Shown: one piece after another, positions 1 through 64,000 of the stretch
Position numbering within the stretch: position 1 is the first letter of the stretch
How the letters are laid out: each line of letters begins with the position of its first letter
Source of the DNA: a bacterium
GTDB taxonomy: Bacteria > Myxococcota_A > Bradymonadia > UBA7976 > UBA1532
Direction of reading: 5' to 3'
DNA length: 64,000 bases
Assembly (NCBI GenBank): GCA_030426085.1
Contig: JAUHYW010000046.1
Coordinates: forward strand, 1-64,000
Notes under the pieces: generated by a model
Database searches by the model: none
Told to the model about the DNA's origin: nothing
The model's input: only the letters and a program-made list of their open reading frames with translations
Program-made: the position numbers and the translations under genes

Positions 1-79
1 GACTGGTCGTCGAGCGTCTCCGACTTCGCGAGCAGCGCCGTGAACCGGTCGACGTCGATGCGGCCGGCCGCGAACGGCC
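1..79 (-). CDS. possible partial gene running off the left edge
   Basis: Read on the minus strand, these bases encode a plausible peptide (central part GRIDVDRFTALLAKSETLDD) in which all 26 codons end in G or C, as in the real genes here. The plus-strand frame over the same bases has only about 70% G/C third positions. No ATG, GTG or TTG start is visible in this minus frame just to the right, and third positions become random between about 80 and 140, so the 5' end is unresolved. The family is not recognised. The right end given is where coding character fades, not a start codon. Confidence 0.3.
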
Positions 80-104
80 CGGCACCTCGGTAGTCGCGGC
101 TTGT

Positions 105-2540
105 ATGAGAGCGCGCCGGGGGTGTCCAGGGCGGAACGCACCGAGCGCGCGGCGGGCCGACGTCGCGCTGCGGGCCCGCACCGCGCTGACCGATCCCGCG
201 CTGACCCCCGCGGTGGCCGACGGGCTGCACGGGGTGCTGGTCGACGAGCTGGTGCTGGCCCGGGCCGATCTGAGCCGGGCGCTGGACGCGGTCGGCGCGG
301 CGGTCGACGCGCCCGAGGTGCCGTCGTCGGTCGACCTCGACGCCGCGGCCTACCGGGCGATGCCCTTCGAGCGGGACGCGGTCATCCGCACCCTGGCGGC
401 GGCGACCACCGAGCGGGCGAGCCACGTCGTCGAGATCACCGCCGATCGCGAGGCGGCGGTGCCGGCCATCGCCGACGAGGTGCACACGCTCAACGACCTG
501 CGGCTGGCGCTGCTGAGCCACCTCAGCCCCGAGTTGCACGAGGCGGTGCTCGGGCTGGGTCGGACGGGCCTGGAGCAGCTCGCCCGCGAGCTGGAGCACA
601 TGCGCCTGATGGCCCGGTGGTACGCCTACGACCGGCGGGGGGTCGCCGGCGCCGTCGGCGAGTGGTTCGTCGAGGTCCTGGGCCGCTCGTCGACCCGGTG
701 GCGGCTGCTCGAGCTGCTGGCCCTGGCTCTCATCGCGCTGCCGATCGTCGCCCGCCGCCGACGGCTCATCGACTGGCTCGACGCCCGGATCCGCGACTGG
801 GCCCTGGCCAGCGACACCGGCGACCGCGTGCGCCGGCTGTGGCGTCCCCTGCGGGCGCTGGCGATGCCGCTGCTGTTCTATGCGTTCGCCGGGCTGTTCT
901 TCGGCACGCTGGTCGAGCTGGTCCCCGCCCCCGAGACCGCGCTGCTCGACCGGGTGGTGCACGTCCTGGCGCTGTACTGGCTGGTCATCGCCGTCAGCCA
1001 CTACCTGCTGGTGCAGCTCGCCTCGCGCCCGGGGACCCCGGTGGACGAGGTCTTCAGCGCCCGCCTGCTGCGCACCGTGCGCATCGCCGGCCGCACCGCC
1101 GCGGTCATCGCGATCTTCCTGATCGTCGCCGAGACCGTGCTCGGCCGGGGCTACCTCTACACCCTCGTCCGCCAGTTCGCGTGGGTCGCCGCCTTCCCGG
1201 TCATCTGGTTCGCGCTGCGCCGGTGGCAGGTCGACATCTTCGACGCCTACCTCGAGATGCAGCCCGACGGCGCCGTCGCCCGGATCGCCCGCCGCTTCCG
1301 GACCCACGTCCTCGGCGCCTTCGTGGCCCTGCCCGTCGCCGGGTGGCTCGCCGCCCGCCGCATCGCCCAGATCAGCGCCCGGTGGGCCCTGCGGCTCGAG
1401 CAGGTGCGCCGGGCGCTGTCGTTCCTCTTCCTGCGCCGCCTCGAGAAGCAGGCCGCCGCCCCGCTCGAGGCCACCCGCCCGCTCTCGCCGACCGTCGTCG
1501 AGGTGCTCGACCGCCGCCCGCTGGACGACGCCATCCGGGTCGAGCGCTTCCCCCGGATGGACGAGGCGCTGGCCGATCTGGCCCGCTGGCGGGGCGGCGC
1601 GCCGGGCATCTCGTGGGCGGTCGTCGGCGAGCGGGGCGCGGGCAAGACCTGCTGGATCGAGACCCTCGCCGAGCGCCTGCCCGACCAGATCGTCGTGCTG
1701 CGCCTCGACCGCCCGGTGCCCACGGCCGAGGCCTTCTGCCGCTGGCTGGCCGACGGCCTGGGGCTCCAGCACTGCGCGGCGAGCGTCGACGGGCTGGTGG
1801 GCGCGCTCGAGAAGGGCGACCCCCGGCTCATCCTGCTCGACGACACCCAGCACTGCGCCCAACGGGCGCCGGGGCGCACCGGGGGCTTCGAAGCGCTGCT
1901 CGACATCGTGCGCCGGACCCACCGCACCGCGTGGGTGTGCACCTTCTCCCGCTACCTGTGGGCCTGGCTGATGTTCGCCGGCAAGCAGCAGGACATCTTC
2001 CGCCACGTCGCCCACCTCGATCGGTGGACCGAACTCGAAGTCGGCGCGCTCGTCGAGCGCCGGCTGGCGGCGGTGGGGCGGGCGGTGACGTTCGAAGATC
2101 TGATGGAGCGCCCCGACCGGGTCTTCGAGCGCGAAGAGGAGCTGGCCCGCACCCGGGAGCGCTACGTGCGCCTCCTTTGGGACTACGCCGAGGGCCTGCC
2201 GCTGCTGGTCCTGCACTTCTGGCAGCTCTCGCTGGTCGAGCCCGAGGCCGAGGGCGGCCCGCTGCGGGTGCGCCTCTTCGAAGTGCCCAAGCCCGACGAG
2301 CTGGAGGACCTGCGCGACCCGGCCCGCTTCGCGCTGCACGCCGTGGTGCTGCACGCCGGCCTCGACCCGGCCGACGCCCCGACGGTGCTCCAGCTCCCGG
2401 CCGAGCGCAGCCTGGCCACCCTCGAGCAGCTCCGGGCGCTGGGCTGCCTCGAGAAGCGGGGCGGGCGCTACGTGGTCCCGATCCACTGGCACCGCGCGGT
2501 CGTACGCTTCCTGCGCCGCAAGCACCTGCTCGCTCAGTGA
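105..2540 (+). CDS. membrane-anchored P-loop NTPase, partner of the MscS channel
   Basis: An 811-residue protein with three parts. Residues 1-195 are charged and helical. Residues about 200-416 contain five or six hydrophobic segments (near 200-216, 254-273, 287-306, 334-347, 358-371, 402-416). A soluble C-terminal NTPase follows, with Walker A GERGAGKT at 508-515 and a Walker B-like LILLDD at 575-580. The NTPase resembles AAA/STAND-type domains, but I cannot name a family. The ATG at 105 has no clear ribosome site, the frame is open back to base 3, and coding-type third positions begin only near base 140, so the start is uncertain. The mscS-family gene begins 31 bp downstream on the same strand, so the two are probably co-transcribed. 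Inference: the multi-span segment plus ATPase may sense or gate the partner channel. Confidence 0.7.
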   Translation: MRARRGCPGRNAPSARRADVALRARTALTDPALTPAVADGLHGVLVDELVLARADLSRALDAVGAAVDAPEVPSSVDLDAAAYRAMPFERDAVIRTLAAATTERASHVVEITADREAAVPAIADEVHTLNDLRLALLSHLSPELHEAVLGLGRTGLEQLARELEHMRLMARWYAYDRRGVAGAVGEWFVEVLGRSSTRWRLLELLALALIALPIVARRRRLIDWLDARIRDWALASDTGDRVRRLWRPLRALAMPLLFYAFAGLFFGTLVELVPAPETALLDRVVHVLALYWLVIAVSHYLLVQLASRPGTPVDEVFSARLLRTVRIAGRTAAVIAIFLIVAETVLGRGYLYTLVRQFAWVAAFPVIWFALRRWQVDIFDAYLEMQPDGAVARIARRFRTHVLGAFVALPVAGWLAARRIAQISARWALRLEQVRRALSFLFLRRLEKQAAAPLEATRPLSPTVVEVLDRRPLDDAIRVERFPRMDEALADLARWRGGAPGISWAVVGERGAGKTCWIETLAERLPDQIVVLRLDRPVPTAEAFCRWLADGLGLQHCAASVDGLVGALEKGDPRLILLDDTQHCAQRAPGRTGGFEALLDIVRRTHRTAWVCTFSRYLWAWLMFAGKQQDIFRHVAHLDRWTELEVGALVERRLAAVGRAVTFEDLMERPDRVFEREEELARTRERYVRLLWDYAEGLPLLVLHFWQLSLVEPEAEGGPLRVRLFEVPKPDELEDLRDPARFALHAVVLHAGLDPADAPTVLQLPAERSLATLEQLRALGCLEKRGGRYVVPIHWHRAVVRFLRRKHLLAQ

Positions 2541-2571
2541 GGGGCCGCCCCCCCATGAGCCGGAGGACCCC

Positions 2572-3414
<843 letters not shown>

Positions 3415-3430
3415 GCGCCCCGCCCGGGCG

Positions 3431-4717
3431 TCACCGGCGCAGGCCCCCGCAGCGGGCCGAGCCGGGCTCGGTGCTGACCGCGTGCAGCAGCCGCCCGCCC
3501 GCGCTCCAGCCGTAGTCCCAGCGCAGGTCGACCTCGCCGTCCACGTCGCGGTCGCGCTGGCTGTACACCTCGCGGCCGTCGACGTCGTAGACGTGCCGCC
3601 GCTGCCAGTCGACCTCGCCGTCGGCCTTGCCGTCCTCCTGCTTGAGCACCCGCTGGCCGTCGTCCCGGCGCCAGATGGTCGTGATGTGATCGACCGCGCC
3701 GTCCCCGTCCTCGTCGATGCGGGTGATGTGGGCCCGATCCTCGACGGCGTAGGTCGTGACCCGCTCCGACTCGACCCCCTCGGCGCTGATGAGGCGCAGG
3801 GTCTCGCCGACCAGGATCTGCGAGACGTCGTCGGCGTCGTAGGTCAGCGTGCGATCGGAGTAGACCTGCCCCCCGGTCGACTTCACCTCGCGGATCAGGC
3901 TGCCGTAGTCATCGGTGATGTTCTCGGTGCGGTGGTCGATGACCCCGTCGGCGTCGTAGTCGTCGAGCACGATCGCGCCGAAGTTCACCCGGGGATCGGC
4001 TCGATTCCACTCGCGGATCTGCTCGGGGGCGCCGTCGCCGTCCAGATCCCACTCGGTGCGCAGGGGCTCGCCGTACGCGTCGAAGGTGCGGGTCTCGATG
4101 ACATCGAAGGGATCGAAGAGCGGGTCGATGTCCTCGCCGGCCTCGATGCGCCGCACGAGGGCCATGATCATCGCGTCGCCGTCGATCAGCGGGTCGTGCA
4201 CCGCCTCGCGCACGAACGGATCCCACTTGCGCTCGGTGATGGGATCGAAGGGCTCGAGCAGCAGCACCGCGCCGCTGTAGCGGATGACCTCCCGGGTCTC
4301 GCCCCGCTCGACGATCTCGGCGGTGGAGCGCATCGACGGCTCGCTGGCGTCGACCACCCGCCGCACGATCCGGCCGTCGGGGTCGCGCTCGAGGGTCACG
4401 TCGACATAGCCCCCCTCCCAGTCGGCCTGGGCCCGCACGATGCGCCCGGCGTCGTCGTAGGTGCGCTCTTCGATGCGGTCGGGCATGCGCTCGTCGGTGT
4501 GGCGGGCGGCGCGGGTGCGCAGGCCGCGGGCGTCGTAGGTGTAGCGCCAGCGGGTGACCCGGCCGCATTCGGCGGGGGGCAGGGGCAGGTCGTCGGGGGC
4601 GACGGTGACCGCCAGCGGGTCGAAGTCGGGGGACCACGGCTGGCGGGGCGGGGTATCGAGCCCGTCGCAGGCGGCGAGCGGGGCGAGCAGGGTGGCGAGG
4701 GCGAGCGTGCGATACAT
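3431..4717 (-). CDS. lipoprotein with RHS-like Asp-rich repeats
   Basis: A 428-residue lipoprotein precursor: a short signal peptide ends in lipobox LAAC, giving a lipidated Cys at residue 17. The mature part is built of repeats mixing RHS/YD-like strands (YDxxGR, TYDADD) with calcium-loop-like runs such as DLDGDGAPE, DADGVID and DEDGDGAVD. Such DxDxDG loops commonly bind Ca2+ in secreted proteins; here this is inferred. No enzymatic domain was recognised, and full RHS toxins are far longer, so a surface or periplasmic structural or binding role is more likely. GGAG sits upstream of the ATG at 4717. The gene is divergent from the clp-like operon, with a 261-bp intergenic region between them. 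Confidence 0.75.
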   Translation of the reverse strand: MYRTLALATLLAPLAACDGLDTPPRQPWSPDFDPLAVTVAPDDLPLPPAECGRVTRWRYTYDARGLRTRAARHTDERMPDRIEERTYDDAGRIVRAQADWEGGYVDVTLERDPDGRIVRRVVDASEPSMRSTAEIVERGETREVIRYSGAVLLLEPFDPITERKWDPFVREAVHDPLIDGDAMIMALVRRIEAGEDIDPLFDPFDVIETRTFDAYGEPLRTEWDLDGDGAPEQIREWNRADPRVNFGAIVLDDYDADGVIDHRTENITDDYGSLIREVKSTGGQVYSDRTLTYDADDVSQILVGETLRLISAEGVESERVTTYAVEDRAHITRIDEDGDGAVDHITTIWRRDDGQRVLKQEDGKADGEVDWQRRHVYDVDGREVYSQRDRDVDGEVDLRWDYGWSAGGRLLHAVSTEPGSARCGGLRR

Positions 4718-4863
4718 GGGACACTCCGGCCGGGGTTCGACGCGCGGGCTGCTTTACAAGCGGTGTGCCAGCCCCCGCGGCGCCCGCCGCGCCCCGCCCC
4801 GCGCGGCCCGTGAGGGGCCGCCGTGGAGCACTCGACCCCCGGATCGCGACGCCCGAGGCGCCC

Positions 4864-4885
4864 GGTGGAGCACCATCGCTCCACC
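4864..4885. promoter_or_regulatory. perfect 8-bp inverted repeat, candidate operator
   Basis: GGTGGAGC at 4864-4871 and GCTCCACC at 4878-4885 are perfect reverse complements around a 6-bp spacer. A further half site GTGGAGCA lies at 4822-4829, 43 bp (about four helical turns) before the matching half site. The repeat is about 30 bp upstream of the proposed -35 of the clp-like operon, where a repressor or activator dimer could bind. It has no T-run, so it is not an obvious terminator. Confidence 0.4.
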
Positions 4886-4914
4886 TCGCCGGCACGCCCC
4901 CGTTCACGCCCCCG

Positions 4915-4943
4915 TTCGAATCGGCGCGGCCTCGGGGTAGGCT
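4915..4943 (+). promoter_or_regulatory. candidate sigma-70 promoter of the clp-like operon
   Basis: A -35-like TTCGAA at 4915-4920, a 17-bp spacer and a -10-like TAGGCT at 4938-4943 lie 36 bp upstream of the ATG at 4979. The -35 matches consensus at only 3 of 6 positions. Support comes from several other genes here with a TAnnCT hexamer about 27-35 bp before their start codons. Confidence 0.35.
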
Positions 4944-4978
4944 GCCCCGCCACCCCTTCGAGGACGGGAGGTCGCGCC

Positions 4979-7900
4979 ATGCGGTTCGACGTGCGGCTGT
5001 TCGTGCGCGAGCACCACCACGGCTACTTCTCGATCGAGGTGCTCGGCGAGTCCGGCCTGCGGCTGTACACCGACGACCTCGACCGGGCCCGGGAGGAGCT
5101 GTCGCTGGTGCTCGGCGACCGCTTCGAGCGCATGCACCCCCGCCTGCTGGGGCCCTACGCCGCCGCCGACAGCCTCGAGCACCGCATGGTCGAGGTGCCC
5201 GACGCGCTGGTGGTCGACGGGCCCGACGGCCCTACGCCCCGCCCGGGGGCGGTGAGCGTGCTGCTCGCCACCGACAAGCGCTGGCTGCGGCTGCATGTGC
5301 CCCGGTGGGATCTGCGGGCTTGGATCGACCGCAAGCGCGACCCCGAGGAGGCCGCCCGCGCGCTGCTGGGGGCCCACGTCGAGAAGGTCGCCGAGCCGAC
5401 CCGCCTCGAGCGGCGCTGCGAGGCCCGCGAGTGGCTGGAGACGCTGTCGATCGAGGCCGATCCCCCCACCCCGCTCGACTTCACCGGGGCCCGCAGCGCG
5501 CTCGATCTGCTGCCCGAGCCCCGCCCCGAGAAGCAGACGCCCGACAAAGAGCGCGATCCGGACGACGAGGACGAGGACGAGGACGACGAAGAAGGCGAGG
5601 ACGGCGACACCCGCCGCCGCCGCCGGGGCCCGAAGCGCCCGCCGACGCCGACCCTGGACGACATCGGGGTGAAGCTGCACCGCCAGGCGGCCGACGGCGA
5701 GCTGGAGCGGGCCCACGGTCGGGCGAAGGCGGTCGAGGAGCTGGCGGCCCTGCTCGCCGCGCCGGGGGCGGCGGTGGCGGTCATCGGCGAGCGGGGGGTG
5801 GGAAAGACGACGGTGCTCAACGAGCTGGTGCACCGCCTGCGCCGCCGCGACCTGCCGAAGAAGCAGCGGCGCCGGGTGTACTTCGTCGACGCCAGCCGGC
5901 TCATCGCCGGCGAAGGCTTCTTCGGCGACTGGCAGCGGCAGTGCCTCAACGTGGTGCAGGAGTGCATCGAGGCCGAGGTCGTCTGGTACATCGGCGGGCT
6001 GCACGCGCTGCTCGACGCGGGCAAGTCGGCCCAGTCGGAGCAGAACGTGGCGCAGCTCTTGCGGCCGTATCTGAGCGGGCGCCGGCTGCGGGTCGTCGCC
6101 GAGGCCAGCGTCGCCGAGTGGACCCGGGTCGAGCTGCGCGACGCCGGCTTCGCCCGCCTCTTCGCCCCGTATCGCATCGAGGAGCCCGATCGGGCCGGCC
6201 TGCGGGGCATCCTCGACGCGGTGGCCGACGAGCTCGTCGACGAGACGGGCATCCCCATCCCCGCCGAGGGCCGGCAGGCGATCGAGGATCTGACGACCCG
6301 CTTCCGGGGTGAGGGCAGCCGGCTGGGGCAGGCGGTGCACCTGCTGCGGCGCCTGGTCGACGACGCGGTGCTGGCCTACGAGCGGGCCCTGGACGCGGCC
6401 CCCGAGGGGCAGGCCCCGGCGCCGACGCCGCTCGACCGGGCGGCGGTGGTCGAGCACTTCTGCGCCGAGACCGGGCTGCCATCGTTTCTGGTGCGCGATG
6501 ATCTGCCGCTCGATCCGGAGGCGGTGCGGGGGCACTTCCGGGCCCGCATCATCGGTCAGGTCGAGGCCGTCGACCGCATGACCGATCTGGTGGCGCTGAT
6601 GAAGGCCGGCCTGTCGGACGTCGACCGCCCGATGGGCTCCTTCCTGTTCGTGGGCCCGACCGGGGTGGGCAAGACCGAGATGAGCAAGGCGCTCGCGGAG
6701 TTCCTCTTCGGCCGCCGCGATCGGCTGGTGCGCTTCGACATGAGCGAGTTCAACCGCCCCGACAGCGTGCACCGCTTCATCGGCGATCGGGGCGAGGAGG
6801 GGCAGCTCATCGCCCACATCCGGCGGCAGCCGTTCTGCGTGCTGCTGCTCGACGAGATCGAGAAGGCCCACCCGGCGGTGTTCGACGTGCTGTTGCAGGT
6901 GCTCGGCGAGGCCCGGCTGACCGATCAGGCGGGGCGCACGGCCGACTTCCGCAACGCGGTGGTGCTGCTGACGAGCAACCTGGGGGTCGACACGTTCAGG
7001 CGGGGGGCCGGCTTCGGCGCGCCGAGCGCCCGCGACTTCCGAGAGCACTTCCTGGCCGAGGCCGAGCGCTTCTTCCGCCCGGAGTTCTTCAACCGCATCG
7101 ATCACATCGTGCCGTTCATGCCCCTCGAGGCGGACGCCATCGACGCCATCACCGGGCGCGAGACGGCGAAGTTCCTCGTCCGGGAGGGCATCACCCAGCG
7201 CGATCTGCACGTCGAGCTGGCCGACGGGGTGCACGGCTGGCTCGCGGCCCGGGGGGTCGATCCGCGCTACGGGGCCCGGCCGCTCAAGCGGTTGATCGAG
7301 CGCCGGCTGGCGGCGCCCCTGGCCCGGCACCTGGGCGGGCGGCAGCTCGGGCCGGGCTACGGGGTGCGGGTCGCGCCGCCGGCGGCGGGCGAGACCGACG
7401 ACCTGGGCTTCGAGGCCATCGAGCACCGCGGCGTGCGGGGGCGGGCGGCGGCCCGCAGCGACGTGCGGGCGTTCATCGTCGAGGTGGCCGGGGTGCGGTG
7501 GCAGGTGCAGCAGTGGCTGGGCGCGGCGCCCTATCGCGAGATGGTGCACGCGGTGCGCCTGCTCGACCGCCTGTCGCAGGATCGGCTCTTCTGGGCCGAT
7601 CGGGCCCGCGCCGAGCGGCGCATGCGGCGCAGCCAGCGCGATCGGGATCTCATCGAGGCGTTCACCGGCATCCGCGATCAGCTCGCCGGGGTCGAGGATC
7701 TGGCCTACGAGGCGCTCCGGGCCCGCAGCGCCGAGTCGCTGCCGATGCTGCGCGCCGAGTACGGCGACGGGGTCGACGCGCTCGACGAGGCCGAGCTGAC
7801 GCTGATGGGGCGCAGCTTCGACGACCCCGACGCGGCGGTGATGTACCTGCGGGGCGGGGGCGACGCCACGGCGTGGCTGCGGCGGGTGGTCGAGATCTAC

Positions 7901-8542
7901 GTCGAGCTGGCCGACGCGCGGGGCTGGCGCATCACCGGGCGGGTGGCCCATCGGACCGAGGCCGGGCTCAAGGCGGATCGGCGCAAGGCGATCCAGGACG
8001 CCGAGGAGAGCGGGCGCAAGCGGCGGCGGCGGGAGAAGTCGACCGATGATCCGCTGCACTGGACGTGGCACAAGGCGCACGACTTCCACCCGGCGGGCGA
8101 CGACGCCCCGCCCGATCCGGCGGCCCGGGAGACCGCCCGGCGCAAGGCGCGGGGCGCGTTCGTGCAGCGGGTGCTCGACGGCAGGCCGGAGGCGGTGCGC
8201 TGCCTCGTCTTCCGGGGGCCGGATGTCGCCGCCCTGCTCGGCCGGGAGGACGGCGTGCATCAGTGGCGCACGCCCGACGGCTCGCCCGAGGTGCGCATCC
8301 AGGTGCAGCCCGGGCAGGCGCACACGGTGAACCCGGCGGTGGTGCTGCCCCGGTTCACCGACGACCGGCGGCGGGTGCTCGACGATCGACGGCGCACGCT
8401 GACCGATGAGCCCCTGGCGCTGGTGATGGCGGTCGAGCCCCGGCTGCACCGGCTCTACGGCCGCTGCCTGCGGGCCTCGCTGTACGACGCGGTCTTCGGC
8501 GCGGGCGCGTGGCGCCTCTTCGAGCGCAAGGGGCAGGCATGA
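4979..8542 (+). CDS. divergent Clp-type double-AAA+ ATPase, paralogue 1, with RF2-like C-terminal region
   Basis: A 1187-residue cytoplasmic protein; the ATG at 4979 has GGGAG eight bases upstream. Residues 1-190 are a non-Clp N-domain, followed by an acidic linker (about 195-211). NBD1 has Walker A GERGVGKT (270-277) and pore segment GEGFFGDW (311-318), but the usual Walker B Asp-Glu is Gly-Gly (339-340). NBD2 has Walker A GPTGVGKT (559-566), intact Walker B Asp625-Glu626, and GARPLKR near 765. There is no ClpB M-domain, and the NBD2 pore loop (GYVGY in Clp proteins) is missing: GDRGEEGQL at 602-610. A ClpP-loop-like AGF is at 677-679. The 390-residue C-terminal extension resembles RF2: a helical part, then RGGGDATAWL (958-967) and EDGVHQW (1090-1096), but no GGQ domain. 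It is translationally coupled (ATGA) to the next gene. Inference: a remodelling ATPase working with its two paralogues. Confidence 0.85.
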   Translation: MRFDVRLFVREHHHGYFSIEVLGESGLRLYTDDLDRAREELSLVLGDRFERMHPRLLGPYAAADSLEHRMVEVPDALVVDGPDGPTPRPGAVSVLLATDKRWLRLHVPRWDLRAWIDRKRDPEEAARALLGAHVEKVAEPTRLERRCEAREWLETLSIEADPPTPLDFTGARSALDLLPEPRPEKQTPDKERDPDDEDEDEDDEEGEDGDTRRRRRGPKRPPTPTLDDIGVKLHRQAADGELERAHGRAKAVEELAALLAAPGAAVAVIGERGVGKTTVLNELVHRLRRRDLPKKQRRRVYFVDASRLIAGEGFFGDWQRQCLNVVQECIEAEVVWYIGGLHALLDAGKSAQSEQNVAQLLRPYLSGRRLRVVAEASVAEWTRVELRDAGFARLFAPYRIEEPDRAGLRGILDAVADELVDETGIPIPAEGRQAIEDLTTRFRGEGSRLGQAVHLLRRLVDDAVLAYERALDAAPEGQAPAPTPLDRAAVVEHFCAETGLPSFLVRDDLPLDPEAVRGHFRARIIGQVEAVDRMTDLVALMKAGLSDVDRPMGSFLFVGPTGVGKTEMSKALAEFLFGRRDRLVRFDMSEFNRPDSVHRFIGDRGEEGQLIAHIRRQPFCVLLLDEIEKAHPAVFDVLLQVLGEARLTDQAGRTADFRNAVVLLTSNLGVDTFRRGAGFGAPSARDFREHFLAEAERFFRPEFFNRIDHIVPFMPLEADAIDAITGRETAKFLVREGITQRDLHVELADGVHGWLAARGVDPRYGARPLKRLIERRLAAPLARHLGGRQLGPGYGVRVAPPAAGETDDLGFEAIEHRGVRGRAAARSDVRAFIVEVAGVRWQVQQWLGAAPYREMVHAVRLLDRLSQDRLFWADRARAERRMRRSQRDRDLIEAFTGIRDQLAGVEDLAYEALRARSAESLPMLRAEYGDGVDALDEAELTLMGRSFDDPDAAVMYLRGGGDATAWLRRVVEIYVELADARGWRITGRVAHRTEAGLKADRRKAIQDAEESGRKRRRREKSTDDPLHWTWHKAHDFHPAGDDAPPDPAARETARRKARGAFVQRVLDGRPEAVRCLVFRGPDVAALLGREDGVHQWRTPDGSPEVRIQVQPGQAHTVNPAVVLPRFTDDRRRVLDDRRRTLTDEPLALVMAVEPRLHRLYGRCLRASLYDAVFGAGAWRLFERKGQA

Positions 8543-9963
8543 GACGCGCGACGCAGCGCGCCCTCCGCCGCAGCGCGGCCGTCATCGCGACCGGCCTCGC
8601 GGGGGCCGCCCTGCTGTGGCCCGCGGCCGCCGCGGCCGACGACCTGCACTACGCGGACTTCCGCTTCGGTCAGCGGGCGCTGGGCATGGGCGGGGCGGTC
8701 ATCGGCTTCGTCGCCGAGCCGGTCGCCGGCTATTACAACCCGGGCGGCCTGGCGTTCCTGGGGCGCACGACCTTCTCCGGATCGGTCAGCTACTTCGGCA
8801 CCGACCGGCGCACGGTGAAGCGGGGCGGCTACTTCGAAGGGCTCGACGCGGTCGTCGGGCGCCAGGACTCCGAGTCGAGCGGGCTGCTCACCCTGCCGTC
8901 GAGCTCGGCGCTGATGAAGTCGCTGGCCGGCGGGCGCCACGTCATCGGATTCTCGACCTACCTGGTCTCCGACACCCGGGAGCGCTTCGCCGATCGCATC
9001 GACCGCGACGATCAGGCGCTCGGCTTCGACCTCGACCGCGCCGTCGACGACCGCACGACCTTCATGGGGCCGAGCTACGGCGTGCGGCTGGGCGAGGCGC
9101 TGGGCCTGGGGCTGTCGGTGTTCTACGCCCGCCGGCAGGCCCGCTCGACGAGCATCCTCGCCGCCCGCTTCGACACCGACGACGACCGGGCCTTCGACGG
9201 CCTGTGGCAGTTCACCGAGTCGTTCAACGCCACCGACGGCATGCTGCTCGCCCGGATAGGGGCCATGTGGCGCCCCGATCCGGCGTGGTCGCTGGGGCTG
9301 ACGGTGACCACCCCCGCGGTGTGGCTGCACGGCGAGGGCACCTACTCGATCCGGGTGATCGACACCGCCCCCGAGCTCTTCGACGAGGGCGACGGCCCCG
9401 GGCTGTACGAGGAGCGCTACGCCGACGAGGCCCGCAGCGGCTACCCGCTGCACGTCGGCCTGGGCGCGGCGTGGATCGGCGAGGATCTGACCGTGGCGCT
9501 CTCGGGCGACCTCTACCTGCCCGTCGCCTACAACCGGCTGGGCGCGGACGCGGCCGAGGGCGAGACGGTCGACGCGGTCAACCGGGTCGAGCGCGAGCTG
9601 ACGGTCAACGGCGCGCTGGGGGTCGAGTACCGCATCACCGAGGCGTTCCCGCTGCGGGCGGGGGTCTTCACCAACCACTCGACGGTGCCCGGCTACACGG
9701 CGAGCGATCGGGCCCGGCTGCCCGACGTCGACCTGTACGGCGCCTCGCTGAGCATCGGCTACGTCTCGGGCGGGGACGCCATCAACCTCGGCGGCGAGGT
9801 CCAGCTCGGCAGGGGCACGGCGACCCGCACGTTCGAGGAGACCGAGGTGCTCGACCGGGCGCAGCTCCGGGTGATGATCTTCTTGTCGGGGGCGGTGGCC
9901 TTCGCCAAGTCGACGGCCGGCAAGGTGATCCGGGAGGTGATGGATGAACCCGGGCAGCCCTGA
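8539..9963 (+). CDS. OmpP1/FadL-like outer-membrane beta-barrel protein
   Basis: A 474-residue exported protein. An Arg-rich N-terminus and hydrophobic helix end near PAAAAADD, a typical signal peptidase I site (about residue 33). The mature start has the FadL-family signature: GQRALGMGGAV, then YYNPGGLAF, followed by alternating beta-strand sequence with many acidic turns. FadL-type barrels carry hydrophobic compounds across the outer membrane. The ATG overlaps the stop of AAA+ paralogue 1 (ATGA) and the gene lies 30 bp before paralogue 2, so it belongs to the same operon. An outer-membrane protein coupled to cytoplasmic AAA+ proteins is unusual. Transport substrate unknown. Confidence 0.75.
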   Translation: MRRATQRALRRSAAVIATGLAGAALLWPAAAAADDLHYADFRFGQRALGMGGAVIGFVAEPVAGYYNPGGLAFLGRTTFSGSVSYFGTDRRTVKRGGYFEGLDAVVGRQDSESSGLLTLPSSSALMKSLAGGRHVIGFSTYLVSDTRERFADRIDRDDQALGFDLDRAVDDRTTFMGPSYGVRLGEALGLGLSVFYARRQARSTSILAARFDTDDDRAFDGLWQFTESFNATDGMLLARIGAMWRPDPAWSLGLTVTTPAVWLHGEGTYSIRVIDTAPELFDEGDGPGLYEERYADEARSGYPLHVGLGAAWIGEDLTVALSGDLYLPVAYNRLGADAAEGETVDAVNRVERELTVNGALGVEYRITEAFPLRAGVFTNHSTVPGYTASDRARLPDVDLYGASLSIGYVSGGDAINLGGEVQLGRGTATRTFEETEVLDRAQLRVMIFLSGAVAFAKSTAGKVIREVMDEPGQP

Positions 9964-9993
9964 TCATCGACCCGCTCGCAGGAGGAGCCCCGC

Positions 9994-12900
9994 ATGCTGC
10001 ACGTCCCGGTGATGGTGTCGGTCGACAAGCGCGGGGTGCACGACGTGCTGCTGCCCGGGCTGACCCAGCGGGTGTTCCGGGGGGTGAGCCTCGCCGAGCT
10101 GCTCGACGACGTGGCCCTGCACCTCATGGAGATCGTGCCGGGCACCGATCCCGCCCGGCTGCCGCGGCTGCGGCTGTGCCCCGACATCGAGCTGCGCCGG
10201 GTGAAGACCAGCGCCCGCGTCGGCGGCACGGCCCGCAAGCCGGTGATGTGGACCGGGCGGCTGTCGGTGGTGGTGACCCGCTGGAAGGGCGACGGGTTCT
10301 CCGTCTGCCGGGTGCCGCGCATGGGCGTCGAGGCGTTCGCCGTTCAGCACACCTCCGATCTGGAGAGCGCCCTGGCCCGCTTCGTGGCCCGCTGGGCGAA
10401 GCGGCAGGGGGAGGACGGGGTCGAGCCCGAGGCGCTGGCCCCGTTCGAGTGCCGGGGCTACGAGTACCTGGAGGTGCTCGAGGTCGACACTGAGCTGCCG
10501 ACGGTGCTGCCCAGCCGCCCCCCGCCGCGCAAGAAGAAGAAGCAGAAGAAGGCCCGGGGCCCCAAGGCCCGCCGCAAGCCGGGCGAGGTCCGCGCGCGCC
10601 CCAAGCGGCGCCTCGTGCCGCCGCGCACGCTGCGCCAGGTGGGGGTCGATCTGACCCACAAGGCCATCGACGGCCGCCTGGGGCGCACCTTCGGGCGCGA
10701 CGCGCTGGTCGAGCAGGTGATGGCCCAGCTCGAGCGGCCGGGGGCGGCGATATTGCTGGTGGGGCCGCCGGGGGTGGGCAAGACGGCGATCGTCTACGAG
10801 GTCGTGCGCCGGCTGGCCGAGCGGGGCGAGGCGCTGCACGCCCGCAGCGACGTGTGGGCGGTCGACGGCAACCGCATCATCGCCGGCATGAGCGTCGTCG
10901 GCGCCTGGGAGCAGCGCTGCAAGACGATGGTCGCCGAGCTCGAGGCCCGGCAGGACGTGCTGTTCGTCGACGATCTCCCGGGGCTGGTCTACACCGGACG
11001 CACCCGGCAGGCCGACACCAACGTCGCCGCCTTCCTCGAGCCGCACATCGCCCGGGGCGACATCCGGATCATCGGCGAGTGCACCGCCGAGCGCCTGGAG
11101 GCCACCCGGGAGGAGGCGGTGGGCTTCTTCTCCCGGTTCCACGTGGTTCAGGTGCCCGAGCTGGACGAAGATCAGACGCTGATGGTGCTGGTCGATACGC
11201 TGCGGGCCATCGAGGCCCGGGAGCCGGTGAGCATCGCCCCCGAGGTGCTCGAGACGACGCTGGCCCTCACCCGCCGCTTCGAGCGCCGCCAGTGTCATCC
11301 GGGCAAGGCGGTCTCGCTGCTTCAGCGGCTGGTGGGCGATTACGCCGAGGTCGAGCGGGACGACCGCGGGCGGCGCGTCGTCGACCGGGAGACGCTCATC
11401 GGCTTCTTCGCCCGGCGCACCGGCCTGCCCCGCTTCGTGCTGTGGGAGCAGCAGTCGCGGCCCCACGGCGAGATCCTGGCGCACTTCACCCGGCGCATCA
11501 TCGGTCAGCCGGCGGCGAGCGCGGCGGCGGCGGCCATCGTCAGCGTCTTGCAGCAGGGCCTCGACGACCCCGAGCGGCCGCTGGCGACGCTGCTGTTCGT
11601 GGGGCCGACCGGGGTGGGCAAGACCGAGACCGCCAAGGCCCTGGCCGAGTATCTGTTCGGCCACGCCGACCGCCTCATCCGCTTCGACATGAGCGAGTTC
11701 CGCGACCCGTGGTCCACCGCCCGGCTCTTCGGCGATCGTGATCAGCCGGAGGGCGAGCTGACCCGCAAGGTGGCCCAGCAGCCGTTCTCGGTGGTGCTCT
11801 TCGACGAGATCGAGAAGGCCCACCCCCGGGTGTTCGACGCCTTCCTGCAAGTCTTCGGCGAGGGGCGGCTGAGCAACGCGGCCGGGCGCACGACGGACTT
11901 CTGCAACACCATCCTCGTGATGACCAGCAACCTGGGGGTGCGCGACGCGCAGCGGTCGCTGGGCTTCGCGGCGGTGGACGGCGCCCGGGAGGCGTCCCAC
12001 TACCGCAAGGCGGCCGAGGGCTTCTTCCGCCCGGAGTTCTTCAACCGCATCGATCGCATCGTGCCGTTCCGCTCGCTGGCCCGCGAGGATCTGCCGCCGC
12101 TGGTGAAGCGCACCCTGGCGGGCATCCTCGGCCGGCGCGGGCTGCGGCGCAGCGGGGTGATGGTCGAGGTCGAGCCGGAGCTGGTCGAGCTGCTGGTCGA
12201 TCGGGGCTTCGACCCCCGGTTCGGGGCCCGCTCGATGCGCCGGGCGCTGGAGCAGCAGCTCACCGTGCCCCTGGCCCGGCGCATGGTGAGTCAGCCGGTC
12301 GATCGCACGACGCTGGTGCAGCTCTACCGCGAGGGCGAGGCCATCGGCATGACCCTGTGGGGCCTGGCGCCGGTGCCGGCGGTCGGGGCCCCGCCCCGGG
12401 CCATCGACGGCTGGCCGGCGCTGCGGGCCCGGGTGGCCGAGCTGCGGGCCGATCTGGCGGGGCTGATCGGCCCCGAGACCCGGGCCCGGCACGAGGCCGA
12501 GCGGGGGGCGCTGCTCGATCGCTTCAACGCGGCCCGCGCCGCGGGCGAAGGGCTGCCCGATCGGGCGTGGGCCCGGCTGAACCTGCTCAACGGGCTGCTC
12601 GATCCCAAGGCCGGCAGCCGCTTCGGCGGACCGCCGTCGCTGGCCGACATCCGGCTGGGGCTCGAGGCCATCGAGGAGCGCTACCTGTCGCGCTACGACT
12701 TCCTGGAGGAGGTCGAGCTGGTGGGCGCGCAGGCCGAGCCCATCTGGGAGTCGTGGGATCCGAGCCGGGCCCGGGCGGTGGGCACCGAGATGCCCCTGGA
12801 GCGTGATCCGCGGGCGACCTTCGGCCCGGCGGTGACGGCGACGCTGCGCCTGGAGCGCGAGCTGGCCGACGTGGCGTTCCGGGTGGACGCGCTGGGGGAC

Positions 12901-13524
12901 GCCGACCCCCAGGCGGCGCTGGTCCGGGTGCTGCCGGGCACCGACGAGCCGGTCAGCCGGGGCTGGGCGACAGCCGTCGCGCGGCAGCTCGCGGGGGTCC
13001 TGGCCCGGCGGGCCGACGTGCGCTGGTTCGCCCGGGTCGAGGGCCACTGGACGGCGGCCGATCACCCGCCGCGGGACGACGACGACAGCGAGCCGTGGGG
13101 CGCGGCGGACGGGCTGGCGCTGGGCCTGACCGGCTTCGGCGTGCGCCGGCTGGTGGCGGCCGAGACCGGGTTCCACCTGTCGATGCGCTACAGCGGGGCC
13201 GATCTGGTGTGCGCCCTGGCCCGGGTCGATCTGGTCGAGGGCGAGGGTGACGATGGGGGCGGCGCGGTGCAGCGGCTGTCGACAGACGACGCGGCCTTCG
13301 CCGCCTGGCGGGCCGCCCGCCGACGGGGCGAGCTGGCCCCCGATGCACCCGGGCCCCGGCCGCAGGTGCCGCTGCGCCGCCGCTTCGTCTCGGGGGTGGC
13401 GATCGATCCCGAGACCGGCGTCGAGCTGACCCTGCGCGACGGCCTGACCCCGGTCTTCGCCCGCCGGATGCTGGTGGCCCACCGTCGCCGCCGGGCCGGG
13501 CAGGCGCCCGGCGAGGAGGGCTGA
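9994..13524 (+). CDS. divergent Clp-type double-AAA+ ATPase, paralogue 2
   Basis: A 1176-residue protein; the ATG has GGAGGA about eight bases upstream. The N-domain (1-175) differs from Clp_N and is followed by a strongly basic linker (about 179-206, many Lys/Arg). NBD1: Walker A GPPGVGKT (257-264); pore segment GMSVVGAW (298-305) without an aromatic at the usual tyrosine position; Walker B ends Asp326-Asp327 instead of Asp-Glu. NBD2: Walker A GPTGVGKT (537-544), shortened pore loop GDRDQPEGEL (580-589), Walker B Asp604-Glu605, and ClpP-loop-like LGF (656-658). The last 400 residues are helical, then hold a segment (GFGVRRLVAAETGFHLSM, around 1045-1064) resembling the release-factor PCRF stretch ending GVHRL. 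The GGQ loop is absent. It lies 3 bp before paralogue 3, in the same operon. Confidence 0.85.
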   Translation: MLHVPVMVSVDKRGVHDVLLPGLTQRVFRGVSLAELLDDVALHLMEIVPGTDPARLPRLRLCPDIELRRVKTSARVGGTARKPVMWTGRLSVVVTRWKGDGFSVCRVPRMGVEAFAVQHTSDLESALARFVARWAKRQGEDGVEPEALAPFECRGYEYLEVLEVDTELPTVLPSRPPPRKKKKQKKARGPKARRKPGEVRARPKRRLVPPRTLRQVGVDLTHKAIDGRLGRTFGRDALVEQVMAQLERPGAAILLVGPPGVGKTAIVYEVVRRLAERGEALHARSDVWAVDGNRIIAGMSVVGAWEQRCKTMVAELEARQDVLFVDDLPGLVYTGRTRQADTNVAAFLEPHIARGDIRIIGECTAERLEATREEAVGFFSRFHVVQVPELDEDQTLMVLVDTLRAIEAREPVSIAPEVLETTLALTRRFERRQCHPGKAVSLLQRLVGDYAEVERDDRGRRVVDRETLIGFFARRTGLPRFVLWEQQSRPHGEILAHFTRRIIGQPAASAAAAAIVSVLQQGLDDPERPLATLLFVGPTGVGKTETAKALAEYLFGHADRLIRFDMSEFRDPWSTARLFGDRDQPEGELTRKVAQQPFSVVLFDEIEKAHPRVFDAFLQVFGEGRLSNAAGRTTDFCNTILVMTSNLGVRDAQRSLGFAAVDGAREASHYRKAAEGFFRPEFFNRIDRIVPFRSLAREDLPPLVKRTLAGILGRRGLRRSGVMVEVEPELVELLVDRGFDPRFGARSMRRALEQQLTVPLARRMVSQPVDRTTLVQLYREGEAIGMTLWGLAPVPAVGAPPRAIDGWPALRARVAELRADLAGLIGPETRARHEAERGALLDRFNAARAAGEGLPDRAWARLNLLNGLLDPKAGSRFGGPPSLADIRLGLEAIEERYLSRYDFLEEVELVGAQAEPIWESWDPSRARAVGTEMPLERDPRATFGPAVTATLRLERELADVAFRVDALGDADPQAALVRVLPGTDEPVSRGWATAVARQLAGVLARRADVRWFARVEGHWTAADHPPRDDDDSEPWGAADGLALGLTGFGVRRLVAAETGFHLSMRYSGADLVCALARVDLVEGEGDDGGGAVQRLSTDDAAFAAWRAARRRGELAPDAPGPRPQVPLRRRFVSGVAIDPETGVELTLRDGLTPVFARRMLVAHRRRRAGQAPGEEG

Positions 13525-13527
13525 GTC

Positions 13528-16500
13528 ATGCAGCAGCGCTTCCACCTCTTCGTGCGGCAGCACCCCAACGACTGGCTGACGGTCTCGGTGCTCAGCCACC
13601 CCCGCTACGCCGCCTTCGGCCCGACGATCGGGCCCCTCAAAGAGCAGCTCGCCGAGGTGCTGAGCCACGAGCTGGGCGAGGGCCGGATCTCGGCGACCGA
13701 CGCGGTCTTCGACGACATCGGCCGCCGATCGCTCGAGCTGGAGCTGCGGGCGGTGCAGCACGACCGCCTCATCCGGGTGCCGATGCGCTTCACGCTGCTG
13801 GTCCGCCCGCTGCCGAAGGCCGGCGACGACGTCTTCGAGGTCCGCATCCCCCGGCTCGATCGGGTCTTCCGCATCAGCGGGGCCGACAACATCCGGCCGT
13901 GGAGCGAGGAGATCATCCGGGGGCACTTCCACCTCGACCCGGTCGAGGCGCTGCTGCCCTACCAGAGCGCGCGCGGCGAGCGGCTGGACGAGGTGCTGGT
14001 CACCTGGCAGCGGCCCAAGAGCAAGGCGGCGCTGAAGCGGGCGGCGAAGCAGGCCCGGGCCACGGCCGAGGAGGATGATCCGTTCGGCTTCGGCCACACC
14101 CCCCGGCGCACGCCGCTGGCCCAGGTGGGGGTCGAGCTGGTCGAAGAGGCCCGCGCGGGGCGCATCCCCCGGGCCGAGCTGCGCGATGATCTGATCGAGC
14201 GGCTGCTGGGCATCCTCGACGCGCCGCACGCCCGCAGCCTGCTGCTGCTGGGGCCGTCGGGGGTGGGCAAGACCGCGCTGGTGCACGAGCTGGCCCACCG
14301 CGTCGCCGAGGGCCGGGCCCCCGACCGCCTGCACGGGGTCCCCATCTGGCACGTCACTGGGGGGCGCATCATCGCCGGCATGAAGTACCTCGGCGAGTGG
14401 CAGGCCCGGTGTCAGGCCATCGTCGAGGAGGTCCGCGCCTGCCGGGGGCTGCTCTTCGTCGAGTCGCCCTACGAGCTGATGACCGCCGGCGGGTCGGACG
14501 GCATGAACGTGGCCAGCTTCCTGCTCGGCCCGATGCGCAGCGGCGAGATCACGGTCATCGCCGAGGCCACCCCCGACGGGCTGCTGCTCGCCGAGCAGTC
14601 GGGGCCGGGCTTCGTCGAGGCCCTGCGCCGGGTGCCGGTGCCCCCGTTCGAGCCCGACGCGGCCCGGGCCATCCTCGAGCGGGCGGCGGTGCGGCTGTCG
14701 AAAGAGCACAAGGTGCGCTTCACCGACGCCGGCCTGAGCCGGGCGCTGGACGTGCTGGCCCGCTTCGGCGACGCCGACGCGCTGCCCGGCTCGGGGCTGG
14801 AGCTGATGGGGCACATGGCCCGGCTGCCGGCGAGCGAGGGCCGGGCGGCGCAGCGGGTCGAGGATCGCCCGGCGCTGGGTCCGGCCGAGGCGGTGCGGGC
14901 GTTCGCCCGGCGCTCGGGCTTCTCCGAGCGGCTCATCGACCCCGACGTGCTGCTCGACGCGGACGCGATCCAGCGGTGGTTCGAAGAGCGCATCATCGGC
15001 CAGCCCGACGCCACCGAGCTGCTGACGAACCTCATCCTGGTCATCAAGGCCAGCCTCGACGATCCGCAGCGGCCGCTGGGCTCGTTCCTGTTCATGGGCC
15101 CGACCGGGGTGGGCAAGACCGAGTCGGCGCTGACCCTGGCCGAGTACCTGTTCGGCGACCGGGAGCGGGTCATCCGCTTCGACATGAGCGAGTACGGCTA
15201 CCCGGGCAGCGCCGCCCGGCTGGTGGGCGTCGGGCGGCAGGAGGGCGACCTGACCCGCAAGGTGCGCGAGCAGCCGTTCTGCGTGCTGCTGCTCGACGAG
15301 GTCGAGAAGGCCGACGGCGAGGTGTTCGACATCCTGCTGCAAGTGCTCGGCGAGGGGCGGTTGACCGACGGCACCGGGCGCACGGTGCGCTTCGGGCACG
15401 CCATCGTGATCATGACCAGCAACCTGGGCGCGAGCGATCGGCGGCGCATCGGGCTGGGTGGCATCGAGCGGCCGCATGCCATGGCGCAGCACTACCGCGA
15501 GGCGGCGCAGGCGTTCTTCCGGCCGGAGTTCGTCAACCGGGTCGACTTCCTGGTGCCCTTCGCCCCGCTGGACGCGCCCGCGGTGCGGGGCATCGCCCGG
15601 CGCATGCTGGACGCGGCGCTGAAGCGGGAGGGCTTCGCCCGGCGAGGCATCACGGTGAGGCCGCGGGACGAAGTCCTCGATCTGTTGATGCGGCACGGCT
15701 TCGACCCGGAGTACGGGGCCCGGCCGATGAAGCGGGCGGTCGAGCAGCGGGTGCTGGTGCCGCTCTCCCGGCGGCTGGTGCTGCGGCAGACGAGCCGGCC
15801 GGCGGACTTCGAGCTGTACGTGCACGACGGGCGGGTGGCGGTGGTCGACTCGACCGGGCCGGCCGGCGGCCCGTGCCCCGCGCTGGCCGGGCTGGCGGCG
15901 AGCCACGACGGGCTGTGGCGCGATCGCATCCGCGCCATCCGGGCCCGCTTGCAGCAATGGGATCAGAGCCGGCTGCTGCACGACCTGCGGGCGGCCGGCG
16001 CCGAGGACGAGGCCGCCCTGGCCCTGCCCCGGCGGGTCGAGGCGGCCCGGGCGGCGATCGTCGACCTGGACCCGCTGGGCGAGGCGCCCGACGCGGCGGC
16101 GGTGGCCCGACGCCAGCAGGCAGGCGAAGCCATGGATGCCATCCTGCGTACGCTGGAGTGGGATCTGTGCCTCGCCGCGCTCGAGACCCGGGATGACATC
16201 ACGCTGGCGATCGACTCCCCCACCCTGCACCCGGCGGGGCGGGCGGCGGCCGAGCGGCTGGCGGCGGCCTACGCGGCGTGGGGCGAGGCCCGGGGGTTCA
16301 CCGTCGAGCGCGGCGAGCGGGACGGCGTGTGGCAGGTGTCGGTCGCCGGGCCGTCGGCGGGCACGCTGCTGGGGCTGGAGGTCGGCCGGCATCGGCTGAT
16401 GCCGGAGGACGACGCCGATCGGGCGGTCGATCTGTGGGTCCGGGCCGAGGGCGAGGCCCCGGATGCCACCGTGCGCGAGATCAGCGGCGATACGCTGTGG

Positions 16501-16605
16501 GATCCGACCGCCGAGGTCGAGCGCCCGGTCGGGCTCGACGGGTTGAGCGCGGCGCTGGACGACTTCCTGCTCGCCCGCCTGTGCCGGGCGGTGGCCGACT
16601 CATGA
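13528..16605 (+). CDS. divergent Clp-type double-AAA+ ATPase, paralogue 3
   Basis: A 1025-residue protein starting 3 bp after paralogue 2, with GAGGAGGG as ribosome site. Its N-terminus (FHLFVRQHPND) resembles that of paralogue 1. NBD1: Walker A GPSGVGKT (242-249), aromatic pore segment GMKYLGEW (284-291), but Walker B Asp-Glu is Glu312-Ser313. NBD2: Walker A GPTGVGKT (524-531), shortened pore loop GVGRQEGDL (567-575), Walker B Asp590-Glu591, and ClpA-like IGL (641-643) where ClpA carries its ClpP-docking tripeptide. The C-terminal 270 residues include GEARGFTVE (919-927) and VGRHRLM (952-958), which line up by eye with WAERRGFKVE and GVHRLVR of the RF2 PCRF domain. The GGQ motif is absent. 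Its stop overlaps the start of the 70-residue membrane protein. Confidence 0.85.
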   Translation: MQQRFHLFVRQHPNDWLTVSVLSHPRYAAFGPTIGPLKEQLAEVLSHELGEGRISATDAVFDDIGRRSLELELRAVQHDRLIRVPMRFTLLVRPLPKAGDDVFEVRIPRLDRVFRISGADNIRPWSEEIIRGHFHLDPVEALLPYQSARGERLDEVLVTWQRPKSKAALKRAAKQARATAEEDDPFGFGHTPRRTPLAQVGVELVEEARAGRIPRAELRDDLIERLLGILDAPHARSLLLLGPSGVGKTALVHELAHRVAEGRAPDRLHGVPIWHVTGGRIIAGMKYLGEWQARCQAIVEEVRACRGLLFVESPYELMTAGGSDGMNVASFLLGPMRSGEITVIAEATPDGLLLAEQSGPGFVEALRRVPVPPFEPDAARAILERAAVRLSKEHKVRFTDAGLSRALDVLARFGDADALPGSGLELMGHMARLPASEGRAAQRVEDRPALGPAEAVRAFARRSGFSERLIDPDVLLDADAIQRWFEERIIGQPDATELLTNLILVIKASLDDPQRPLGSFLFMGPTGVGKTESALTLAEYLFGDRERVIRFDMSEYGYPGSAARLVGVGRQEGDLTRKVREQPFCVLLLDEVEKADGEVFDILLQVLGEGRLTDGTGRTVRFGHAIVIMTSNLGASDRRRIGLGGIERPHAMAQHYREAAQAFFRPEFVNRVDFLVPFAPLDAPAVRGIARRMLDAALKREGFARRGITVRPRDEVLDLLMRHGFDPEYGARPMKRAVEQRVLVPLSRRLVLRQTSRPADFELYVHDGRVAVVDSTGPAGGPCPALAGLAASHDGLWRDRIRAIRARLQQWDQSRLLHDLRAAGAEDEAALALPRRVEAARAAIVDLDPLGEAPDAAAVARRQQAGEAMDAILRTLEWDLCLAALETRDDITLAIDSPTLHPAGRAAAERLAAAYAAWGEARGFTVERGERDGVWQVSVAGPSAGTLLGLEVGRHRLMPEDDADRAVDLWVRAEGEAPDATVREISGDTLWDPTAEVERPVGLDGLSAALDDFLLARLCRAVADS

Positions 16606-16814
16606 GATCGCTACCCCTGCGGGGGGCGCTGCGGGCGACGGGTCTGGCCGGATGCCTGATCGTCTTCGCCGTCTGGGGGCTCGACGCGCTGGCCCGGCAC
16701 CAGATCCCGTTCTGGGCGGGCATGGGGCCCGACCAGAAGCGGTGCCACCTCGAGGCGTGGCTCTCGGGTCACCCGGCGGTCTTCGGGGCCGGGCGCTGCG
16801 AGAGCCTGGAGTGA
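16602..16814 (+). CDS. small single-span membrane protein, last gene of the clp-like operon
   Basis: Seventy residues, beginning with an ATG that overlaps the stop of AAA+ paralogue 3 (ATGA). One hydrophobic segment spans about residues 10-29, after a basic N-terminus (MRSLPLRGALR), so an N-in orientation is likely. The rest is a short tail with two cysteines (CHLE and GRCESLE) that could form a disulfide outside the cytoplasm. Family not recognised. Coupling and G/C-rich third positions support a real gene. Inference: a membrane anchor or regulator for the AAA+ proteins. Confidence 0.6.
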   Translation: MRSLPLRGALRATGLAGCLIVFAVWGLDALARHQIPFWAGMGPDQKRCHLEAWLSGHPAVFGAGRCESLE

Positions 16815-16877
16815 CGCCCTCGGGCCGGCGCCCGTGATACCGTGCGTTGCCGCATCCCGCGGCCGACAGGAGAACCG

Positions 16878-17471
16878 ATGAAGCTGTACCACAACCCCCG
16901 CTCGCGCTCGACGCGCCCCAACTGGCTGCTCGAAGAGATCGGCCTCGACGCCGAGCGGGTGTCCATCGACTTCGCCAAGGGCGAGCAGAAGTCGCCCGAG
17001 TACCTCGCGATCAACCCGCTGGGCCAGCTCCCGGCCTTCACCGAGGGCGAGGCGACCATCACCGAGTCGCTGGCGATCTGCCTCTACCTCGCCGACGTGC
17101 ACGGACCGCACCTCGTGCCGCCGCCGGGCCCCGGTCGGGCGTCCTACTACCGGTGGATGGTCTACCCGGTCGGCACGCTCGAGCCCCGGGCCATGGAGGT
17201 CTTCCATCACAAGGCGGGCGGCGACGCCGAGAAGCTGGCCGAGGCCAAGGCCAAGCTCGACGCCTCGGTGGAGGTCGTGGCCGATGCCTTCGGCGAGGGC
17301 CCGTGGGTGCTCGGCGAGCAGTTCACCACGGCCGATGTCATGCTGGGATCGACCCTGATGTGGCTGAGCATGATGGGACAGATCGAGCTGCCCCCGGTGT
17401 TGCAGGGGTGGGTCGGCCGCATCATGCAGCGCCCCGCGTGGCAGCGGGCGTTCGCCGCCAGCGGCGGCTGA
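16878..17471 (+). CDS. glutathione S-transferase family protein
   Basis: A 197-residue cytosolic protein with the two-domain GST layout. The N-terminal thioredoxin-like domain starts MKLYHNPRSRSTRPNWLLEE, with the Ser/Thr-rich active-site region and the glutathione-binding ITES motif (about 56-59); an all-helical C-terminal domain follows. Substrate unknown; the family conjugates or reduces electrophiles with glutathione. AGGAGA lies a few bases before the ATG. A -10-like TACCGT at 16838-16843 is 35 bp upstream, so it probably has its own promoter, separate from the AAA+ operon ending at 16814. Confidence 0.88.
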   Translation: MKLYHNPRSRSTRPNWLLEEIGLDAERVSIDFAKGEQKSPEYLAINPLGQLPAFTEGEATITESLAICLYLADVHGPHLVPPPGPGRASYYRWMVYPVGTLEPRAMEVFHHKAGGDAEKLAEAKAKLDASVEVVADAFGEGPWVLGEQFTTADVMLGSTLMWLSMMGQIELPPVLQGWVGRIMQRPAWQRAFAASGG

Positions 17472-17576
17472 TTCGAAGGCACACGCCGGTGCGTGCGACG
17501 GGTGCTGCGTACGGCCCTTCGGGCGCTCCTCCCGATGGGGCCGACACAGCGGGGCCGCAGTCACCGCGACCCACCG

Positions 17577-17665
17577 TGCCCGGGGCAGGATTCGAACCTG
17601 CATGCGCCGCCCGAGGCGCAGACGATTTTAAGTCGCCCGTGTCTGACCAGTTTCACCACCCGGGC
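17577..17665 (-). tRNA. tRNA-Leu (anticodon UAA)
   Basis: An 89-base class II tRNA on the minus strand. The acceptor arms GCCCGGG (5', ending at 17665) and CCCGGGC (3') pair fully, with discriminator A at 17577. The anticodon loop CTTAAAA gives anticodon TAA, reading UUA/UUG. The T-arm is CAGGTTCGAATCCTG, and a long variable arm, as in leucine tRNAs, lies between. No CCA is encoded; the next genomic bases are CGG. Confidence 0.95.
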
Positions 17666-17680
17666 AGGGTTGGCGTGCTC

Positions 17681-17709
17681 ATGAAACGCGAGTGATGGGC
17701 GCGCGTCAA
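17681..17709 (-). promoter_or_regulatory. promoter of tRNA-Leu
   Basis: On the minus strand TTGACG (17709-17704), a 17-bp spacer and TTTCAT (17686-17681) match sigma-70 elements at 5/6 and 4/6 positions. The expected transcription start is about 9 bases before the mature tRNA 5' end, a typical short leader. Confidence 0.55.
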
Positions 17710-17715
17710 GGGATC

Positions 17716-17736
17716 GGGCATTACATGGGCATTACA
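17716..17736. repeat. two GGGCATTACA direct repeats upstream of the tRNA promoter
   Basis: GGGCATTACA occurs at 17716-17725 and again at 17727-17736, a period of 11 bp or about one helical turn. It sits just upstream of the tRNA-Leu -35 element, where activators or UP-element contacts act. The repeat is more A/T-rich than its surroundings. Confidence 0.45.
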
Positions 17737-17766
17737 GCGGCCGGACCCTCGGCGCCGGCCCGGCGC

Positions 17767-18204
17767 TCAGCGGGTGGCCACCCACTCCGCCGAGCCATTC
17801 GGCGTCTCCCACAAACGGATGCGCACGACCTCGACCCCGTGCGGCTCGAGCAGCCGGCGGGCGATGACGGCCAGCTCGGCGACGACGGCCTCGGCGGTGG
17901 GCGGGCGCTCGATCCAGTACACCGGCCGGCCGTGAGCCGCGTTGCTCGCGGCGATGGCCGCGGTGGCCGGATCGGGGTCGCCCTTCATGACGATCGCGGT
18001 GTGATCCCAATGCTCGTCGATCCAGCCGCCGACCTCGCGCTTGATGACCCCGAAGTCGACCACCCGCCCGCAATGATCGAGCTCGGGCGCGGTGCAGTGG
18101 ATCTCGGCGGCGTAGCGATGTCCATGCCACGCCGAGCACTTGTGCTCGTGGTCGGGGATGCGATGCATGGCGTCCCACTCGAGGCGGCGGATGCAGGTGA
18201 GCAC
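17767..18204 (-). CDS. queD: 6-carboxytetrahydropterin synthase QueD
   Basis: A 145-residue enzyme of the 6-pyruvoyl-tetrahydropterin synthase fold. In queuosine biosynthesis QueD makes 6-carboxy-5,6,7,8-tetrahydropterin from dihydroneopterin triphosphate. Family features near the N-terminus are the zinc histidines (H14, then HGH at 27-29), catalytic Cys23, and a C-terminal RLWETPNGSAEW segment with the conserved Glu of the T-fold. I chose the GTG at 18204 because it follows AGGAGA and gives a normal N-terminus; another GTG at 18216 would add four residues. The gene is divergent from queC-queE. Confidence 0.88.
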   Translation of the reverse strand: MLTCIRRLEWDAMHRIPDHEHKCSAWHGHRYAAEIHCTAPELDHCGRVVDFGVIKREVGGWIDEHWDHTAIVMKGDPDPATAAIAASNAAHGRPVYWIERPPTAEAVVAELAVIARRLLEPHGVEVVRIRLWETPNGSAEWVATR

Positions 18205-18328
18205 GGGTCTCCTCACGGGCTTCGGGCGCGCAGTGGCCGGTTCGCGGCGCGGGAGATCACCACGCCTTGACCGACGAGGTCAACCCGCGCATGCTGCGCC
18301 CCGCGCACGCTCGACCCGAGGGAGCCCC

Positions 18329-19018
18329 ATGCCCGACACCGCAGTCGTCCTCGCCAGCGGCGGCCTGGACTCGACCACCTGCATGGCCGTGGCGGCCGAC
18401 GCTGGCCTGCGCATCGTGGCGCTCAGCTTCGATTACGGGCAGCGGCACGCGATCGAGATCGAGGCCGCGGCCCGGGTGGCGAAGCACTTCGGCGCGGCGC
18501 GGCACATCGTCAGCGCGGTCGGCCTGCTGCGCGAGCTCGGCGGCTCGGCCCTGACCGCCGACATCGACGTGCCCCGCGATCGGGACGAGGCGGCGATGGC
18601 CGACGACATCCCGGTGACCTACGTGCCGGGGCGCAACCTCATCTTCCTCAGCCACGCGACCGCGGTCGCCGAGGTGGTCGGGGCGCGGGCGGTCTACATC
18701 GGGGTCAACGCGGTGGACTACAGCGGCTACCCCGACTGCCGGCCCGAGTTCATCGACGCGTTCACCCGCGCGGCCCGGTTGGCGACCAAGGTGGGGATCG
18801 AGGGCGCGGATCTCGAGATCCGGATGCCGCTCGTCGAGTTGAGCAAGGCCGACATCATCCGCCTCGGCCAGCGGCTCGGCGCGCCGTATCACCTGACCCA
18901 CTCGTGCTACGACCCGGCCCCGGACGACGCCGCCTGCGGGCGCTGCGACTCATGCCGGCTGCGGCTCAAGGGCTTCGCCGAGGCCGGCCTCGACGATCCC
19001 ATCCGCTACGCGGGCTGA
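18329..19018 (+). CDS. queC: 7-cyano-7-deazaguanine synthase QueC
   Basis: A 229-residue ATP-dependent enzyme converting 7-carboxy-7-deazaguanine and ammonia to preQ0. The N-terminal pyrophosphatase loop SGGLDS (about 10-15) and the following FDYGQRH segment are diagnostic. The C-terminal zinc site is complete: Cys in HSCYDPAPD, then CGRCDSC. GAGGGAG lies just before the ATG at 18329. The stop is 5 bp before queE, so both are in one operon. The 124-bp gap to queD shows no recognisable preQ1 riboswitch. Confidence 0.94.
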   Translation: MPDTAVVLASGGLDSTTCMAVAADAGLRIVALSFDYGQRHAIEIEAAARVAKHFGAARHIVSAVGLLRELGGSALTADIDVPRDRDEAAMADDIPVTYVPGRNLIFLSHATAVAEVVGARAVYIGVNAVDYSGYPDCRPEFIDAFTRAARLATKVGIEGADLEIRMPLVELSKADIIRLGQRLGAPYHLTHSCYDPAPDDAACGRCDSCRLRLKGFAEAGLDDPIRYAG

Positions 19019-19023
19019 CAGCG

Positions 19024-19671
19024 ATGGCCTACAAGGTCAAAGAGACCTACTACACCCTGCAAGGCGAGGGGGCCCAGACCGGGCGGGCGGCGGTGTTCTG
19101 CCGCTTCGCCGGCTGCAACCTGTGGAGCGGGCGCGAGCAGGATCGGGCGAAGGCGGCGTGCACCTTCTGCGACACCGACTTCGTGGGCCTCGACGGCCCC
19201 GGCGGGGGGCGCTTCGCCGACGGGGGCGCGCTCGCCGATCACATCCTGGGCGTCTGGGCGGCGGCGGGCGACGGCAGCGGGCGGCGCTACGTCGTCTTCA
19301 CCGGGGGCGAGCCGACCTTGCAGCTCGACGACGCGGTGTGTGATGCGCTGCACGCCCGGGGCTTCGAGGTCGCCATCGAGACCAACGGCACCCGCCCGGT
19401 CCCGGCCGGCGTCGACTGGATCTGCGTCAGCCCCAAGCCCCGCTCGACGGTCGTCCAGACCCGGGGCGACGAGCTGAAGCTGGTCTACCCCCAGCCCGAG
19501 CCCGAGGTGCAGCCCGCGCGCTTCGCGGGGTGGGCCTTCGATCACTTCTTCCTCCAGCCGCTCGACGCGCCGGGCGCCGCGCAGCACACCGCGGCAGCGG
19601 CCGAGTACTGTCGCCGGCATCCCCGGTGGCGGCTCTCGCTCCAGACCCATAAGCTGATCGGGCTGCCCTGA
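19024..19671 (+). CDS. queE: 7-carboxy-7-deazaguanine synthase QueE (radical SAM)
   Basis: A 215-residue radical SAM enzyme making 7-carboxy-7-deazaguanine from QueD's product. The start is typical (YYTLQGEGAQTGRAAVFCRF), followed by the atypical QueE cluster spacing: CRFAGCNLW, a 14-residue insertion, then CTFCDTDF. The SAM-binding FTGGEPTLQ (about 95-103) and ETNGT are present. Start ATG lies 5 bp after queC. With queC and queD it gives the three enzymes from dihydroneopterin triphosphate to preQ0; FolE and QueF are not in this window. Confidence 0.93.
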   Translation: MAYKVKETYYTLQGEGAQTGRAAVFCRFAGCNLWSGREQDRAKAACTFCDTDFVGLDGPGGGRFADGGALADHILGVWAAAGDGSGRRYVVFTGGEPTLQLDDAVCDALHARGFEVAIETNGTRPVPAGVDWICVSPKPRSTVVQTRGDELKLVYPQPEPEVQPARFAGWAFDHFFLQPLDAPGAAQHTAAAAEYCRRHPRWRLSLQTHKLIGLP

Positions 19672-19699
19672 CCGCCGGACCCGACCCCACGAGGTGTGC

Positions 19700-21139
19700 A
19701 TGAGCGCCCCGATCCTCATCATCTGCGCCCGCGGCCTCGACGACGCCGCCCGCCAGCTCGGCCGGCTGCCGGCGGGCAAGATGGCGGCCCACGTCGTGCT
19801 CGCCGACTGGGGGCCCGGGCGCAAGACGGCGGCCATCGTGCGGCTGGGGCACCAGGCGGTGGAGGTGTACACCCCCGCGGCGCTGGCCGAGCTGTCCCGC
19901 CTGCCCCGCCCCGCGCGCCCCGAGCGGCTGGCCCGGTGGCTGGGCGACGCGCTGGTCGACGGCACGCTGCGGGCCCAGGGCGCGCGGCGGGCGGCGCTGC
20001 TGTGGCGGGACGACTGGCCCGAGCTGATCGCGGCCGGCAGCGCGCTGGTGGCCACCGACGACGGGCTCTCGTGGTGGGCCCCGGAGGACGGCCGCTGGGG
20101 TCCGCTGGTGGCCCGTGATCGGCTGGTCGCCCGCTCGCTGATGCCGCCCCCGGCGGGGGACGCGCTCGACCGGCTGGTGGGTTCGAGCCCGGCGATGCAG
20201 GCCCTGCGCGCCCGCATCCGTCACCGGGCGCGGCTGCCGTTCCCGGTGCTGCTGGTGGGCGAGACCGGCACCGGCAAGGCGCTGTGCGCCCGGGCGCTGC
20301 ACGAGGCCGGCGGCCGGGCGGGGCGCTTCGTCGAGGTCATCGGCGAGCTGATCGACCCCGCCCGGGCCGACAGCGAGCTGTTCGGCCACATCGCCGGGGC
20401 CGTGCCCGACATGCCCGGCCCCCGGGCGGGGCTGGTGCGCGAGGCGGAGCACGGCACGCTCTTCCTCGACGAGATCGCCGCGGCCCCCGTCGCGGTGCGG
20501 GCCAAGCTGCTGCGGGCGCTGGGCCGGGCCGAGGACGGCTTCATCGGGGTGCAGCCGCTGGGCAGCGACCGCAAGCCGGAGGACGTGCCGGTGCGGCTGG
20601 TCACCAGCGCCCGCCGCGATCCGCTGGCGACGGGCGCGCTGCCGCCCGATCTCTACTACCGGGTCGCCGGGCTGCGGCTGGACGTGCCGCCGCTGCGCGC
20701 GCGGGGGGCCGACGTCATCGAGATCGCCGAGCGCTACCTGGCCGAGCTGGCCGGGGGGGTGGGCGACGGGCCGACGGGGGTGGGCGACGACGCCCGGGGC
20801 GCGCTGATGGGGCACCCCTGGCCGGGCAACGTGCGCGAGCTGAAGCTGGTGCTGCGGGACGCCTTCCTCACCGCCCGGGACGCCGATCGCGACCGGCTGA
20901 CGGCCGGCGATCTGGCCCTCGACGCGGCCGAGACGCCGGCCGCCGAGCCCGCGCCGACCCCGACCCCCGATCCCCCGCTGGAGGCCTCCCCCACCCTGGC
21001 CCGCTTCGTGGTCGCCGCGTGCGATGTCGCGCTGCTCAACCACGGCGGCGACAAGGCCGCCGCGGCCCACGCGCTGGGGCTCAAGTCGGCCCGGGCGTTC
21101 GACAAGTACCGCGCCGAGCATCACAAGCGGATGGCATAG
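19700..21139 (+). CDS. sigma-54-activator-like AAA+ regulator lacking GAFTGA
   Basis: A 479-residue protein. The first 160 residues are an unrecognised sensory region; then comes an AAA+ domain of the enhancer-binding-protein type: Walker A GETGTGK (187-193), ELFGH box, Walker B GTLFLDEI, and the conserved PWPGNVREL. The C-terminus has a Fis-like helix-turn-helix (GGDKAAAAHALGLKSARAF). The GAFTGA loop that contacts sigma-54 is changed to GAVPDM (233-238), so ordinary sigma-54 activation is unlikely. Phosphorylatable receiver domain absent. The ATG at 19700 follows GAGG; 28 bp separate it from queE, so read-through from the que operon is possible. Confidence 0.8.
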   Translation: MSAPILIICARGLDDAARQLGRLPAGKMAAHVVLADWGPGRKTAAIVRLGHQAVEVYTPAALAELSRLPRPARPERLARWLGDALVDGTLRAQGARRAALLWRDDWPELIAAGSALVATDDGLSWWAPEDGRWGPLVARDRLVARSLMPPPAGDALDRLVGSSPAMQALRARIRHRARLPFPVLLVGETGTGKALCARALHEAGGRAGRFVEVIGELIDPARADSELFGHIAGAVPDMPGPRAGLVREAEHGTLFLDEIAAAPVAVRAKLLRALGRAEDGFIGVQPLGSDRKPEDVPVRLVTSARRDPLATGALPPDLYYRVAGLRLDVPPLRARGADVIEIAERYLAELAGGVGDGPTGVGDDARGALMGHPWPGNVRELKLVLRDAFLTARDADRDRLTAGDLALDAAETPAAEPAPTPTPDPPLEASPTLARFVVAACDVALLNHGGDKAAAAHALGLKSARAFDKYRAEHHKRMA

Positions 21140-21151
21140 CCCCCCGCTGGC

Positions 21152-22312
21152 TCATGGCATCGAGTAGGGCGCCATCGACCCCGTGTAATGTTCGGTCACG
21201 CGATCGAGCAGGCCGTCGATGGCATCCGGCGCGAGCGCGCCCGAGGCGACGATCTCGACCCCGGCGGCGTCGGTCGTGATGCCGACGAACAGCGGCAGCC
21301 CGATCGATCCGGCGAGGGTGAAGGCCACCCGCGCCGGGTGCCCGTCGATGGCGAGGGTGTGCCGGCCGAGGTAGCTCAGCGCGAGCGTGGTGCCGAAGCG
21401 CTGGGCCCGGGCCTCGCGGGTGTTGGCCCCGTGCCCCACCGCGGCGATGAGCCACACCGGCAGCTTGCGGATGGCCTCGGCGGCGAGCGGGTGGCGGGCG
21501 GCCATCTTGTCGGCCACGGCCCGATCGAGCAGCGCCCGCACCGCGGCCGGGGTGACGTCGGGCGGCACTTCGAGGTGGGCGATGCCCGAGAGGTTGGCCG
21601 TGCTGTCCCGGGCCTCGGGGGCGTAGCGCCGCAGATCGACCGGGACCCCGAAGCGCAGCACGCCCTGGGCCTCGGGCGGAGGGCGCGCGGCGGCCGCGAA
21701 GGCCGCGGCGAGGCGGGGCAGCACCTCGGGGCCCGCCGGCAGCCGGCGGCGGCGCCACGTCGGCGGGTGGCCGGGCGGCGCGGGGCACGGCGGCACGGCG
21801 TCGCTGGGGATCGGCTCGAGCGGCTCGACCCCCAGCCCCCGGGCCAGCTCGGCGTCGGTCAGCGGCCCGGCCGGCGGCGGCTCGATCGTCTCGCCGGCCA
21901 GCGCCCGGGCGGCGTCGGTCACGAACCGCCACAGCCCGCGGCCGTCGGTGACCGCGTGGTGCGCGCTGAAGACGACCCGCGCCGGATCGCCGGGCACCAG
22001 CCGCACCCGCACCGGCCCGGTCTTCGGCGGCAGCGGCCGCTCGAGCCAGGGCGTCGGGCCGGCCCCGTCCCACGGCGTCTCGATGACATCCACCGGCACC
22101 GGCGCGTCGCTCACCACCCACCGGGCGCCGCCCAGGATGCCCCGCAGCCGCAGGCGCATGCCCGGCCCGGCCGCCCGCTGGATCGCGTCCCGCCAGCGAT
22201 CGACGTCGAGCGGGCCGGGCCACTCGACGATCTGGTGGATCGCGAACGGCGACGAGATGCGATCGGCGGCGAGCCAGACCCGCTCCAACCCCGAGAGCCG
22301 GCGGGCGATCAC
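21152..22312 (-). CDS. condensation-domain-like acyltransferase
   Basis: A 386-residue protein of the CoA-dependent acyltransferase/condensation superfamily (wax-ester synthase, polyketide-associated acyltransferases and condensation domains share this fold). The catalytic motif HHAVTDG is at 118-124, with a DGRGLWRF continuation. A second half follows with a strand region around PVDLRRYAP and a C-terminal segment typical of these two-lobed enzymes. Exact acyl donor and acceptor cannot be told. The start is GTG at 22312, overlapping the stop of the upstream short-chain dehydrogenase by GTGA, so the two are translated together and probably act in one lipid-related path. Confidence 0.7.
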   Translation of the reverse strand: MIARRLSGLERVWLAADRISSPFAIHQIVEWPGPLDVDRWRDAIQRAAGPGMRLRLRGILGGARWVVSDAPVPVDVIETPWDGAGPTPWLERPLPPKTGPVRVRLVPGDPARVVFSAHHAVTDGRGLWRFVTDAARALAGETIEPPPAGPLTDAELARGLGVEPLEPIPSDAVPPCPAPPGHPPTWRRRRLPAGPEVLPRLAAAFAAAARPPPEAQGVLRFGVPVDLRRYAPEARDSTANLSGIAHLEVPPDVTPAAVRALLDRAVADKMAARHPLAAEAIRKLPVWLIAAVGHGANTREARAQRFGTTLALSYLGRHTLAIDGHPARVAFTLAGSIGLPLFVGITTDAAGVEIVASGALAPDAIDGLLDRVTEHYTGSMAPYSMP

Positions 22313-23103
22313 GGCTGCATCAGCTTCATGCCGCCGGCCATCCACGCCCCGCCGTCGACGACCAGGATCGCCCCCGAGATGTAGGCCGCCGCCGGGCTCG
22401 ACAAGAAGACCGCCGCGTCGCCGATCTCGTCCGCGCGCCCGAAGCGCTGGAGCGGAATCGACCGCTCCATCGCCTCGCGCATGCCGGCGGGCATCAGCCG
22501 GGTCATGCCCTCGGTGTCGTCGATGGGCCCCGGCGCGATGGCGTTGACCCGGACCCCGAGCGGCCCCCACTCGACGGCGAGGTGGCGGGTCATCGCGTCG
22601 ACCGCCGCCTTGGCCGCCCCGGCGTGGGTCTGCAGCGGCACCCCGGTGTAGTGCAGGGTCGCGCTGATGTTGAGGATACTGCCCCCGTTGGCCCGCAGCG
22701 CCTTGTCGAACGCCGCCCGGCAGACGGTGTAGGTGCCCACCGCGTCGATGTCGAGCACGGTGCGATAGCCCTTGGGCGACAGCCCCGCCGCCGGGGTCAG
22801 GAAGTTGCCCGCCGCGCCGTTGACGACGATGTCGAGCCGCCCGAAGCGCTCGAGGGTAGCGTCGACCGCCGACTCGACGGCCCCGGCGTCGCGCACGTCG
22901 GCCGCGACGGCCAGGCAGGCCCCGCCGGTCTTCGCCTCGAGCTCGGCCGCGGCGGCGTCGAGCTTGGACTGCGTGCGGCTGACGATGGCCGCCCGACAGC
23001 CGTGGGCCATCAGCTTCTCGGTGATGCCTTTGCAGATGCCGCTGCCGCCGCCGGTGACCAGCGCCACCTGCCCGGCGAGGACGTCGTCGCGAAAGATGCT
23101 CAT
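22309..23103 (-). CDS. short-chain dehydrogenase, 2,4-dienoyl-CoA reductase-like
   Basis: A 264-residue NAD(P)-dependent SDR. It shows the Rossmann motif TGGGSGICKGI near residues 15-25, the NGAAGNF segment, and a C-terminal VVDGGAWM. The order FRDDVLAGQVALVTGGG, NFLTPAAGLSPKGYRTV and DIDAVGTY closely follows peroxisomal-type 2,4-dienoyl-CoA reductases (DECR2), which in place of the classical Tyr-x3-Lys have divergent catalytic residues; here the corresponding site reads HAGAAKAAV. A role in oxidation of polyunsaturated acyl-CoAs is therefore likely. I use the ATG at 23103 (GGAG upstream); ATGs at 23118 and 23169 are alternatives. It is coupled to the acyltransferase gene. Confidence 0.82.
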   Translation of the reverse strand: MSIFRDDVLAGQVALVTGGGSGICKGITEKLMAHGCRAAIVSRTQSKLDAAAAELEAKTGGACLAVAADVRDAGAVESAVDATLERFGRLDIVVNGAAGNFLTPAAGLSPKGYRTVLDIDAVGTYTVCRAAFDKALRANGGSILNISATLHYTGVPLQTHAGAAKAAVDAMTRHLAVEWGPLGVRVNAIAPGPIDDTEGMTRLMPAGMREAMERSIPLQRFGRADEIGDAAVFLSSPAAAYISGAILVVDGGAWMAGGMKLMQP

Positions 23104-23233
23104 GGGGATCGACTCCATGGTGAGTGACTTCGCCCGGAGCGTACCATCGCCGGGCGCCGCCTGGGCCACGGACGACGCCGAGCGCGGTCGACATGGGTGC
23201 GCGCGGTCGCGGGGGACGGTATCATCCGCGTCG

Positions 23234-24610
23234 ATGTCTACGCTCGCCTCGCCCGACCACCCCGATCCGCCGCGCGCGTGCTTGGAGCATCTCGCGCTCT
23301 ACGACTTTCGCTTGTTCGCCGAGGCCGAGCTCGAGCTGCACCCACGCCTGACCGTGCTCGTCGCCCCCAACGGAGGGGGCAAGACAGCGCTGCTCGACGG
23401 CGCCGCCCGCTTGCTCCAGATGTACATCGACGCCATGCACGGCGCCCCGAGTGGCCCTCGATTCGGAGCTGACGACGCGCGCCGGGTGCGGGGGCCCGAG
23501 GGCCAGATGGTGGAGCAGTTCCCGGTCCGCGCCGCCGTGCGGGCTCGCCTCGACGGGCGACCCCTCGCCTGGTCGACCGCCGTGGAGTCGGCCGACGGGC
23601 GGATGTGGTCCCAGCAGACCAGCGCCCTCGAAGCGCACGCCAGCGCCACGCTCACCGCCCTGCGCAGCTACGCCGATGGTCGCCGCCCAGCGCCGCCCGA
23701 TCTACCGGTGCTGGCCCACTACGGCACCGGCCGTCTCTGGCGACCGTCACGGGATGAGGCGGCATCCACCGGGCGCCTCGACCGCCCCATCGACGCGTAC
23801 CTCGGCGGCCTCACCTCGGCGTCGACCTACGGCCGCTTCATCCGCTGGTTCGAGGCCGTCGTACTCGAAGCCGCCGCCGAGCGTGAGAGCGAAGCGCCGT
23901 CGCCTCACCGGCCCGGGCTGCTGCTCGACGCCGTCCGCCGAGCGACCGACGCCGTCCTGCGCCCATCGGGCTGGGGGCGCCTCGGCTGGGATTTCATCGC
24001 CGCCGAGGTGACCGCGACCGATGCCCGGGGCGTGCGCCTGCCGGTCGGCGCTCTGAGCGACGGCATCCGCAACCTCGTCGCGCTCGTCGCCGATCTGGCC
24101 CATCGCTGCGTGCGCCTCAACCCCCATCTCGGGGCCGACGCGCCCCGCCGCACCCCGGGCGTGGTGCTCATCGACGAGGTCGACCTGCACCTGCACCCCG
24201 GCTGGCAGCAGACCATCCTCAGCGCGCTGCGCGAGGCCTTCGGCGAGGTGCAGTTCATCGTCACCACCCACAGCCCGCAGGTGCTCTCGACCGTCCGGGC
24301 CGAGTGCATCCGGGTCATCGAACTCCGCGATGCGCGTGCGATCATCCGCACGCCGGGCGAGCAGACGCGCGGAGCCCCCAGCCCCGACGTGCTCGCTGCG
24401 GTGATGGGCGTCGATCCGGTGCCCGACGTGCCCGAGTGGCACGCGCTGCGCCGCTATCACGCGCTCATCGAAGACGGAGAATGGCAGAGCGTCGAGGCCG
24501 AGGCGCTGCGCGCGCGGCTCGATGATCACTTCGGCCCCCGGCACCCGCTGATGCTCGACTGCGACCGCCTCACCCGCTTTCAGGCGTTCAAGAGCCGTCG
24601 AGAAGCATGA
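23234..24610 (+). CDS. ptuA: Septu-type anti-phage ATPase PtuA-like
   Basis: A 458-residue ABC/OLD-like ATPase. Walker A is APNGGGKT (about 49-56), a signature-like LSDGIRNLVAL segment near 275, Walker B VVLIDEVDLHLHPGW, and the switch THSPQVLS. This layout (RecF/SMC-type head, no transporter parts) with an HNH gene immediately downstream is that of Septu PtuA, which forms a complex with PtuB that blocks phage replication. Third codon positions are visibly looser than in flanking genes (ttt, ttg, gta, gaa, cat), suggesting acquisition. A -10-like TATCAT at 23220-23225 lies only 8 bp before the ATG, hinting at a leaderless message. The stop overlaps the next start (ATGA). Confidence 0.8.
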   Translation: MSTLASPDHPDPPRACLEHLALYDFRLFAEAELELHPRLTVLVAPNGGGKTALLDGAARLLQMYIDAMHGAPSGPRFGADDARRVRGPEGQMVEQFPVRAAVRARLDGRPLAWSTAVESADGRMWSQQTSALEAHASATLTALRSYADGRRPAPPDLPVLAHYGTGRLWRPSRDEAASTGRLDRPIDAYLGGLTSASTYGRFIRWFEAVVLEAAAERESEAPSPHRPGLLLDAVRRATDAVLRPSGWGRLGWDFIAAEVTATDARGVRLPVGALSDGIRNLVALVADLAHRCVRLNPHLGADAPRRTPGVVLIDEVDLHLHPGWQQTILSALREAFGEVQFIVTTHSPQVLSTVRAECIRVIELRDARAIIRTPGEQTRGAPSPDVLAAVMGVDPVPDVPEWHALRRYHALIEDGEWQSVEAEALRARLDDHFGPRHPLMLDCDRLTRFQAFKSRREA

Positions 24611-25260
24611 GACGGCTCGATCGCGAACGGATCCCCCCGCCGCCGTGCCTCGCGCGCCTCACGGGCGGCAAGGACCGATGGCGCGACGCGAAGCCCTGCC
24701 GAGCGTCCATCCGCCGCGCCCTCGAGGCGATGCAGGGCCGGCGGTGCGCCTTCTGCGAAGGGCACCTCGACCAGCGGGGGCAACACATCGAACACCTCTG
24801 GCCCCGCCACAGCCATCCACAACACACGTTCGACTGGGACAACCTGTTCTGGTCTTGTGATCAGTCGGACTCGTGCGGCCATCACAAGGGCAATCATGCG
24901 GGTCGATTCGACCCCGCGGTGCTCATCGACCCCACGCAGGACGACCCGGACGCCTTCTTGCGAATCCGACGCAACGGCGCGATCGAGCCGCGCCCGAAGC
25001 TCGCCGAGCATGCCCGATATCGGGCTGCCGAGACCGTGCGGGTGTTCAACCTCAACCTCGATCGCCCCGGACACCGCTCGCTGTGCGCCCGCCGACGGCG
25101 GGTGTTGCGGCAATACATGGCGCGCGAGCCCGACCTGCTCGAAGCGCTGGAGGCGTTCGACCCCGCCGAGCGCGCCGAGTACATCCGCGCGGAGATCGCC
25201 GCGACCGCCGACGAGCCGTTCGGGTCGATCATCCGCCACCTCTTCCTCGACGGCCTTTGA
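24607..25260 (+). CDS. ptuB: Septu HNH endonuclease PtuB-like
   Basis: A 217-residue HNH nuclease of the family linked to Septu and retron Ec78 systems. Zinc pairs CAFC (47-50) and C84/C90 frame the core, with HIEHLWPR (His60, His63), Asn79 in DWDNLFWSC, and CGHHKGNH (90-97). These residues fit a beta-beta-alpha metal nuclease. In Septu, PtuB is the nuclease held by PtuA. The ATG overlaps the ptuA stop, so the products are made together. No reverse transcriptase or msr/msd-like RNA precedes the pair, so it looks like a stand-alone Septu system rather than a retron. Full family length, no visible damage. Confidence 0.85.
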   Translation: MRRLDRERIPPPPCLARLTGGKDRWRDAKPCRASIRRALEAMQGRRCAFCEGHLDQRGQHIEHLWPRHSHPQHTFDWDNLFWSCDQSDSCGHHKGNHAGRFDPAVLIDPTQDDPDAFLRIRRNGAIEPRPKLAEHARYRAAETVRVFNLNLDRPGHRSLCARRRRVLRQYMAREPDLLEALEAFDPAERAEYIRAEIAATADEPFGSIIRHLFLDGL

Positions 25261-25291
25261 TCCACCCCCCGCCCTGGGTCATGCTCGGCCC

Positions 25292-27034
25292 ATGGAACGC
25301 ACGCTGATCACCGACGCCCGGGTCTTCGACGGCACGCCCTCGGCGGCGCGCCCCCACCACGACGTGCTCATCGAGGGCGGGCGCATCGCCGCCGTCGCCC
25401 CCACCGGGCAGCTCGACGGCGCCGACGCCCGGCGGGTCGACGCGTCGGGGCTGTGGCTGACGCCCGGCTTCCTCGACACCCACACCCATTACGACGGCGA
25501 GATGGCCATCCAGCCGGGGCTGGTGGAGTCGGTGCGCCACGGGGTGACGACGGCGGTGATCGGGAGCTGCTCGGTCAGCTTCGTCGCCAGCGATCCCGAG
25601 GATTGCAGCGACATGTTCACCCGGGTCGAGGCGGTGCCCCGGCACATCGTGCTGCCGGCGCTGAAGCGGCTGAAGACCTGGGATCGCCCGCAGGGCTGGC
25701 GGGATTGGGTCGACGGCCACCCGCTGGGGCCGAACGTCGCGAGCTACCTGGGGCACAGCGACATCCGCTGCCGGGCGATGGGACTCGACCGCGCGGTGGA
25801 CGGGAAGGCCCGACCGACGGCCGACGAGCAGGCGCTGATGGAGGCGCTGCTCGAAGAGGCGCTGGACTGCGGCTTCCTGGGGCTGTCGGGCATGACCAAC
25901 CCCTGGGACAAGCTCGACGGCGACCGGCAGTGGTCGAAGAGCCTGCCGTCGTATTACTCGAAACGTCGGGAGCGCAAGCGGCTGGAGGCCATCCTGCGGC
26001 GGCGGGGGGCCATCCACCAGACCGCGCCCAACCTCGTCACCCGGGTCAATATCATCGGCATGGCCCTGGCGAGCGGGGGCTGGCTGCGCAAGCCGCTGCG
26101 CACGACGCTCATCACGATGATGGATCTGAAGGCCGACAGCTATGTCTACCGGCTGACCTCGGCCCTGGCGTGGCTGACGAACACCGTGCTGCGGGGTGAC
26201 TTCCGCTGGCAGTCGCCGCCGGTGCCATTCGATCTCTTCTACGATGGCATGGATTCGATCCTCTTCGAAGAGTTCCCCACCGGGGAGGCCATCCGCCATC
26301 TGGCCAGGGATCCCGACGCCCGCAAGCGGCTGCTGGCCGACCCCGAGTACCGCCGGGACTTCCACCGCGAGCTGCACAAGAAGCTGGCGCCGAAGGTGTG
26401 GCATCGCGACCTGGACGACGCCGAGATCCTCGACTGCCCCGATCGCACGCTGATCGGCAAGTCGTTCACCGAGATCGCCCGCGCGCGGGGGGCCGATCCC
26501 ATCGACACCTTCCTCGATCTCATGATCGAGTACGACACCGACCTGCGGTGGCACACCTGCCTCGCCAACCACCGCCCGGCGGTGCTCGAGCAGATCCAGA
26601 GCCACCCGCTGACGCTGATGAGCTTCGCCGACTCGGGGGCCCATCTGCGCAACATGGCCTTCTACAACTTCCCGGTGCGCATGCTGAAGCGGGTGCGCGA
26701 CGCCGAGCAGGCCGGGCGGCCGTACATGACCGTCGAGCGGGCGGTGCACCGGCTCACCGGTGAGCTGGCCGACTGGTTCGGGCTCGACGCGGGGCATCTG
26801 GCCGAAGGGCGGCGGGCGGACGTGGTGCTGCTCGACCCGGCGCGGCTGGACGACGGGGTCGAAGAGATGCACCTCGCGCCGTTCGGCGAGGGCATCGACT
26901 ACGAGCGCATGGTCAACCGGGGCGAGGCGGTGCGCGGGGTGTGGATCGGCGGCACGCCGGTCGTCGAGGACGGCGCGCCGCAGGCCGTGCTGGGGCAGCG
27001 GCGCACGGGCACCTTCCTCGAAGCCCGCCGCTGA
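25292..27034 (+). CDS. D-aminoacylase/amidohydrolase-family hydrolase
   Basis: A 580-residue metal-dependent amidohydrolase of the N-acyl-D-amino-acid deacylase group. An N-terminal beta-sandwich part starts TLITDARVFDG, followed by the metal motif DTHTHYDGE (His64, His66) and GVTTAVIGSCSVSF. A later SFADSGAHLRN segment carries the conserved active-site Asp, and the C-terminus returns to the sandwich (GRRADVVLLD). These enzymes hydrolyse N-acyl-D-amino acids or related amides; the exact substrate cannot be read. It is longer than classic D-aminoacylase (about 480), with an insertion after residue 200. Start ATG 25292; 31 bp after the Septu pair. Confidence 0.82.
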   Translation: MERTLITDARVFDGTPSAARPHHDVLIEGGRIAAVAPTGQLDGADARRVDASGLWLTPGFLDTHTHYDGEMAIQPGLVESVRHGVTTAVIGSCSVSFVASDPEDCSDMFTRVEAVPRHIVLPALKRLKTWDRPQGWRDWVDGHPLGPNVASYLGHSDIRCRAMGLDRAVDGKARPTADEQALMEALLEEALDCGFLGLSGMTNPWDKLDGDRQWSKSLPSYYSKRRERKRLEAILRRRGAIHQTAPNLVTRVNIIGMALASGGWLRKPLRTTLITMMDLKADSYVYRLTSALAWLTNTVLRGDFRWQSPPVPFDLFYDGMDSILFEEFPTGEAIRHLARDPDARKRLLADPEYRRDFHRELHKKLAPKVWHRDLDDAEILDCPDRTLIGKSFTEIARARGADPIDTFLDLMIEYDTDLRWHTCLANHRPAVLEQIQSHPLTLMSFADSGAHLRNMAFYNFPVRMLKRVRDAEQAGRPYMTVERAVHRLTGELADWFGLDAGHLAEGRRADVVLLDPARLDDGVEEMHLAPFGEGIDYERMVNRGEAVRGVWIGGTPVVEDGAPQAVLGQRRTGTFLEARR

Positions 27035-27088
27035 GCCCGGGGCCGAGGGCGAGTTGCAATCGGCCCCGAGTGGGGGCACGCTCGCCGC

Positions 27089-27703
27089 ATGAGTGAACCC
27101 GAAACCCCCGAGCGCCCGGCGGAGGGCCCGCCCCGCCGCTGGACGTGGCGCGACGGGCTGATCGCGGCGGTGGTGCTGGCCAACATCGCGCTGCCGCTGT
27201 CGTACTATGTCGGCCGGTCGGACTCGCCGCTCGCCCGCTACGACGAGCGCTTCGCGTGGCGCATGTTCAGCCCGGTGCGCATCGCCCGCTGTCAGGTCGA
27301 CCTGTTCGACGCCGGGCAGGCCCCGGCGCAGAAGATCGGCCTCACCCGCGAGCTGCACGTCGTCTGGATCAACCTGCTCAAGCGGGCCCGGCCGGCGGTG
27401 GTCGACAAGGTGCTCGACAAGTTCTGCGCCGACGGCGGGCCCGACGCCGACATCCGCATCTCGATGATCTGCACCCCGCCCGACTCGTCGACGAAGACCA
27501 TCTGCGACGGGGTGCGCGACCGCGACGGCGATGGCATCCCCGATGCCTATGGCACCAGCCACTACTGCGACGACATGGATCCCGCGGCGTGCTTCGCGAG
27601 CGAATGCGGTGAGCGCTCGGCGGCGGCGTGTTACGCCGAGCTGTGCCGGGCGACGCTGCTCGACCGGGATCGCAACCAGTGCCGCGATCGGGAGGCGATA
27701 TGA
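27089..27703 (+). CDS. single-span protein with calcium-loop-like tail, partner of HTTM protein
   Basis: A 204-residue protein with a basic N-terminus, one membrane helix (about 24-42) and a domain outside the cytoplasm. The C-terminal part has several Cys (CTPPDSSTKTIC, CDDMDPAAC, ECGERS, CYAELC) and a calcium-loop motif DRDGDGIPDAY, as in secreted thrombospondin-3-like repeats. Disulfides are likely, which fits an export location. No named family recognised. Its stop overlaps the ATG of the HTTM gene (ATGA), so the two products are probably partners. Confidence 0.65.
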   Translation: MSEPETPERPAEGPPRRWTWRDGLIAAVVLANIALPLSYYVGRSDSPLARYDERFAWRMFSPVRIARCQVDLFDAGQAPAQKIGLTRELHVVWINLLKRARPAVVDKVLDKFCADGGPDADIRISMICTPPDSSTKTICDGVRDRDGDGIPDAYGTSHYCDDMDPAACFASECGERSAAACYAELCRATLLDRDRNQCRDREAI

Positions 27704-29364
27704 GCGTCGCCGCGCGCTGGCAGGCCTACTGGCACGACTTCGAGACCGAGCGCGGGCGGGTGGTCGCCCTGCGGTTCCTGCTGTTCGGGCTGCTCGCCTT
27801 CGACCTGTGGGGGCTGACCCTGGAGCACGCCAGCCGCTACGGGGCGGGTGGGTTCAACGTGGCCCAGATCGGGCTGCTCGATACGCTGCTGGGGGTGCCG
27901 ACCCCGGCGATCATCGCCGCCGGCTGGCTGGTCGGGGGCTACTTCTGCCTGCGGGCGGCCTTCGGGGTGGCCATCCGGGCGAGCATCATCGGGGCGACGG
28001 TCTGCTACTTCGGGATCTACCTCTGGAGTCAGGCCGACAGCTATCAGCATCACTACCTCGTGGGGCTGCTGCTGACGCTGTCGTGCTTCATCCCCGAGTC
28101 GGTGTGGGCCGCCACTCCGCCGGATCGGGACGCGGTCGAGGCCGATCCGGCGGCGTGGGAACGATGGCACCGGGTGAGGCATTGGGGCCTGCGGCTCATC
28201 TACGTGCAGCTCGCGCTGATGTACTTCTGGACCGGGGTGACCAAGGCCGATCCCACCTGGCTGTCGGGCGCGACGATGGACGCGCTGACCACGACGCCGA
28301 GCGTGCGAGCGGGCATCGCCGGCTTCGAAGAGAGCATGGGCCTCGCCCGGGGCGAGGGCTACGCCTGGGCGGCGACGGCGGTGATGGTCGGCGAGCTGCT
28401 CGCGCCGCTGGCCTTCCTCTTCCGCCGGCTGTGGCTGCCGGGGCTGCTCGTCATCCCCTGGTTCCACGTCGGGGTGGAGATCCTCGAGTTCGACATCGAG
28501 CTGTTCAGCTATTACATGATCGGCCTGGATGTCATCCTGTTGACCCCCGATGGCATCTGGCGCCAGGGGCGCGCGTGGGTGCACGCCCGGCGCCAGCGGC
28601 TGCGCGCGGGGCGTATGGGCCCCCGGCGGTGGCTCACCGCCCGCCCCGAGGCCGGCGGCCCGCGCATGGTCATCGCGCTGGTGACCGCGGCGGTGTGCGG
28701 CTACGGGGCGTCGACCATCCCGGTCGAAGGCAGCGAGATGCTGGGCGGGCTCATCGGCGGCTTCACCCTGCTGGCGCTGTGGCCGGCGCCGATCATCGCG
28801 CCCCGCTTCCCGGTGTATTCGGCGGTGATGCAGGTGCTCATCGTGCTGACGATGAGCGGGTCGGTGATGCACTTCGAGTCGCTGTACGACATGTACCGCC
28901 TGTGGGGCGGCGATCTGCGGCGGCGGGGCGACATCGAGGGCGCGGCCGAGAAGTACGCCATCGCCAACGCGGCGATGCCCGGCAAGCCGGCCCGGCGCTA
29001 TCAGCAGGCGCAGCTCTTCGAGCGCCTGGGGCGCTTCGACGAGGCGGTCCCGCTGTACGAGGCGTCGATGCAGGTGCACCGGGACGCGGTCGAGCGGCTG
29101 ACGACGGCCACCCACCGTGATCCGACCGACGCGGCGCTGTTCTTCGAGCTGGGTGAGGATCAGCTGCGGCTGGCCGATCGCTGTCAGGCGCTGGTCCGGG
29201 TGCGGCAGCGCACCGGGGGCGACGTCGAAGAGATGCACACCTGCCGGCGCACGGCGCTGCTCGGCGCGCGGGAGTCGGCCGACAAGGGGCTGGCGCTCGA
29301 GCCCCGCAACCGCGACGGCTTCAAGCTGCGGCGGCAGATCCAGCGCGAGACCCGGGGGCGATGA
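27700..29364 (+). CDS. HTTM (vitamin K-dependent gamma-carboxylase-like) membrane protein
   Basis: A 554-residue integral membrane protein. It has about nine hydrophobic segments, with the HTTM-type early region (ALRFLLFGLLAFDLW, LTLSCFIP) and the RLIYVQLALMYFWTGVTKA motif typical of HTTM domains, which are related to gamma-glutamyl carboxylase. The last 130 residues are soluble and TPR-like (EKYAIANAAMPGKPARRY, RFDEAVPLYEA). Whether it is a carboxylase is not established. The ATG at 27700 has GGAGG four bases upstream and overlaps the previous gene; its own stop overlaps the phosphoesterase start, making a three-gene operon. Confidence 0.8.
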   Translation: MSVAARWQAYWHDFETERGRVVALRFLLFGLLAFDLWGLTLEHASRYGAGGFNVAQIGLLDTLLGVPTPAIIAAGWLVGGYFCLRAAFGVAIRASIIGATVCYFGIYLWSQADSYQHHYLVGLLLTLSCFIPESVWAATPPDRDAVEADPAAWERWHRVRHWGLRLIYVQLALMYFWTGVTKADPTWLSGATMDALTTTPSVRAGIAGFEESMGLARGEGYAWAATAVMVGELLAPLAFLFRRLWLPGLLVIPWFHVGVEILEFDIELFSYYMIGLDVILLTPDGIWRQGRAWVHARRQRLRAGRMGPRRWLTARPEAGGPRMVIALVTAAVCGYGASTIPVEGSEMLGGLIGGFTLLALWPAPIIAPRFPVYSAVMQVLIVLTMSGSVMHFESLYDMYRLWGGDLRRRGDIEGAAEKYAIANAAMPGKPARRYQQAQLFERLGRFDEAVPLYEASMQVHRDAVERLTTATHRDPTDAALFFELGEDQLRLADRCQALVRVRQRTGGDVEEMHTCRRTALLGARESADKGLALEPRNRDGFKLRRQIQRETRGR

Positions 29365-30119
29365 CCCGCCCGACCTACTTCATCAGCGATCTGCACGTCG
29401 CCGATCCGACCCGCCCGGGCACCGCCCGGCTCTTCGAGTGGCTGACCGAGCGCCGGGGCGAGGCCGAGGCGCTGTACCTCGTGGGGGACGCCTTCGACTT
29501 CTGGCTGGGTTATCGGGCGTCGATGTTCGCGGCGGCCTTCCCCCTGCTGCACCGGCTGGTCGAGCTGGTCGAGCACGGCACCCGGGTGGTGTGGATGACC
29601 GGCAACCACGATCCCGATCCGGGGCCGGTGCTGCCCGCCCTGGGCATCGACGTGCGCGACGGGCCCCATGCCATCGAGTTGGATGGCACCCCGGTATGGC
29701 TCGATCACGGTGATCTCGTCGACCCCCGCGGCTGGCATCACCGCCTGATGTGCCGCACGGTCCGCAGCCCGGTGGCCCGGTGGATTGCCCGCCGGTTCCA
29801 CCCCGACTTCGCCTGGCGCATGTCGCGGCTGTACGCCGCCGGCAAGTCCCACCACTACGGCGAGCCGCTGCCGGCGGGGCTGCTCGACGACTGGCTGCCG
29901 CAGCGGGCGGCGGCGGGGGCCGAGGTCGTGATCATCGGGCACTATCATCGGGCGGTGCATCACGTCGGCCCCCAGGCGCGCCTGTTCGCCCTGGGCGACT
30001 GGGTCGAGCAGCGCACGTTCCTGCGCTACGACGGGGCCTTCACCCTGCTGCGCGATCGGGGCCCGGGGGCGCCGCCCGAGGTCCTGCCGCCGGGCGATCA
30101 CGGGCCGCCGAAGCGCTGA
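29361..30119 (+). CDS. LpxH-like UDP-2,3-diacylglucosamine pyrophosphatase family phosphoesterase
   Basis: A 252-residue calcineurin-like metallophosphoesterase with the full LpxH-type motif set: ISDLHV near the start, GDAFDFW (about 42-48), GNHDP, LDHGD, and GHYHRAVHH near residue 196. LpxH makes lipid X during lipid A assembly at the inner face of the inner membrane. Length fits LpxH/LpxH2, though paralogues with other substrates share these motifs, so I keep the call at family level. The ATG overlaps the HTTM stop (ATGA). Confidence 0.82.
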   Translation: MTRPTYFISDLHVADPTRPGTARLFEWLTERRGEAEALYLVGDAFDFWLGYRASMFAAAFPLLHRLVELVEHGTRVVWMTGNHDPDPGPVLPALGIDVRDGPHAIELDGTPVWLDHGDLVDPRGWHHRLMCRTVRSPVARWIARRFHPDFAWRMSRLYAAGKSHHYGEPLPAGLLDDWLPQRAAAGAEVVIIGHYHRAVHHVGPQARLFALGDWVEQRTFLRYDGAFTLLRDRGPGAPPEVLPPGDHGPPKR

Positions 30120-30182
30120 TGGGATCGGGTCGGCGGGTTCGGTTATCCTCTCGCGACGCCGCCTGTCATCGAGGGAGCCCGC

Positions 30183-32009
30183 ATGTCGTTTCGTCCGCTC
30201 GTGCTGATCTGTCCCCTGGCCCTGCTGGCCGTCGCCTGCGACGACGACGACGCCCCGCCCGACTCGGCGGACGCCGTCGCGATGCAGGGTCCCGAAGCCG
30301 ACGGGGGCGTGCCCGACCCGCCGTGCGTGCCAACGCTCGATCCATGGGACACCTTCATCCGGCCCCGGATCGAGGTGTGGTGCGGCGAGTGCCACGGCGA
30401 GCCGCCCCAGTTCGGCGCGCCGTACGGGCTGCTGGACTACGACGCCCTGGTCGACGGGGCGATCGGCGAGCGCCGGGTGGACCAGCTGGTGCGCGCGCTG
30501 CGGGCGGGCACGATGCCGCCGCCGGCCCAGCCCCAGCCGCCGGGCGCCGATCGGGCCGCGTTGCTCGAGTGGGCGACCTGCGGAGCCAACGCCGGCGCGC
30601 CGGACGACGAGCCGGTGCCCGGCGGGTTCGACGTCGATCGGCCGCTGCTCGACGCGCCCGACGTGCCGCCGGTGGACACCGACTTCTTCGAGCTGCGGGC
30701 GGACGCCTTCGCGGTGGCCCCCGGCGAGCGGGATCGCTACGAGTGCTTCACGTTCGCCGCGCCGGTGGACGAGCCGCGCCTCATCCGGCGGGTGGAGACC
30801 ATCGTCGACGACACCCGGGTGCTGCATCACACGGTGCTCATCCCGGGCGGCGAGGGGCGCGAGGCGGGCGAGAGCGGGCCGTGCCAGAACGACAACGCGC
30901 TGGACCTCATCTACGCCTGGGCCCCGGGTCAGGGGCCGCTGCACTTCCCCGAGGGCGGCATCCGGGTCGAGCCGGGGGAGCGCCTGACGCTTCAGATCCA
31001 CTACAACAACGCCGCGGGGCACGCCGACGTGGCCGACTCGAGCGGGGTCCGGATCCACCACGGGCCGGTGACCCCCGACGCCCCGATCTACGACATGCTG
31101 GCGTTCGGTCCCCTGGGCTTCTCGGTCCCGGCGCGCAGCGTGGGTCAGGTGACGGGCTACTGCGTGCTGCCCCAGGACACCACCGTCTTCGCCAGCTTCC
31201 CCCACATGCACGAGGCGGGGGTGGCGTTCGAGCAGACCATCGAGCGGGCCGACGGCGCGATCGAGCCGTTCATCGACCTCCAGGGCTGGAGCTTCGACAG
31301 CCAGTACCTCTACTCGACCCCCATCGAATTGCGGGCAGGCGATCTGGTGACGACGACCTGCACCTACCGCAACCTCGGCGACGGCACGCTGCGCTCGGGC
31401 ACGGCGACATCGGACGAGATGTGCTTCAACTTCGCCTACGTCACCCCGCCGCTCGCCGGGCGCTACTGCAACCGGTCGGAGGTGCACGAGCCGGCGCCGT
31501 ATACCCCGGGGCAGTGCGCGCCGGTCGAGGCGGTGGACTTCGAGCCCCCTCGCATCAGCGGGGCCTTCGTGCAGGGCGAGCCGCCGCCGATGAGCGGCGG
31601 GCGGTGGCCGGCGGGTGAACGCCTCGAGCTGTCCGAGCTGACGCTGGTGCTGACCGACTTCGACCTGGGCTTCGCGGTGGTCGACCCCGACGCGAGCCAG
31701 GTGTCGGGCATGGGCCAGGTGTGGGTCGAGGCCGACCGGCTGGTGCTCGACGCGATGCTCGAGTTCTACCTGACCGACGGGCTGCTGGCCTTCGACGACG
31801 TGGTCTCGCTGTCGGTGGGCGGCGTCGTGGGCGAGGTGGACGAGGTCGCGGGCGTGGCGCAGTTCACCGGGGAGTGTGGCGATCTGGCAGGCTCGACGGT
31901 CGATCTGGAGTACGCCGGCGACGCCGACGGCGGCCTGTCGGTGGTCGTGCGCAGCGACCGGGGCCTCGATCTGGCGATCGTCCTGCGCTTCACCCCGGCG
32001 ACCGACTGA
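30183..32009 (+). CDS. lipoprotein with haem-c site and copper type II monooxygenase-like domain
   Basis: A 608-residue lipoprotein precursor; lipobox LAVAC puts lipidated Cys at residue 19. After an acidic linker, a short cytochrome-c-like part carries one haem motif CGECH (67-71). The main body resembles the two-domain peptidylglycine/dopamine copper monooxygenases: HHTVLIPG with His215-His216, the LHFPEGGIRVEPG and IHYNN strands, HMH at 341-343, and a later TSDEMCFNF segment giving the Met ligand region. The final 130 residues form a separate beta-rich domain. Such enzymes hydroxylate C-H bonds using two copper sites; a fused haem could feed electrons. A -10-like TATCCT lies 34 bp upstream at 30144-30149. 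Confidence 0.75.
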   Translation: MSFRPLVLICPLALLAVACDDDDAPPDSADAVAMQGPEADGGVPDPPCVPTLDPWDTFIRPRIEVWCGECHGEPPQFGAPYGLLDYDALVDGAIGERRVDQLVRALRAGTMPPPAQPQPPGADRAALLEWATCGANAGAPDDEPVPGGFDVDRPLLDAPDVPPVDTDFFELRADAFAVAPGERDRYECFTFAAPVDEPRLIRRVETIVDDTRVLHHTVLIPGGEGREAGESGPCQNDNALDLIYAWAPGQGPLHFPEGGIRVEPGERLTLQIHYNNAAGHADVADSSGVRIHHGPVTPDAPIYDMLAFGPLGFSVPARSVGQVTGYCVLPQDTTVFASFPHMHEAGVAFEQTIERADGAIEPFIDLQGWSFDSQYLYSTPIELRAGDLVTTTCTYRNLGDGTLRSGTATSDEMCFNFAYVTPPLAGRYCNRSEVHEPAPYTPGQCAPVEAVDFEPPRISGAFVQGEPPPMSGGRWPAGERLELSELTLVLTDFDLGFAVVDPDASQVSGMGQVWVEADRLVLDAMLEFYLTDGLLAFDDVVSLSVGGVVGEVDEVAGVAQFTGECGDLAGSTVDLEYAGDADGGLSVVVRSDRGLDLAIVLRFTPATD

Positions 32010-32018
32010 CGGGCCGGC

Positions 32019-32609
32019 TCAGCGGGTGCCGAGCTGCACCACCGCCGGCAGTCGCCGGGCGCGGGACTTGATCGCGCCCTCGGCGTCGAGCACCAGCCGC
32101 ATCTCGGTCTCGCCCTTCGACCCCACGATCTCGTACTGGTCTACGGCCGGGCCCTTCTTGTGCTCGATGCGCTTCACCTGCATGTCGCCCAGGCCGTCGG
32201 CGGTGGCCTTGACCTTCGGCGGCACCGCCTCGGGCGCCAGCTCGAGTTCGGTGTAGCGCAGGGCCTTGTCGACCGTCGCGCTCAGCTCGGCCTTGCGGCC
32301 GTCGATGGTGCGGGTGACCTCGTAGGCCTGCGTGCCGTCGGCGTACTGCTCGATCTCGTACTCCCGATCCTCACCCGCGCCGAGTTTCTCGTCGGCCATG
32401 GTGTGCACCCAGGCCGGGATGGCGTCGCGGGTCACGTAGGCCACGACCTTCTCGATGGCCCCGTCGGGGGCGACGTAGAGCTTGGCCCGCTCGGCGTGCG
32501 GGCTCTGCAGCGCGTCGACGACGAAGCCCGGCAGGGCCGCCGGGCGGGGTTCGGGGGCGCCGGCGCAGCCGACGAGCGTGAGCAGCGACAGGGTGAGCAG
32601 GGTGCGCAT
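32019..32609 (-). CDS. hypothetical lipoprotein
   Basis: A 196-residue precursor with signal peptide and lipobox LVGCAG (Cys at residue 15). The mature protein alternates charged strand-like segments (VVAYVTRDAIPAWVH, REYEIEQYADGTQAYEV, TEMRLVLDAEGAIKS), suggesting one small beta-rich domain similar to PepSY-like folds, but I do not assign a family. GAGGAGA precedes the ATG at 32609 with good spacing. It converges on the copper-enzyme gene, leaving only 9 bp between stops, and is divergent from the NarL-type two-component genes. Confidence 0.7.
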   Translation of the reverse strand: MRTLLTLSLLTLVGCAGAPEPRPAALPGFVVDALQSPHAERAKLYVAPDGAIEKVVAYVTRDAIPAWVHTMADEKLGAGEDREYEIEQYADGTQAYEVTRTIDGRKAELSATVDKALRYTELELAPEAVPPKVKATADGLGDMQVKRIEHKKGPAVDQYEIVGSKGETEMRLVLDAEGAIKSRARRLPAVVQLGTR

Positions 32610-32916
32610 GGGGTCTCCTCGGGGCAGTGGGACGGCTCGACTGTATCTCAACCGGTAGATATACGGGCATCAAAAGCGCGCGCGGACCCGGCGCGCCGCC
32701 GCCGCGCGCCCGAAAGTCGTCCGAGGCCCGCATGACGGACTTCGAATGCAACGGGGGCTGATACAACTCTGCCCGGCGGCCCGACCCGCGCGCGAGCCGG
32801 TGCCAGCGCCCGGCCGCCGCCGCCGGCAGCTCTCGATGGCCTCCGCCGCGCGCCCGCCCCGGCGCGAGCCGATAGGGGCCGACCGGAGCGCCGCATCGGC
32901 ACCGGAGGAGAGGGAC
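32610..32916. other. 307-bp divergent intergenic region with A/T-rich inverted repeat
   Basis: No gene found in this gap. It contains a local A/T-rich stretch with the inverted repeat TATCT (32644-32648) and AGATA (32657-32661), an 8-bp spacer apart. On the minus strand TACAGT (32645-32640) is a possible -10 for the lipoprotein gene, 31 bp from its start. On the plus strand TAGATA (32656-32661) could be a -10 for the kinase operon, which would leave a leader of about 250 bases. The right part is featureless GC-rich sequence ending in the kinase ribosome site. Confidence 0.35.
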
Positions 32917-34269
32917 ATGATCGACCGATCGGCGATGGCGGGGCTCATCCGCCGATTCACCCATGGGCGACCGGTGCCGGCCGACGCCCAGCGGGCCTTC
33001 GAAGCCCACTGTGACGACCTCATGGGCCGGGCCTCGCCGTGGCTGCTGACGTTCTTCCTGGCCGTGGTCGTGCTGTGGTGGCCCACCGACCCCCTCATCT
33101 ACGCCGGCCAGCCCGACGCCCAGCGGGTCATGGGGCTGATCCGGGGCCTGCTCGTGGTCATGCACCTCTTCTGGCTGACCGTCGGCCGCCGGGCGCTGCG
33201 GGCCCACCCGGCGCGGTACGGGGTGCTCCTCTCGGTCGGCGAGGCGTGGATGGTCGGCGCCCTCGGCGGGCAGGCGGGCAGCTTCGAGTCACCCTGGCCG
33301 TACTTCCTCTTCATCTGGCCCCTCGTCTCGGTCTGTCTCGCCCGCCCGTTCTGGCATCGGCTGGTCGGATCGCTCGCCCTCGGCCTGGGCAGCCTCACCG
33401 TCTTCGCCCTCTCGGCCGGCGTGCCCCTCACCCACCCGTACCTGCCCCCGGCGTTCAGCTACATGCTCTTCTGCTGCGTCTTCTGCGCCCTCGTCGGCCA
33501 CGCCACCTGGATCCTGCTGCGGGAGACGTTCATCCAGAAGCGGCTGATCGAGTCCCAGCGACGACGCCTCGACAACCACCGACGCGAGTTGGAGGGGACC
33601 GTCGCCGAGCAGACCCGGGACTTGCAGATGCTGAGCCAGCGGCTGGAGTTCCTCCGGGAAGAGGAGCGGGGGTGGATGGCCCGCGAGCTGCACGACGCCC
33701 TGGGCCAGGAGCTGACCGGCGCCCGCTACGCCATCGATCTGGTGCGCATGCGGCTGGCGGGCGCCAGCGCCCGGGTCGACGGGGCGCTGGCCGACATCCA
33801 CCGCCGGCTGGGGCTGGCCCACGAGAGCGTGCGCGGCATCCTGCGTCGGCTGAGGCCGCGGATCCTCGACGAGCTGGGCCTGGCCGCGGCGGTGTCGTGG
33901 CTCAGCGAAGACACCGCCGCCCGCTCGGGGCTGGCGATCGAGTTCGGCGCGGCGCCGCCCGACGCCCGGCTGCCGCCGCCCCTCGAGACGGCGCTGTATC
34001 GGGTCACCCAGGAGGCGCTGAGCAACGTGCTGCATCACGCCGCCGCCGAGCGGGTCCAGGTGGCGCTGGAGGTGCTCGGCGGGCGATGCACCCTGACCGT
34101 GCAGGACGATGGCGTCGGCTTCGAGGCCAACGGCGCCGCGACCTCGTCCGGCGCCGGGTGCATCGGCATCCGGGAGCGTATCCAGGCGCTGGGTGGTCGG
34201 GCCGGGTGGTCGAGCCCGCCGACCGGAGGCACCGTCCTGCGGGTCGAGCTGCCGCTGGAGGGCGCATGA
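32917..34269 (+). CDS. NarL-type sensor histidine kinase
   Basis: A 450-residue membrane kinase. Five or six transmembrane helices occupy roughly residues 38-210, with little loop outside the membrane, so it senses within or near the membrane. A coiled segment (RRRLDNHRRELEGTVAEQ) leads to the HisKA_3 dimerisation helix with phosphoacceptor His259 in ARELHDALGQE. The HATPase follows: TQEALSNVLHH (N box) and DDGVGFE (G1), then GIGIRERI. Start ATG at 32917 follows GGAGGAG. Its stop overlaps the response regulator start. The pair is convergent with, and overlaps, the last gene of the aminoketone cluster, which may or may not be its target. Confidence 0.88.
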   Translation: MIDRSAMAGLIRRFTHGRPVPADAQRAFEAHCDDLMGRASPWLLTFFLAVVVLWWPTDPLIYAGQPDAQRVMGLIRGLLVVMHLFWLTVGRRALRAHPARYGVLLSVGEAWMVGALGGQAGSFESPWPYFLFIWPLVSVCLARPFWHRLVGSLALGLGSLTVFALSAGVPLTHPYLPPAFSYMLFCCVFCALVGHATWILLRETFIQKRLIESQRRRLDNHRRELEGTVAEQTRDLQMLSQRLEFLREEERGWMARELHDALGQELTGARYAIDLVRMRLAGASARVDGALADIHRRLGLAHESVRGILRRLRPRILDELGLAAAVSWLSEDTAARSGLAIEFGAAPPDARLPPPLETALYRVTQEALSNVLHHAAAERVQVALEVLGGRCTLTVQDDGVGFEANGAATSSGAGCIGIRERIQALGGRAGWSSPPTGGTVLRVELPLEGA

Positions 34270-34895
34270 TCGACGTCTTCCTGGCCGACGACCACGAGAT
34301 CCTGCGCGCCGGCCTCGCGGCGCTGCTCGACGCCCACCCCGACCTGCGGGTCGTGGGTCAGGCCAGCACCGGCGCCGAGACGCTCACCGGGCTGGCCCAC
34401 GCCCGGGCCGACGTCCTGGTCCTCGACCTGTCGCTGCCCGATGTCATGGGCCTCGAGATGCTGGGGAAGGTCAAGGCGGCCCACCCCGGGCTGCCCATCG
34501 TCATCCTCACGATGTACCCCGAGGATCAGCTCGCGCTGACGATGGTCCGGGCCGGAGCGGCGGCCTACCTCAACAAGTCGCGCCCCTCGTCCGAGGTGCT
34601 GACGGCCATCGTCCGGGTCGCCGCGGGCAAGCGCTACCTCACCGACACGCTGCTGGAGTTCGTCCTCGATCCGGCCACCGACGGCGCCGCCCCGCCCCAC
34701 ACCCGGCTCAGCGCCCGCGAGCATCAGGCGTTCATGCTGCTCATCGGCGGCCGCACCGTGTCCGAGGCGGCCATCACGATGGACGTCAGCCCCAGCACGG
34801 CGAGCACCTACGTCAGCAAGATCAAGCAGAAGCTGGGGGTGGAGTCGGTGGGCGGGATCATCCGCTACGCCCATCGGGTGGGCCTGCTGGGCTGA
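34266..34895 (+). CDS. NarL/LuxR-type response regulator
   Basis: A 209-residue regulator coupled (ATGA) to the kinase. The receiver domain has acidic pair ADDHE, phosphoacceptor Asp54 in LVLDLSLPD, Thr in LTMYP, and Lys in LNKSR. The C-terminal LuxR-type helix-turn-helix is recognisable (LSAREHQAFMLLIGGRTVSEAA, STASTYVSKIKQKLGV), though it departs from consensus at the start. DNA target unknown. The last 38 bases overlap, tail to tail, the oppositely oriented oxoamine synthase gene, so the two messages can pair at their 3' ends. Confidence 0.9.
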   Translation: MIDVFLADDHEILRAGLAALLDAHPDLRVVGQASTGAETLTGLAHARADVLVLDLSLPDVMGLEMLGKVKAAHPGLPIVILTMYPEDQLALTMVRAGAAAYLNKSRPSSEVLTAIVRVAAGKRYLTDTLLEFVLDPATDGAAPPHTRLSAREHQAFMLLIGGRTVSEAAITMDVSPSTASTYVSKIKQKLGVESVGGIIRYAHRVGLLG

Positions 34896-36171
34896 GGGAA
34901 GCGGCCGCGCTATCGACCGCCGCGAACGCCTGCTCGATGATCGCGAGCGCCTCGTCCAGATCGGCCCGGGTGTGGGCCGCGGTCACGCACGCCCGGAAGC
35001 GCAGCCCGTCCACCGGCACCGAGGGGTAGTCGAACGGCACGATGAAGAGCCCCCGCGCCCGCAGAGCGTCGGCGAGGCGGTAGAGGCGGCTGCGATCGGC
35101 GCCCACCACGATGGGGACCACGTGGGTGTTCGAATCTCCGGTGTCGATGCCCCGCCGGTTCAGCCCGGCGCGGAAGTACGCCGCGTTGTCCGCCAGCCGC
35201 CGCGCGAGACCCGGATCGGCCTGCACCACGTCCAGCGCGGCCAGGTGAGCGGCGACCATGCACGTCGGCAGGGCGCAGCTGAAGCCATAGCTGTCGGCGT
35301 AGTGGCACAGGTAGTCGATGGTCGCGGCCGGGCCGCTGACGAAGCCGCCCATGCCACCGAATGCCTTCGAGAAGGTGCCATAGTACAGCGCGACCTCATC
35401 GCTCATGCCATGGTGCTCGGTCACCCCGCCCCCGGCCGCGCCGCAGGCGAGCACCGAGTGGGCCTCGTCGACGATGAGGCCCACGCCGTGGGCCGCGCAG
35501 ACCGGCGCCAGCCGCGGCAGATCGGCCATGTCGCCGTCGAGGGAGTAGACGCCCTCGACCATCACCACCCGCCGGGCGCCGGCCGTCTCGGTCAGCGCCC
35601 GGTCGAGGGCGTCGGGGTCGTTGTGGGCGAAGAACCTGAGCCGGGCTCCGGCCAGCCGCACCCCGTCGATGACGCTCAGGTGGATGCGGGCGTCGACGAC
35701 GGCCACGTCGCCCTTGCGCAGCAGCCCCGCGGTCAGCCCCAGCACGCCGGCGTAGCCGCTGTTGAAGAGCATCGTGCGCTCCCGACCGAGCAGCCGCGAC
35801 AGGCGCCGCTCGAGCGCGTCGTGCAGACCGGTCCGGCCGGAGATCATCGGCGAGCCGCACGCCCCGACGCCGTAGCGTTCGAGGGCGCGGGCCGCCGCCT
35901 CGACCACCGCGGGGTGCCGGGCCAGCCCCAGGTAGTTGTAGGCGCTGAGGTTGATCACCGAGCGCCGGCCGGCCCCGTCGATGAGCCTGCCCCGCGGCTC
36001 GGGCGGGCCGTCCATGGCCTGCTGGTAGTGCCCGGCGGCGCCGGCGGTCAGCGCCCGCCATCGAGTGAACTCGGGGTCGATCTCGAGCGGGTCGTCGGTG
36101 AAGCTGGTCGCGAAGTCGGCGAGGCTGTAGCGGGCCGCGGCCCGGGTCGCCGGATCATCCCAGGCGCTCAT
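34858..36171 (-). CDS. alpha-oxoamine synthase (PLP), stand-alone copy
   Basis: A 437-residue PLP enzyme of the family of 8-amino-7-oxononanoate synthase, serine palmitoyltransferase and CqsA. These condense an acyl thioester with an amino acid, losing CO2, to give an alpha-aminoketone. Visible motifs: NYLGLARHP, GACGSPMISG, DEAHS (235-239) and TFSKAFG with PLP-binding Lys269. A 50-residue N-terminal extension precedes the core. It is the last gene of the minus-strand cluster, overlapping the upstream reductase (ATGA), and is a paralogue of the ACP-fused synthase at 37297-38922. Inference: it off-loads the finished chain from an ACP. Confidence 0.87.
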   Translation of the reverse strand: MSAWDDPATRAAARYSLADFATSFTDDPLEIDPEFTRWRALTAGAAGHYQQAMDGPPEPRGRLIDGAGRRSVINLSAYNYLGLARHPAVVEAAARALERYGVGACGSPMISGRTGLHDALERRLSRLLGRERTMLFNSGYAGVLGLTAGLLRKGDVAVVDARIHLSVIDGVRLAGARLRFFAHNDPDALDRALTETAGARRVVMVEGVYSLDGDMADLPRLAPVCAAHGVGLIVDEAHSVLACGAAGGGVTEHHGMSDEVALYYGTFSKAFGGMGGFVSGPAATIDYLCHYADSYGFSCALPTCMVAAHLAALDVVQADPGLARRLADNAAYFRAGLNRRGIDTGDSNTHVVPIVVGADRSRLYRLADALRARGLFIVPFDYPSVPVDGLRFRACVTAAHTRADLDEALAIIEQAFAAVDSAAASLSPAGPPDGRSG

Positions 36172-36989
36172 GAGGCGGGCTGCGCGGGCTGCGACGCCCG
36201 GGCGGCGAACAGGCCCATGGAGTCATCGCTGAACGTGCCCCCGCGATCGACGGTGAGCACCTGACCATTGACGCCGTCGAGCAGGCCGCTGCACAGGGCG
36301 ACGACGACCCCGGCGACGTCCTCCGGCGTGACCCAATGCCGCGCCGTGTGCGGCGCCACCCGCTCGGCCCAGCCGGCGAAGTCGGCCCCGAACGCCCGGT
36401 CGAAGGTCTCGGTGCGCACCGCCCGGGAGCGGACCACGTTGACCCGCACGTCGTCCCGTCGCAGGTGGCAGGCCAGATAGCGACACAGCACCTCGAGCGC
36501 CGACTTGGCCGCGGCCATGTAGTCATAGCCCACGGTGTAGTGATCGGGGCCGGTCGAGCTCATGGCCACCACATACCGCGGCAGATGGCCGAATGCGCGC
36601 TCGGTCTGGCGCAGGTAGTCGACGGCCGGCCACGCGCTGTAGCTGAGGCTCTGGTGCAGCGCGCGGCGGTCGAGGTCGCGCCAGTCACCGGCGAGGGGCG
36701 CGCCGCCGGCGTTGAGCACCAGGGCGTCGAGGCCATCGAGCCGATCCTTCAGCCCGTCGAACAGAGCGACGGTGTCATCGAGCGAGGCGACGTCGGCCGG
36801 GGCGATGATCGGCGGCGGGGCGTCGGCGGCGGCGAAGAGCGCCTGCACCTCGCGCTCGTCGGCCGTGCCCCAGCGCCAGGTCAGCACGCAGCGCACGCCG
36901 CGGCGGGCGAGGGCCAGGGCGGTGGCCAGGCCGATGCCCCGGGTGCCGCCGGTCACCAGGGCGGTCCGGATCGGGGGGCGGGCGCGCAT
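36168..36989 (-). CDS. short-chain reductase, FabI/FabL-like, copy B
   Basis: A 273-residue NAD(P)H-dependent SDR. The cofactor loop is TGGTRGIGLA near residue 13; the catalytic region SSTGPDHYTVGYDYMAAAKSAL has the extended Tyr-x(6)-Tyr-x-Met-x(3)-Lys spacing seen in enoyl-ACP reductases of the FabI/FabL type, pointing to enoyl reduction rather than ketoreduction. It is clearly similar to the SDR at 38919-39713 (shared YSAWPxVDY and NVVRxR stretches). Its ATG overlaps the ACP stop by one base (TGATG) and its stop overlaps the oxoamine synthase start. Confidence 0.8.
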   Translation of the reverse strand: MRARPPIRTALVTGGTRGIGLATALALARRGVRCVLTWRWGTADEREVQALFAAADAPPPIIAPADVASLDDTVALFDGLKDRLDGLDALVLNAGGAPLAGDWRDLDRRALHQSLSYSAWPAVDYLRQTERAFGHLPRYVVAMSSTGPDHYTVGYDYMAAAKSALEVLCRYLACHLRRDDVRVNVVRSRAVRTETFDRAFGADFAGWAERVAPHTARHWVTPEDVAGVVVALCSGLLDGVNGQVLTVDRGGTFSDDSMGLFAARASQPAQPAS

Positions 36990-37249
36990 CAGCTCTTCTC
37001 CAGGGCCTTGGCGTGCAGCAGGTCGACGAGGCCGGCGACGTCGGTCAGGTGCTCGAGCTCCGCGCGCGGGATGCGGATGCGCAGGGTCCGCATCGAGCCC
37101 GAGACGACCTCGACGATGTCCAGGCTGTTGGCGCCCAGGTCCTTCATCGACAGGGACGTGTCGATCGGCTGCCCCTCGAGCTGCATCACGGTGCGGCGCA
37201 GGTGGGTCAGGACGATCCGCTCGATCTCTTCCCGGGTCTGATGGCTCAT
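36989..37249 (-). CDS. acyl carrier protein
   Basis: An 86-residue carrier protein with phosphopantetheine attachment Ser42 in DLGANSLDIVEVV. The following helix (TLRIRIPRAELEHL) matches the N-terminal ACP domain of the fused synthase at 38922, so the two carriers are paralogues. AAGGAGAGA gives a strong ribosome site before the ATG at 37249. It sits between the ACP-oxoamine synthase and the second SDR/oxoamine synthase pair. Inference: it carries the growing or finished chain; a role as the donor ACP of the beta-branching cassette is also possible. Confidence 0.92.
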   Translation of the reverse strand: MSHQTREEIERIVLTHLRRTVMQLEGQPIDTSLSMKDLGANSLDIVEVVSGSMRTLRIRIPRAELEHLTDVAGLVDLLHAKALEKS

Positions 37250-37296
37250 GGTGTCTCTCTCCTTCTGGTGTGACTCACGCTGCTCGCGGCGTGCGA

Positions 37297-38922
37297 TCAG
37301 CGCGAGGGGGTCTGCCCGGCGGGCGGCTTTCTGGCGAAGCCCAGCGCGTCGGCGGTCTCGAGGATGATCTCGACCGCCCGATCGAGCTGGGCGCGGGTGT
37401 GCTCGGACGTGATGAACATGCGGATGCGGGCCTCGCCCCGGGGCGCGGCGGGGAACGTCAGGATGCCGGCGTCGAGCCCCTTGCGCTGGAGCGCGTCGCT
37501 CACCGCGATGGACAGGCGCTCGGAGCCATAGATCACGGGGATGATCCAGCTCGTCGACTCGCCCAGATCGACCCGGCCCCGGAGGCGGCCCCGCACATGG
37601 GCCGCGTTGGCATGCAGCCGGGTCCGCCGGGCGTCCCCATCGGCCGAACGGGCCAGCTTCAGCGCCTTCAGGATGCCGCCGGTCACGGCCGGATCCATGG
37701 CGCAGGAGAACATGCGGCACCGGGCGTACCAGTTCACATAGCGGATGATCGGGCGCCGGGCGATCAGCGCCCCGCCGACCCCGGCGAAGGCCTTGCTGAA
37801 GGTGATGACCAGCAGGTCGACCTGATCGAGCACGCCCTGGGCGGCGGCGACCCCCCGGCCATGCGGGCCGTCGAGCAACATCGAATGGGCTTCGTCGACC
37901 AGCACCCGCGCCCCGTACTGCCGGGCGAGGGCCACGGTCTCGGCCACCCGGCCATAGTCGCCGTCGGCGCTGTAGACCCCCTCGATGCAGACCAGGATCC
38001 GCTGTTCGGGGCCGGCGATCGACCGCAGAACGGCCTCGAGACCAGCGAGGTCGCCGTGGTCGAAGTAGCGCAGGTGGGCCCGGGAGAGCTGGGCCCCTTC
38101 GAGGATCGACATGTGCGCGGCGCGGTCGCAGACGATATAGCTGCCGGGGGTCATGAAGGCCGAGATGGTCCCCACGTTGACCGCGTAGCCGCTCGAGAAC
38201 AGCGACGCGCCGAGGTCGGGCACCCCGAAGAAGTCGACCAGCGCGTCTTCGAGCTGCCGATGCACCCCGAGGGTCCCGCTGGCGATGGGTGAGCTCGTCG
38301 CGCCCAGGCCATAGGTGTCGAGGGCCTGCCTGGCCGCGGCGATGACATCCGGGTGATGGCTGTAGCCGAGGTAGTTGTAGCAGGACAGGTTGATCAGTTC
38401 GAAGGCTTCGCCGGTGGGCCGCTCGACCCGCACCACCGGGCGCTGAGCCCCGAGGTGGGTGCTCTCGAAGGCGTAGCGCCCGTCGGCCATGATGTCGTCG
38501 ATCCACCGGTTGAAGTGATCGATCTCCCGGTGAGCCCCGGAGGCGCTGCCCAGAAACATGTCGTAGGTCAGGTGCTCGTAGCCGGCGGCCGACGCCTCGG
38601 ATGCCTCCAGCCGATCGGCGACCGCAGCCCAGGCGGCCTGCGCGTCGGCGTCCTCCTCGAACGCGATCCGCGGGGCCCGGGCCACCTCGTGATGCAGCAG
38701 GAGCAGCTCGGCGAGGTCGGTGAGCGTCATCGCCGCGTCCAGCTCGGCCATGGGCACCCGGATGCGCAGGGCGCGGGTCGCGGCGGCGATGGCTTCGACG
38801 GTCTCGAGGCTGCCGACGCCCAGATCGGTCATGGGCCGGTCGAGCGCGATCGCGTCGGCCCCCACCGCGAAGACATCGGCCAGGTGCTCGACCAGGACCC
38901 CGGTGATGGCATCGTGGGTCAT
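37297..38922 (-). CDS. ACP-alpha-oxoamine synthase fusion
   Basis: A 541-residue two-domain protein. Residues 1-80 are an acyl carrier domain (Ser38 in DLGVGSLETVEAI); residues about 115-535 are an alpha-oxoamine synthase with NYLGYSHHP, GATSSPIASG, DEAHS (343-347) and PLP-Lys377 in TFSKAFAG. ACP-synthase fusions of this kind occur in PigH-type tripyrrole enzymes, where the chain is presented in cis and condensed with an amino acid. Here a second, unfused synthase and a separate ACP follow in the operon. The ATG overlaps the upstream SDR stop (ATGA). Amino-acid partner cannot be inferred. Confidence 0.88.
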   Translation of the reverse strand: MTHDAITGVLVEHLADVFAVGADAIALDRPMTDLGVGSLETVEAIAAATRALRIRVPMAELDAAMTLTDLAELLLLHHEVARAPRIAFEEDADAQAAWAAVADRLEASEASAAGYEHLTYDMFLGSASGAHREIDHFNRWIDDIMADGRYAFESTHLGAQRPVVRVERPTGEAFELINLSCYNYLGYSHHPDVIAAARQALDTYGLGATSSPIASGTLGVHRQLEDALVDFFGVPDLGASLFSSGYAVNVGTISAFMTPGSYIVCDRAAHMSILEGAQLSRAHLRYFDHGDLAGLEAVLRSIAGPEQRILVCIEGVYSADGDYGRVAETVALARQYGARVLVDEAHSMLLDGPHGRGVAAAQGVLDQVDLLVITFSKAFAGVGGALIARRPIIRYVNWYARCRMFSCAMDPAVTGGILKALKLARSADGDARRTRLHANAAHVRGRLRGRVDLGESTSWIIPVIYGSERLSIAVSDALQRKGLDAGILTFPAAPRGEARIRMFITSEHTRAQLDRAVEIILETADALGFARKPPAGQTPSR

Positions 38923-39713
38923 CGGTGCCCCCCGGCCCCGCGGGCCTCGACGTAGTCGTGCATGAGGTTGTCGCGGAAGGTCGCCCCGCCATCGACCTCG
39001 ACGATCTGACCGGTCATGCCATCCATCAGGCCGCTCGCCAGGGCCACGATGGCATCGGCGATCTCGTCCGCCGGCTGGATCTGACCCCGCGCGGCCAGGA
39101 ACGGCACGCACTCGGCGCCGAAGGTGGCTTCGAACGCCCGGGTCGCGATCCACCGCCCGCGCACGATGTTGACCCGGGTGCCATGGGGCTCGAGGTGATG
39201 GGCCAGATAGCGGGCGAGCACCTCGAGGCAGGCCTTGGCCGCCCCGATGGTGTCGTAGCCGGGGGTGAAGCGCACCCCGCCGTAGGACGAGACGCCCACG
39301 ACATGCCGGGGCCAGGCGCCGGTCGCCGCGGCGATGTGGCGGGTGTAGTCGACGAGCGGCCACGCGCTGTAGGCGACGGCGCGCTGGAGGTCCTTGAGCG
39401 TCAGATCGTCGAGCGAGGCCGCCGGTCGACCGAACGCGACGTTGGACACGAAGAGGTCGACCCCGCCGAGGTCGGCGATCTGCGCCATCAGCGCCGCGGT
39501 GTCGTCGGCGCGGGACACATCGGCCCGCACCAGCAGCGGAGGCGGCGCGCCCACCGCGGCGAAGGCGGCGGGCAGGTCGTCTTCGTCGCCGCCCCAGCCA
39601 TAGGTCAGCACGCAGCGGGCGCCGCGGGCGCCGAGCGCCAGCGCCGTGGCCCGCCCGATGCCGCGGGTCGCGCCGGTGATCAGGGCCCGGCGGCCGGTCA
39701 GGTCAATACGCAT
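38919..39713 (-). CDS. short-chain reductase, FabI/FabL-like, copy A
   Basis: A 264-residue SDR with TGATRGIGRA and the catalytic stretch SSYGGVRFTPGYDTIGAAKACL. It is paralogous to the reductase at 36168-36989; both lie next to an ACP and an oxoamine synthase. The most likely role is enoyl reduction on ACP-bound chains, less likely reduction of the aminoketone. Its first bases overlap the end of the ECH2 gene by 11 bp, and its stop overlaps the ACP-synthase start. Confidence 0.8.
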   Translation of the reverse strand: MRIDLTGRRALITGATRGIGRATALALGARGARCVLTYGWGGDEDDLPAAFAAVGAPPPLLVRADVSRADDTAALMAQIADLGGVDLFVSNVAFGRPAASLDDLTLKDLQRAVAYSAWPLVDYTRHIAAATGAWPRHVVGVSSYGGVRFTPGYDTIGAAKACLEVLARYLAHHLEPHGTRVNIVRGRWIATRAFEATFGAECVPFLAARGQIQPADEIADAIVALASGLMDGMTGQIVEVDGGATFRDNLMHDYVEARGAGGHR

Positions 39714-40437
39714 GGTCCGCCCCCGCGCCCGGCGCGCGCCGGAAGGTGATGGTGTGCATGAGGGTCTCCAGGGTCAGGGCCGCCTCGTAGCGGCGGCGGC
39801 GAGGCAGGGACAGGCTGCGCTTGAGCAGCTCGACGCACGCCCGGGGTTTGCTCGCGATGCGCAGCGCGACGTCGACGGCGCGGGGCACCACCTCGGCCCG
39901 GGGGACGACGTGATTGACGCCGCTCGCGCCGGCGAAGGCGTCGCCCCGGCGCAGCTCGCCGGTGTAGAGCAGCTCGTGGGCCACCGCCGGGGACAGGGCG
40001 TGTTCGAGCAGCGCCGTGGCGCCCATCCCGGGGGTGAAGCCGAGGTCCATGAAGTTGGCCCCGTAGCGGCTCTCGCGGGCCATCAGCACCATGTCGGCGC
40101 ACAGCCCCAGGCACAGCCCGCCGCCGACGGCGTGGCCGGCCATGGCGCTGATGATCGGCAGCGGCAGGTCGAGCAGGATCCGGGGCAGGGTCAGATCGGC
40201 GGGCGCGGTGCGCCCGGCCCGCAGGGCCTCGAGCAGCTCGGGGGGCGCGCCGGCGCAGAACACGTCGGGCAAGCCCTCCAGCACGACGACCCGAGCCTCG
40301 GGATCGGACGCCGCCCGCCCGAGCGCGTCGATCAAGGCGTCGACGAAGGCCTCGCCGAGCATGTTGCGACCGGCGACGTCCCGCATCGCCACCCGGGCTA
40401 CGCCGTGCTGCACGCTCAGGGTGATCGGCGCCGTCAT
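39703..40437 (-). CDS. beta-branching decarboxylase ECH2 (PksI-like enoyl-CoA hydratase)
   Basis: A 244-residue crotonase-fold enzyme. The segment NFMDLGFTPGMGATALLEH and the early FCAGAPPELLEALRAGR are characteristic of PksI/MupK-type ECH2 proteins, which decarboxylate the ACP-bound 3-methylglutaconyl-type intermediate during beta-branching. Oxyanion-hole glycines are in AGHAVGGGLCLGL. The order HMGS-ECH1-ECH2 in one operon is the classical cassette order. The ATG at 40437 overlaps the ECH1 stop (ATGA). Confidence 0.85.
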   Translation of the reverse strand: MTAPITLSVQHGVARVAMRDVAGRNMLGEAFVDALIDALGRAASDPEARVVVLEGLPDVFCAGAPPELLEALRAGRTAPADLTLPRILLDLPLPIISAMAGHAVGGGLCLGLCADMVLMARESRYGANFMDLGFTPGMGATALLEHALSPAVAHELLYTGELRRGDAFAGASGVNHVVPRAEVVPRAVDVALRIASKPRACVELLKRSLSLPRRRRYEAALTLETLMHTITFRRAPGAGADHAY

Positions 40438-41168
40438 GACGCGCCCCACGGGGCCTCGCCGGCCAGCCGAGCGGCGATGAGGGCCCGGGTGTCGTGGTCG
40501 GCGAGCAGGCGGGCGGTGGTCTCGGCCCCCCGCCGGGCGTCGCGATGCAGCGTACCGGGCGTCGCGTCGCCGGGGCCCTTGAGCCGGGCCACCGCCGTCG
40601 GCGCCGCCCGCCCGAGCAGGCGCACCCACTGCCGGGCGAGCCCGTCCAGCGCGTCGACCGGGCCGGCGGCGTCGACCAGACCCAGATCCAGCGCGTCGGC
40701 GGCGTCGACCGACAGCCCGGTCAGCGCCAGCCGGCGGAGGCGCTGAGGGCTCATCCGCTCCCGCAGGACCGGCGCGATGATCGCCGGCGCCAGCCCCACC
40801 AGCGCCTCGGGCAGCCCGAAGCGGGCGTCCGCGGCGGCCAGCACCACGTCACAGGCCGCGGCGAGGCCCAGCCCGCCGCCGAGGGCCGCGCCCCGGACCA
40901 CGGCCACGGTCGGCCGGGGCAGGTGACGCAGCCGGGCCAGCAGATCGGCGAATCCGGCGGCGCTGGCCTCGATGGTCGAGGCGGATCCCGGCCGCTCGGC
41001 CAGGGCGCTCGCCAGGTCGAGGCCGCGGCAGAAGATCCGTCGGCCGCCCACCAGCGTCACGACCCGGGCCGGGCTCCGGGCGGCCGCGTCGAGCTGATCG
41101 GCGAGGGCCCGTACCGCGGGTGGCCCCAGGCGGGGGGGCACGGTGATCTCGAAGGCATCCGTCGACAT
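40434..41168 (-). CDS. beta-branching dehydratase ECH1 (PksH-like enoyl-CoA hydratase)
   Basis: A 244-residue crotonase-family protein. FCRGLDLASAL, the oxyanion region RGAALGGGLGLAAACD and ARFGLPEALVGLAPAIIAPV follow PksH-type ECH1 enzymes, which dehydrate the 3-hydroxy-3-methylglutaryl-ACP made by the HMG synthase. It begins one base inside the HMGS stop (TGATG) and overlaps ECH2 at its end, so all three enzymes should be made in fixed proportion. Confidence 0.84.
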   Translation of the reverse strand: MSTDAFEITVPPRLGPPAVRALADQLDAAARSPARVVTLVGGRRIFCRGLDLASALAERPGSASTIEASAAGFADLLARLRHLPRPTVAVVRGAALGGGLGLAAACDVVLAAADARFGLPEALVGLAPAIIAPVLRERMSPQRLRRLALTGLSVDAADALDLGLVDAAGPVDALDGLARQWVRLLGRAAPTAVARLKGPGDATPGTLHRDARRGAETTARLLADHDTRALIAARLAGEAPWGAS

Positions 41169-42379
41169 CACGCCCTCCGATAGCGGCGTTCGTAGCCCGA
41201 CACGCCCTCCAGGTAGAGCCGCCCCGAGCCGGCCCAGCACCGTTCGAAGTGGCCCGTCACCGGGCCGTGGTCGGGGGCGAAGTCCGCCTGACCCCACGCC
41301 GCGTCGCGGGCCCGCTCGAGGGCCCGGTAGGTGTCGACGTCGAGCGCCTCGCGGGCGTCGAGCAGCCCGCCGAGGTCGGCCGCCTCGGCCCGGCGGCGGG
41401 CGCCCGCGCCGATGCGCCCGGTGTAGAGCTCGGCGCAGCACCCGGAGCCATAGGCGAAGAGGCTCACCCGGTCCTGCGGTTCGAGGCGCTCGGCGTGGGT
41501 CTGCAAAGCGATGAAGGTGCTGGCGCCGTAGGTGCCGCCGATGCGTCGCAGGTGGCGCAGCCCGGGCAGCACCTGCCGCTCGAAGGCCGCGTCGAGGGCG
41601 CTGCGGTCGGGCGCGCCGGACCGCTGCAACGCCACCCGATGGGCCCGGCGACCCATGCCGGCGAACGGGGTGTGATAGATGCACCCGGCGAAGGCCCCTG
41701 GCTCGAACGGGCCGACCGTGTCTTCGTAGTCGGCCAGCGCCCCGTCGAGCGCGTCCACGTAGGCGTAGAGGCTGGCGGCGGCGTTGCCGGTCTCGACCCG
41801 CGCGGTGGGGCGCACGACGCCGTGCTCCTCGGCGGCGAAGACCCCGGCCCCCGGCTCGAGGATCAGCACGTCCGGACGCCGGCTCACCAACAAGGCCACC
41901 GCGCCGGCGCCGTTGACCGGCTCGTAGGGCTGACCGAGGCCGAGCAGGCTGTGATCGGCCGACACCACCAGCGCCGCGGCCTCGTCGGGCTGCCCCCGCA
42001 GCCAGCCCTCGGCCATGCGCAGCGCGGCGGTCGCGCTGTAGCAGGCGTGCTTGACCTCGAAGTTCCGGCAGCGCGAGGGCAGGCCGAGGTGACGATGGAC
42101 CCACGTCGAGATCGGCTTCTCCCGGTCGAGGCTGGTCTCGGTGGCGGCGACGAGCAGGCCGACGCGGGCCCGGTCATCGGGGGTCAGCGCGCGCTCGGCG
42201 GCGTTCACCGCCAGGGTCACGGTGTCCTCCCACGGGGGCAGCACGGTGCGGGCGTCGGCCAGCAGCGCGCCCCGGACGTGGGCCGGGTCGAGCGCGGGCC
42301 GGGCGGCGCACAGGTCGGCCATCGACAGGGTGAGCGTCGAGGGCCACGTCGCGATCTTCTCGATGCCGACGCCGCTCAT
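41168..42379 (-). CDS. HMG-CoA synthase-family enzyme of the beta-branching cassette (PksG-like)
   Basis: A 403-residue thiolase-fold enzyme. The catalytic triad of HMG synthases is visible: Glu82 (ATETS), Cys113 (VKHACYSATAAL) and His236 (IYHTPFAGMGRRAHR); the family segment LFAYGSGCCAELYTG is present. In beta-branching it adds an acetyl-derived carbon nucleophile to the beta-keto group of an ACP-bound chain, instead of normal keto reduction. Neighbouring ECH1 and ECH2 complete the cassette. The start ATG overlaps the ketoreductase stop (ATGA). Confidence 0.9.
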   Translation of the reverse strand: MSGVGIEKIATWPSTLTLSMADLCAARPALDPAHVRGALLADARTVLPPWEDTVTLAVNAAERALTPDDRARVGLLVAATETSLDREKPISTWVHRHLGLPSRCRNFEVKHACYSATAALRMAEGWLRGQPDEAAALVVSADHSLLGLGQPYEPVNGAGAVALLVSRRPDVLILEPGAGVFAAEEHGVVRPTARVETGNAAASLYAYVDALDGALADYEDTVGPFEPGAFAGCIYHTPFAGMGRRAHRVALQRSGAPDRSALDAAFERQVLPGLRHLRRIGGTYGASTFIALQTHAERLEPQDRVSLFAYGSGCCAELYTGRIGAGARRRAEAADLGGLLDAREALDVDTYRALERARDAAWGQADFAPDHGPVTGHFERCWAGSGRLYLEGVSGYERRYRRA

Positions 42380-43104
42380 GGCGCCCAGTCCAACCCGGCG
42401 GTCACCGGCAGCACCGCGCAGTTGACGAAGGCCGCCTCGGGCGAGGCGAGGAACATCACCGCCGCCGCCAGCTCGGCCGGCTGGCCGACCCGATCGATGG
42501 GGCCCGCCGCCGCGGCGAAGTCCTTGAGCGTCCGCGACATCGAGCCCCGGGTCATGTCGGTCTCGAAGAAGCCGGGCACCACGACGTTCGAGGTCACCCC
42601 GCGGGCGCCGTACTCTTTGCCCAACGCCTTGGCCAGCCCGACCAGCCCGGCCTTGGCCGCGCTGTAGTTGGCCTGGCCGGCGATGCCATCCCGAGCGATG
42701 GACGAGACGAAGATCAGCCGCCCGCGGCGCTGGCCCACGAGGGTCGGCAGGAACGCCCGGGCCACGTAGAACGCCCCGCTGAGGTTGGTGTCGATGACAT
42801 CCCGCCAGGCGGCGTCGGGCATGGTGGCGGCCATGCCATTGCGGGTGATCCCGGCGTTGGGCACGACCACGTCGACCGATCCGAAGGCATCGAGCATGGC
42901 ATCGGCCACCGCGTCGACCTGCTGCGGATCGCGGGTGTCCATCTGCCATGCGCGGCAGCGGCCGGGGCCGGCGAGGCCCAGGGTCTCCTCGGCGGCGGCC
43001 GCGTCGGCGACATAGGTGAAGCCCACGTCGTGGCCCGCCGCGGTGGCCGCGCGCACGATGGCCCGGCCCAGGCCCCGGGAGCCGCCGGTCACGAATACGA
43101 TCAC
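42376..43104 (-). CDS. 3-ketoacyl-ACP reductase, FabG-like
   Basis: A 242-residue SDR with TGGSRGLGRA at residue 6, NAGITRNGMAA, the catalytic Ser-Tyr-Lys set (VSSIARDGIAGQANYSAAKAGL) and PGFFETDM, all typical of FabG. It reduces beta-ketoacyl-ACP to beta-hydroxyacyl-ACP with NADPH. The GTG at 43104 overlaps the ketosynthase stop (GTGA), so coupled re-initiation is expected. Together with the stand-alone ketosynthase, dehydratase and acyltransferase it forms a discrete type II elongation set. Confidence 0.9.
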   Translation of the reverse strand: MIVFVTGGSRGLGRAIVRAATAAGHDVGFTYVADAAAAEETLGLAGPGRCRAWQMDTRDPQQVDAVADAMLDAFGSVDVVVPNAGITRNGMAATMPDAAWRDVIDTNLSGAFYVARAFLPTLVGQRRGRLIFVSSIARDGIAGQANYSAAKAGLVGLAKALGKEYGARGVTSNVVVPGFFETDMTRGSMSRTLKDFAAAAGPIDRVGQPAELAAAVMFLASPEAAFVNCAVLPVTAGLDWAP

Positions 43105-44393
43105 GACCCGCTCCCCCGCCCGGCCCGCCGGATGAGGCTGACGCTGTTGATGCCCCCGAAGCCGAAGGCGTTCTTCATCAGCACCTCGACCGGGTGCTCG
43201 AGCGGCCCGTGCCGGCACACGTCCAGCTCGATCTCCGGATCGAGGGTGTCGATGTTGATCGAGGGGTGCAGCCGCCCGGCGTTCATCTGCAACACCGCCC
43301 CGACCGTCTCGACCACCGCCGCCGACCAGCAGGTGTGGCCCAGCATCGACTTCGTGGCGTTGACCTTCGGCCCGTCGGCGCCGAACACGGCGGTGATGGC
43401 CCGGGTCTCGGTGACGTCGCCCAGCGGGGTCGAGGTGGCGTGGGCGTTGACGTAGTCCACCTGGCTGGGGTCGATGTCGCAGGCGGCCATCACCGCCTCC
43501 ATCACCCGCTGCTGGCCCTCGGCCGACGGCTGGGGCAGGTGGCACGCGTCGGCGCCCAGCTCGACCCCCAGCAGCTCGCCGTGGATCCGGGCGCCCCGGG
43601 CGACCGCCCGATCCCAGCGTTCGAGGATCATGACCGCCCCGCCGTGGGCCGGCACGAAGCCCTCCCGCTGCGTATCGAAGGGCCGACTGGCCAGCGGCGG
43701 GCGGTCGTTGAAGCGCTTGTGCGCCACCGCGCCCATGATGGCCATGGCGTGGAAGTCGATGGGCGCGTGATCGAGCACCGCGCCCACCACGACCGCCACC
43801 TCGGCCCCGTGGTGGCGGATCTCGTCGACCGCCTGCCGCAAGGCCACGTTGCCGCTGGCGCACGCCCCGCCGAGGGTGCAGATCGCGCCCTTGCCGCCCA
43901 GCACCTCGGAGACGCAGCCGGCGTGGTCGGTGTCGAGGGCGTACAAGGCGTACAGCCCGTCGATGAAGTCCGGCTCATCGTCGAAGTCCCGCCGCTGCCG
44001 GAAGTTGTAGTGATTGTTGACGTTGTGCCCGGCCACCAGGGTCGCCACGCGCTCGGGCGGGCACGGGCTGTCGTACAGCCCGGCGTCGAGGGCGGCGTCG
44101 AGGGCCAGCAGGATGCTCAGCCGGGTCGACCACGGCACGCGGCGGACGAGGCCCCGGGCACGCTCGGCGACGGCGGCCGGCAGCCGGGGGGCGAGCGCTT
44201 CGAACCGGCCGTCGATGTCATAGCCTTCCAGGTCGGCGCCGACCTTGCACAAGACATCGTCCACCGGGAAGCTGCGCCACCGGGTGATCGCCGAACGCCC
44301 GGCGAGCAGCGCGGCGAGGTGGCCCTCGAGGGTGTCACCCAGGGGGGTGTTGATCGCCATGCCGGTGATGGCGATGCGTCTACGGGTCGACAA
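43101..44393 (-). CDS. beta-ketoacyl-ACP synthase, FabF-like
   Basis: A 430-residue condensing enzyme with an intact Cys-His-His triad: Cys178 (TLGGACASGN), His318 (VNAHATSTPLGD) and His353 (SMLGHT), plus the C-terminal NAFGFGGIN. It should elongate ACP-bound chains with malonyl-ACP; the retained Cys argues against the Ser-type decarboxylating KS of some beta-branching cassettes. I place the start at TTG 44393: it gives the usual MSTRRRIAITGMA N-terminus and has GGAGG six bases upstream. That makes a 14-bp overlap with the end of the dehydratase gene. A start at 44432 would add 13 atypical residues. Confidence 0.9.
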   Translation of the reverse strand: MSTRRRIAITGMAINTPLGDTLEGHLAALLAGRSAITRWRSFPVDDVLCKVGADLEGYDIDGRFEALAPRLPAAVAERARGLVRRVPWSTRLSILLALDAALDAGLYDSPCPPERVATLVAGHNVNNHYNFRQRRDFDDEPDFIDGLYALYALDTDHAGCVSEVLGGKGAICTLGGACASGNVALRQAVDEIRHHGAEVAVVVGAVLDHAPIDFHAMAIMGAVAHKRFNDRPPLASRPFDTQREGFVPAHGGAVMILERWDRAVARGARIHGELLGVELGADACHLPQPSAEGQQRVMEAVMAACDIDPSQVDYVNAHATSTPLGDVTETRAITAVFGADGPKVNATKSMLGHTCWSAAVVETVGAVLQMNAGRLHPSINIDTLDPEIELDVCRHGPLEHPVEVLMKNAFGFGGINSVSLIRRAGRGSGS

Positions 44394-44904
44394 GGTAGGC
44401 CTCCAGAACGCAGAGGGCGCACAGGGTGTCACCGTGGAAGACCTGGCCGGCGATGGTCGCCGTCAGGCTGTCTTCGTCGATGACGCGTGCCATCAGGGTC
44501 AGCCGGGCGCCGGGTGGCACCTCGGCCATGAACAGGGCGTGGTGGATGCGGGTGGCGCGCACACCGGCGGGCTCGGGGCGGCCGTCGAGCAGCGCCCACA
44601 GGCACACCCCGAGCTGGGCGACCGCCTCCACCTGCAAGACACCGGGATAGATCGGGTCGCCGGGGAAGTGCCCGCCCAGGATCGGGTCGTCGGGATCGAC
44701 GCGCCGCTCGCCGACGAGGATCCGCCGCTCGCGGTCGACGGCGACGAGCGCGTCGACGAGCAGGAACGGCGGCCGGTGGGGCAGCAGCCCGTGGAGCGTC
44801 CCGCTGGTGGACGCGATGGGTTCGAGGGCGGCGCCGGCGGCCAGCGGGCCCCGGCGCAGCGCGCGAAGTCGGGCGCGGAGCGCGTCGCTGATGAGATCCG
44901 TCAC
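44380..44904 (-). CDS. hydroxyacyl-ACP dehydratase, FabZ-like
   Basis: A 174-residue hot-dog-fold protein. LLPHRPPFLLVD and GGHFPGDPIYPGVLQVEAVAQ carry the FabZ catalytic His79 and Glu93. It dehydrates beta-hydroxyacyl-ACP to trans-2-enoyl-ACP. About 35 extra residues precede the core. The GTG start at 44904 overlaps the acyltransferase stop (GTGA). Its 3' end contains the ribosome-binding site and TTG start of the ketosynthase gene. Confidence 0.88.
   Translation of the reverse strand: MTDLISDALRARLRALRRGPLAAGAALEPIASTSGTLHGLLPHRPPFLLVDALVAVDRERRILVGERRVDPDDPILGGHFPGDPIYPGVLQVEAVAQLGVCLWALLDGRPEPAGVRATRIHHALFMAEVPPGARLTLMARVIDEDSLTATIAGQVFHGDTLCALCVLEAYLVDP
44400..44404 (-). promoter_or_regulatory. 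ribosome-binding site that decides the ketosynthase start
   Basis: On the minus strand GGAGG stands six bases before TTG (44393-44391), inside the dehydratase coding region. It supports the non-ATG start for the ketosynthase and predicts independent ribosome entry there. Confidence 0.6.
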
Positions 44905-45869
44905 GCTGACTCCAGGGCCCGGACCGTCGCTTCGAGCTCGGCGACGGTCGACGTGGTATGACAGGGCTCGCTGCGCCACGGGCGGCGCATCAGGTTGCTC
45001 AGGATGCGCCGCGGCCCGACCTCGACGAAGATGGGATCGGGCGCCTCCGCGGCCAGCCAGTCCACGCATGCCTTCCAGCGCACCGGCCGATGCACGTGGT
45101 CGGTGAGGAGCTGGCGGATGTCATCGCCGGTGGCGTCGCCGGCCGGCCCGCCGAGCACGTTGGAGACATACGGCCTCTCGGGTCGGCGAAGCGGCGTGTC
45201 TTCGAGGACGCGCCGCAGCCGTGGCGCCACCGGCGCGAAGAGCGGGCTGTGCATCGGCAGCCGCCGCTCGATGATGCGGGCGTCGACGAAGTGCTCTTCG
45301 TCCAACGCCCGGCAGATCTGCTCGACCGCGCCCGCCGGGCCGGCGATGACCTGCTGGGTCGGGCTGTTGAAGTTGCTGATGGCGACCGGGGCGCCGAGGC
45401 GCGCGATGGTCCGCTCGACCGCGGCGGCGTCGATGGGGAACACCGCGGCCATCACCCCGCCGGGCCCCGCGTCGTACAGCCGGCCGCGGGCGTCGACCAG
45501 CCGGACAGCGGCGGCGAAGTCGAGCGCGCCGATGTCGACGAGGTGGTTGTACTCGCCGAGGCTCATGCCGGCTCCGAGGCCGGCGGACACCCCGGCGGCG
45601 CGCAGGGCGCTCAGCCGGATGTGATTGGCGACGAAGACACCCACCTGGATCAGCCGGTTGTCGGGCTGGGCGGTGTCGGCCACCGCCGCGGAGAGATCGA
45701 ACCCGATGGCATCCGACGCGTGCTGCACGTGCCCGGCGCCGGGCACGTCGGCGGCGACCTCGAGCATGTCCCGGGCGTAGGCGCTCTGCCCCGGGAAGAG
45801 CAGGACGGGCGTCGGGCCGTCGCTCGCGGCGGACCGCGTCGACGCGGGATGAGGATCGGCGTGGTTCAC
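44901..45869 (-). CDS. malonyl-CoA:ACP acyltransferase, FabD-like
   Basis: A 322-residue stand-alone acyltransferase with FPGQSA near residue 25, nucleophile Ser103 in GMSLGEYN, and the second catalytic region LPMHSPLF. The conserved GHSLG has Met instead of His before... the serine motif's second position, which is unusual; the catalytic histidine (MHSPLF) is kept. It would load malonyl units onto the cluster's ACPs. The start is GTG 45869 with GGAG upstream. It lies 19 bp after the SnoaL-like gene and overlaps the dehydratase (GTGA). Confidence 0.87.
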   Translation of the reverse strand: MNHADPHPASTRSAASDGPTPVLLFPGQSAYARDMLEVAADVPGAGHVQHASDAIGFDLSAAVADTAQPDNRLIQVGVFVANHIRLSALRAAGVSAGLGAGMSLGEYNHLVDIGALDFAAAVRLVDARGRLYDAGPGGVMAAVFPIDAAAVERTIARLGAPVAISNFNSPTQQVIAGPAGAVEQICRALDEEHFVDARIIERRLPMHSPLFAPVAPRLRRVLEDTPLRRPERPYVSNVLGGPAGDATGDDIRQLLTDHVHRPVRWKACVDWLAAEAPDPIFVEVGPRRILSNLMRRPWRSEPCHTTSTVAELEATVRALESA

Positions 45870-45888
45870 GATGACGCTCCGACCAGGC

Positions 45889-46320
45889 TCAGACCGCCGG
45901 GGAGGCGGCGGCCGATGGCACGAGCGTCATGCCGAGCTGCTGGCTGAAGGCGACGCTGTCGTGCAGCAAGCGGGCGCGGACGATGTGATCGCCCTCGAAG
46001 TCGAGGAGCATCAGCTCGTCGTACCGGACCCGGCCGCCGGTCGCCGGCATGCCCCGCCAGGATGAGACATTCGTGGCGCTGCTGGTGAAGTACACCGCCA
46101 CCTTGTCGCCGTCGGCGATGATCTCGTGCACCGTCACGGCATAGTCGGTGAACGCGTCGTGATACGCCGCGACGGACCGCCGCATCTGCTCACGATCGAG
46201 CGGCTCGTCGCTGCCGGCGCGGAAGAACTGCGCGCCGGGGTGGCAGTGGGACTCGAAGACGCTCAGGTCGTTGCGGGCGAGGCTGTCCATCATGTGTCGC
46301 GCGATGCGGGCCGGTGTCAT
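45889..46320 (-). CDS. SnoaL-like (NTF2-fold) protein, first gene of the cluster
   Basis: A 143-residue cone-fold protein of the SnoaL/NTF2-like group: RHMMDSLARNDLSVFESHCHPGA start, WRGMPATGGRVRYDELMLLDFEGD later, as in polyketide cyclase-like and ketosteroid isomerase-like proteins. Function inside the pathway (isomerase, cyclase or binding) cannot be decided. GGAGGGGAA immediately precedes the ATG. As the first gene behind a candidate promoter it likely heads the transcript through 34858. Confidence 0.75.
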   Translation of the reverse strand: MTPARIARHMMDSLARNDLSVFESHCHPGAQFFRAGSDEPLDREQMRRSVAAYHDAFTDYAVTVHEIIADGDKVAVYFTSSATNVSSWRGMPATGGRVRYDELMLLDFEGDHIVRARLLHDSVAFSQQLGMTLVPSAAASPAV

Positions 46321-46395
46321 TTCCCCTCCAGGGTGTCACGTGGGCTGCCCCGATTCCTGACTCGGCGTCGGTGAATCGCTGCGGGGCTGGCCACG

Positions 46396-46424
46396 AGACT
46401 AGGTCCGGCGGGGCGCGCCGGGAA
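46396..46424 (-). promoter_or_regulatory. candidate promoter of the aminoketone cluster
   Basis: On the minus strand TTCCCG (46424-46419), 17 bp and TAGTCT (46401-46396) form a weak -35 and good -10, about 76 bp before the SnoaL-like start. No other promoter-like site was seen between the cluster genes, which mostly overlap. Confidence 0.35.
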
Positions 46425-46561
46425 TAGAGGGATCTCCATCCGAGGCGTCAGAAGATGGCCAGCGGGGCTCGAAAAAACGCCGACCGCGGCTGGCGATCCC
46501 GCGATGGTCGTGCCCGGCGCGGTCCGTGACACTCGGCGGGCGACGGTCAGCAGGAGGACCC

Positions 46562-46660
46562 ATGAAGCGACAGAGCCATGGCACCGCCCACGACGCCCGC
46601 GACCCGGCCGGCGATGTCCGCCGGCCGGCCACGCGGCCCGCGCGGGTGGGTCGGGGATGA
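46562..46660 (+). CDS. 32-residue leader peptide coupled to the decarboxylase-like gene
   Basis: A short frame starts at ATG 46562, with AGGAGGA six bases upstream, the best ribosome site in this gap. It encodes a basic peptide beginning MKRQSHGTAHDARD, ends at TGA 46658-46660, and overlaps the next ATG (46657) as ATGA. About 26 of 31 sense codons end in G or C. No hydrophobic segment. The following gene has only a weak ribosome site of its own, so translation of the leader probably feeds it. The rest of the 46321-46656 gap holds the divergent promoter region. Confidence 0.45.
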   Translation: MKRQSHGTAHDARDPAGDVRRPATRPARVGRG

Positions 46661-47367
46661 CATCGACCCATACCCCGTGGGGGCGCGCCGTGCACCGGTG
46701 GCGCGTCGATCTGAACCTCGACTTCCTGTGCGAGATCCCGCTCGAGATCGCCGCAGCCGCCGTCCCGCCCGGGCTGCAGCCGGTGCCGGTCCGTCCGGGG
46801 GTCGGGTTGATGGCCATCGGCCTCCTGAGCTTCGTGCCCGGCAACCTGGGCTACCTGCCCCGGTTCGCCGAGATGTCGTGCAGCGTGGTGGTGCACCCCG
46901 ACCTCTCGGCCGACGTCACGCCCGACTTCGCCATGAGCGTCTTCAAGGTGGCCAGCGACAGCCCGCAGTTCCTGCGCTGGGCCCGGCACAAGGACAAGAT
47001 GCCGGTGCATCGGGGGCGCGATCTGCGCTTCGAGCTCGACCGGGCGCAGCTCGGCGGCCGGCTGGGCGACGCGGACGGGCCGATCTGCGAGATGTACAAC
47101 GTGCACCCGGCGCCCCGCTTCGAGCCGCGCTCGCTGCGCATCCAGGTGTTCACCGCGGTCGATGGCATCCGCTGGATGCTGCGCACCGGCTGGGCCGGCG
47201 ACATGTTCGAGCACCAGCAGCCGGGCGGCACGGTGCGGGTCTTCGACCACCCGTTCTTCGCCCCGCTCGGCCTCGGCGAGCGGGACCTGCCATGCCATAC
47301 GCAGATGATGACCCCCCCGCGGGGCAAGGCGCTGATGTCATTCGAGGAGCCGGTCCGGCTGACCTGA
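46657..47367 (+). CDS. acetoacetate-decarboxylase-like fold protein
   Basis: A 236-residue protein whose layout (AVPPGLQPVPVRPGVGLMAIG early, then FAEMSCSVVVHPD, YNVHPAPRFEPRSL, a C-terminal MMTPPRGKALMSFEEP) resembles acetoacetate-decarboxylase-superfamily proteins. The catalytic Lys of true acetoacetate decarboxylases cannot be assigned with certainty; RHKDKMP (about 110-116) is the nearest candidate. Substrate unknown. ATG 46657 overlaps the leader peptide stop. Being divergent from the aminoketone operon, it could act on its product or precursors, but this is inference. Confidence 0.55.
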   Translation: MTSTHTPWGRAVHRWRVDLNLDFLCEIPLEIAAAAVPPGLQPVPVRPGVGLMAIGLLSFVPGNLGYLPRFAEMSCSVVVHPDLSADVTPDFAMSVFKVASDSPQFLRWARHKDKMPVHRGRDLRFELDRAQLGGRLGDADGPICEMYNVHPAPRFEPRSLRIQVFTAVDGIRWMLRTGWAGDMFEHQQPGGTVRVFDHPFFAPLGLGERDLPCHTQMMTPPRGKALMSFEEPVRLT

Positions 47368-47417
47368 ATGCCCATGGCATCCGGCGCGCCCTGCCGATGA
47401 TCGAGAGGATGTGCTCC

Positions 47418-47978
47418 ATGTCAGATGTCCACCCCGGAACACGCCGCGCTCCACCCGCCGCGATGGCGGCGGCCGATCCCGAGCCGGCTGGCAGACGCGC
47501 GTGGTTCAGTCACCGTTCGCTCATGTGGTGGCTGTGGGGATCACTCATCGTCAGCTCGCTGCATCTGCTCGAGGAGATCCTGTTCTTCGATCCACCCGGG
47601 CTGCACCACGCCTACTTCGGCTTCGACGGCCCGGCGCGATGGCCCGCCTTCGTGGTCGCCACCGGCAAGCAGACCGTCTTCCACCTGGCGCTCATCGGCG
47701 TCGCCGCCTGGGCCGGCGGTCGCTGGCGGCGATACATCACCCAGTTCTTCGCTGTCATCCTGCTGGTGGCGTCGGGCCTCCTCTTCATCTGGGAGGCCAT
47801 CGCCAACCGGGGGTATGTCGCCGGCGTCGTGACCGGCGTCTTCCTGTGCACGCCGTTCTTCACCCTGTGCGTCGCCGATCTGCTGCGTCAGGGCGAGCTG
47901 AGCGCGCGGGGGCTCGTCGCGTGGCTGGTCGTCACGCCGGGCGCCGCGCTGGCGGTGATCTACGGGTGGCTGATCTGA
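47418..47978 (+). CDS. small polytopic membrane protein, possible HXXEE family
   Basis: A 186-residue protein with four hydrophobic segments after a 40-residue soluble start. The first helix contains HLLEEILFF, fitting the HxxEE motif of a family of unknown function with four or five helices. The chosen ATG 47418 follows GAGAGG by about nine bases; in-frame ATGs at 47397 and 47409 would add a few residues. It is 50 bp after the decarboxylase-like gene and converges on the response regulator at 47981 with 2 bp between stops. Confidence 0.6.
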   Translation: MSDVHPGTRRAPPAAMAAADPEPAGRRAWFSHRSLMWWLWGSLIVSSLHLLEEILFFDPPGLHHAYFGFDGPARWPAFVVATGKQTVFHLALIGVAAWAGGRWRRYITQFFAVILLVASGLLFIWEAIANRGYVAGVVTGVFLCTPFFTLCVADLLRQGELSARGLVAWLVVTPGAALAVIYGWLI

Positions 47979-47980
47979 CC

Positions 47981-48688
47981 TCAGCCGTCGGCGACGAACT
48001 TGTAGCCGACGCCGCGCACCGAGACGAAGTGCCGCGGCTGCCCCGGCTCGGGCTCGAAGTGCCGCCGCAGGCGCATGACGAAGTTGTCGACGGTGCGGGT
48101 GGTGTTGCTGCCGGCGACCCCCCAGACGTCTTCGAGGAGCTGCTCGCGCGCGAGCGCCCGGCCCGGCCGCTCGACGAAGTAGCGCAGCAGGTCGAGCTCG
48201 AGCGCGGTGAGCGAGACCGGCTCGCCGGCCATGCTGGCCTCGTGGCGGTCGAAGTGGATCTCGGCCTCGCCGAAGCGGGCCGCGTCGTCCGCCTTCGGCG
48301 GGGAGGGGGGGCTGCTCTCGAGCCAGCGCGCCCGGCGCAGCAACGCGGCGACCCGGGCCCGCATCTCGGCCAGTTCGAACGGCTTGGGCAGGTAGTCGTC
48401 GGCCCCGGCGTCCAGGCCCGCGACCCGATCGGGGGTCTGGTCGAGCGCGGTCAGCATCAGGACCGGGGTGAAGTCGCCGGCGCCGCGCATGCCCCGGCAC
48501 AGCTCCATGCCGTCGGCGTCGGGCAGCATCACGTCGAGCAGAACGAGGTCGAAGCCGTCGCCGAGGGCGCCCCGGGCCGCGGCCCCGGTGGCGACGTGGC
48601 GCACCACGTGGCCGTCGAGCTGGAGGTTCATGCGGATGACCCGGGCGAGGTGCTCTTCGTCCTCGACGAGCAGGATGCGGTGGCTCAT
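47981..48688 (-). CDS. OmpR-type response regulator
   Basis: A 235-residue two-domain regulator. Receiver: VEDEEH, phosphoacceptor Asp in LVLLDVMLPD (about 53), ALDQTPD, and Lys in YLPKPF. After a Ser/Pro linker, a winged-helix domain follows (LTALELDLLRYFVE, EQLLEDVWG, TRTVDNFVMRLRRHFEP, VRGVGYKF). It binds DNA after phosphorylation, most likely by the kinase encoded 28 bp upstream on the same strand, though the kinase gene precedes it in transcription order. Confidence 0.93.
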   Translation of the reverse strand: MSHRILLVEDEEHLARVIRMNLQLDGHVVRHVATGAAARGALGDGFDLVLLDVMLPDADGMELCRGMRGAGDFTPVLMLTALDQTPDRVAGLDAGADDYLPKPFELAEMRARVAALLRRARWLESSPPSPPKADDAARFGEAEIHFDRHEASMAGEPVSLTALELDLLRYFVERPGRALAREQLLEDVWGVAGSNTTRTVDNFVMRLRRHFEPEPGQPRHFVSVRGVGYKFVADG

Positions 48689-48716
48689 GGGCGCGGGCCT
48701 CGGTTGTCGGGGGGCG

Positions 48717-49637
48717 TCACAGCGATGACTCGCGGTCGGAGCCTTCGGCGCGGGGCCAGCGGATGCTGACGGTGGTGCCGTGGCCCACGCCGGGGCTGTC
48801 GATGATCAGGCGGCCCCGGCTGCGGCGGATGAGCGCGGCGGCGACGGTGAGCCCGAGGCCGGTGCCGTGGCGGGCGCGCACCGCGTCGGTGTCGCCCCGG
48901 CTGAAGCGCCGCAGGATGCGCCGCCGGTCGCGGGGGTCGATGCCGATGCCGTCGTCGCTGATGGTCAACAGCACCTCGTCGCCCAGCGCCGTGCCGACGA
49001 TGCGCACCCGCACCGGGGGGTCGGAGTACTTGACCGCGTTGTCGACGAGGTTGCTGAGCACGGTGCCGATGGCCGGCGGGTCGCCGATGATCCGGCAGTC
49101 GGGCTCCACCGCGGCGGTGATGGCGTCCGAGGGCACCCCGTGGCGCCGCCGGACCCGGGCGATGGCCCGCTCGACAGGATCAGCGAGGCGGATCTCGGCG
49201 GCCTCGGTGCCGAAGCGCTCGTCGGCCAGCCGGCCGGCGGCGAGCACATCATCGATCAAGGCGGTCAATCGATCGATGTCCTGACCCATCATCTCGATGA
49301 GCTCGTGGTGCTGGTCGGGCTTCAGGTCGGGGCGGTCGAGCGTCTCGGCGCAGGCCTTGAGCGAGGCCAGCGGGCTCTTGAGCTCGTGGGTCATCGCGTC
49401 GAGGAAGACCCCCTGCCGACGCACCTCGCGGGCGGTCAGCCCGAGCCGCACCGCCAGCACCCCGAGGACCACGCCCACCCCCACGAGCCCGAGGATGCCC
49501 AGCACCAGCAGCCACACCGCCTCGGTGTAGAGGGCGACGACGAGGACCCAGCCGACGAGCAGGGCGATGGTGACGGCGACGGCGACGGCGGTGGCCGTGT
49601 AGTCGATCCAGTGGTTGCGCGGGCGCCGGGTGACCAT
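48717..49637 (-). CDS. sensor histidine kinase
   Basis: A 306-residue membrane kinase with two N-terminal helices (about 14-36 and 42-66) and almost no loop outside the membrane. The phosphoacceptor motif DAMTHELKSPL is at about 80-90; the ATPase shows SNLVDNAVKYS (N box), ISDDGIGI (G1) and GTGLGLTV (G2). The near absence of a periplasmic domain suggests an intramembrane-sensing type. It is followed after 28 bp by its OmpR-type regulator. Confidence 0.92.
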   Translation of the reverse strand: MVTRRPRNHWIDYTATAVAVAVTIALLVGWVLVVALYTEAVWLLVLGILGLVGVGVVLGVLAVRLGLTAREVRRQGVFLDAMTHELKSPLASLKACAETLDRPDLKPDQHHELIEMMGQDIDRLTALIDDVLAAGRLADERFGTEAAEIRLADPVERAIARVRRRHGVPSDAITAAVEPDCRIIGDPPAIGTVLSNLVDNAVKYSDPPVRVRIVGTALGDEVLLTISDDGIGIDPRDRRRILRRFSRGDTDAVRARHGTGLGLTVAAALIRRSRGRLIIDSPGVGHGTTVSIRWPRAEGSDRESSL

Positions 49638-49721
49638 CGGGCGGACCGTGCCACGCCCCGCGGTGCTTTGCCAGCCGCCCGCGTCATCCGGCGGTGTGCG
49701 GGGGCGGGTCGGCGGGGTGGA

Positions 49722-50951
49722 TCACCCGGCGCCGAGCCACCCTCGGGGCGGTAGAAGCCGCACCGCGGCGTCGGGGCGTTCGAGGCGGGCCTCGAGGTCG
49801 GGGCGGCGGTGGGGCAGGTCGTCGAGCAGGCGCCGGGCCCGCGCCGGGCGGCCGTTGACGAGGTCGTTGTGGATGACGGTCTCGCACAGGGTCTGGAGAC
49901 CCTCGAGCGCCATCGGGTTCTCGGGCCAGATCCGCAGCGCCGCGCGCAGGACGTAGCGCGCCTCGGCGAACGCCTCGGTGATCTGCTCCCGGGGGCGGCC
50001 CTCGGCGATGGCCCGGCGCAGGACGATCAGCAGCCGCAAGCCCTCCTGCGCCCGCTCGGTGGAGCGCAGCTCGACGCCCACCGACTCCACCGCCCGGCGC
50101 AGCATGGCCACCGAGGGGAAGCGATCGGCGGGGCGGCGGGCCATGGCGCGGTGACAGATGGCGGCCAGGCCCGGGGGCACGGTGTCGGGGTAGGTCGGCG
50201 GCTCGCTGCGCAGGATCGAGCGCAGGCGGTCGGCGACCTTGCGGTCGGCGTGCGGAGGGCGGCCGGTGAGCAGCAGGTGCAGGCAAGTGCCGAGCTGGTA
50301 CACATCGGTGCGCACGCCGATGAGGCGGTGGCGGGTGTCGAGCATCTCGGGGGCGGCGTGGCCGGTGGTGCCCGAGAAGCGGTCGATGTCCAGGGCCCGG
50401 GGCAGGTCGGGCTGGCGGTCGTCGATCGCGACGGCCAGCCCCCAGTCGAGCAGCCACACCTGGCCGTGGTCGCCGATCATCACGTTGCCCGGCTTCACGT
50501 CGCGGTGCACGATCCCCATCTCGTGGGCGTGCTCGAGCACCCGGGCCACCCGGCACATCACGTCGAGGTGCCACGACAGCGGGTCGCCCTCCCACGAGTC
50601 GGGCGCGGCGAGGCGGCCGTCGGGGCCGACGTAGCTGCGCCAGGCGCGGCCCTCTATCCGCCGCATGAAGAGCGCGGTGCGCCCCTGCTCGTCCTGGCCG
50701 AGGTCGATGACCGGCACGATGCCTGGATGGTTCAACCGAGCGACGACCCGGGCCTCGGTGAGCAGCGCCTCCTCGCCGGCGGCGCTGGTGGCCGACTTGA
50801 CCGCGACCCAGCGGTTCAGCAGCGGCTGGTGGGCCAGGCGGACCTCGCTCATGCCGCCCGTCCCGAGCACTTCGCCCATGGCGTACTCGGCCTCGGTGTG
50901 GGCGCAGGCGGTGGCGGGCGGCAGGTCGATGAGGGTCGGCTCGTCGTACAT
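49722..50951 (-). CDS. Ser/Thr protein kinase
   Basis: A 409-residue soluble kinase. Catalytic domain about 20-290: glycine loop LGTGGMSEV, Lys in VAVKSA, HRDVKPGN catalytic loop, and the metal motif as DWGLA instead of DFG, a change seen in many bacterial kinases. The activation region TTGHAAPEML is intact. The last 110 residues are helical and TPR-like (EARYVLRAALRIWPENPMAL). Unlike the kinase at 59988 it lacks a transmembrane helix. The promoter/operator at 51053-51098 lies about 100 bp upstream of the ATG. Confidence 0.92.
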   Translation of the reverse strand: MYDEPTLIDLPPATACAHTEAEYAMGEVLGTGGMSEVRLAHQPLLNRWVAVKSATSAAGEEALLTEARVVARLNHPGIVPVIDLGQDEQGRTALFMRRIEGRAWRSYVGPDGRLAAPDSWEGDPLSWHLDVMCRVARVLEHAHEMGIVHRDVKPGNVMIGDHGQVWLLDWGLAVAIDDRQPDLPRALDIDRFSGTTGHAAPEMLDTRHRLIGVRTDVYQLGTCLHLLLTGRPPHADRKVADRLRSILRSEPPTYPDTVPPGLAAICHRAMARRPADRFPSVAMLRRAVESVGVELRSTERAQEGLRLLIVLRRAIAEGRPREQITEAFAEARYVLRAALRIWPENPMALEGLQTLCETVIHNDLVNGRPARARRLLDDLPHRRPDLEARLERPDAAVRLLPPRGWLGAG

Positions 50952-51052
50952 CGGGGGCTCCGGCGGGTTCGTCGGTCACCCTCCGATACACGGATCGTGC
51001 CATGCGCCGGGCGAGGCCGCGCGAGGCGGGCAGCGCCCGGATTGCCTCACCG

Positions 51053-51098
51053 TGAGACACGCCGTCTCAATTGTATATCAATGTTTCACGCCCCAGAA
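51053..51098 (-). promoter_or_regulatory. promoter with inverted-repeat operator upstream of the Ser/Thr kinase
   Basis: On the minus strand TTCTGG (51098-51093), 17 bp and TACAAT (51075-51070) form a weak -35 and near-consensus -10. Immediately downstream TGAGAC (51053-51058) and GTCTCA (51064-51069) make a perfect 6-bp inverted repeat with a 5-bp spacer, covering the expected transcription start. CTCACCGTGAG, also palindromic, overlaps its far side. This fits repressor control. The local A/T-richness is exceptional here. Confidence 0.45.
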
Positions 51099-51107
51099 CG
51101 GGGCGCC

Positions 51108-52133
51108 TCAGCCCCCCGCGGGGGCGGATTGGGTCAGTTTTTCGAGGAATGCGATGATTGAGTGAGTGACCCGGGCGGTGCGGGCGGGGGCCATGATCGC
51201 CCCGGCGAGCACGTGGTTGCCCCGGTGGATGTCGTCGGTCAGCGGCAGCCCCTCGCGGCGCTCGCGATCGGCGACGACCCACGCCTCGATGGCCGCGGGG
51301 TCGACGACGGTGTCGTGCACCGTCCAGATGGCCAGCGTGGGGATCGCCGGCGCGTCGGGCGGCAGCGCGCCGACATGCTCGACGAGCGCCTGCACCTGGA
51401 TCAGCACCCGGCTGGGGTGCCGCCAGGTCCAGTAGCGGGCTTGATCGGGGTTGGCCGGCTCCCAGCTATAGGTCTCGCCGACGATCGCGTTCAGGATCTG
51501 CTCGCCCCAGGGCAGCGTGACGAGGCCCGCCCGGGGGTCGGGGACCCCCAGGTTGGGGGCGAGCAACACCAGCGCGAGCGGCGGCGCCTTCAGGGGGCCC
51601 GGCGGGTCGGCGCTCAGCCGATGGGCCAGCCAGACGGCGAGGGTCGCCCCGGTCGAGCAGCCGACGAGCACCACCCGCTCGCCGAGGCGCTCGCCGACGG
51701 CCATGGCCTCGATCGCGTCCTCCATCCACTGCTCGGCGGTGGCCTCGCCCAGCGCGGCCCCCGGCCGGCCGTGGCCCCGCAGACGGGTGTAGTACAGGTT
51801 GGCCCCCAGCGCCCGGGCCACCTCGTCGGCCACCGGCGCGGTCTCCTGGCGGGTGGCGCCGAAGCCATGCACGTAGACCAGCGCCAGCGGGGTCCGGGCC
51901 GGCGCGTCGGGGTCGGCCCAGACGATGTGCTTGGCGGTGCCGGGGGTCAGGTCGTCGAACCGGGCCTCGGCGGCCGCGATCCACCGCTCGAGCGCGGCCG
52001 GATCGGCAGGCGGGGCCTCCACCGGGCGCAGGCGGGCTTCGTCGATGGTCACCTGGGGCCCGAGCGCGAAGGCGACGGCCCCGATCACCAGCAGCGCGCC
52101 CAGCCCGATGCCGATCTTCTTCAGCAGGCTCAT
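51108..52133 (-). CDS. membrane-anchored alpha/beta hydrolase, copy 2
   Basis: A 341-residue hydrolase with one N-terminal membrane helix (about 5-27). Core motifs: YVHGFGATRQE (oxyanion region), nucleophile elbow GCSTGA, WTVHDTVVDPAAIEAW with the acid residue, and GNHVLAG with the catalytic His. It resembles monoacylglycerol-lipase or carboxylesterase types. It is the second of two adjacent paralogues; the ATG at 52133 overlaps the stop of the first (ATGA). Substrate unknown. Confidence 0.83.
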   Translation of the reverse strand: MSLLKKIGIGLGALLVIGAVAFALGPQVTIDEARLRPVEAPPADPAALERWIAAAEARFDDLTPGTAKHIVWADPDAPARTPLALVYVHGFGATRQETAPVADEVARALGANLYYTRLRGHGRPGAALGEATAEQWMEDAIEAMAVGERLGERVVLVGCSTGATLAVWLAHRLSADPPGPLKAPPLALVLLAPNLGVPDPRAGLVTLPWGEQILNAIVGETYSWEPANPDQARYWTWRHPSRVLIQVQALVEHVGALPPDAPAIPTLAIWTVHDTVVDPAAIEAWVVADRERREGLPLTDDIHRGNHVLAGAIMAPARTARVTHSIIAFLEKLTQSAPAGG

Positions 52134-53101
52134 CGGCCCTCCCCTCCCCGCACGAACGCCGCGATCTGCTCGGCCATCGGCCCGGTGCGCTGCGGGGCGA
52201 GGATGTCTCCGGCCAGGACGTGGTTGGCGCCGGGCAGGTCGCTGTCGAAGACGACCGCCCGCCGACGCTCGGAGGCCTCGACCCAGGTCGCGATGTGCGC
52301 GACGTCGAGCGTGGGGTCGTGCAGCGAGTAGAAGACGAGCGCCGGGGCGATGACCGCGTCGGCCGGCAAGGCCGAGACGACGTCGACCAGCGCGCCCATC
52401 GGCAGCAGCGCCCGGGTGGGGTAGCGCCAGGTCCAGTAGCGGCGGCGGGCCTCGCTCTCGGGGGTCCACTCGCGGTACTCGCCGACGGTCAGCTCGGCGA
52501 TCTGGCGGCCCCAGGGCCCGGTGAGCAGCGCCCCCCGGGGGTCGGCGACCCCGAAGTTGGGCGAGACGAGGGCCAACGCCTCGACGGCGTCGCGGGCTTC
52601 GGGGCGGGCGGCGAGCCAGACGGCGAGCGTGCCCCCGGTGGAGGTGCCGAGCACGATGACCCGCCGGCCGAGGGCCCGCCCGACGGCGAGGGCCTGGAGC
52701 GCGTCGGCGAACCACTGCTCGACGCTGGCTTCGGCGAGGGCCTCCCCGGGGCGGCCGTGGCCCCGCAAACGCACTTCGTACAGGTTCGCCGAGAGCGCGC
52801 CCGCCAGCGTCTCGGCGAGGGGCGCGGTCTCCTGGCGGGTGGCCGAGAAGCCGTGGAAGTAGAGGAGGGCCCGCTCGGTCTGCGCCGGCGCGGCGGGGTC
52901 GGCCCAGACGATGCGGGCCTCGGCGCCGGGGGTGATGTCGCCGAAGCGCGCCTCGCGATCGGCGAGCCACCGGTCGAGATCGGTGATGCCCGGCGGCGGC
53001 TCGAAGTCTTCGGGCGGCCCCACTTCGACCCGGGGGCCGAGCAGGAACGCGCCGATCGCGAGCAGCAGCCCCCCGCCGAAGATGATCGCGACGCGCCTCA
53101 C
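52130..53101 (-). CDS. membrane-anchored alpha/beta hydrolase, copy 1
   Basis: A 323-residue hydrolase similar throughout to its downstream neighbour: N-terminal helix (about 4-22), YFHGFSATRQE, elbow GTSTGG, FYSLHDPTLD and ANHVLAGD. The start is GTG 53101, with GGAGGGAGG just upstream; an earlier in-frame start would add 13 residues of low coding quality. Tandem duplication followed by divergence (GTSTGG against GCSTGA) is evident. Both hydrolases face the periplasm if the N-terminus is inside. Confidence 0.83.
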   Translation of the reverse strand: MRRVAIIFGGGLLLAIGAFLLGPRVEVGPPEDFEPPPGITDLDRWLADREARFGDITPGAEARIVWADPAAPAQTERALLYFHGFSATRQETAPLAETLAGALSANLYEVRLRGHGRPGEALAEASVEQWFADALQALAVGRALGRRVIVLGTSTGGTLAVWLAARPEARDAVEALALVSPNFGVADPRGALLTGPWGRQIAELTVGEYREWTPESEARRRYWTWRYPTRALLPMGALVDVVSALPADAVIAPALVFYSLHDPTLDVAHIATWVEASERRRAVVFDSDLPGANHVLAGDILAPQRTGPMAEQIAAFVRGGEGR

Positions 53102-53170
53102 GGGCCTCCCTCCCGGCCGCAGGGCGACACCATACCGCACCCCGGTCGCCGGGCGGCAGGATCTCGGGGC

Positions 53171-55282
53171 TCAGCCGGGGGCGTACAGGTGGTGCACGTA
53201 GTCCTGCACCTGCCGGTCGCTGTGGAAGCGGGGGGTCACCGTGCGGATGGCGGCCTTCATCATGCGCAGCCAGCGTCGGGGCAGGCCGCCCGCGTCGCGC
53301 TCGTAATACAGCGGGATCACGTCCCGCTCGAGGCGCAGGAAGAGGCTGTCGGCGTCGGCGGCGTCCTGGGCCTCGACCGAGGGGTAGCTGCGGGCCTCGC
53401 CGATGGTCCAGCCGTTGTCCCCGCTGTAGCCCTCGGGCCACCAGCCGTCGAGGATGGACAGGTTCAGCCCGCCGTTCATCGAGACCTTCATGCCGCTGGT
53501 GCCGCTGGCCTCCTTGGGCCGCCGGGGGTTGTTGAGCCAGACGTCGACCCCCTGCACCAGCGCCCGGCCGACCTCGATGTCGTAGTCCTCGATGAGCAGC
53601 ACCCGCCCCATCAGCGCCGGGTGGTGGCTGGCCTGATAGACGTTCTGCACGAGCTGCTGCCCCAGCCGGTCGGCGGGGTGGGCCTTGCCAGCGTACAGGA
53701 TCTGCACCGGCCCCGGCGCGCGGTCGAGGATGCCGAGCAGGCGGGGCATGTCGCTGAAGATCAGATCGGCCCGCTTGTAGGGCGCGAAGCGGCGGGCGAA
53801 GCCGATGGTCAGCACGTCGGGCTCGAGCCGGTCGGCCCAGGCGTCGAGCCCCAGGCGGGCCCGGCGGGCGCTCTCCCGGCGGCGGGCGAGGTCGAACAAG
53901 GTCGCCTTGCCGGCGCTGTGGGCGGCCCAGATGTCGTCGTCGGGCACCCCGTCCACCGCGGCCCACACCGGGTGGGTTGCCGGCCGATCGCGCCAGCCGG
54001 CCGGCAGGTGCGCGTCGAGCACTTCGGTCAGCGCGTCGCCCTGCCAGCTCGGGGCGTGCACCCCGTTGGTGACGTGGGTGATGGGCACCTCGTCCTCGGG
54101 CAGCCCCTGCCAGAAGCGGCCGAACATCTGCCGGGAGACCTCGCCGTGCAGCGCCGCGACCCCGTTGAGGTGGGTGCAGGTGTGCATCGCGAGCAGGGTC
54201 ATGTTGAACGGGGACTGCCCGCCCGGCTCGCGGGGCCATCGGCCCAGGGCCAGGAGGCCCTCACGGTCGAGCCCGGCGCCCTCGGCGAACCACGCCAGAT
54301 GCCGCCATGCCATCTCGGGCGCGAAGCGATCGTGCCCCGCCTCGACCGGGGTGTGGGTGGTGAAGACGCTGTTCTCCCGGATGCGGTCGATGGCCTGGGG
54401 CACGCCCTCCGCGCCGTCGGCGAGCTGCTCGCGGATGCGCTCGAGGTTGAGGAAGGACGAGTGGCCTTCGTTGAGGTGCCAGACCGTCGGCGACAGCCCC
54501 ATCGCCCGGATGGCGCGCACGCCGCCGACGCCGAGGACCAGCTCCTGCTTGATGCGGGTCTCGTGGCCGCCGCCGTAGAGCTGGGCGGTGATGCCTCGCA
54601 GGTGCTCGGGGTTCTCTTCGAGGTCGGTGTCGAGCAGGTACAGGTCGACCCGCCCCACCCGCACCCGCCACACCTGCACCCGGCACGTCTCGCCCAGGAT
54701 AGGCACCTCGACCCGGGTCGGGCGCCCGCCGGGCCCGGTGACCGGGCGGCAGACGAGCGCGTCGAAGTCGTAGTCGACGTAGCGCGGCACCTGTCGGCCC
54801 TCGCCGTCGATGTGCTGGCGCACATAGCCGTTGCGATACAGGAGCCCCACCGCCACGAACGGCAGCCCGATGTCGCTGGCGCTCTTGACGTGGTCGCCGC
54901 TGAGGATGCCCAACCCACCGGAATAATTGGGGAATGACTCGTGGATGCCGTACTCGGCCGAGAAGTAGGCCACCAGCCCCCGGATGGGCTGCCCGGCGCG
55001 GTCGTGCCAGGTGTCGGTGTCGCCCAGGTAGCGCTCCCGGTCGGCCTCCAGCGCCGCGAGCCGCTTCTCGAGCGCGGGCTCTTCGGCGAAGCGCGCCGCG
55101 ACGGTCGCCCCGTCGAGCTTCGCCAGCAGGGCCACCGGGTTGTGGGCCACCTCGACCCAGCCATCGCGGTCGATCGCCGACCACAGCGGCGCGCCGCCGG
55201 GCTGCCAGCTCCACCACAGGTCGCCGGCCAGGGCTTGCAGCCGGGCGATCAGGCGTTCGGGATCGGGGGTGTCGCTGCGCAT
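53171..55282 (-). CDS. glgP: alpha-glucan (glycogen) phosphorylase, short type
   Basis: A 703-residue PLP-dependent phosphorylase releasing glucose-1-phosphate from glycogen-type glucans. Diagnostic stretches include YFSAEYGIHESFPNYSGGLG (about 106-125), the HLNEGHSSFLNLER segment, TTHTPVEAGHDRF, and the PLP/active-site region EASGTSGMKVSMNGG. Length and the lack of the N-terminal regulatory segment match the short bacterial/archaeal type rather than the 815-residue E. coli type. ATG 55282; divergent from the deacetylase-like gene across a 115-bp promoter region. Confidence 0.93.
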   Translation of the reverse strand: MRSDTPDPERLIARLQALAGDLWWSWQPGGAPLWSAIDRDGWVEVAHNPVALLAKLDGATVAARFAEEPALEKRLAALEADRERYLGDTDTWHDRAGQPIRGLVAYFSAEYGIHESFPNYSGGLGILSGDHVKSASDIGLPFVAVGLLYRNGYVRQHIDGEGRQVPRYVDYDFDALVCRPVTGPGGRPTRVEVPILGETCRVQVWRVRVGRVDLYLLDTDLEENPEHLRGITAQLYGGGHETRIKQELVLGVGGVRAIRAMGLSPTVWHLNEGHSSFLNLERIREQLADGAEGVPQAIDRIRENSVFTTHTPVEAGHDRFAPEMAWRHLAWFAEGAGLDREGLLALGRWPREPGGQSPFNMTLLAMHTCTHLNGVAALHGEVSRQMFGRFWQGLPEDEVPITHVTNGVHAPSWQGDALTEVLDAHLPAGWRDRPATHPVWAAVDGVPDDDIWAAHSAGKATLFDLARRRESARRARLGLDAWADRLEPDVLTIGFARRFAPYKRADLIFSDMPRLLGILDRAPGPVQILYAGKAHPADRLGQQLVQNVYQASHHPALMGRVLLIEDYDIEVGRALVQGVDVWLNNPRRPKEASGTSGMKVSMNGGLNLSILDGWWPEGYSGDNGWTIGEARSYPSVEAQDAADADSLFLRLERDVIPLYYERDAGGLPRRWLRMMKAAIRTVTPRFHSDRQVQDYVHHLYAPG

Positions 55283-55341
55283 CGGGCGGGCCTCCGAGCG
55301 GGGGTGACTCAAGGGTGAGAGTCTGCCGGATCGGGCGAGCG

Positions 55342-55371
55342 TCGACAACCCCGCCGACGGGGCGGTAGCCT
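55342..55371 (+). promoter_or_regulatory. candidate promoter of the deacetylase-like gene
   Basis: TCGACA (55342-55347; 5 of 6 to the -35 consensus), an 18-bp spacer and TAGCCT (55366-55371) lie 26 bp before the GTG start, placing the start of transcription about 20 bases before translation. Confidence 0.5.
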
Positions 55372-55397
55372 GTCGCGGTCGCCCCGGAGGTCTGCCC

Positions 55398-56405
55398 GTG
55401 ATCGCGCTGCTGTTCACCATCACCGTCGGCCCCGACCGCCCACGGGGCGAGGTGCCGGCCCGCACGTCGCTGCGGGCGGCCGCCGGGCTGCCGGCGCTCG
55501 GGCGGCTGTGCGAGCGGTTCGCGGTCCGCCCCACCTGGCTGATGACGTGGCCCGTCGCCGCCCGGGACGAGGGCGCGTGGTTCGGCGAGCAATGGGATCG
55601 GGGCGCGGCCGAGGTCGGGGTCTGCCTCGAGCCGTGGAATACGCCGCCGTTCGAGGCCAACGAGGACCGGCTGATCGCCCACCCGCCGAGCGCGGTGCCG
55701 GCCTCGGCGGTGCAGGCCAAGCTCGCCCGGCTGACCGCCATCGTCGAGTCGCGCTACGGCCGGGCGCCCCGCTGCCACCGGGCGGCCGGCGGCGGGCTCG
55801 ACGGCCCCGCGCTGCAAGCCCTCGAGCGCCTGGGCTACCTCGCCGATCTGAGCGTGCTGCCGCTCAACGACGGGCGCGCCGACGGCGGCATCGACTGGCG
55901 GGACGCGCCGACGGTGCCCTACTTCCCCGACCGCCAGCGGCCCGCCCGGCGGGGGGCGAGCCCGGTGCTCGAGATCCCGGTCACCTGCGGCTACGACCAG
56001 CCGATGCCGGTCTCGGTGGCCCGGGCGCTGTCCCGGTTGCCGACCCGGGCCGGCGGGCTGCTCGACCGGCTGGCGGACACCTTCGAAGCCCCAGTGCCTC
56101 GCCGGGCCTGCCTCGATCCGGCGGTGACACCCCTGCCCGCGATGCGCCGGCTGGCCGAGGCCGCCGTCGAGCGGGGCGAGCCGGTGCTGCATCTCCACCT
56201 GCGGGGCGAGGCGCTGACCCCCGGCTGCTCGGCGCTGTGCCCCGACCCGGCGGCGGCCGAGGCCGCCCGCGACCGCATCGAGGACTTCCTGCGCTTCGCG
56301 GTCGACGAGATCCGGGCCGAGCCGATGACCGTCAGCGCCTTCGTCGAACACCACCTCGCGCTCACCGGCGATCCGGTCGGGCCACGCCCCGGGCGGGGGT
56401 TGTGA
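55398..56405 (+). CDS. NodB-like polysaccharide deacetylase-family protein
   Basis: A 335-residue protein with a TIM-barrel carbohydrate-esterase/GH57-like layout: FTITVGPD at the N-terminus, a WLMTWPVA strand, CHRAAGGGLDGPALQALERLGY (the RxPG-like region of NodB proteins), SVLPL, and LHLHLRGEAL near the end. The usual metal Asp-His-His set is incomplete by eye, so activity is uncertain. The GTG start follows CGGAGG. It is divergent from glgP, suggesting a link with polysaccharide metabolism. Confidence 0.6.
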   Translation: MIALLFTITVGPDRPRGEVPARTSLRAAAGLPALGRLCERFAVRPTWLMTWPVAARDEGAWFGEQWDRGAAEVGVCLEPWNTPPFEANEDRLIAHPPSAVPASAVQAKLARLTAIVESRYGRAPRCHRAAGGGLDGPALQALERLGYLADLSVLPLNDGRADGGIDWRDAPTVPYFPDRQRPARRGASPVLEIPVTCGYDQPMPVSVARALSRLPTRAGGLLDRLADTFEAPVPRRACLDPAVTPLPAMRRLAEAAVERGEPVLHLHLRGEALTPGCSALCPDPAAAEAARDRIEDFLRFAVDEIRAEPMTVSAFVEHHLALTGDPVGPRPGRGL

Positions 56406-56428
56406 TCCGCTCCTGCCATCTCTAATCT
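56400..56428 (+). promoter_or_regulatory. candidate promoter of upp-hpt
   Basis: TTGTGA (56400-56405), 17 bp and TAATCT (56423-56428) match sigma-70 at 4/6 and 4/6 positions. The -35 covers the stop codon of the preceding gene. The -10 is about 50 bp before the upp ATG. Confidence 0.45.
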
Positions 56429-56478
56429 CCGGGCCCGAGAGGGCGCCGCCCCGTCGCCCGACAGCATCGGAGCGCGCG

Positions 56479-57270
56479 ATGGCGTATCACCGCAGCGAGA
56501 TCGAGCATGCCTACGGCCCCAGGGTGCACATCCTCGACGAGCCGTACCTGACCACCCAGCTCGCCCGGCTGTGCAGCCCGGGCGTGCGCCAGCCGGTGTT
56601 CAACCAGCTCATCCGCGAGCTGTACACCAGCCTCATCCGGGTCGTGATCAACGCCGAGTTCCCCCGGACCCGGGTCGAGCTCGATACCCGCATGAAGCAG
56701 AGCACGCCCAAGGGCGTGTTCCGGGGCGAGATCGTCGACCGCGAGACGCCGACGGTCGTCGTCGACATCGCCCGGGCCGGCATCCTGCCCAGCCAGGTGT
56801 GCTACGACACGCTCAACGGCATCCTCGACCCCGCGGTCGTGCGGCAGGACCACCTGATCATGGCCCGCACCACCGACGCCGACCATCAGGTGACCGGGGC
56901 CTCGATCGCCGGCAGCAAGATCGGCGGCTCGATCGACGGGCGGGTCTTGCTGCTGCCCGATCCGATGGGGGCCACCGGCAACAGCCTGGCGACGGCGATC
57001 GACAAGTACCTCGAAGCGGGCCTGGGCGCGCCGTCGCACATCATCACGCTCAACCTGATCGTGACCCCCGAGTTCGTGCGCCGCCTGCAGAAGACCCGGG
57101 CGCCGGTGACGATCTACGCGCTGCGCCTCGACCGGGGCATGTCGCCCGCCGACGTGCTCGACGCCATGCCCGGCGCCCGCTGGGACGAGGAGTCGGGCCT
57201 GGACGAGACGCAGTACATCGTGCCCGGGGGCGGGGGCTTCGGCGAATTGATGAACAACAGTTGGGTGTGA
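56479..57270 (+). CDS. upp: uracil phosphoribosyltransferase, long form
   Basis: A 263-residue PRTase. It shows the PRPP-binding loop LLPDPMGATGNSLATAI, LLRELYTS-like early region (IRELYTSLI), RAGILPSQ, and a C-terminal GGGGFGELMN matching the uracil-binding loop position of Upp. Typical bacterial Upp is about 208 residues; here some 25 extra residues are at the start and an insertion (IAGSKIGGSIDGR) precedes the PRPP loop, so it belongs to a long subtype. It converts uracil and PRPP to UMP. The next gene, hpt, begins 2 bp after its stop. Confidence 0.85.
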   Translation: MAYHRSEIEHAYGPRVHILDEPYLTTQLARLCSPGVRQPVFNQLIRELYTSLIRVVINAEFPRTRVELDTRMKQSTPKGVFRGEIVDRETPTVVVDIARAGILPSQVCYDTLNGILDPAVVRQDHLIMARTTDADHQVTGASIAGSKIGGSIDGRVLLLPDPMGATGNSLATAIDKYLEAGLGAPSHIITLNLIVTPEFVRRLQKTRAPVTIYALRLDRGMSPADVLDAMPGARWDEESGLDETQYIVPGGGGFGELMNNSWV

Positions 57271-57272
57271 CG

Positions 57273-57824
57273 ATGCCGTTCTACGACGAGAAGAGCCTGG
57301 ACGTGATGATCGACGCCGACCAGATCGCCGCCCGGGTGGCCGAGCTGGGCGCCGAGATCACCGACGCCTACCGCGACCGGGGCGAGCTGGTGCTGGTCGG
57401 GGTGCTCAAGGGCAGCTTCGTCTTCCTCGCCGATCTGGCCCGAGCGGTCGATCTGCCGGTGGACATCGACTTCCTCGGGGTCTCGAGCTACGGCGACGCC
57501 GAGGAGAGCAGCGGCGTGGTGCGGCTCACCCGCGACCTGTCGCGGCCCATCGAGGGCAAGCACGTCATCCTCGTCGAGGACATCGTCGACACCGGCCTGA
57601 CGATGCAGTACCTGCTCGACATGTTCGCCACCCGCAAGCCGGCGAGCATCGAGGTCGCCTCGCTGCTGCACAAGCCGGCCCGCTCGAAGGTCGACGTGCC
57701 GATCCATTACCTCGGCTTCACCATCGAAGACGCGTTCGTGGTGGGCTACGGGCTCGACATGGGCGGCAAGCTGCGCAACCTGCCGTTCATCGGGGTCAAC
57801 CGGGCCGAGGGCCGCCCCTGGTAG
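57273..57824 (+). CDS. hpt: hypoxanthine phosphoribosyltransferase
   Basis: A 183-residue type I PRTase of standard length. VGVLKGSFVFLADL, DFLGVSSYG and the PRPP motif VILVEDIVDTGLTM identify it as Hpt, which salvages hypoxanthine (and usually guanine) with PRPP. The purine-binding DAFVVGYGLD and a C-terminal RNLPFIGV are in place. It starts 2 bp after upp, forming a base-salvage operon. It converges on the glycosyltransferase gene with only 6 bp between stops. Confidence 0.94.
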   Translation: MPFYDEKSLDVMIDADQIAARVAELGAEITDAYRDRGELVLVGVLKGSFVFLADLARAVDLPVDIDFLGVSSYGDAEESSGVVRLTRDLSRPIEGKHVILVEDIVDTGLTMQYLLDMFATRKPASIEVASLLHKPARSKVDVPIHYLGFTIEDAFVVGYGLDMGGKLRNLPFIGVNRAEGRPW

Positions 57825-57830
57825 GCGCCC

Positions 57831-59804
57831 TCACCCGCCCTCGCCCAGCAGCCGCCGGGCCAGCGCCATCGCCTCCCGGGCGCCGTCGGGGTCGCCGTTG
57901 CGGGCCAGCAGCCGGGCGAGGTTGAGCCAGAAGCGGGGATCCTCGCAGCCCAGCGACACCGCCCGCTCGTACCACCGCAGCGCCTCGCCGTCCTCGCCCG
58001 CCTGCTCGGCGATGCCCCCGATCGTGCAGACGACGTCCAGCCGCTCGGCCAGCGCCGGGTGGGCCTCGACCGCCCCGGTGAGCAGATCGTAGGCCGCCTG
58101 CAAGCCCCCGCCGGCCGCGAGCTGATTGGCCACCTGCACCGCCACGTCCCCCTCGCCCGGGCGCAGGGCCAGGTACCCCCGGGCGTGGCGCAGCAGCGCC
58201 GCCGGATCACCCCGGCGGGACGCCAGCTCGACCAGCCGGGCGGCCACCGCGATGCGATCGGGGTGGGCCTCGGGCAGCCCGTCGCCCAGGGCCTCGTAGG
58301 CGGCGTAGGCCGTCTCGCCGTCCTCCCGCTCGAACGCCAGATCACCCCGGGCCTTGAGGGCCTTCCACTCGCCGATGGCCCGATCGTGCATGCCGATGAG
58401 CCCGTAGCCCTTCACCGTCGACTGCGCCGCCCGCTCCAGCAGCGCGTCGGCCGCCTCGGCCTCACCCGCCGCGGCGTGGGCCAACCCCAGGTGGAAGGCC
58501 AGATCGGGGTTGTCGTCGAACCGGACCCGCCCCCGGGCGCCGAAGCGCAGCGCGTCATCCACCCGCCCGGCGTCGAGGTGCCCCCGCACGAGCCCGACGT
58601 AGCTGTAGGGCACCGGCACCTGCCGCACGCCGAGCCCGTAGCGGCTCGGATCGCGCTCGAAGAGATCGACCACTCGCTCGAAGGCATCCAGGGCGGGCAC
58701 CCGGCGCCCGGCGACCCAATGCTGCGAGGCCAGATAGAACCACGTCATCAGGTGCTCGGGATCCTCGGCCAGCCGGGCCTCGAGCAGCTCGATGTTGCGG
58801 GCGTCCTTGGCCTTCGCCCGCATCACCTCGGGATCGGCGCCGAAGTGATCGAACTCCACATCCAGGCGATAGTCGGTCGCCACGTCGGTCCGGCCCCGGG
58901 CGACCTCCTCGTGCACCCGCCCCTCGAAGCGCATGTCGGGCCGGTTGTGGAACAGCCGCCCGCTGAAGCCATCGCCGATGAAGACCCCGTCGCGGGTGAG
59001 GTTGCGGATGCGGACGCAGACCACCCGGGGATCGGCCGCGTCGCGGAACTCCTCCATCACCGCCCGGATCGTGGATCGCGAGCGCGGCGTCACCCGCTCG
59101 TCGGCGTCGAGCACCAGGATCCAGTCGGCGGTCGCGTGGTCCAGCGAGGCGTTGCGGGCCGCCGAGAAGTCACCGGTCCACGGGAAGAACGCCACCCGGG
59201 CCCCGGCCTCCCGGGCCAGCTCGACCGTGCGGTCGGAGGAGCCGGTGTCGACCACGATGATCTCGTCGGCCAGCCCCACCACCGACTCGATCGCGCCGGC
59301 GACGAAGTCCTCCTCGTCCTTGGCGATCATGCACATCGCCAGGGTCGGCGGCGCCCGACGGGCGGCCTCGGCCAGCGCCGCGCCGACCGCCGCCCGCACC
59401 GCCGGGGGCGGGGCCACGTCGCGCTTGCGGTGACGGCGCACCTCACGGCGGCTGCCCCGGGCGTTGGGATAGTCCGGATCGAGGCCCAGCAGCCCGTCGA
59501 AGATCCGCTCGGCCAACCGATAATGACCCTTCTCGGTGAGACAGACCCCCAACAGGTTCAGCAGATGGGCTGCCCGGGGCCAGCGCCCGACCGCCTCGAC
59601 GAGCAGGGCCAGCGCCGCGTCGACCTGCCCCGTGCCGTGCAACGCCAGCGCCTCGTGAGCCACCAGCGTCGGGCTGTCGGGGTCGAGGCTGCGCGCCGCC
59701 CGCCAGATCGGCAGCGCCCGGGTCGGATCCTTCTCGGCCAGCGCGAGGCTCTTGTGATACTCGGCGGACTGCGCATCGGTGACGGGGGCGATCTCGACGG
59801 CCAT
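57831..59804 (-). CDS. TPR-flanked family 2 glycosyltransferase
   Basis: A 657-residue protein. Residues 10-115 are TPR-like helices, 155-340 a GT-A glycosyltransferase (LAMCMIAKDEEDFVAGAIESV, EIIVVDTGSSDRT, LVLDADERVTP with the DxD site), and 345-650 more TPR repeats (AFHLGLAHAAAGEAEAADAL, ALRWYERAVSLG). The GT part matches the SunS-like group acting on peptides or cell-surface glycans; TPRs may hold the acceptor protein. No signal or membrane helix, so cytoplasmic. The ATG at 59804 is divergent from the PEGA kinase. Confidence 0.85.
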   Translation of the reverse strand: MAVEIAPVTDAQSAEYHKSLALAEKDPTRALPIWRAARSLDPDSPTLVAHEALALHGTGQVDAALALLVEAVGRWPRAAHLLNLLGVCLTEKGHYRLAERIFDGLLGLDPDYPNARGSRREVRRHRKRDVAPPPAVRAAVGAALAEAARRAPPTLAMCMIAKDEEDFVAGAIESVVGLADEIIVVDTGSSDRTVELAREAGARVAFFPWTGDFSAARNASLDHATADWILVLDADERVTPRSRSTIRAVMEEFRDAADPRVVCVRIRNLTRDGVFIGDGFSGRLFHNRPDMRFEGRVHEEVARGRTDVATDYRLDVEFDHFGADPEVMRAKAKDARNIELLEARLAEDPEHLMTWFYLASQHWVAGRRVPALDAFERVVDLFERDPSRYGLGVRQVPVPYSYVGLVRGHLDAGRVDDALRFGARGRVRFDDNPDLAFHLGLAHAAAGEAEAADALLERAAQSTVKGYGLIGMHDRAIGEWKALKARGDLAFEREDGETAYAAYEALGDGLPEAHPDRIAVAARLVELASRRGDPAALLRHARGYLALRPGEGDVAVQVANQLAAGGGLQAAYDLLTGAVEAHPALAERLDVVCTIGGIAEQAGEDGEALRWYERAVSLGCEDPRFWLNLARLLARNGDPDGAREAMALARRLLGEGG

Positions 59805-59947
59805 GGCCGCACGCTAACCCGGCGTCGGCCCCCCGGTCGAGCCCGAGCCCGCACCGCCCCACGCAGGGCGCGTCGGACGTCGCCAGACCCCAACCCCGTA
59901 GCCGGTCCGCGGACGAGTCAATGGTGGCGGGGGATGCCCGACGGGGT

Positions 59948-59953
59948 TATGCT
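59948..59953 (+). promoter_or_regulatory. -10 element of the PEGA kinase gene
   Basis: TATGCT lies 34 bp before the GTG at 59988, in the same relative place as the TAnnCT hexamers of other genes here. It contains the in-frame ATG at 59949, which argues against that ATG being the start codon. No convincing -35 was found. Confidence 0.35.
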
Positions 59954-59987
59954 CGCCACTGATTCCGCCCGACCGCGAAGGACTGAG

Positions 59988-62132
59988 GTGCACCGACCCA
60001 CCCCGTTCGGCAAATACATCCTGCTCGAGCGCATCAGCGTCGGCGGGATGGCCGAGGTCTTCAAAGCCAAGTCGTTCGGGGTCGAGGGCTTCGCCCGATC
60101 GGTGGCGATCAAGCGCATCCTGCCCCACCTCGCCGAAGATCCCCGCTTCGTGGAGATGTTCATCAACGAGGCGAAGGTGGCGGTGCAGCTCTCGCACGCC
60201 AACGTCGCCCAGGTCTACGAGCTCGGGCGCTTCGAGAGCGACCACTACATCGCGATGGAGTACGTGGCCGGCAAAGACCTGCTGTCGATGCACCAGTACA
60301 CCAAGAAGACCGGTGACCGGCTGCCGATGCAGCTCGCGGCCTACATCGGCTCGCGGGTCGCCGAGGGGCTGGGCTACGCCCACCGCAAGACGGGCAACGA
60401 CGGCCGCCCGCTGGGCATCATCCACCGCGACATCTCGCCCCAGAACGTGCTCATCAGCTACGAGGGCGCGGTCAAGCTCATCGACTTCGGCATCGCCAAG
60501 GCCGCGATCCACTCCAGCCACCAGACTCAGGCCGGCGTGCTCAAGGGCAAGTACGGCTACATGTCGCCCGAGCAGATCACGGGCAAGCCGCTCGACCAGC
60601 GCTCCGACATCTTCGCGCTCGGCACCGTGCTGCACGAGATGCTGACCGGCGAGCGGCTGTTCTGCGGAGACAACGACTTCCTCACGCTGGAGAAGGTGCG
60701 CGCGGCCAAGGCCGACCCGCCCAGCCGCCACAACCCCGACGTGCCGCCCCAGCTCGACCAGATCATCCTGCGGGCGCTGGCCCGGGAGCCCTCCGAGCGC
60801 TACCAGACCGCCACCCAGTTCGCCGACGACCTCGGCCGGTTCCTGCACATGTCGGGGGCCGGCCTGTCGAGCAAGGCGCTCAAGTCGTGGATGCGGACCC
60901 GATTCGCGGGGGACATCGCCAACGAAGAGGGCAAGGACGAGCAGTTCGCCCGGCTGACCCTCACCGCCGAGGGCGACCTGCTCGAAGTCGCCCAGAACGA
61001 AGAGGACGCCACCGCGCTGTGGGATCCGCTCTCGGAGGACATGCTGCCCGAGGGCATGCACTTCGAAAAGGAGGAGCCCAAGCCCCGGGTCGTCTCGATC
61101 GTGCGCCGGGACCCCCAGCCCGATCCCCAGCCCGAGCCCGAGCTGGACGAGTCGCTCACCGCGCCCTCGCCGGTCTCGTCGATGAACCTGCCCCCGCAGT
61201 CGCTCGACCTGCCCCAGCGCACCACCCCCAGCCCGCCGGTCGTGCCCGACCGCACCGCGCCGACCGCGCGCTCGGCCTTCGGGCACGACGACCCCACCGG
61301 CATCGGCATCGCCCGCCGCGACCCGGCCGAGATCGCCACCACGACCACCATGCCGCCCAAGCGGGGCATCGGGCGGCGGGAGATCGTGAGCATCCTCGTG
61401 ACCCTGCTGCTCGCCGGCGCCGGCGGCATCGGGGTCTACTTCGCCTTCGCCCGGGACGGCGGCCCCGAAAGCGGCCGGGTGCGGCTCGAGGTCAGCCCGG
61501 CCGACGGGCTGAAGGTGACCCTCGACGGCGCGGCCCACCCCGGCGACACCAGCCCGATCGACCTCGGCGAGCTGCCGACCGGCCCCCACGAGCTGCGCAT
61601 CGAGCGAGCGGGCCACGAGACGGTCACCCGCACCATCGAGGTCGGGGCCGGCGAAGACCGCCAGATCTCGATCGCGCTCGAGGCCCGCAGCGACTCGCCG
61701 GGCCTGCTCAAGCTGAAGATCGAGCCGGCGGGCGGCGAGGCCCGGGTCACCGTCGGCGGCGAAGCCGTGCCCCAAGCGAAGTGGGGCCCGGGGGTCGAGG
61801 TGCCCAGCGGCGCGCCGGTCGAGATCGCGGTCGACCGACGGGGCTTCCGCCCGCTGCGGCAGTCGGTCACCCTGCGCCCCGGCGAAGAGCAGACCGCCGC
61901 GCTGACCCTCGAGCCGACCCCGGCCTCGATGCTCATCGACTCGAACCCGCCGGCGACGGTCTACATCGACGGCAAGCGGGTCGGGCGCACCAGCCTGACC
62001 GTCAACGACCTCGACCCGACCGTCGAGCACGCGGTGCGGCTCGAAGCGCGGGGGTTCGAGCCCTACGAGACCAAGGTCAGCTTCACCGGTGAGAGCCGCT
62101 TCCAGCAGCTCAATGTCGAGCTCGAGCGCTGA
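59988..62132 (+). CDS. membrane Ser/Thr kinase with PEGA repeats
   Basis: A 714-residue protein. Kinase domain about 8-280: LLERISVGGMAEV, VAIKRIL, catalytic loop HRDISPQN, IDFGIAKA and the GYMSPEQ segment. A Pro-rich acidic linker follows (about 350-460), then one membrane helix (SILVTLLLAGAGGIGVYFAF, about 468-487) and three PEGA-type repeats (VSPADGLKVTLDG, TVGGEAVP, SNPPATVYIDGKRVG), which would lie in the periplasm. This is a common kinase type in myxobacteria. I chose GTG 59988 because AAGGA precedes it and the -10 element covers the upstream ATG; family N-termini also begin with PTPFGKY. Confidence 0.92.
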   Translation: MHRPTPFGKYILLERISVGGMAEVFKAKSFGVEGFARSVAIKRILPHLAEDPRFVEMFINEAKVAVQLSHANVAQVYELGRFESDHYIAMEYVAGKDLLSMHQYTKKTGDRLPMQLAAYIGSRVAEGLGYAHRKTGNDGRPLGIIHRDISPQNVLISYEGAVKLIDFGIAKAAIHSSHQTQAGVLKGKYGYMSPEQITGKPLDQRSDIFALGTVLHEMLTGERLFCGDNDFLTLEKVRAAKADPPSRHNPDVPPQLDQIILRALAREPSERYQTATQFADDLGRFLHMSGAGLSSKALKSWMRTRFAGDIANEEGKDEQFARLTLTAEGDLLEVAQNEEDATALWDPLSEDMLPEGMHFEKEEPKPRVVSIVRRDPQPDPQPEPELDESLTAPSPVSSMNLPPQSLDLPQRTTPSPPVVPDRTAPTARSAFGHDDPTGIGIARRDPAEIATTTTMPPKRGIGRREIVSILVTLLLAGAGGIGVYFAFARDGGPESGRVRLEVSPADGLKVTLDGAAHPGDTSPIDLGELPTGPHELRIERAGHETVTRTIEVGAGEDRQISIALEARSDSPGLLKLKIEPAGGEARVTVGGEAVPQAKWGPGVEVPSGAPVEIAVDRRGFRPLRQSVTLRPGEEQTAALTLEPTPASMLIDSNPPATVYIDGKRVGRTSLTVNDLDPTVEHAVRLEARGFEPYETKVSFTGESRFQQLNVELER

Positions 62133-62141
62133 GCGCCGCCG

Positions 62142-62303
62142 GCGCCCACACCGCAGCGCCAGCCCACATCGCAGTACCAGCCCACACCGCAGCGCCAGCC
62201 CACACCGCAGCGCCAGCCCACACCGCAGCGCCAGCCCACACCGCAGTACCAGCCCACACCGCAGTACCAGCCCACACCGCAGCGCCAGCCCACACCGCAG
62301 CGC
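62142..62303. repeat. nine 18-bp tandem repeats between convergent genes
   Basis: Nine head-to-tail 18-bp units with core CAGCCCACACCGCAGCGC; the first is degenerate at its left end, unit 2 has ATC for ACC, and three units end in TAC instead of CGC. They start 9 bp after the kinase stop and end 9 bp before the end of the marC-like gene. The whole run is open as a hexapeptide repeat in any frame, but no start or ribosome site precedes it. Copy number likely varies by slippage. Confidence 0.9.
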
Positions 62304-62312
62304 CGAGTCCGC

Positions 62313-62897
62313 TCAGCCCAGCGCCGCCCGTAGCCCGTCGATGAGCATCTGCACCGAGATCGCGACCAGCACCATGCCCATCAGCCGCTCGATGGCCACC
62401 AGCCCCCGCCGCCCCAGGCGCCGGTAGAGCGCGGGCGCCGCCAGCAGGATCAGCGCCGCGCCGCTCCACGCCAGAAGCAGCGATCCGAGAGCCCCGCCGG
62501 CCCCGACCCCGCCCTCGGGGTGCATCAACAGCAGCGTCGCCAGCACCGACGGCCCGGCGATGAGCGGGATCGCCAGCGGCACCACCAGCGGCTCGCCCCC
62601 GGGCATGTCGCCCATCACCCCGCCCGCCGTCGGGAAGATCATGCGCAGCGCGATGAGGAACAGCACCACGCCCCCGGCGATCGACAGCGCCGTCGGGCTC
62701 AGCCCGAGCAGCGTCATCAGCCCCGGCCCGGCGAAGAGGAAGCCCACCATCACCGCGAGCGCCACCGCCAGCTCGCGCATCAGCACCCGTCGCCGACGCT
62801 CGGCCGGCACCTCATCGAGCACCGACAAGAAGATCGGCACGTTGCCCAGGGGATCCATGATCAGGAACAAGGTCAGCGCCGCGGTCGCCATCGACAT
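62313..62897 (-). CDS. MarC-family membrane protein
   Basis: A 194-residue inner-membrane protein with about six helices. The N-terminal FLIMDPLGNVPIFLSVL and the AGGVVLFLIALRMI and PLAIPLIAGPSVLATLLL segments are family hallmarks. MarC proteins have no established function; despite the name they are not needed for Mar antibiotic resistance. AAGGAGGT, a near-perfect ribosome site, precedes the ATG at 62897. Its upstream region carries three phased repeats. Confidence 0.9.
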   Translation of the reverse strand: MSMATAALTLFLIMDPLGNVPIFLSVLDEVPAERRRRVLMRELAVALAVMVGFLFAGPGLMTLLGLSPTALSIAGGVVLFLIALRMIFPTAGGVMGDMPGGEPLVVPLAIPLIAGPSVLATLLLMHPEGGVGAGGALGSLLLAWSGAALILLAAPALYRRLGRRGLVAIERLMGMVLVAISVQMLIDGLRAALG

Positions 62898-62960
62898 CCC
62901 GCACCTCCTTCGTCCACGGGAGGGCGAGCATCGGCCGGGAGCCACCTTCGGCGCACCTCA

Positions 62961-63017
62961 ATCGATCCGAATCCGCCTTCATCGAGCTGAATCCGACCTG
63001 AATCGATCTGCATTCGT
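62961..63017. promoter_or_regulatory. three phased ATCGAnnnGAATCCG-like repeats upstream of the marC-like gene
   Basis: ATCGA begins at 62961, 62981 and 63002, each followed after three bases by GAATCCG, GAATCCG and GCATTCG. Spacings of 20 and 21 bp (two helical turns) put all three on one face of the DNA. They lie 64-120 bp before the marC-like start; the gene on the other side ends toward them, so marC is the only likely target. Confidence 0.45.
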
Positions 63018-63063
63018 CCGAAAGTGACCGAAAGCACCCGCGCCCTGGAGGAGGCGACGCCGA

Positions 63064-63831
63064 TCAGGGGTTGGCGTGGCGGTCGGCCACGTAGGCCTTG
63101 CTCAGCGCCTCGAAGAGCCCGGGGACGCCCGGCGCCAGCTTCGCCCCGTCCACATCGGACGCCCGCACGCAGACCGTGGCCCAGCCGGGGTTGGCCAGCA
63201 GGAGGCGCTTGCTGCCCCGCACCAGCACGATGTCCCCCGGCTCGAGGACGCTTGTCAGCCGGGTGTGCGCGTCGTCGCAGCGGAAGCGCCGGTTGTCGTG
63301 GAACACCTTCGCCCGCAGCGCCTCGACCTTCGCCGGATCCACATCCCCCCGGCGCACGAAGCTGCACGCCTGCTCCGCGGCGTGGTCGATCAGGGCCCCC
63401 AGCACCGGATCCTGCCGGCCGAGCGTCAACCGGGCCTCGGTGCCGTCGGCCCGGCGCAAGGTGAGCTGAGACCCGGGCTTCGTGGCCCGGAAGATGGCCG
63501 CGAGCGCCTGGTGGGTCTTCACCGGCGCCTCCCCCACCGCCGTCACGATCTGACCCGTCGCCAGCCCGGCCTTCGCCGCCGGGCTGCCGGCCGAGACCGC
63601 GTCGATCCGCACTCCCCCCTCGCTCCGGGTCGAGAAGCTCACCCCCACCCAGCTGTCCTTGGACGCGAGCCCGTCGAGCAGCGCGGCCCGATCGAGCCAG
63701 CTCGGGGCGCCGAGATCGTGGAAGGTGAAGTCGATCGGGCACGGATCGCCGGCCCGGGCGGGCGCGGCGAGCAGCGCCGCGAGCAAGGGCAGGTACAGCA
63801 GCGCGCAGGGCAGGGCTCTCGTCGGGCTCAT
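63064..63831 (-). CDS. secreted PDZ-domain protein
   Basis: A 255-residue precursor with a clear signal peptide (ALPCALLYLPLLAALLAAPARA, cut near residue 27). A PDZ-like domain follows at about 55-135: WVGVSFSTRSEGGVRIDAV, GSPAAKAGLATGQIVTAVG, LTLRRADGTE. The second half, with Cys pairs (EQACSFV, RFRCDD, TVCVRA), is unrecognised and shows no protease catalytic triad, so this is likely a periplasmic binding or adaptor protein. GAGGA precedes the ATG at 63831. To its right, 63832-64000 shows no further gene. Confidence 0.8.
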   Translation of the reverse strand: MSPTRALPCALLYLPLLAALLAAPARAGDPCPIDFTFHDLGAPSWLDRAALLDGLASKDSWVGVSFSTRSEGGVRIDAVSAGSPAAKAGLATGQIVTAVGEAPVKTHQALAAIFRATKPGSQLTLRRADGTEARLTLGRQDPVLGALIDHAAEQACSFVRRGDVDPAKVEALRAKVFHDNRRFRCDDAHTRLTSVLEPGDIVLVRGSKRLLLANPGWATVCVRASDVDGAKLAPGVPGLFEALSKAYVADRHANP

Positions 63832-64000
63832 CGGGTCCTCCGTCCTCATCGTCCGCGTCGTCGACGATCGCCCGTGCGCGGCGACGAGGCAAGTGATCCC
63901 CGGCGCCCGACCGGCGCGCTCCGAAAAAAACCGAAACACTGCCCGGCGGGCGGCCGTACCCCCCATCAGCAGGTCGACGCGTCTCCTCCTCCCCTCCTCC

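Follow-up and report, generated by a model that had tools for sequence, protein, structure and literature searches.

Clp-type ATPases of the Bradymonadia with tails related to class I release factors

Three Clp-type AAA+ proteins encoded in the window (the whole 64,000-nucleotide stretch of DNA that was analysed) end in tails that are class I release factors (RFs) without the GGQ domain; in the tails of paralogues 1 and 3 (P1 and P3) the codon-reading loop is missing as well. Kinship with RF2 and its PCRF domain, which a sequence-only reading had proposed for all three tails, was supported by profiles for P1 and P3 and by predicted structures for P1 and paralogue 2 (P2). The same reading had taken the fusion to be undescribed, and no account of a Clp-release factor fusion was found in the open-access texts searched.

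Three Clp-type genes and their relatives

The positions of the three genes and of their parts are given in Table 1. All three products contained two AAA+ modules and a ClpB D2-small domain (Pfam PF07724, PF10431 and PF00004; AAA_2), after which the chains extended for ∼379 (P1), ∼406 (P2) and ∼267 (P3) residues, in line with the 270 to 400 extra residues that had been noted from the sequence. Residues of P1 are numbered from the ATG at position 4979, a start that is consistent with the N-termini of its relatives. In a phylogenetic tree, the AAA+ regions of P1, P2 and P3 each fell into a clade of their own (bootstrap support of 100% for all three), and the five housekeeping Clps of the genome lay outside these clades. 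None of the three proteins reached the NCBIfam equivalog cut-off for ClpA, ClpB or ClpV. Their scores amounted to roughly one-fourth to one-third of the cut-offs (345 to 352 bits versus 1232 for ClpB, and 308 to 331 bits versus 993 for ClpA). The N-domains (4979-5692 in P1, 9994-10668 in P2 and 13528-14157 in P3) matched no Pfam family, and no Clp_N match was obtained with the three isolated N-domains at E values up to 1. By eye, their first 50 residues appeared HicB-like.

Table 1. Coordinates of the Clp-type genes and of their parts in the window
Feature	Position	Strand	Description
P1	4979..8542	+	1187 aa; N-domain, AAA+ D1, AAA+ D2, D2-small, RF2-like tail
P1 AAA+ D1	5693..6502	+	Walker A retained; Walker B acidic pair gone
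P1 AAA+ D2	6545..7372	+	Walker A, Walker B, Arg finger and sensor 2 retained; GYVG deleted; GF loop at ClpP-loop position
P1 RF2-like tail	7403..8539	+	379 aa, without GGQ domain; PCRF match, PDB profile match, AF2 model
P1 tail, RF domain 1	7436..7810	+	Helical, FW motif; model helices 12-136; hhalign to RF2 27-162
P1 tail, RF domain 2	7832..8311	+	PCRF, RGGGDATAWL...EDGVHQW, K/R-rich insert; Pfam, joint alignment, model strands 144-303
P1 tail, putative RF domain 4	8366..8497	+	Directly after domain 2; fold alignment and joint alignment
P2	9994..13524	+	1176 aa; layout as P1
P2 RF-like tail	12304..13521	+	Domains 1, 2 and 4 (4 putative), no GGQ; AF2 and Foldseek
P3	13528..16605	+	1025 aa; layout as P1
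P3 RF-like tail	15802..16602	+	hhalign to RF2

The phylum, Myxococcota, was scanned by comparing a P1-tail profile with 379 genomes, and the matches comprised only ORFs of the size of the Clp fusions (996 to 1511 aa) together with RF2-type ORFs, mostly of 350 to 430 aa. Within the class Bradymonadia, P1 was present in 15 genomes, and P2 in all of these and in one further, incomplete genome (Fisher p for their co-occurrence in the class, 7e-13, computed over related genomes with kinship ignored). Both genes adjoin in most loci; in Bradymonas sediminis (G008) they lie 0.6 Mb apart, and both are still present. Carriers include the cultured predators Bradymonas sediminis FA350 (PMC7188933), Persicimonas caeni YN101 and Microvenator marinus V1718 (PMC11509652). 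A collection scan with six close tails rendered five metagenome-assembled genomes, all of them already found in the phylum scan, and no tail relatives were found on plasmids, phages or viral contigs. In two genomes of another family of the phylum (G236 and G160; loci L044 and L048), P1 stands alone at its locus, with conserved upstream neighbours of its own. Other Myxococcota families contain divergent ORFs of 1145 to 1289 aa with RF2-like stretches (G299:C73 [L087], G216:C351 and G287:C14), which are probably distant members.

The genes flanking the P1, P2 and P3 loci contained no pointer to translation, and a conserved operon partner was discarded, flanking genes differing between genera. 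A defence system was likewise rejected, as PADLOC gave generic AAA matches only. In the window, P1 and P2 are separated by an ORF (8539-9963, +) that weakly matches the outer-membrane family FadL/Toluene_X; in the sister genome (L035), and in most relatives, the two genes lie side by side. QueD-like (17767-18216, -) and QueE-like (18904-19671, +) genes of the 7-deazaguanine pathway were recognised by eye immediately after the Clp cluster, on its downstream side. Short-chain dehydrogenases and ketosynthase-like and acyltransferase-like genes were also seen by eye in one stretch (36168-45869, -), perhaps a polyketide or lipid cluster.

Release factor domains kept and lost in the tails

All the motifs quoted for the three proteins in the sequence-only reading sit at the residues given there, namely, RGGGDATAWL at 958, YVELADARGW at 974 and EDGVHQW at 1090 in P1, AAETGFHL at 1055 in P2, and GEARGFTVE at 919 and VGRHRLM at 952 in P3. 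The PCRF family (PF03462) matched P1 with 24.6 bits when the whole protein was used (gathering cut-off, 24), with 27.5 bits when the tail was used alone and with 28.8 bits in a whole-genome scan, and NCBIfam prfB (TIGR00020) also matched it (1.6e-6). A profile of 18 P1 tails, compared with all PDB sequences, found RF2 best (E value of 4.7e-10), followed by RF1, with a single unrelated protein among the matches listed (E value of 0.06). For its part, hhalign between the P1 tail and an RF2 profile from the same phylum reached 98.5% (E value of 3e-15).

The AF2 model of the P1 tail (pLDDT of 74.7 and pTM of 0.68), which like that of P2 was built from a six-row alignment, was matched exclusively by RF2 or RF1 in its best 20 Foldseek matches. 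Compared with RF2, the model gave a Z score of 12.2, with its residues 19 to 363 aligned to RF2 residues 4 to 364 and a global superposition at 6 to 7 Å. The fold alignments of P1 and P2 spanned RF2 from residue 4 to residues 362 to 364, that is, from domain 1 through the end of domain 4, and skipped ∼100 RF residues in both cases. In a joint alignment in which domain 3 had been removed from RF2, the tails tracked domain 1 (FW), domain 2 (Gly-rich loop, LY.RLA..GW helix and ExGxH) and, after these, the segment of domain 4, where VKDLRTG of a relative (L044) faced VKDLRTQ of RF2. Domain 4 was in register by sequence alone and never significant; its presence in the tails is putative, based on predicted structure plus register. 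These alignments extend what had been read from the motifs, in that the helical stretch noted earlier corresponds to RF domain 1, and RF domain 4 would follow the gap of the missing domain 3.

The claim that the tails have no GGQ domain agreed with the alignments, none of the 35 tails having GGQ at the domain 3 position; the string occurred in just two of them, within domain 2 in L039 and within domain 1 in L047. In the P1 and P3 tails, the loop that follows ExGxH/GxHR is shortened and SPF is gone; therefore, stop-codon reading by the tail is unlikely. Across P1 relatives the ExGxH core was maintained, and the Gly-rich helix tip was absent in the more distant ones (L040 to L050). Domain 2 of P1 also carries a K/R-rich insert, GRKRRRREK (window 8000-8050), which recurs in close relatives (L035 to L039) and is only suggestive of a possible contact with RNA.

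The P2 tail reached only 10% in hhalign against the RF2 profile, and none of 15 P2 tails matched Pfam PCRF. The 46 best Foldseek matches to its AF2 model (pLDDT of 75.3 and pTM of 0.73) were without exception RF1/RF2-type proteins (1gqe, E value of 3.7e-8), and the Z score was 15.1 over 280 residues against RF. As modelled, the P2 tail is an RF fold, recognisable through structure and beyond sequence detection. The P3 tail, with 96.2% in hhalign against the RF2 profile (E value of 2.4e-9), is an RF fold by profile comparison. Among the P3 relatives compared, this tail is confined to the genus, and six others stop after D2-small. The RF-type fold matches of the tails were bacterial RF1/RF2, mitochondrial RF1 or PrfH. 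Factors of the archaeo-eukaryotic aeRF1 type (Balon and Pelota) were not among the fold matches listed, which is compatible with a remote link.

Chance likeness between helical tails of GC-rich proteins and PCRF was considered, given that just a few short motifs had been visible initially. However, column-shuffled alignments never exceeded 3.3% in hhalign, reversed alignments also stayed at background, and only 0.1% was obtained when the N, D1 or D2 region of these proteins was compared with the RF2 profile, whereas RF1/RF2 occupied the top of both the sequence-profile and the fold searches. Shuffling, reversal and same-protein controls ruled chance out, and we attach almost no credence to it. 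No unrelated fold, the outcome that had been set against the proposal, was seen when profile comparison and structure prediction were run.

The ATPase motor

The DE pair of the D2 Walker B motif was intact in all 41 family proteins, and Walker A, the Arg finger and sensor 2 of D2 appear retained in the alignment. The acidic pair (DE) of the D1 Walker B motif was present in none of the 41. Judged by these motifs, the only ATPase site left intact is that of D2. Threading Clp proteins use the GYVG pore loop of D2, and the role of its tyrosine is established for the Clp family. This loop was deleted from every one of the 41 proteins, while none of the genome's five housekeeping Clps lacked it. The aromatic residue of the D1 pore loop was found in all P3, some P1 and a few P2 proteins. 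The motif content suggests that the D2 ring is active and would not thread substrates in the usual manner. The name "unfoldase", given to these proteins in the sequence-only reading, is therefore doubtful, with both GYVG and the D1 Walker B pair lost in 41/41.

The position of the ClpP-binding loop of ClpA, ClpC and ClpX is established in the Clp family. At this site, between D2 sensor 1 and the Arg finger, all 41 proteins showed a glycine followed by F, L or I (strict [ILVM]G[FLI] in 34 of them), the P1 of the window having AGF. A link of P1, P2 and P3 to ClpP is suggestive only. The host genome has its own RF1, RF2, ClpP (one strong match) and tmRNA; therefore, the Clp-RF system would be additional to them and not a substitute. 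On contig G000:C101 (L058 and L099), a 683-aa frame with a weak CLP_protease match was observed ∼11 kb from a Clp ATPase gene.

Proposed function and comparison with known systems

We give slightly better than an even chance to P1 and P2, plus P3 where present, being a set of Hsp100/Clp-like ATPases that act together, with the RF tail docking the ring on the ribosome. The RF part would serve for docking and bring the ATPase ring to the A site and stalk base of the ribosome; once docked, the RF arm would neither read the codon nor release the peptide, and ATP hydrolysis by D2 would drive remodelling at the docking site. As possible outcomes, a stalled or idle ribosome would be cleared, or the nascent chain would be passed to ClpP via the GF/GL loop. 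The logic would be that of GGQ-less factors with the motor built in, such as Balon, which binds the A site without GGQ in hibernation (PMC10901736), and Pelota, which acts without GGQ on stalled ribosomes (PMC12868832).

Joint action is favoured by the co-occurrence of P1 and P2 in 15 of 15 genomes of the class, including the unlinked pair of G008. Ribosome docking by the tails we infer from the skipping of domain 3 while the C-terminal end of RF still aligns, and from the loss of both GGQ and the SPF loop. The D2 Walker B pair and the G-F/L/I step, each found in all 41 proteins, also count in favour of the proposal. Against docking, what the tails retain is chiefly core residues, the tip that reads the codon has been lost and P2 has diverged beyond sequence recognition, all of which would be expected also if the RF fold had been put to a different use. 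Further points against it are the flanking genes, which vary and give no hint of translation, the kinship of the genomes in which P1-P2 co-occurrence was counted, and models built from six-row alignments, with the P1 superposition at 6 to 7 Å. A more specific version of the docking proposal, which we put forward tentatively and at less than even confidence, is a heteromeric Clp ring with several catalytically dead RF arms that would take hold of stalled or idle ribosomes at the A site, D2 hydrolysis then remodelling or dismantling the ribosomes or handing nascent chains to ClpP. If true, this ATP-driven machine would have no described parallel in bacteria and would unite the roles of Pelota and Cdc48 in a single bacterial complex.

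Use of the RF fold away from ribosomes, for oligomerisation, substrate binding or regulation within a heteromeric AAA+ ring, is the main rival; it seems to us rather unlikely. The absence of the SPF loop would fit such a co-option, as would the loss of the Gly-rich helix tip in L040 to L050, the P2 tails that Pfam does not recognise (0/15), a P3 tail lost or never there in most lineages, and a divergence between paralogues that fits the assembly of a heteromer. However, three RF domains (4 putative) have stayed together in the order seen in RF, the ExGxH core persists among P1 relatives, and the retention of the fold by P1 and P2 over the whole class suggests that its surface is still in use. 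A sub-case of docking, which we consider unlikely and a little more so than co-option, is a ribosome-silencing factor for hibernation or inhibition, in which the tails would obstruct the A site, with the AAA+ ring loading or removing them and leaving nascent chains untouched. Balon, a GGQ-less and codon-blind A-site binder in hibernation (PMC10901736), is a precedent for it, and the missing D1 hydrolysis site and D2 pore loop argue against threading; yet a pure blocker would not need the G-F/L/I loop that all 41 proteins have at the ClpP-docking site. That same loop, together with the two AAA+ modules, D2-small and the strong ClpP match of the genome, would suit a canonical subunit of a Clp unfoldase-protease, with a tail that brings in substrates to be threaded into ClpP. 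We judge this improbable, as GYVG is deleted and D1 Walker B gone in 41/41, and the scores fall far below the ClpA and ClpB equivalog cut-offs.

Whichever use prevails, the tails resemble RF2 (prfB; PCRF, PF03462) in having domains 1, 2 and 4 (the last putative) in order, with the FW helix, the LY.RLA..GW helix and the ExGxH core, and RF2 is their best PDB match by profile and fold. Unlike RF2, they lack the GGQ domain 3 and, in P1 and P3, the SPF decoding loop, and they are fused to a double AAA+ ATPase; they are not release factors. With the class I Hsp100/Clp ATPases (ClpA, ClpB, ClpC and ClpV) the proteins share two AAA+ modules, D2-small and intact D2 ATPase motifs, but in P1 to P3 no Clp_N was found, D1 Walker B is gone, the D2 GYVG loop is deleted and an RF tail of 270 to 400 residues is added. 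A Clp lineage without the D2 pore loop and with the D2 ATPase bears on roles of the ring other than threading.

Balon and Pelota/Dom34, of the aeRF1 family, are likewise RF relatives that have lost GGQ and codon reading and act at the A site, an action that for the Clp tails would be by analogy. They differ in belonging to the archaeo-eukaryotic RF family, in being stand-alone proteins with EF-Tu-type GTPases as partners and in having no fused AAA+ motor. To our knowledge, loss of GGQ with retention of the A site is known only in that family (Pelota and Balon); in the bacterial RF family GGQ has been lost too, in at least two of the three paralogues over the whole class, and in fusion with an ATPase ring. 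Bacterial ribosome remodelling or rescue driven by ATP has in this system a concrete candidate, which can be tested in cultured predators. In ribosome-associated quality control, Cdc48/VCP is also an AAA+ ATPase with a double ring and has ribosome-bound chains as its targets, a likeness of logic only; unlike the Clp-RF proteins, it is recruited via ubiquitylated chains and has no release factor domain.
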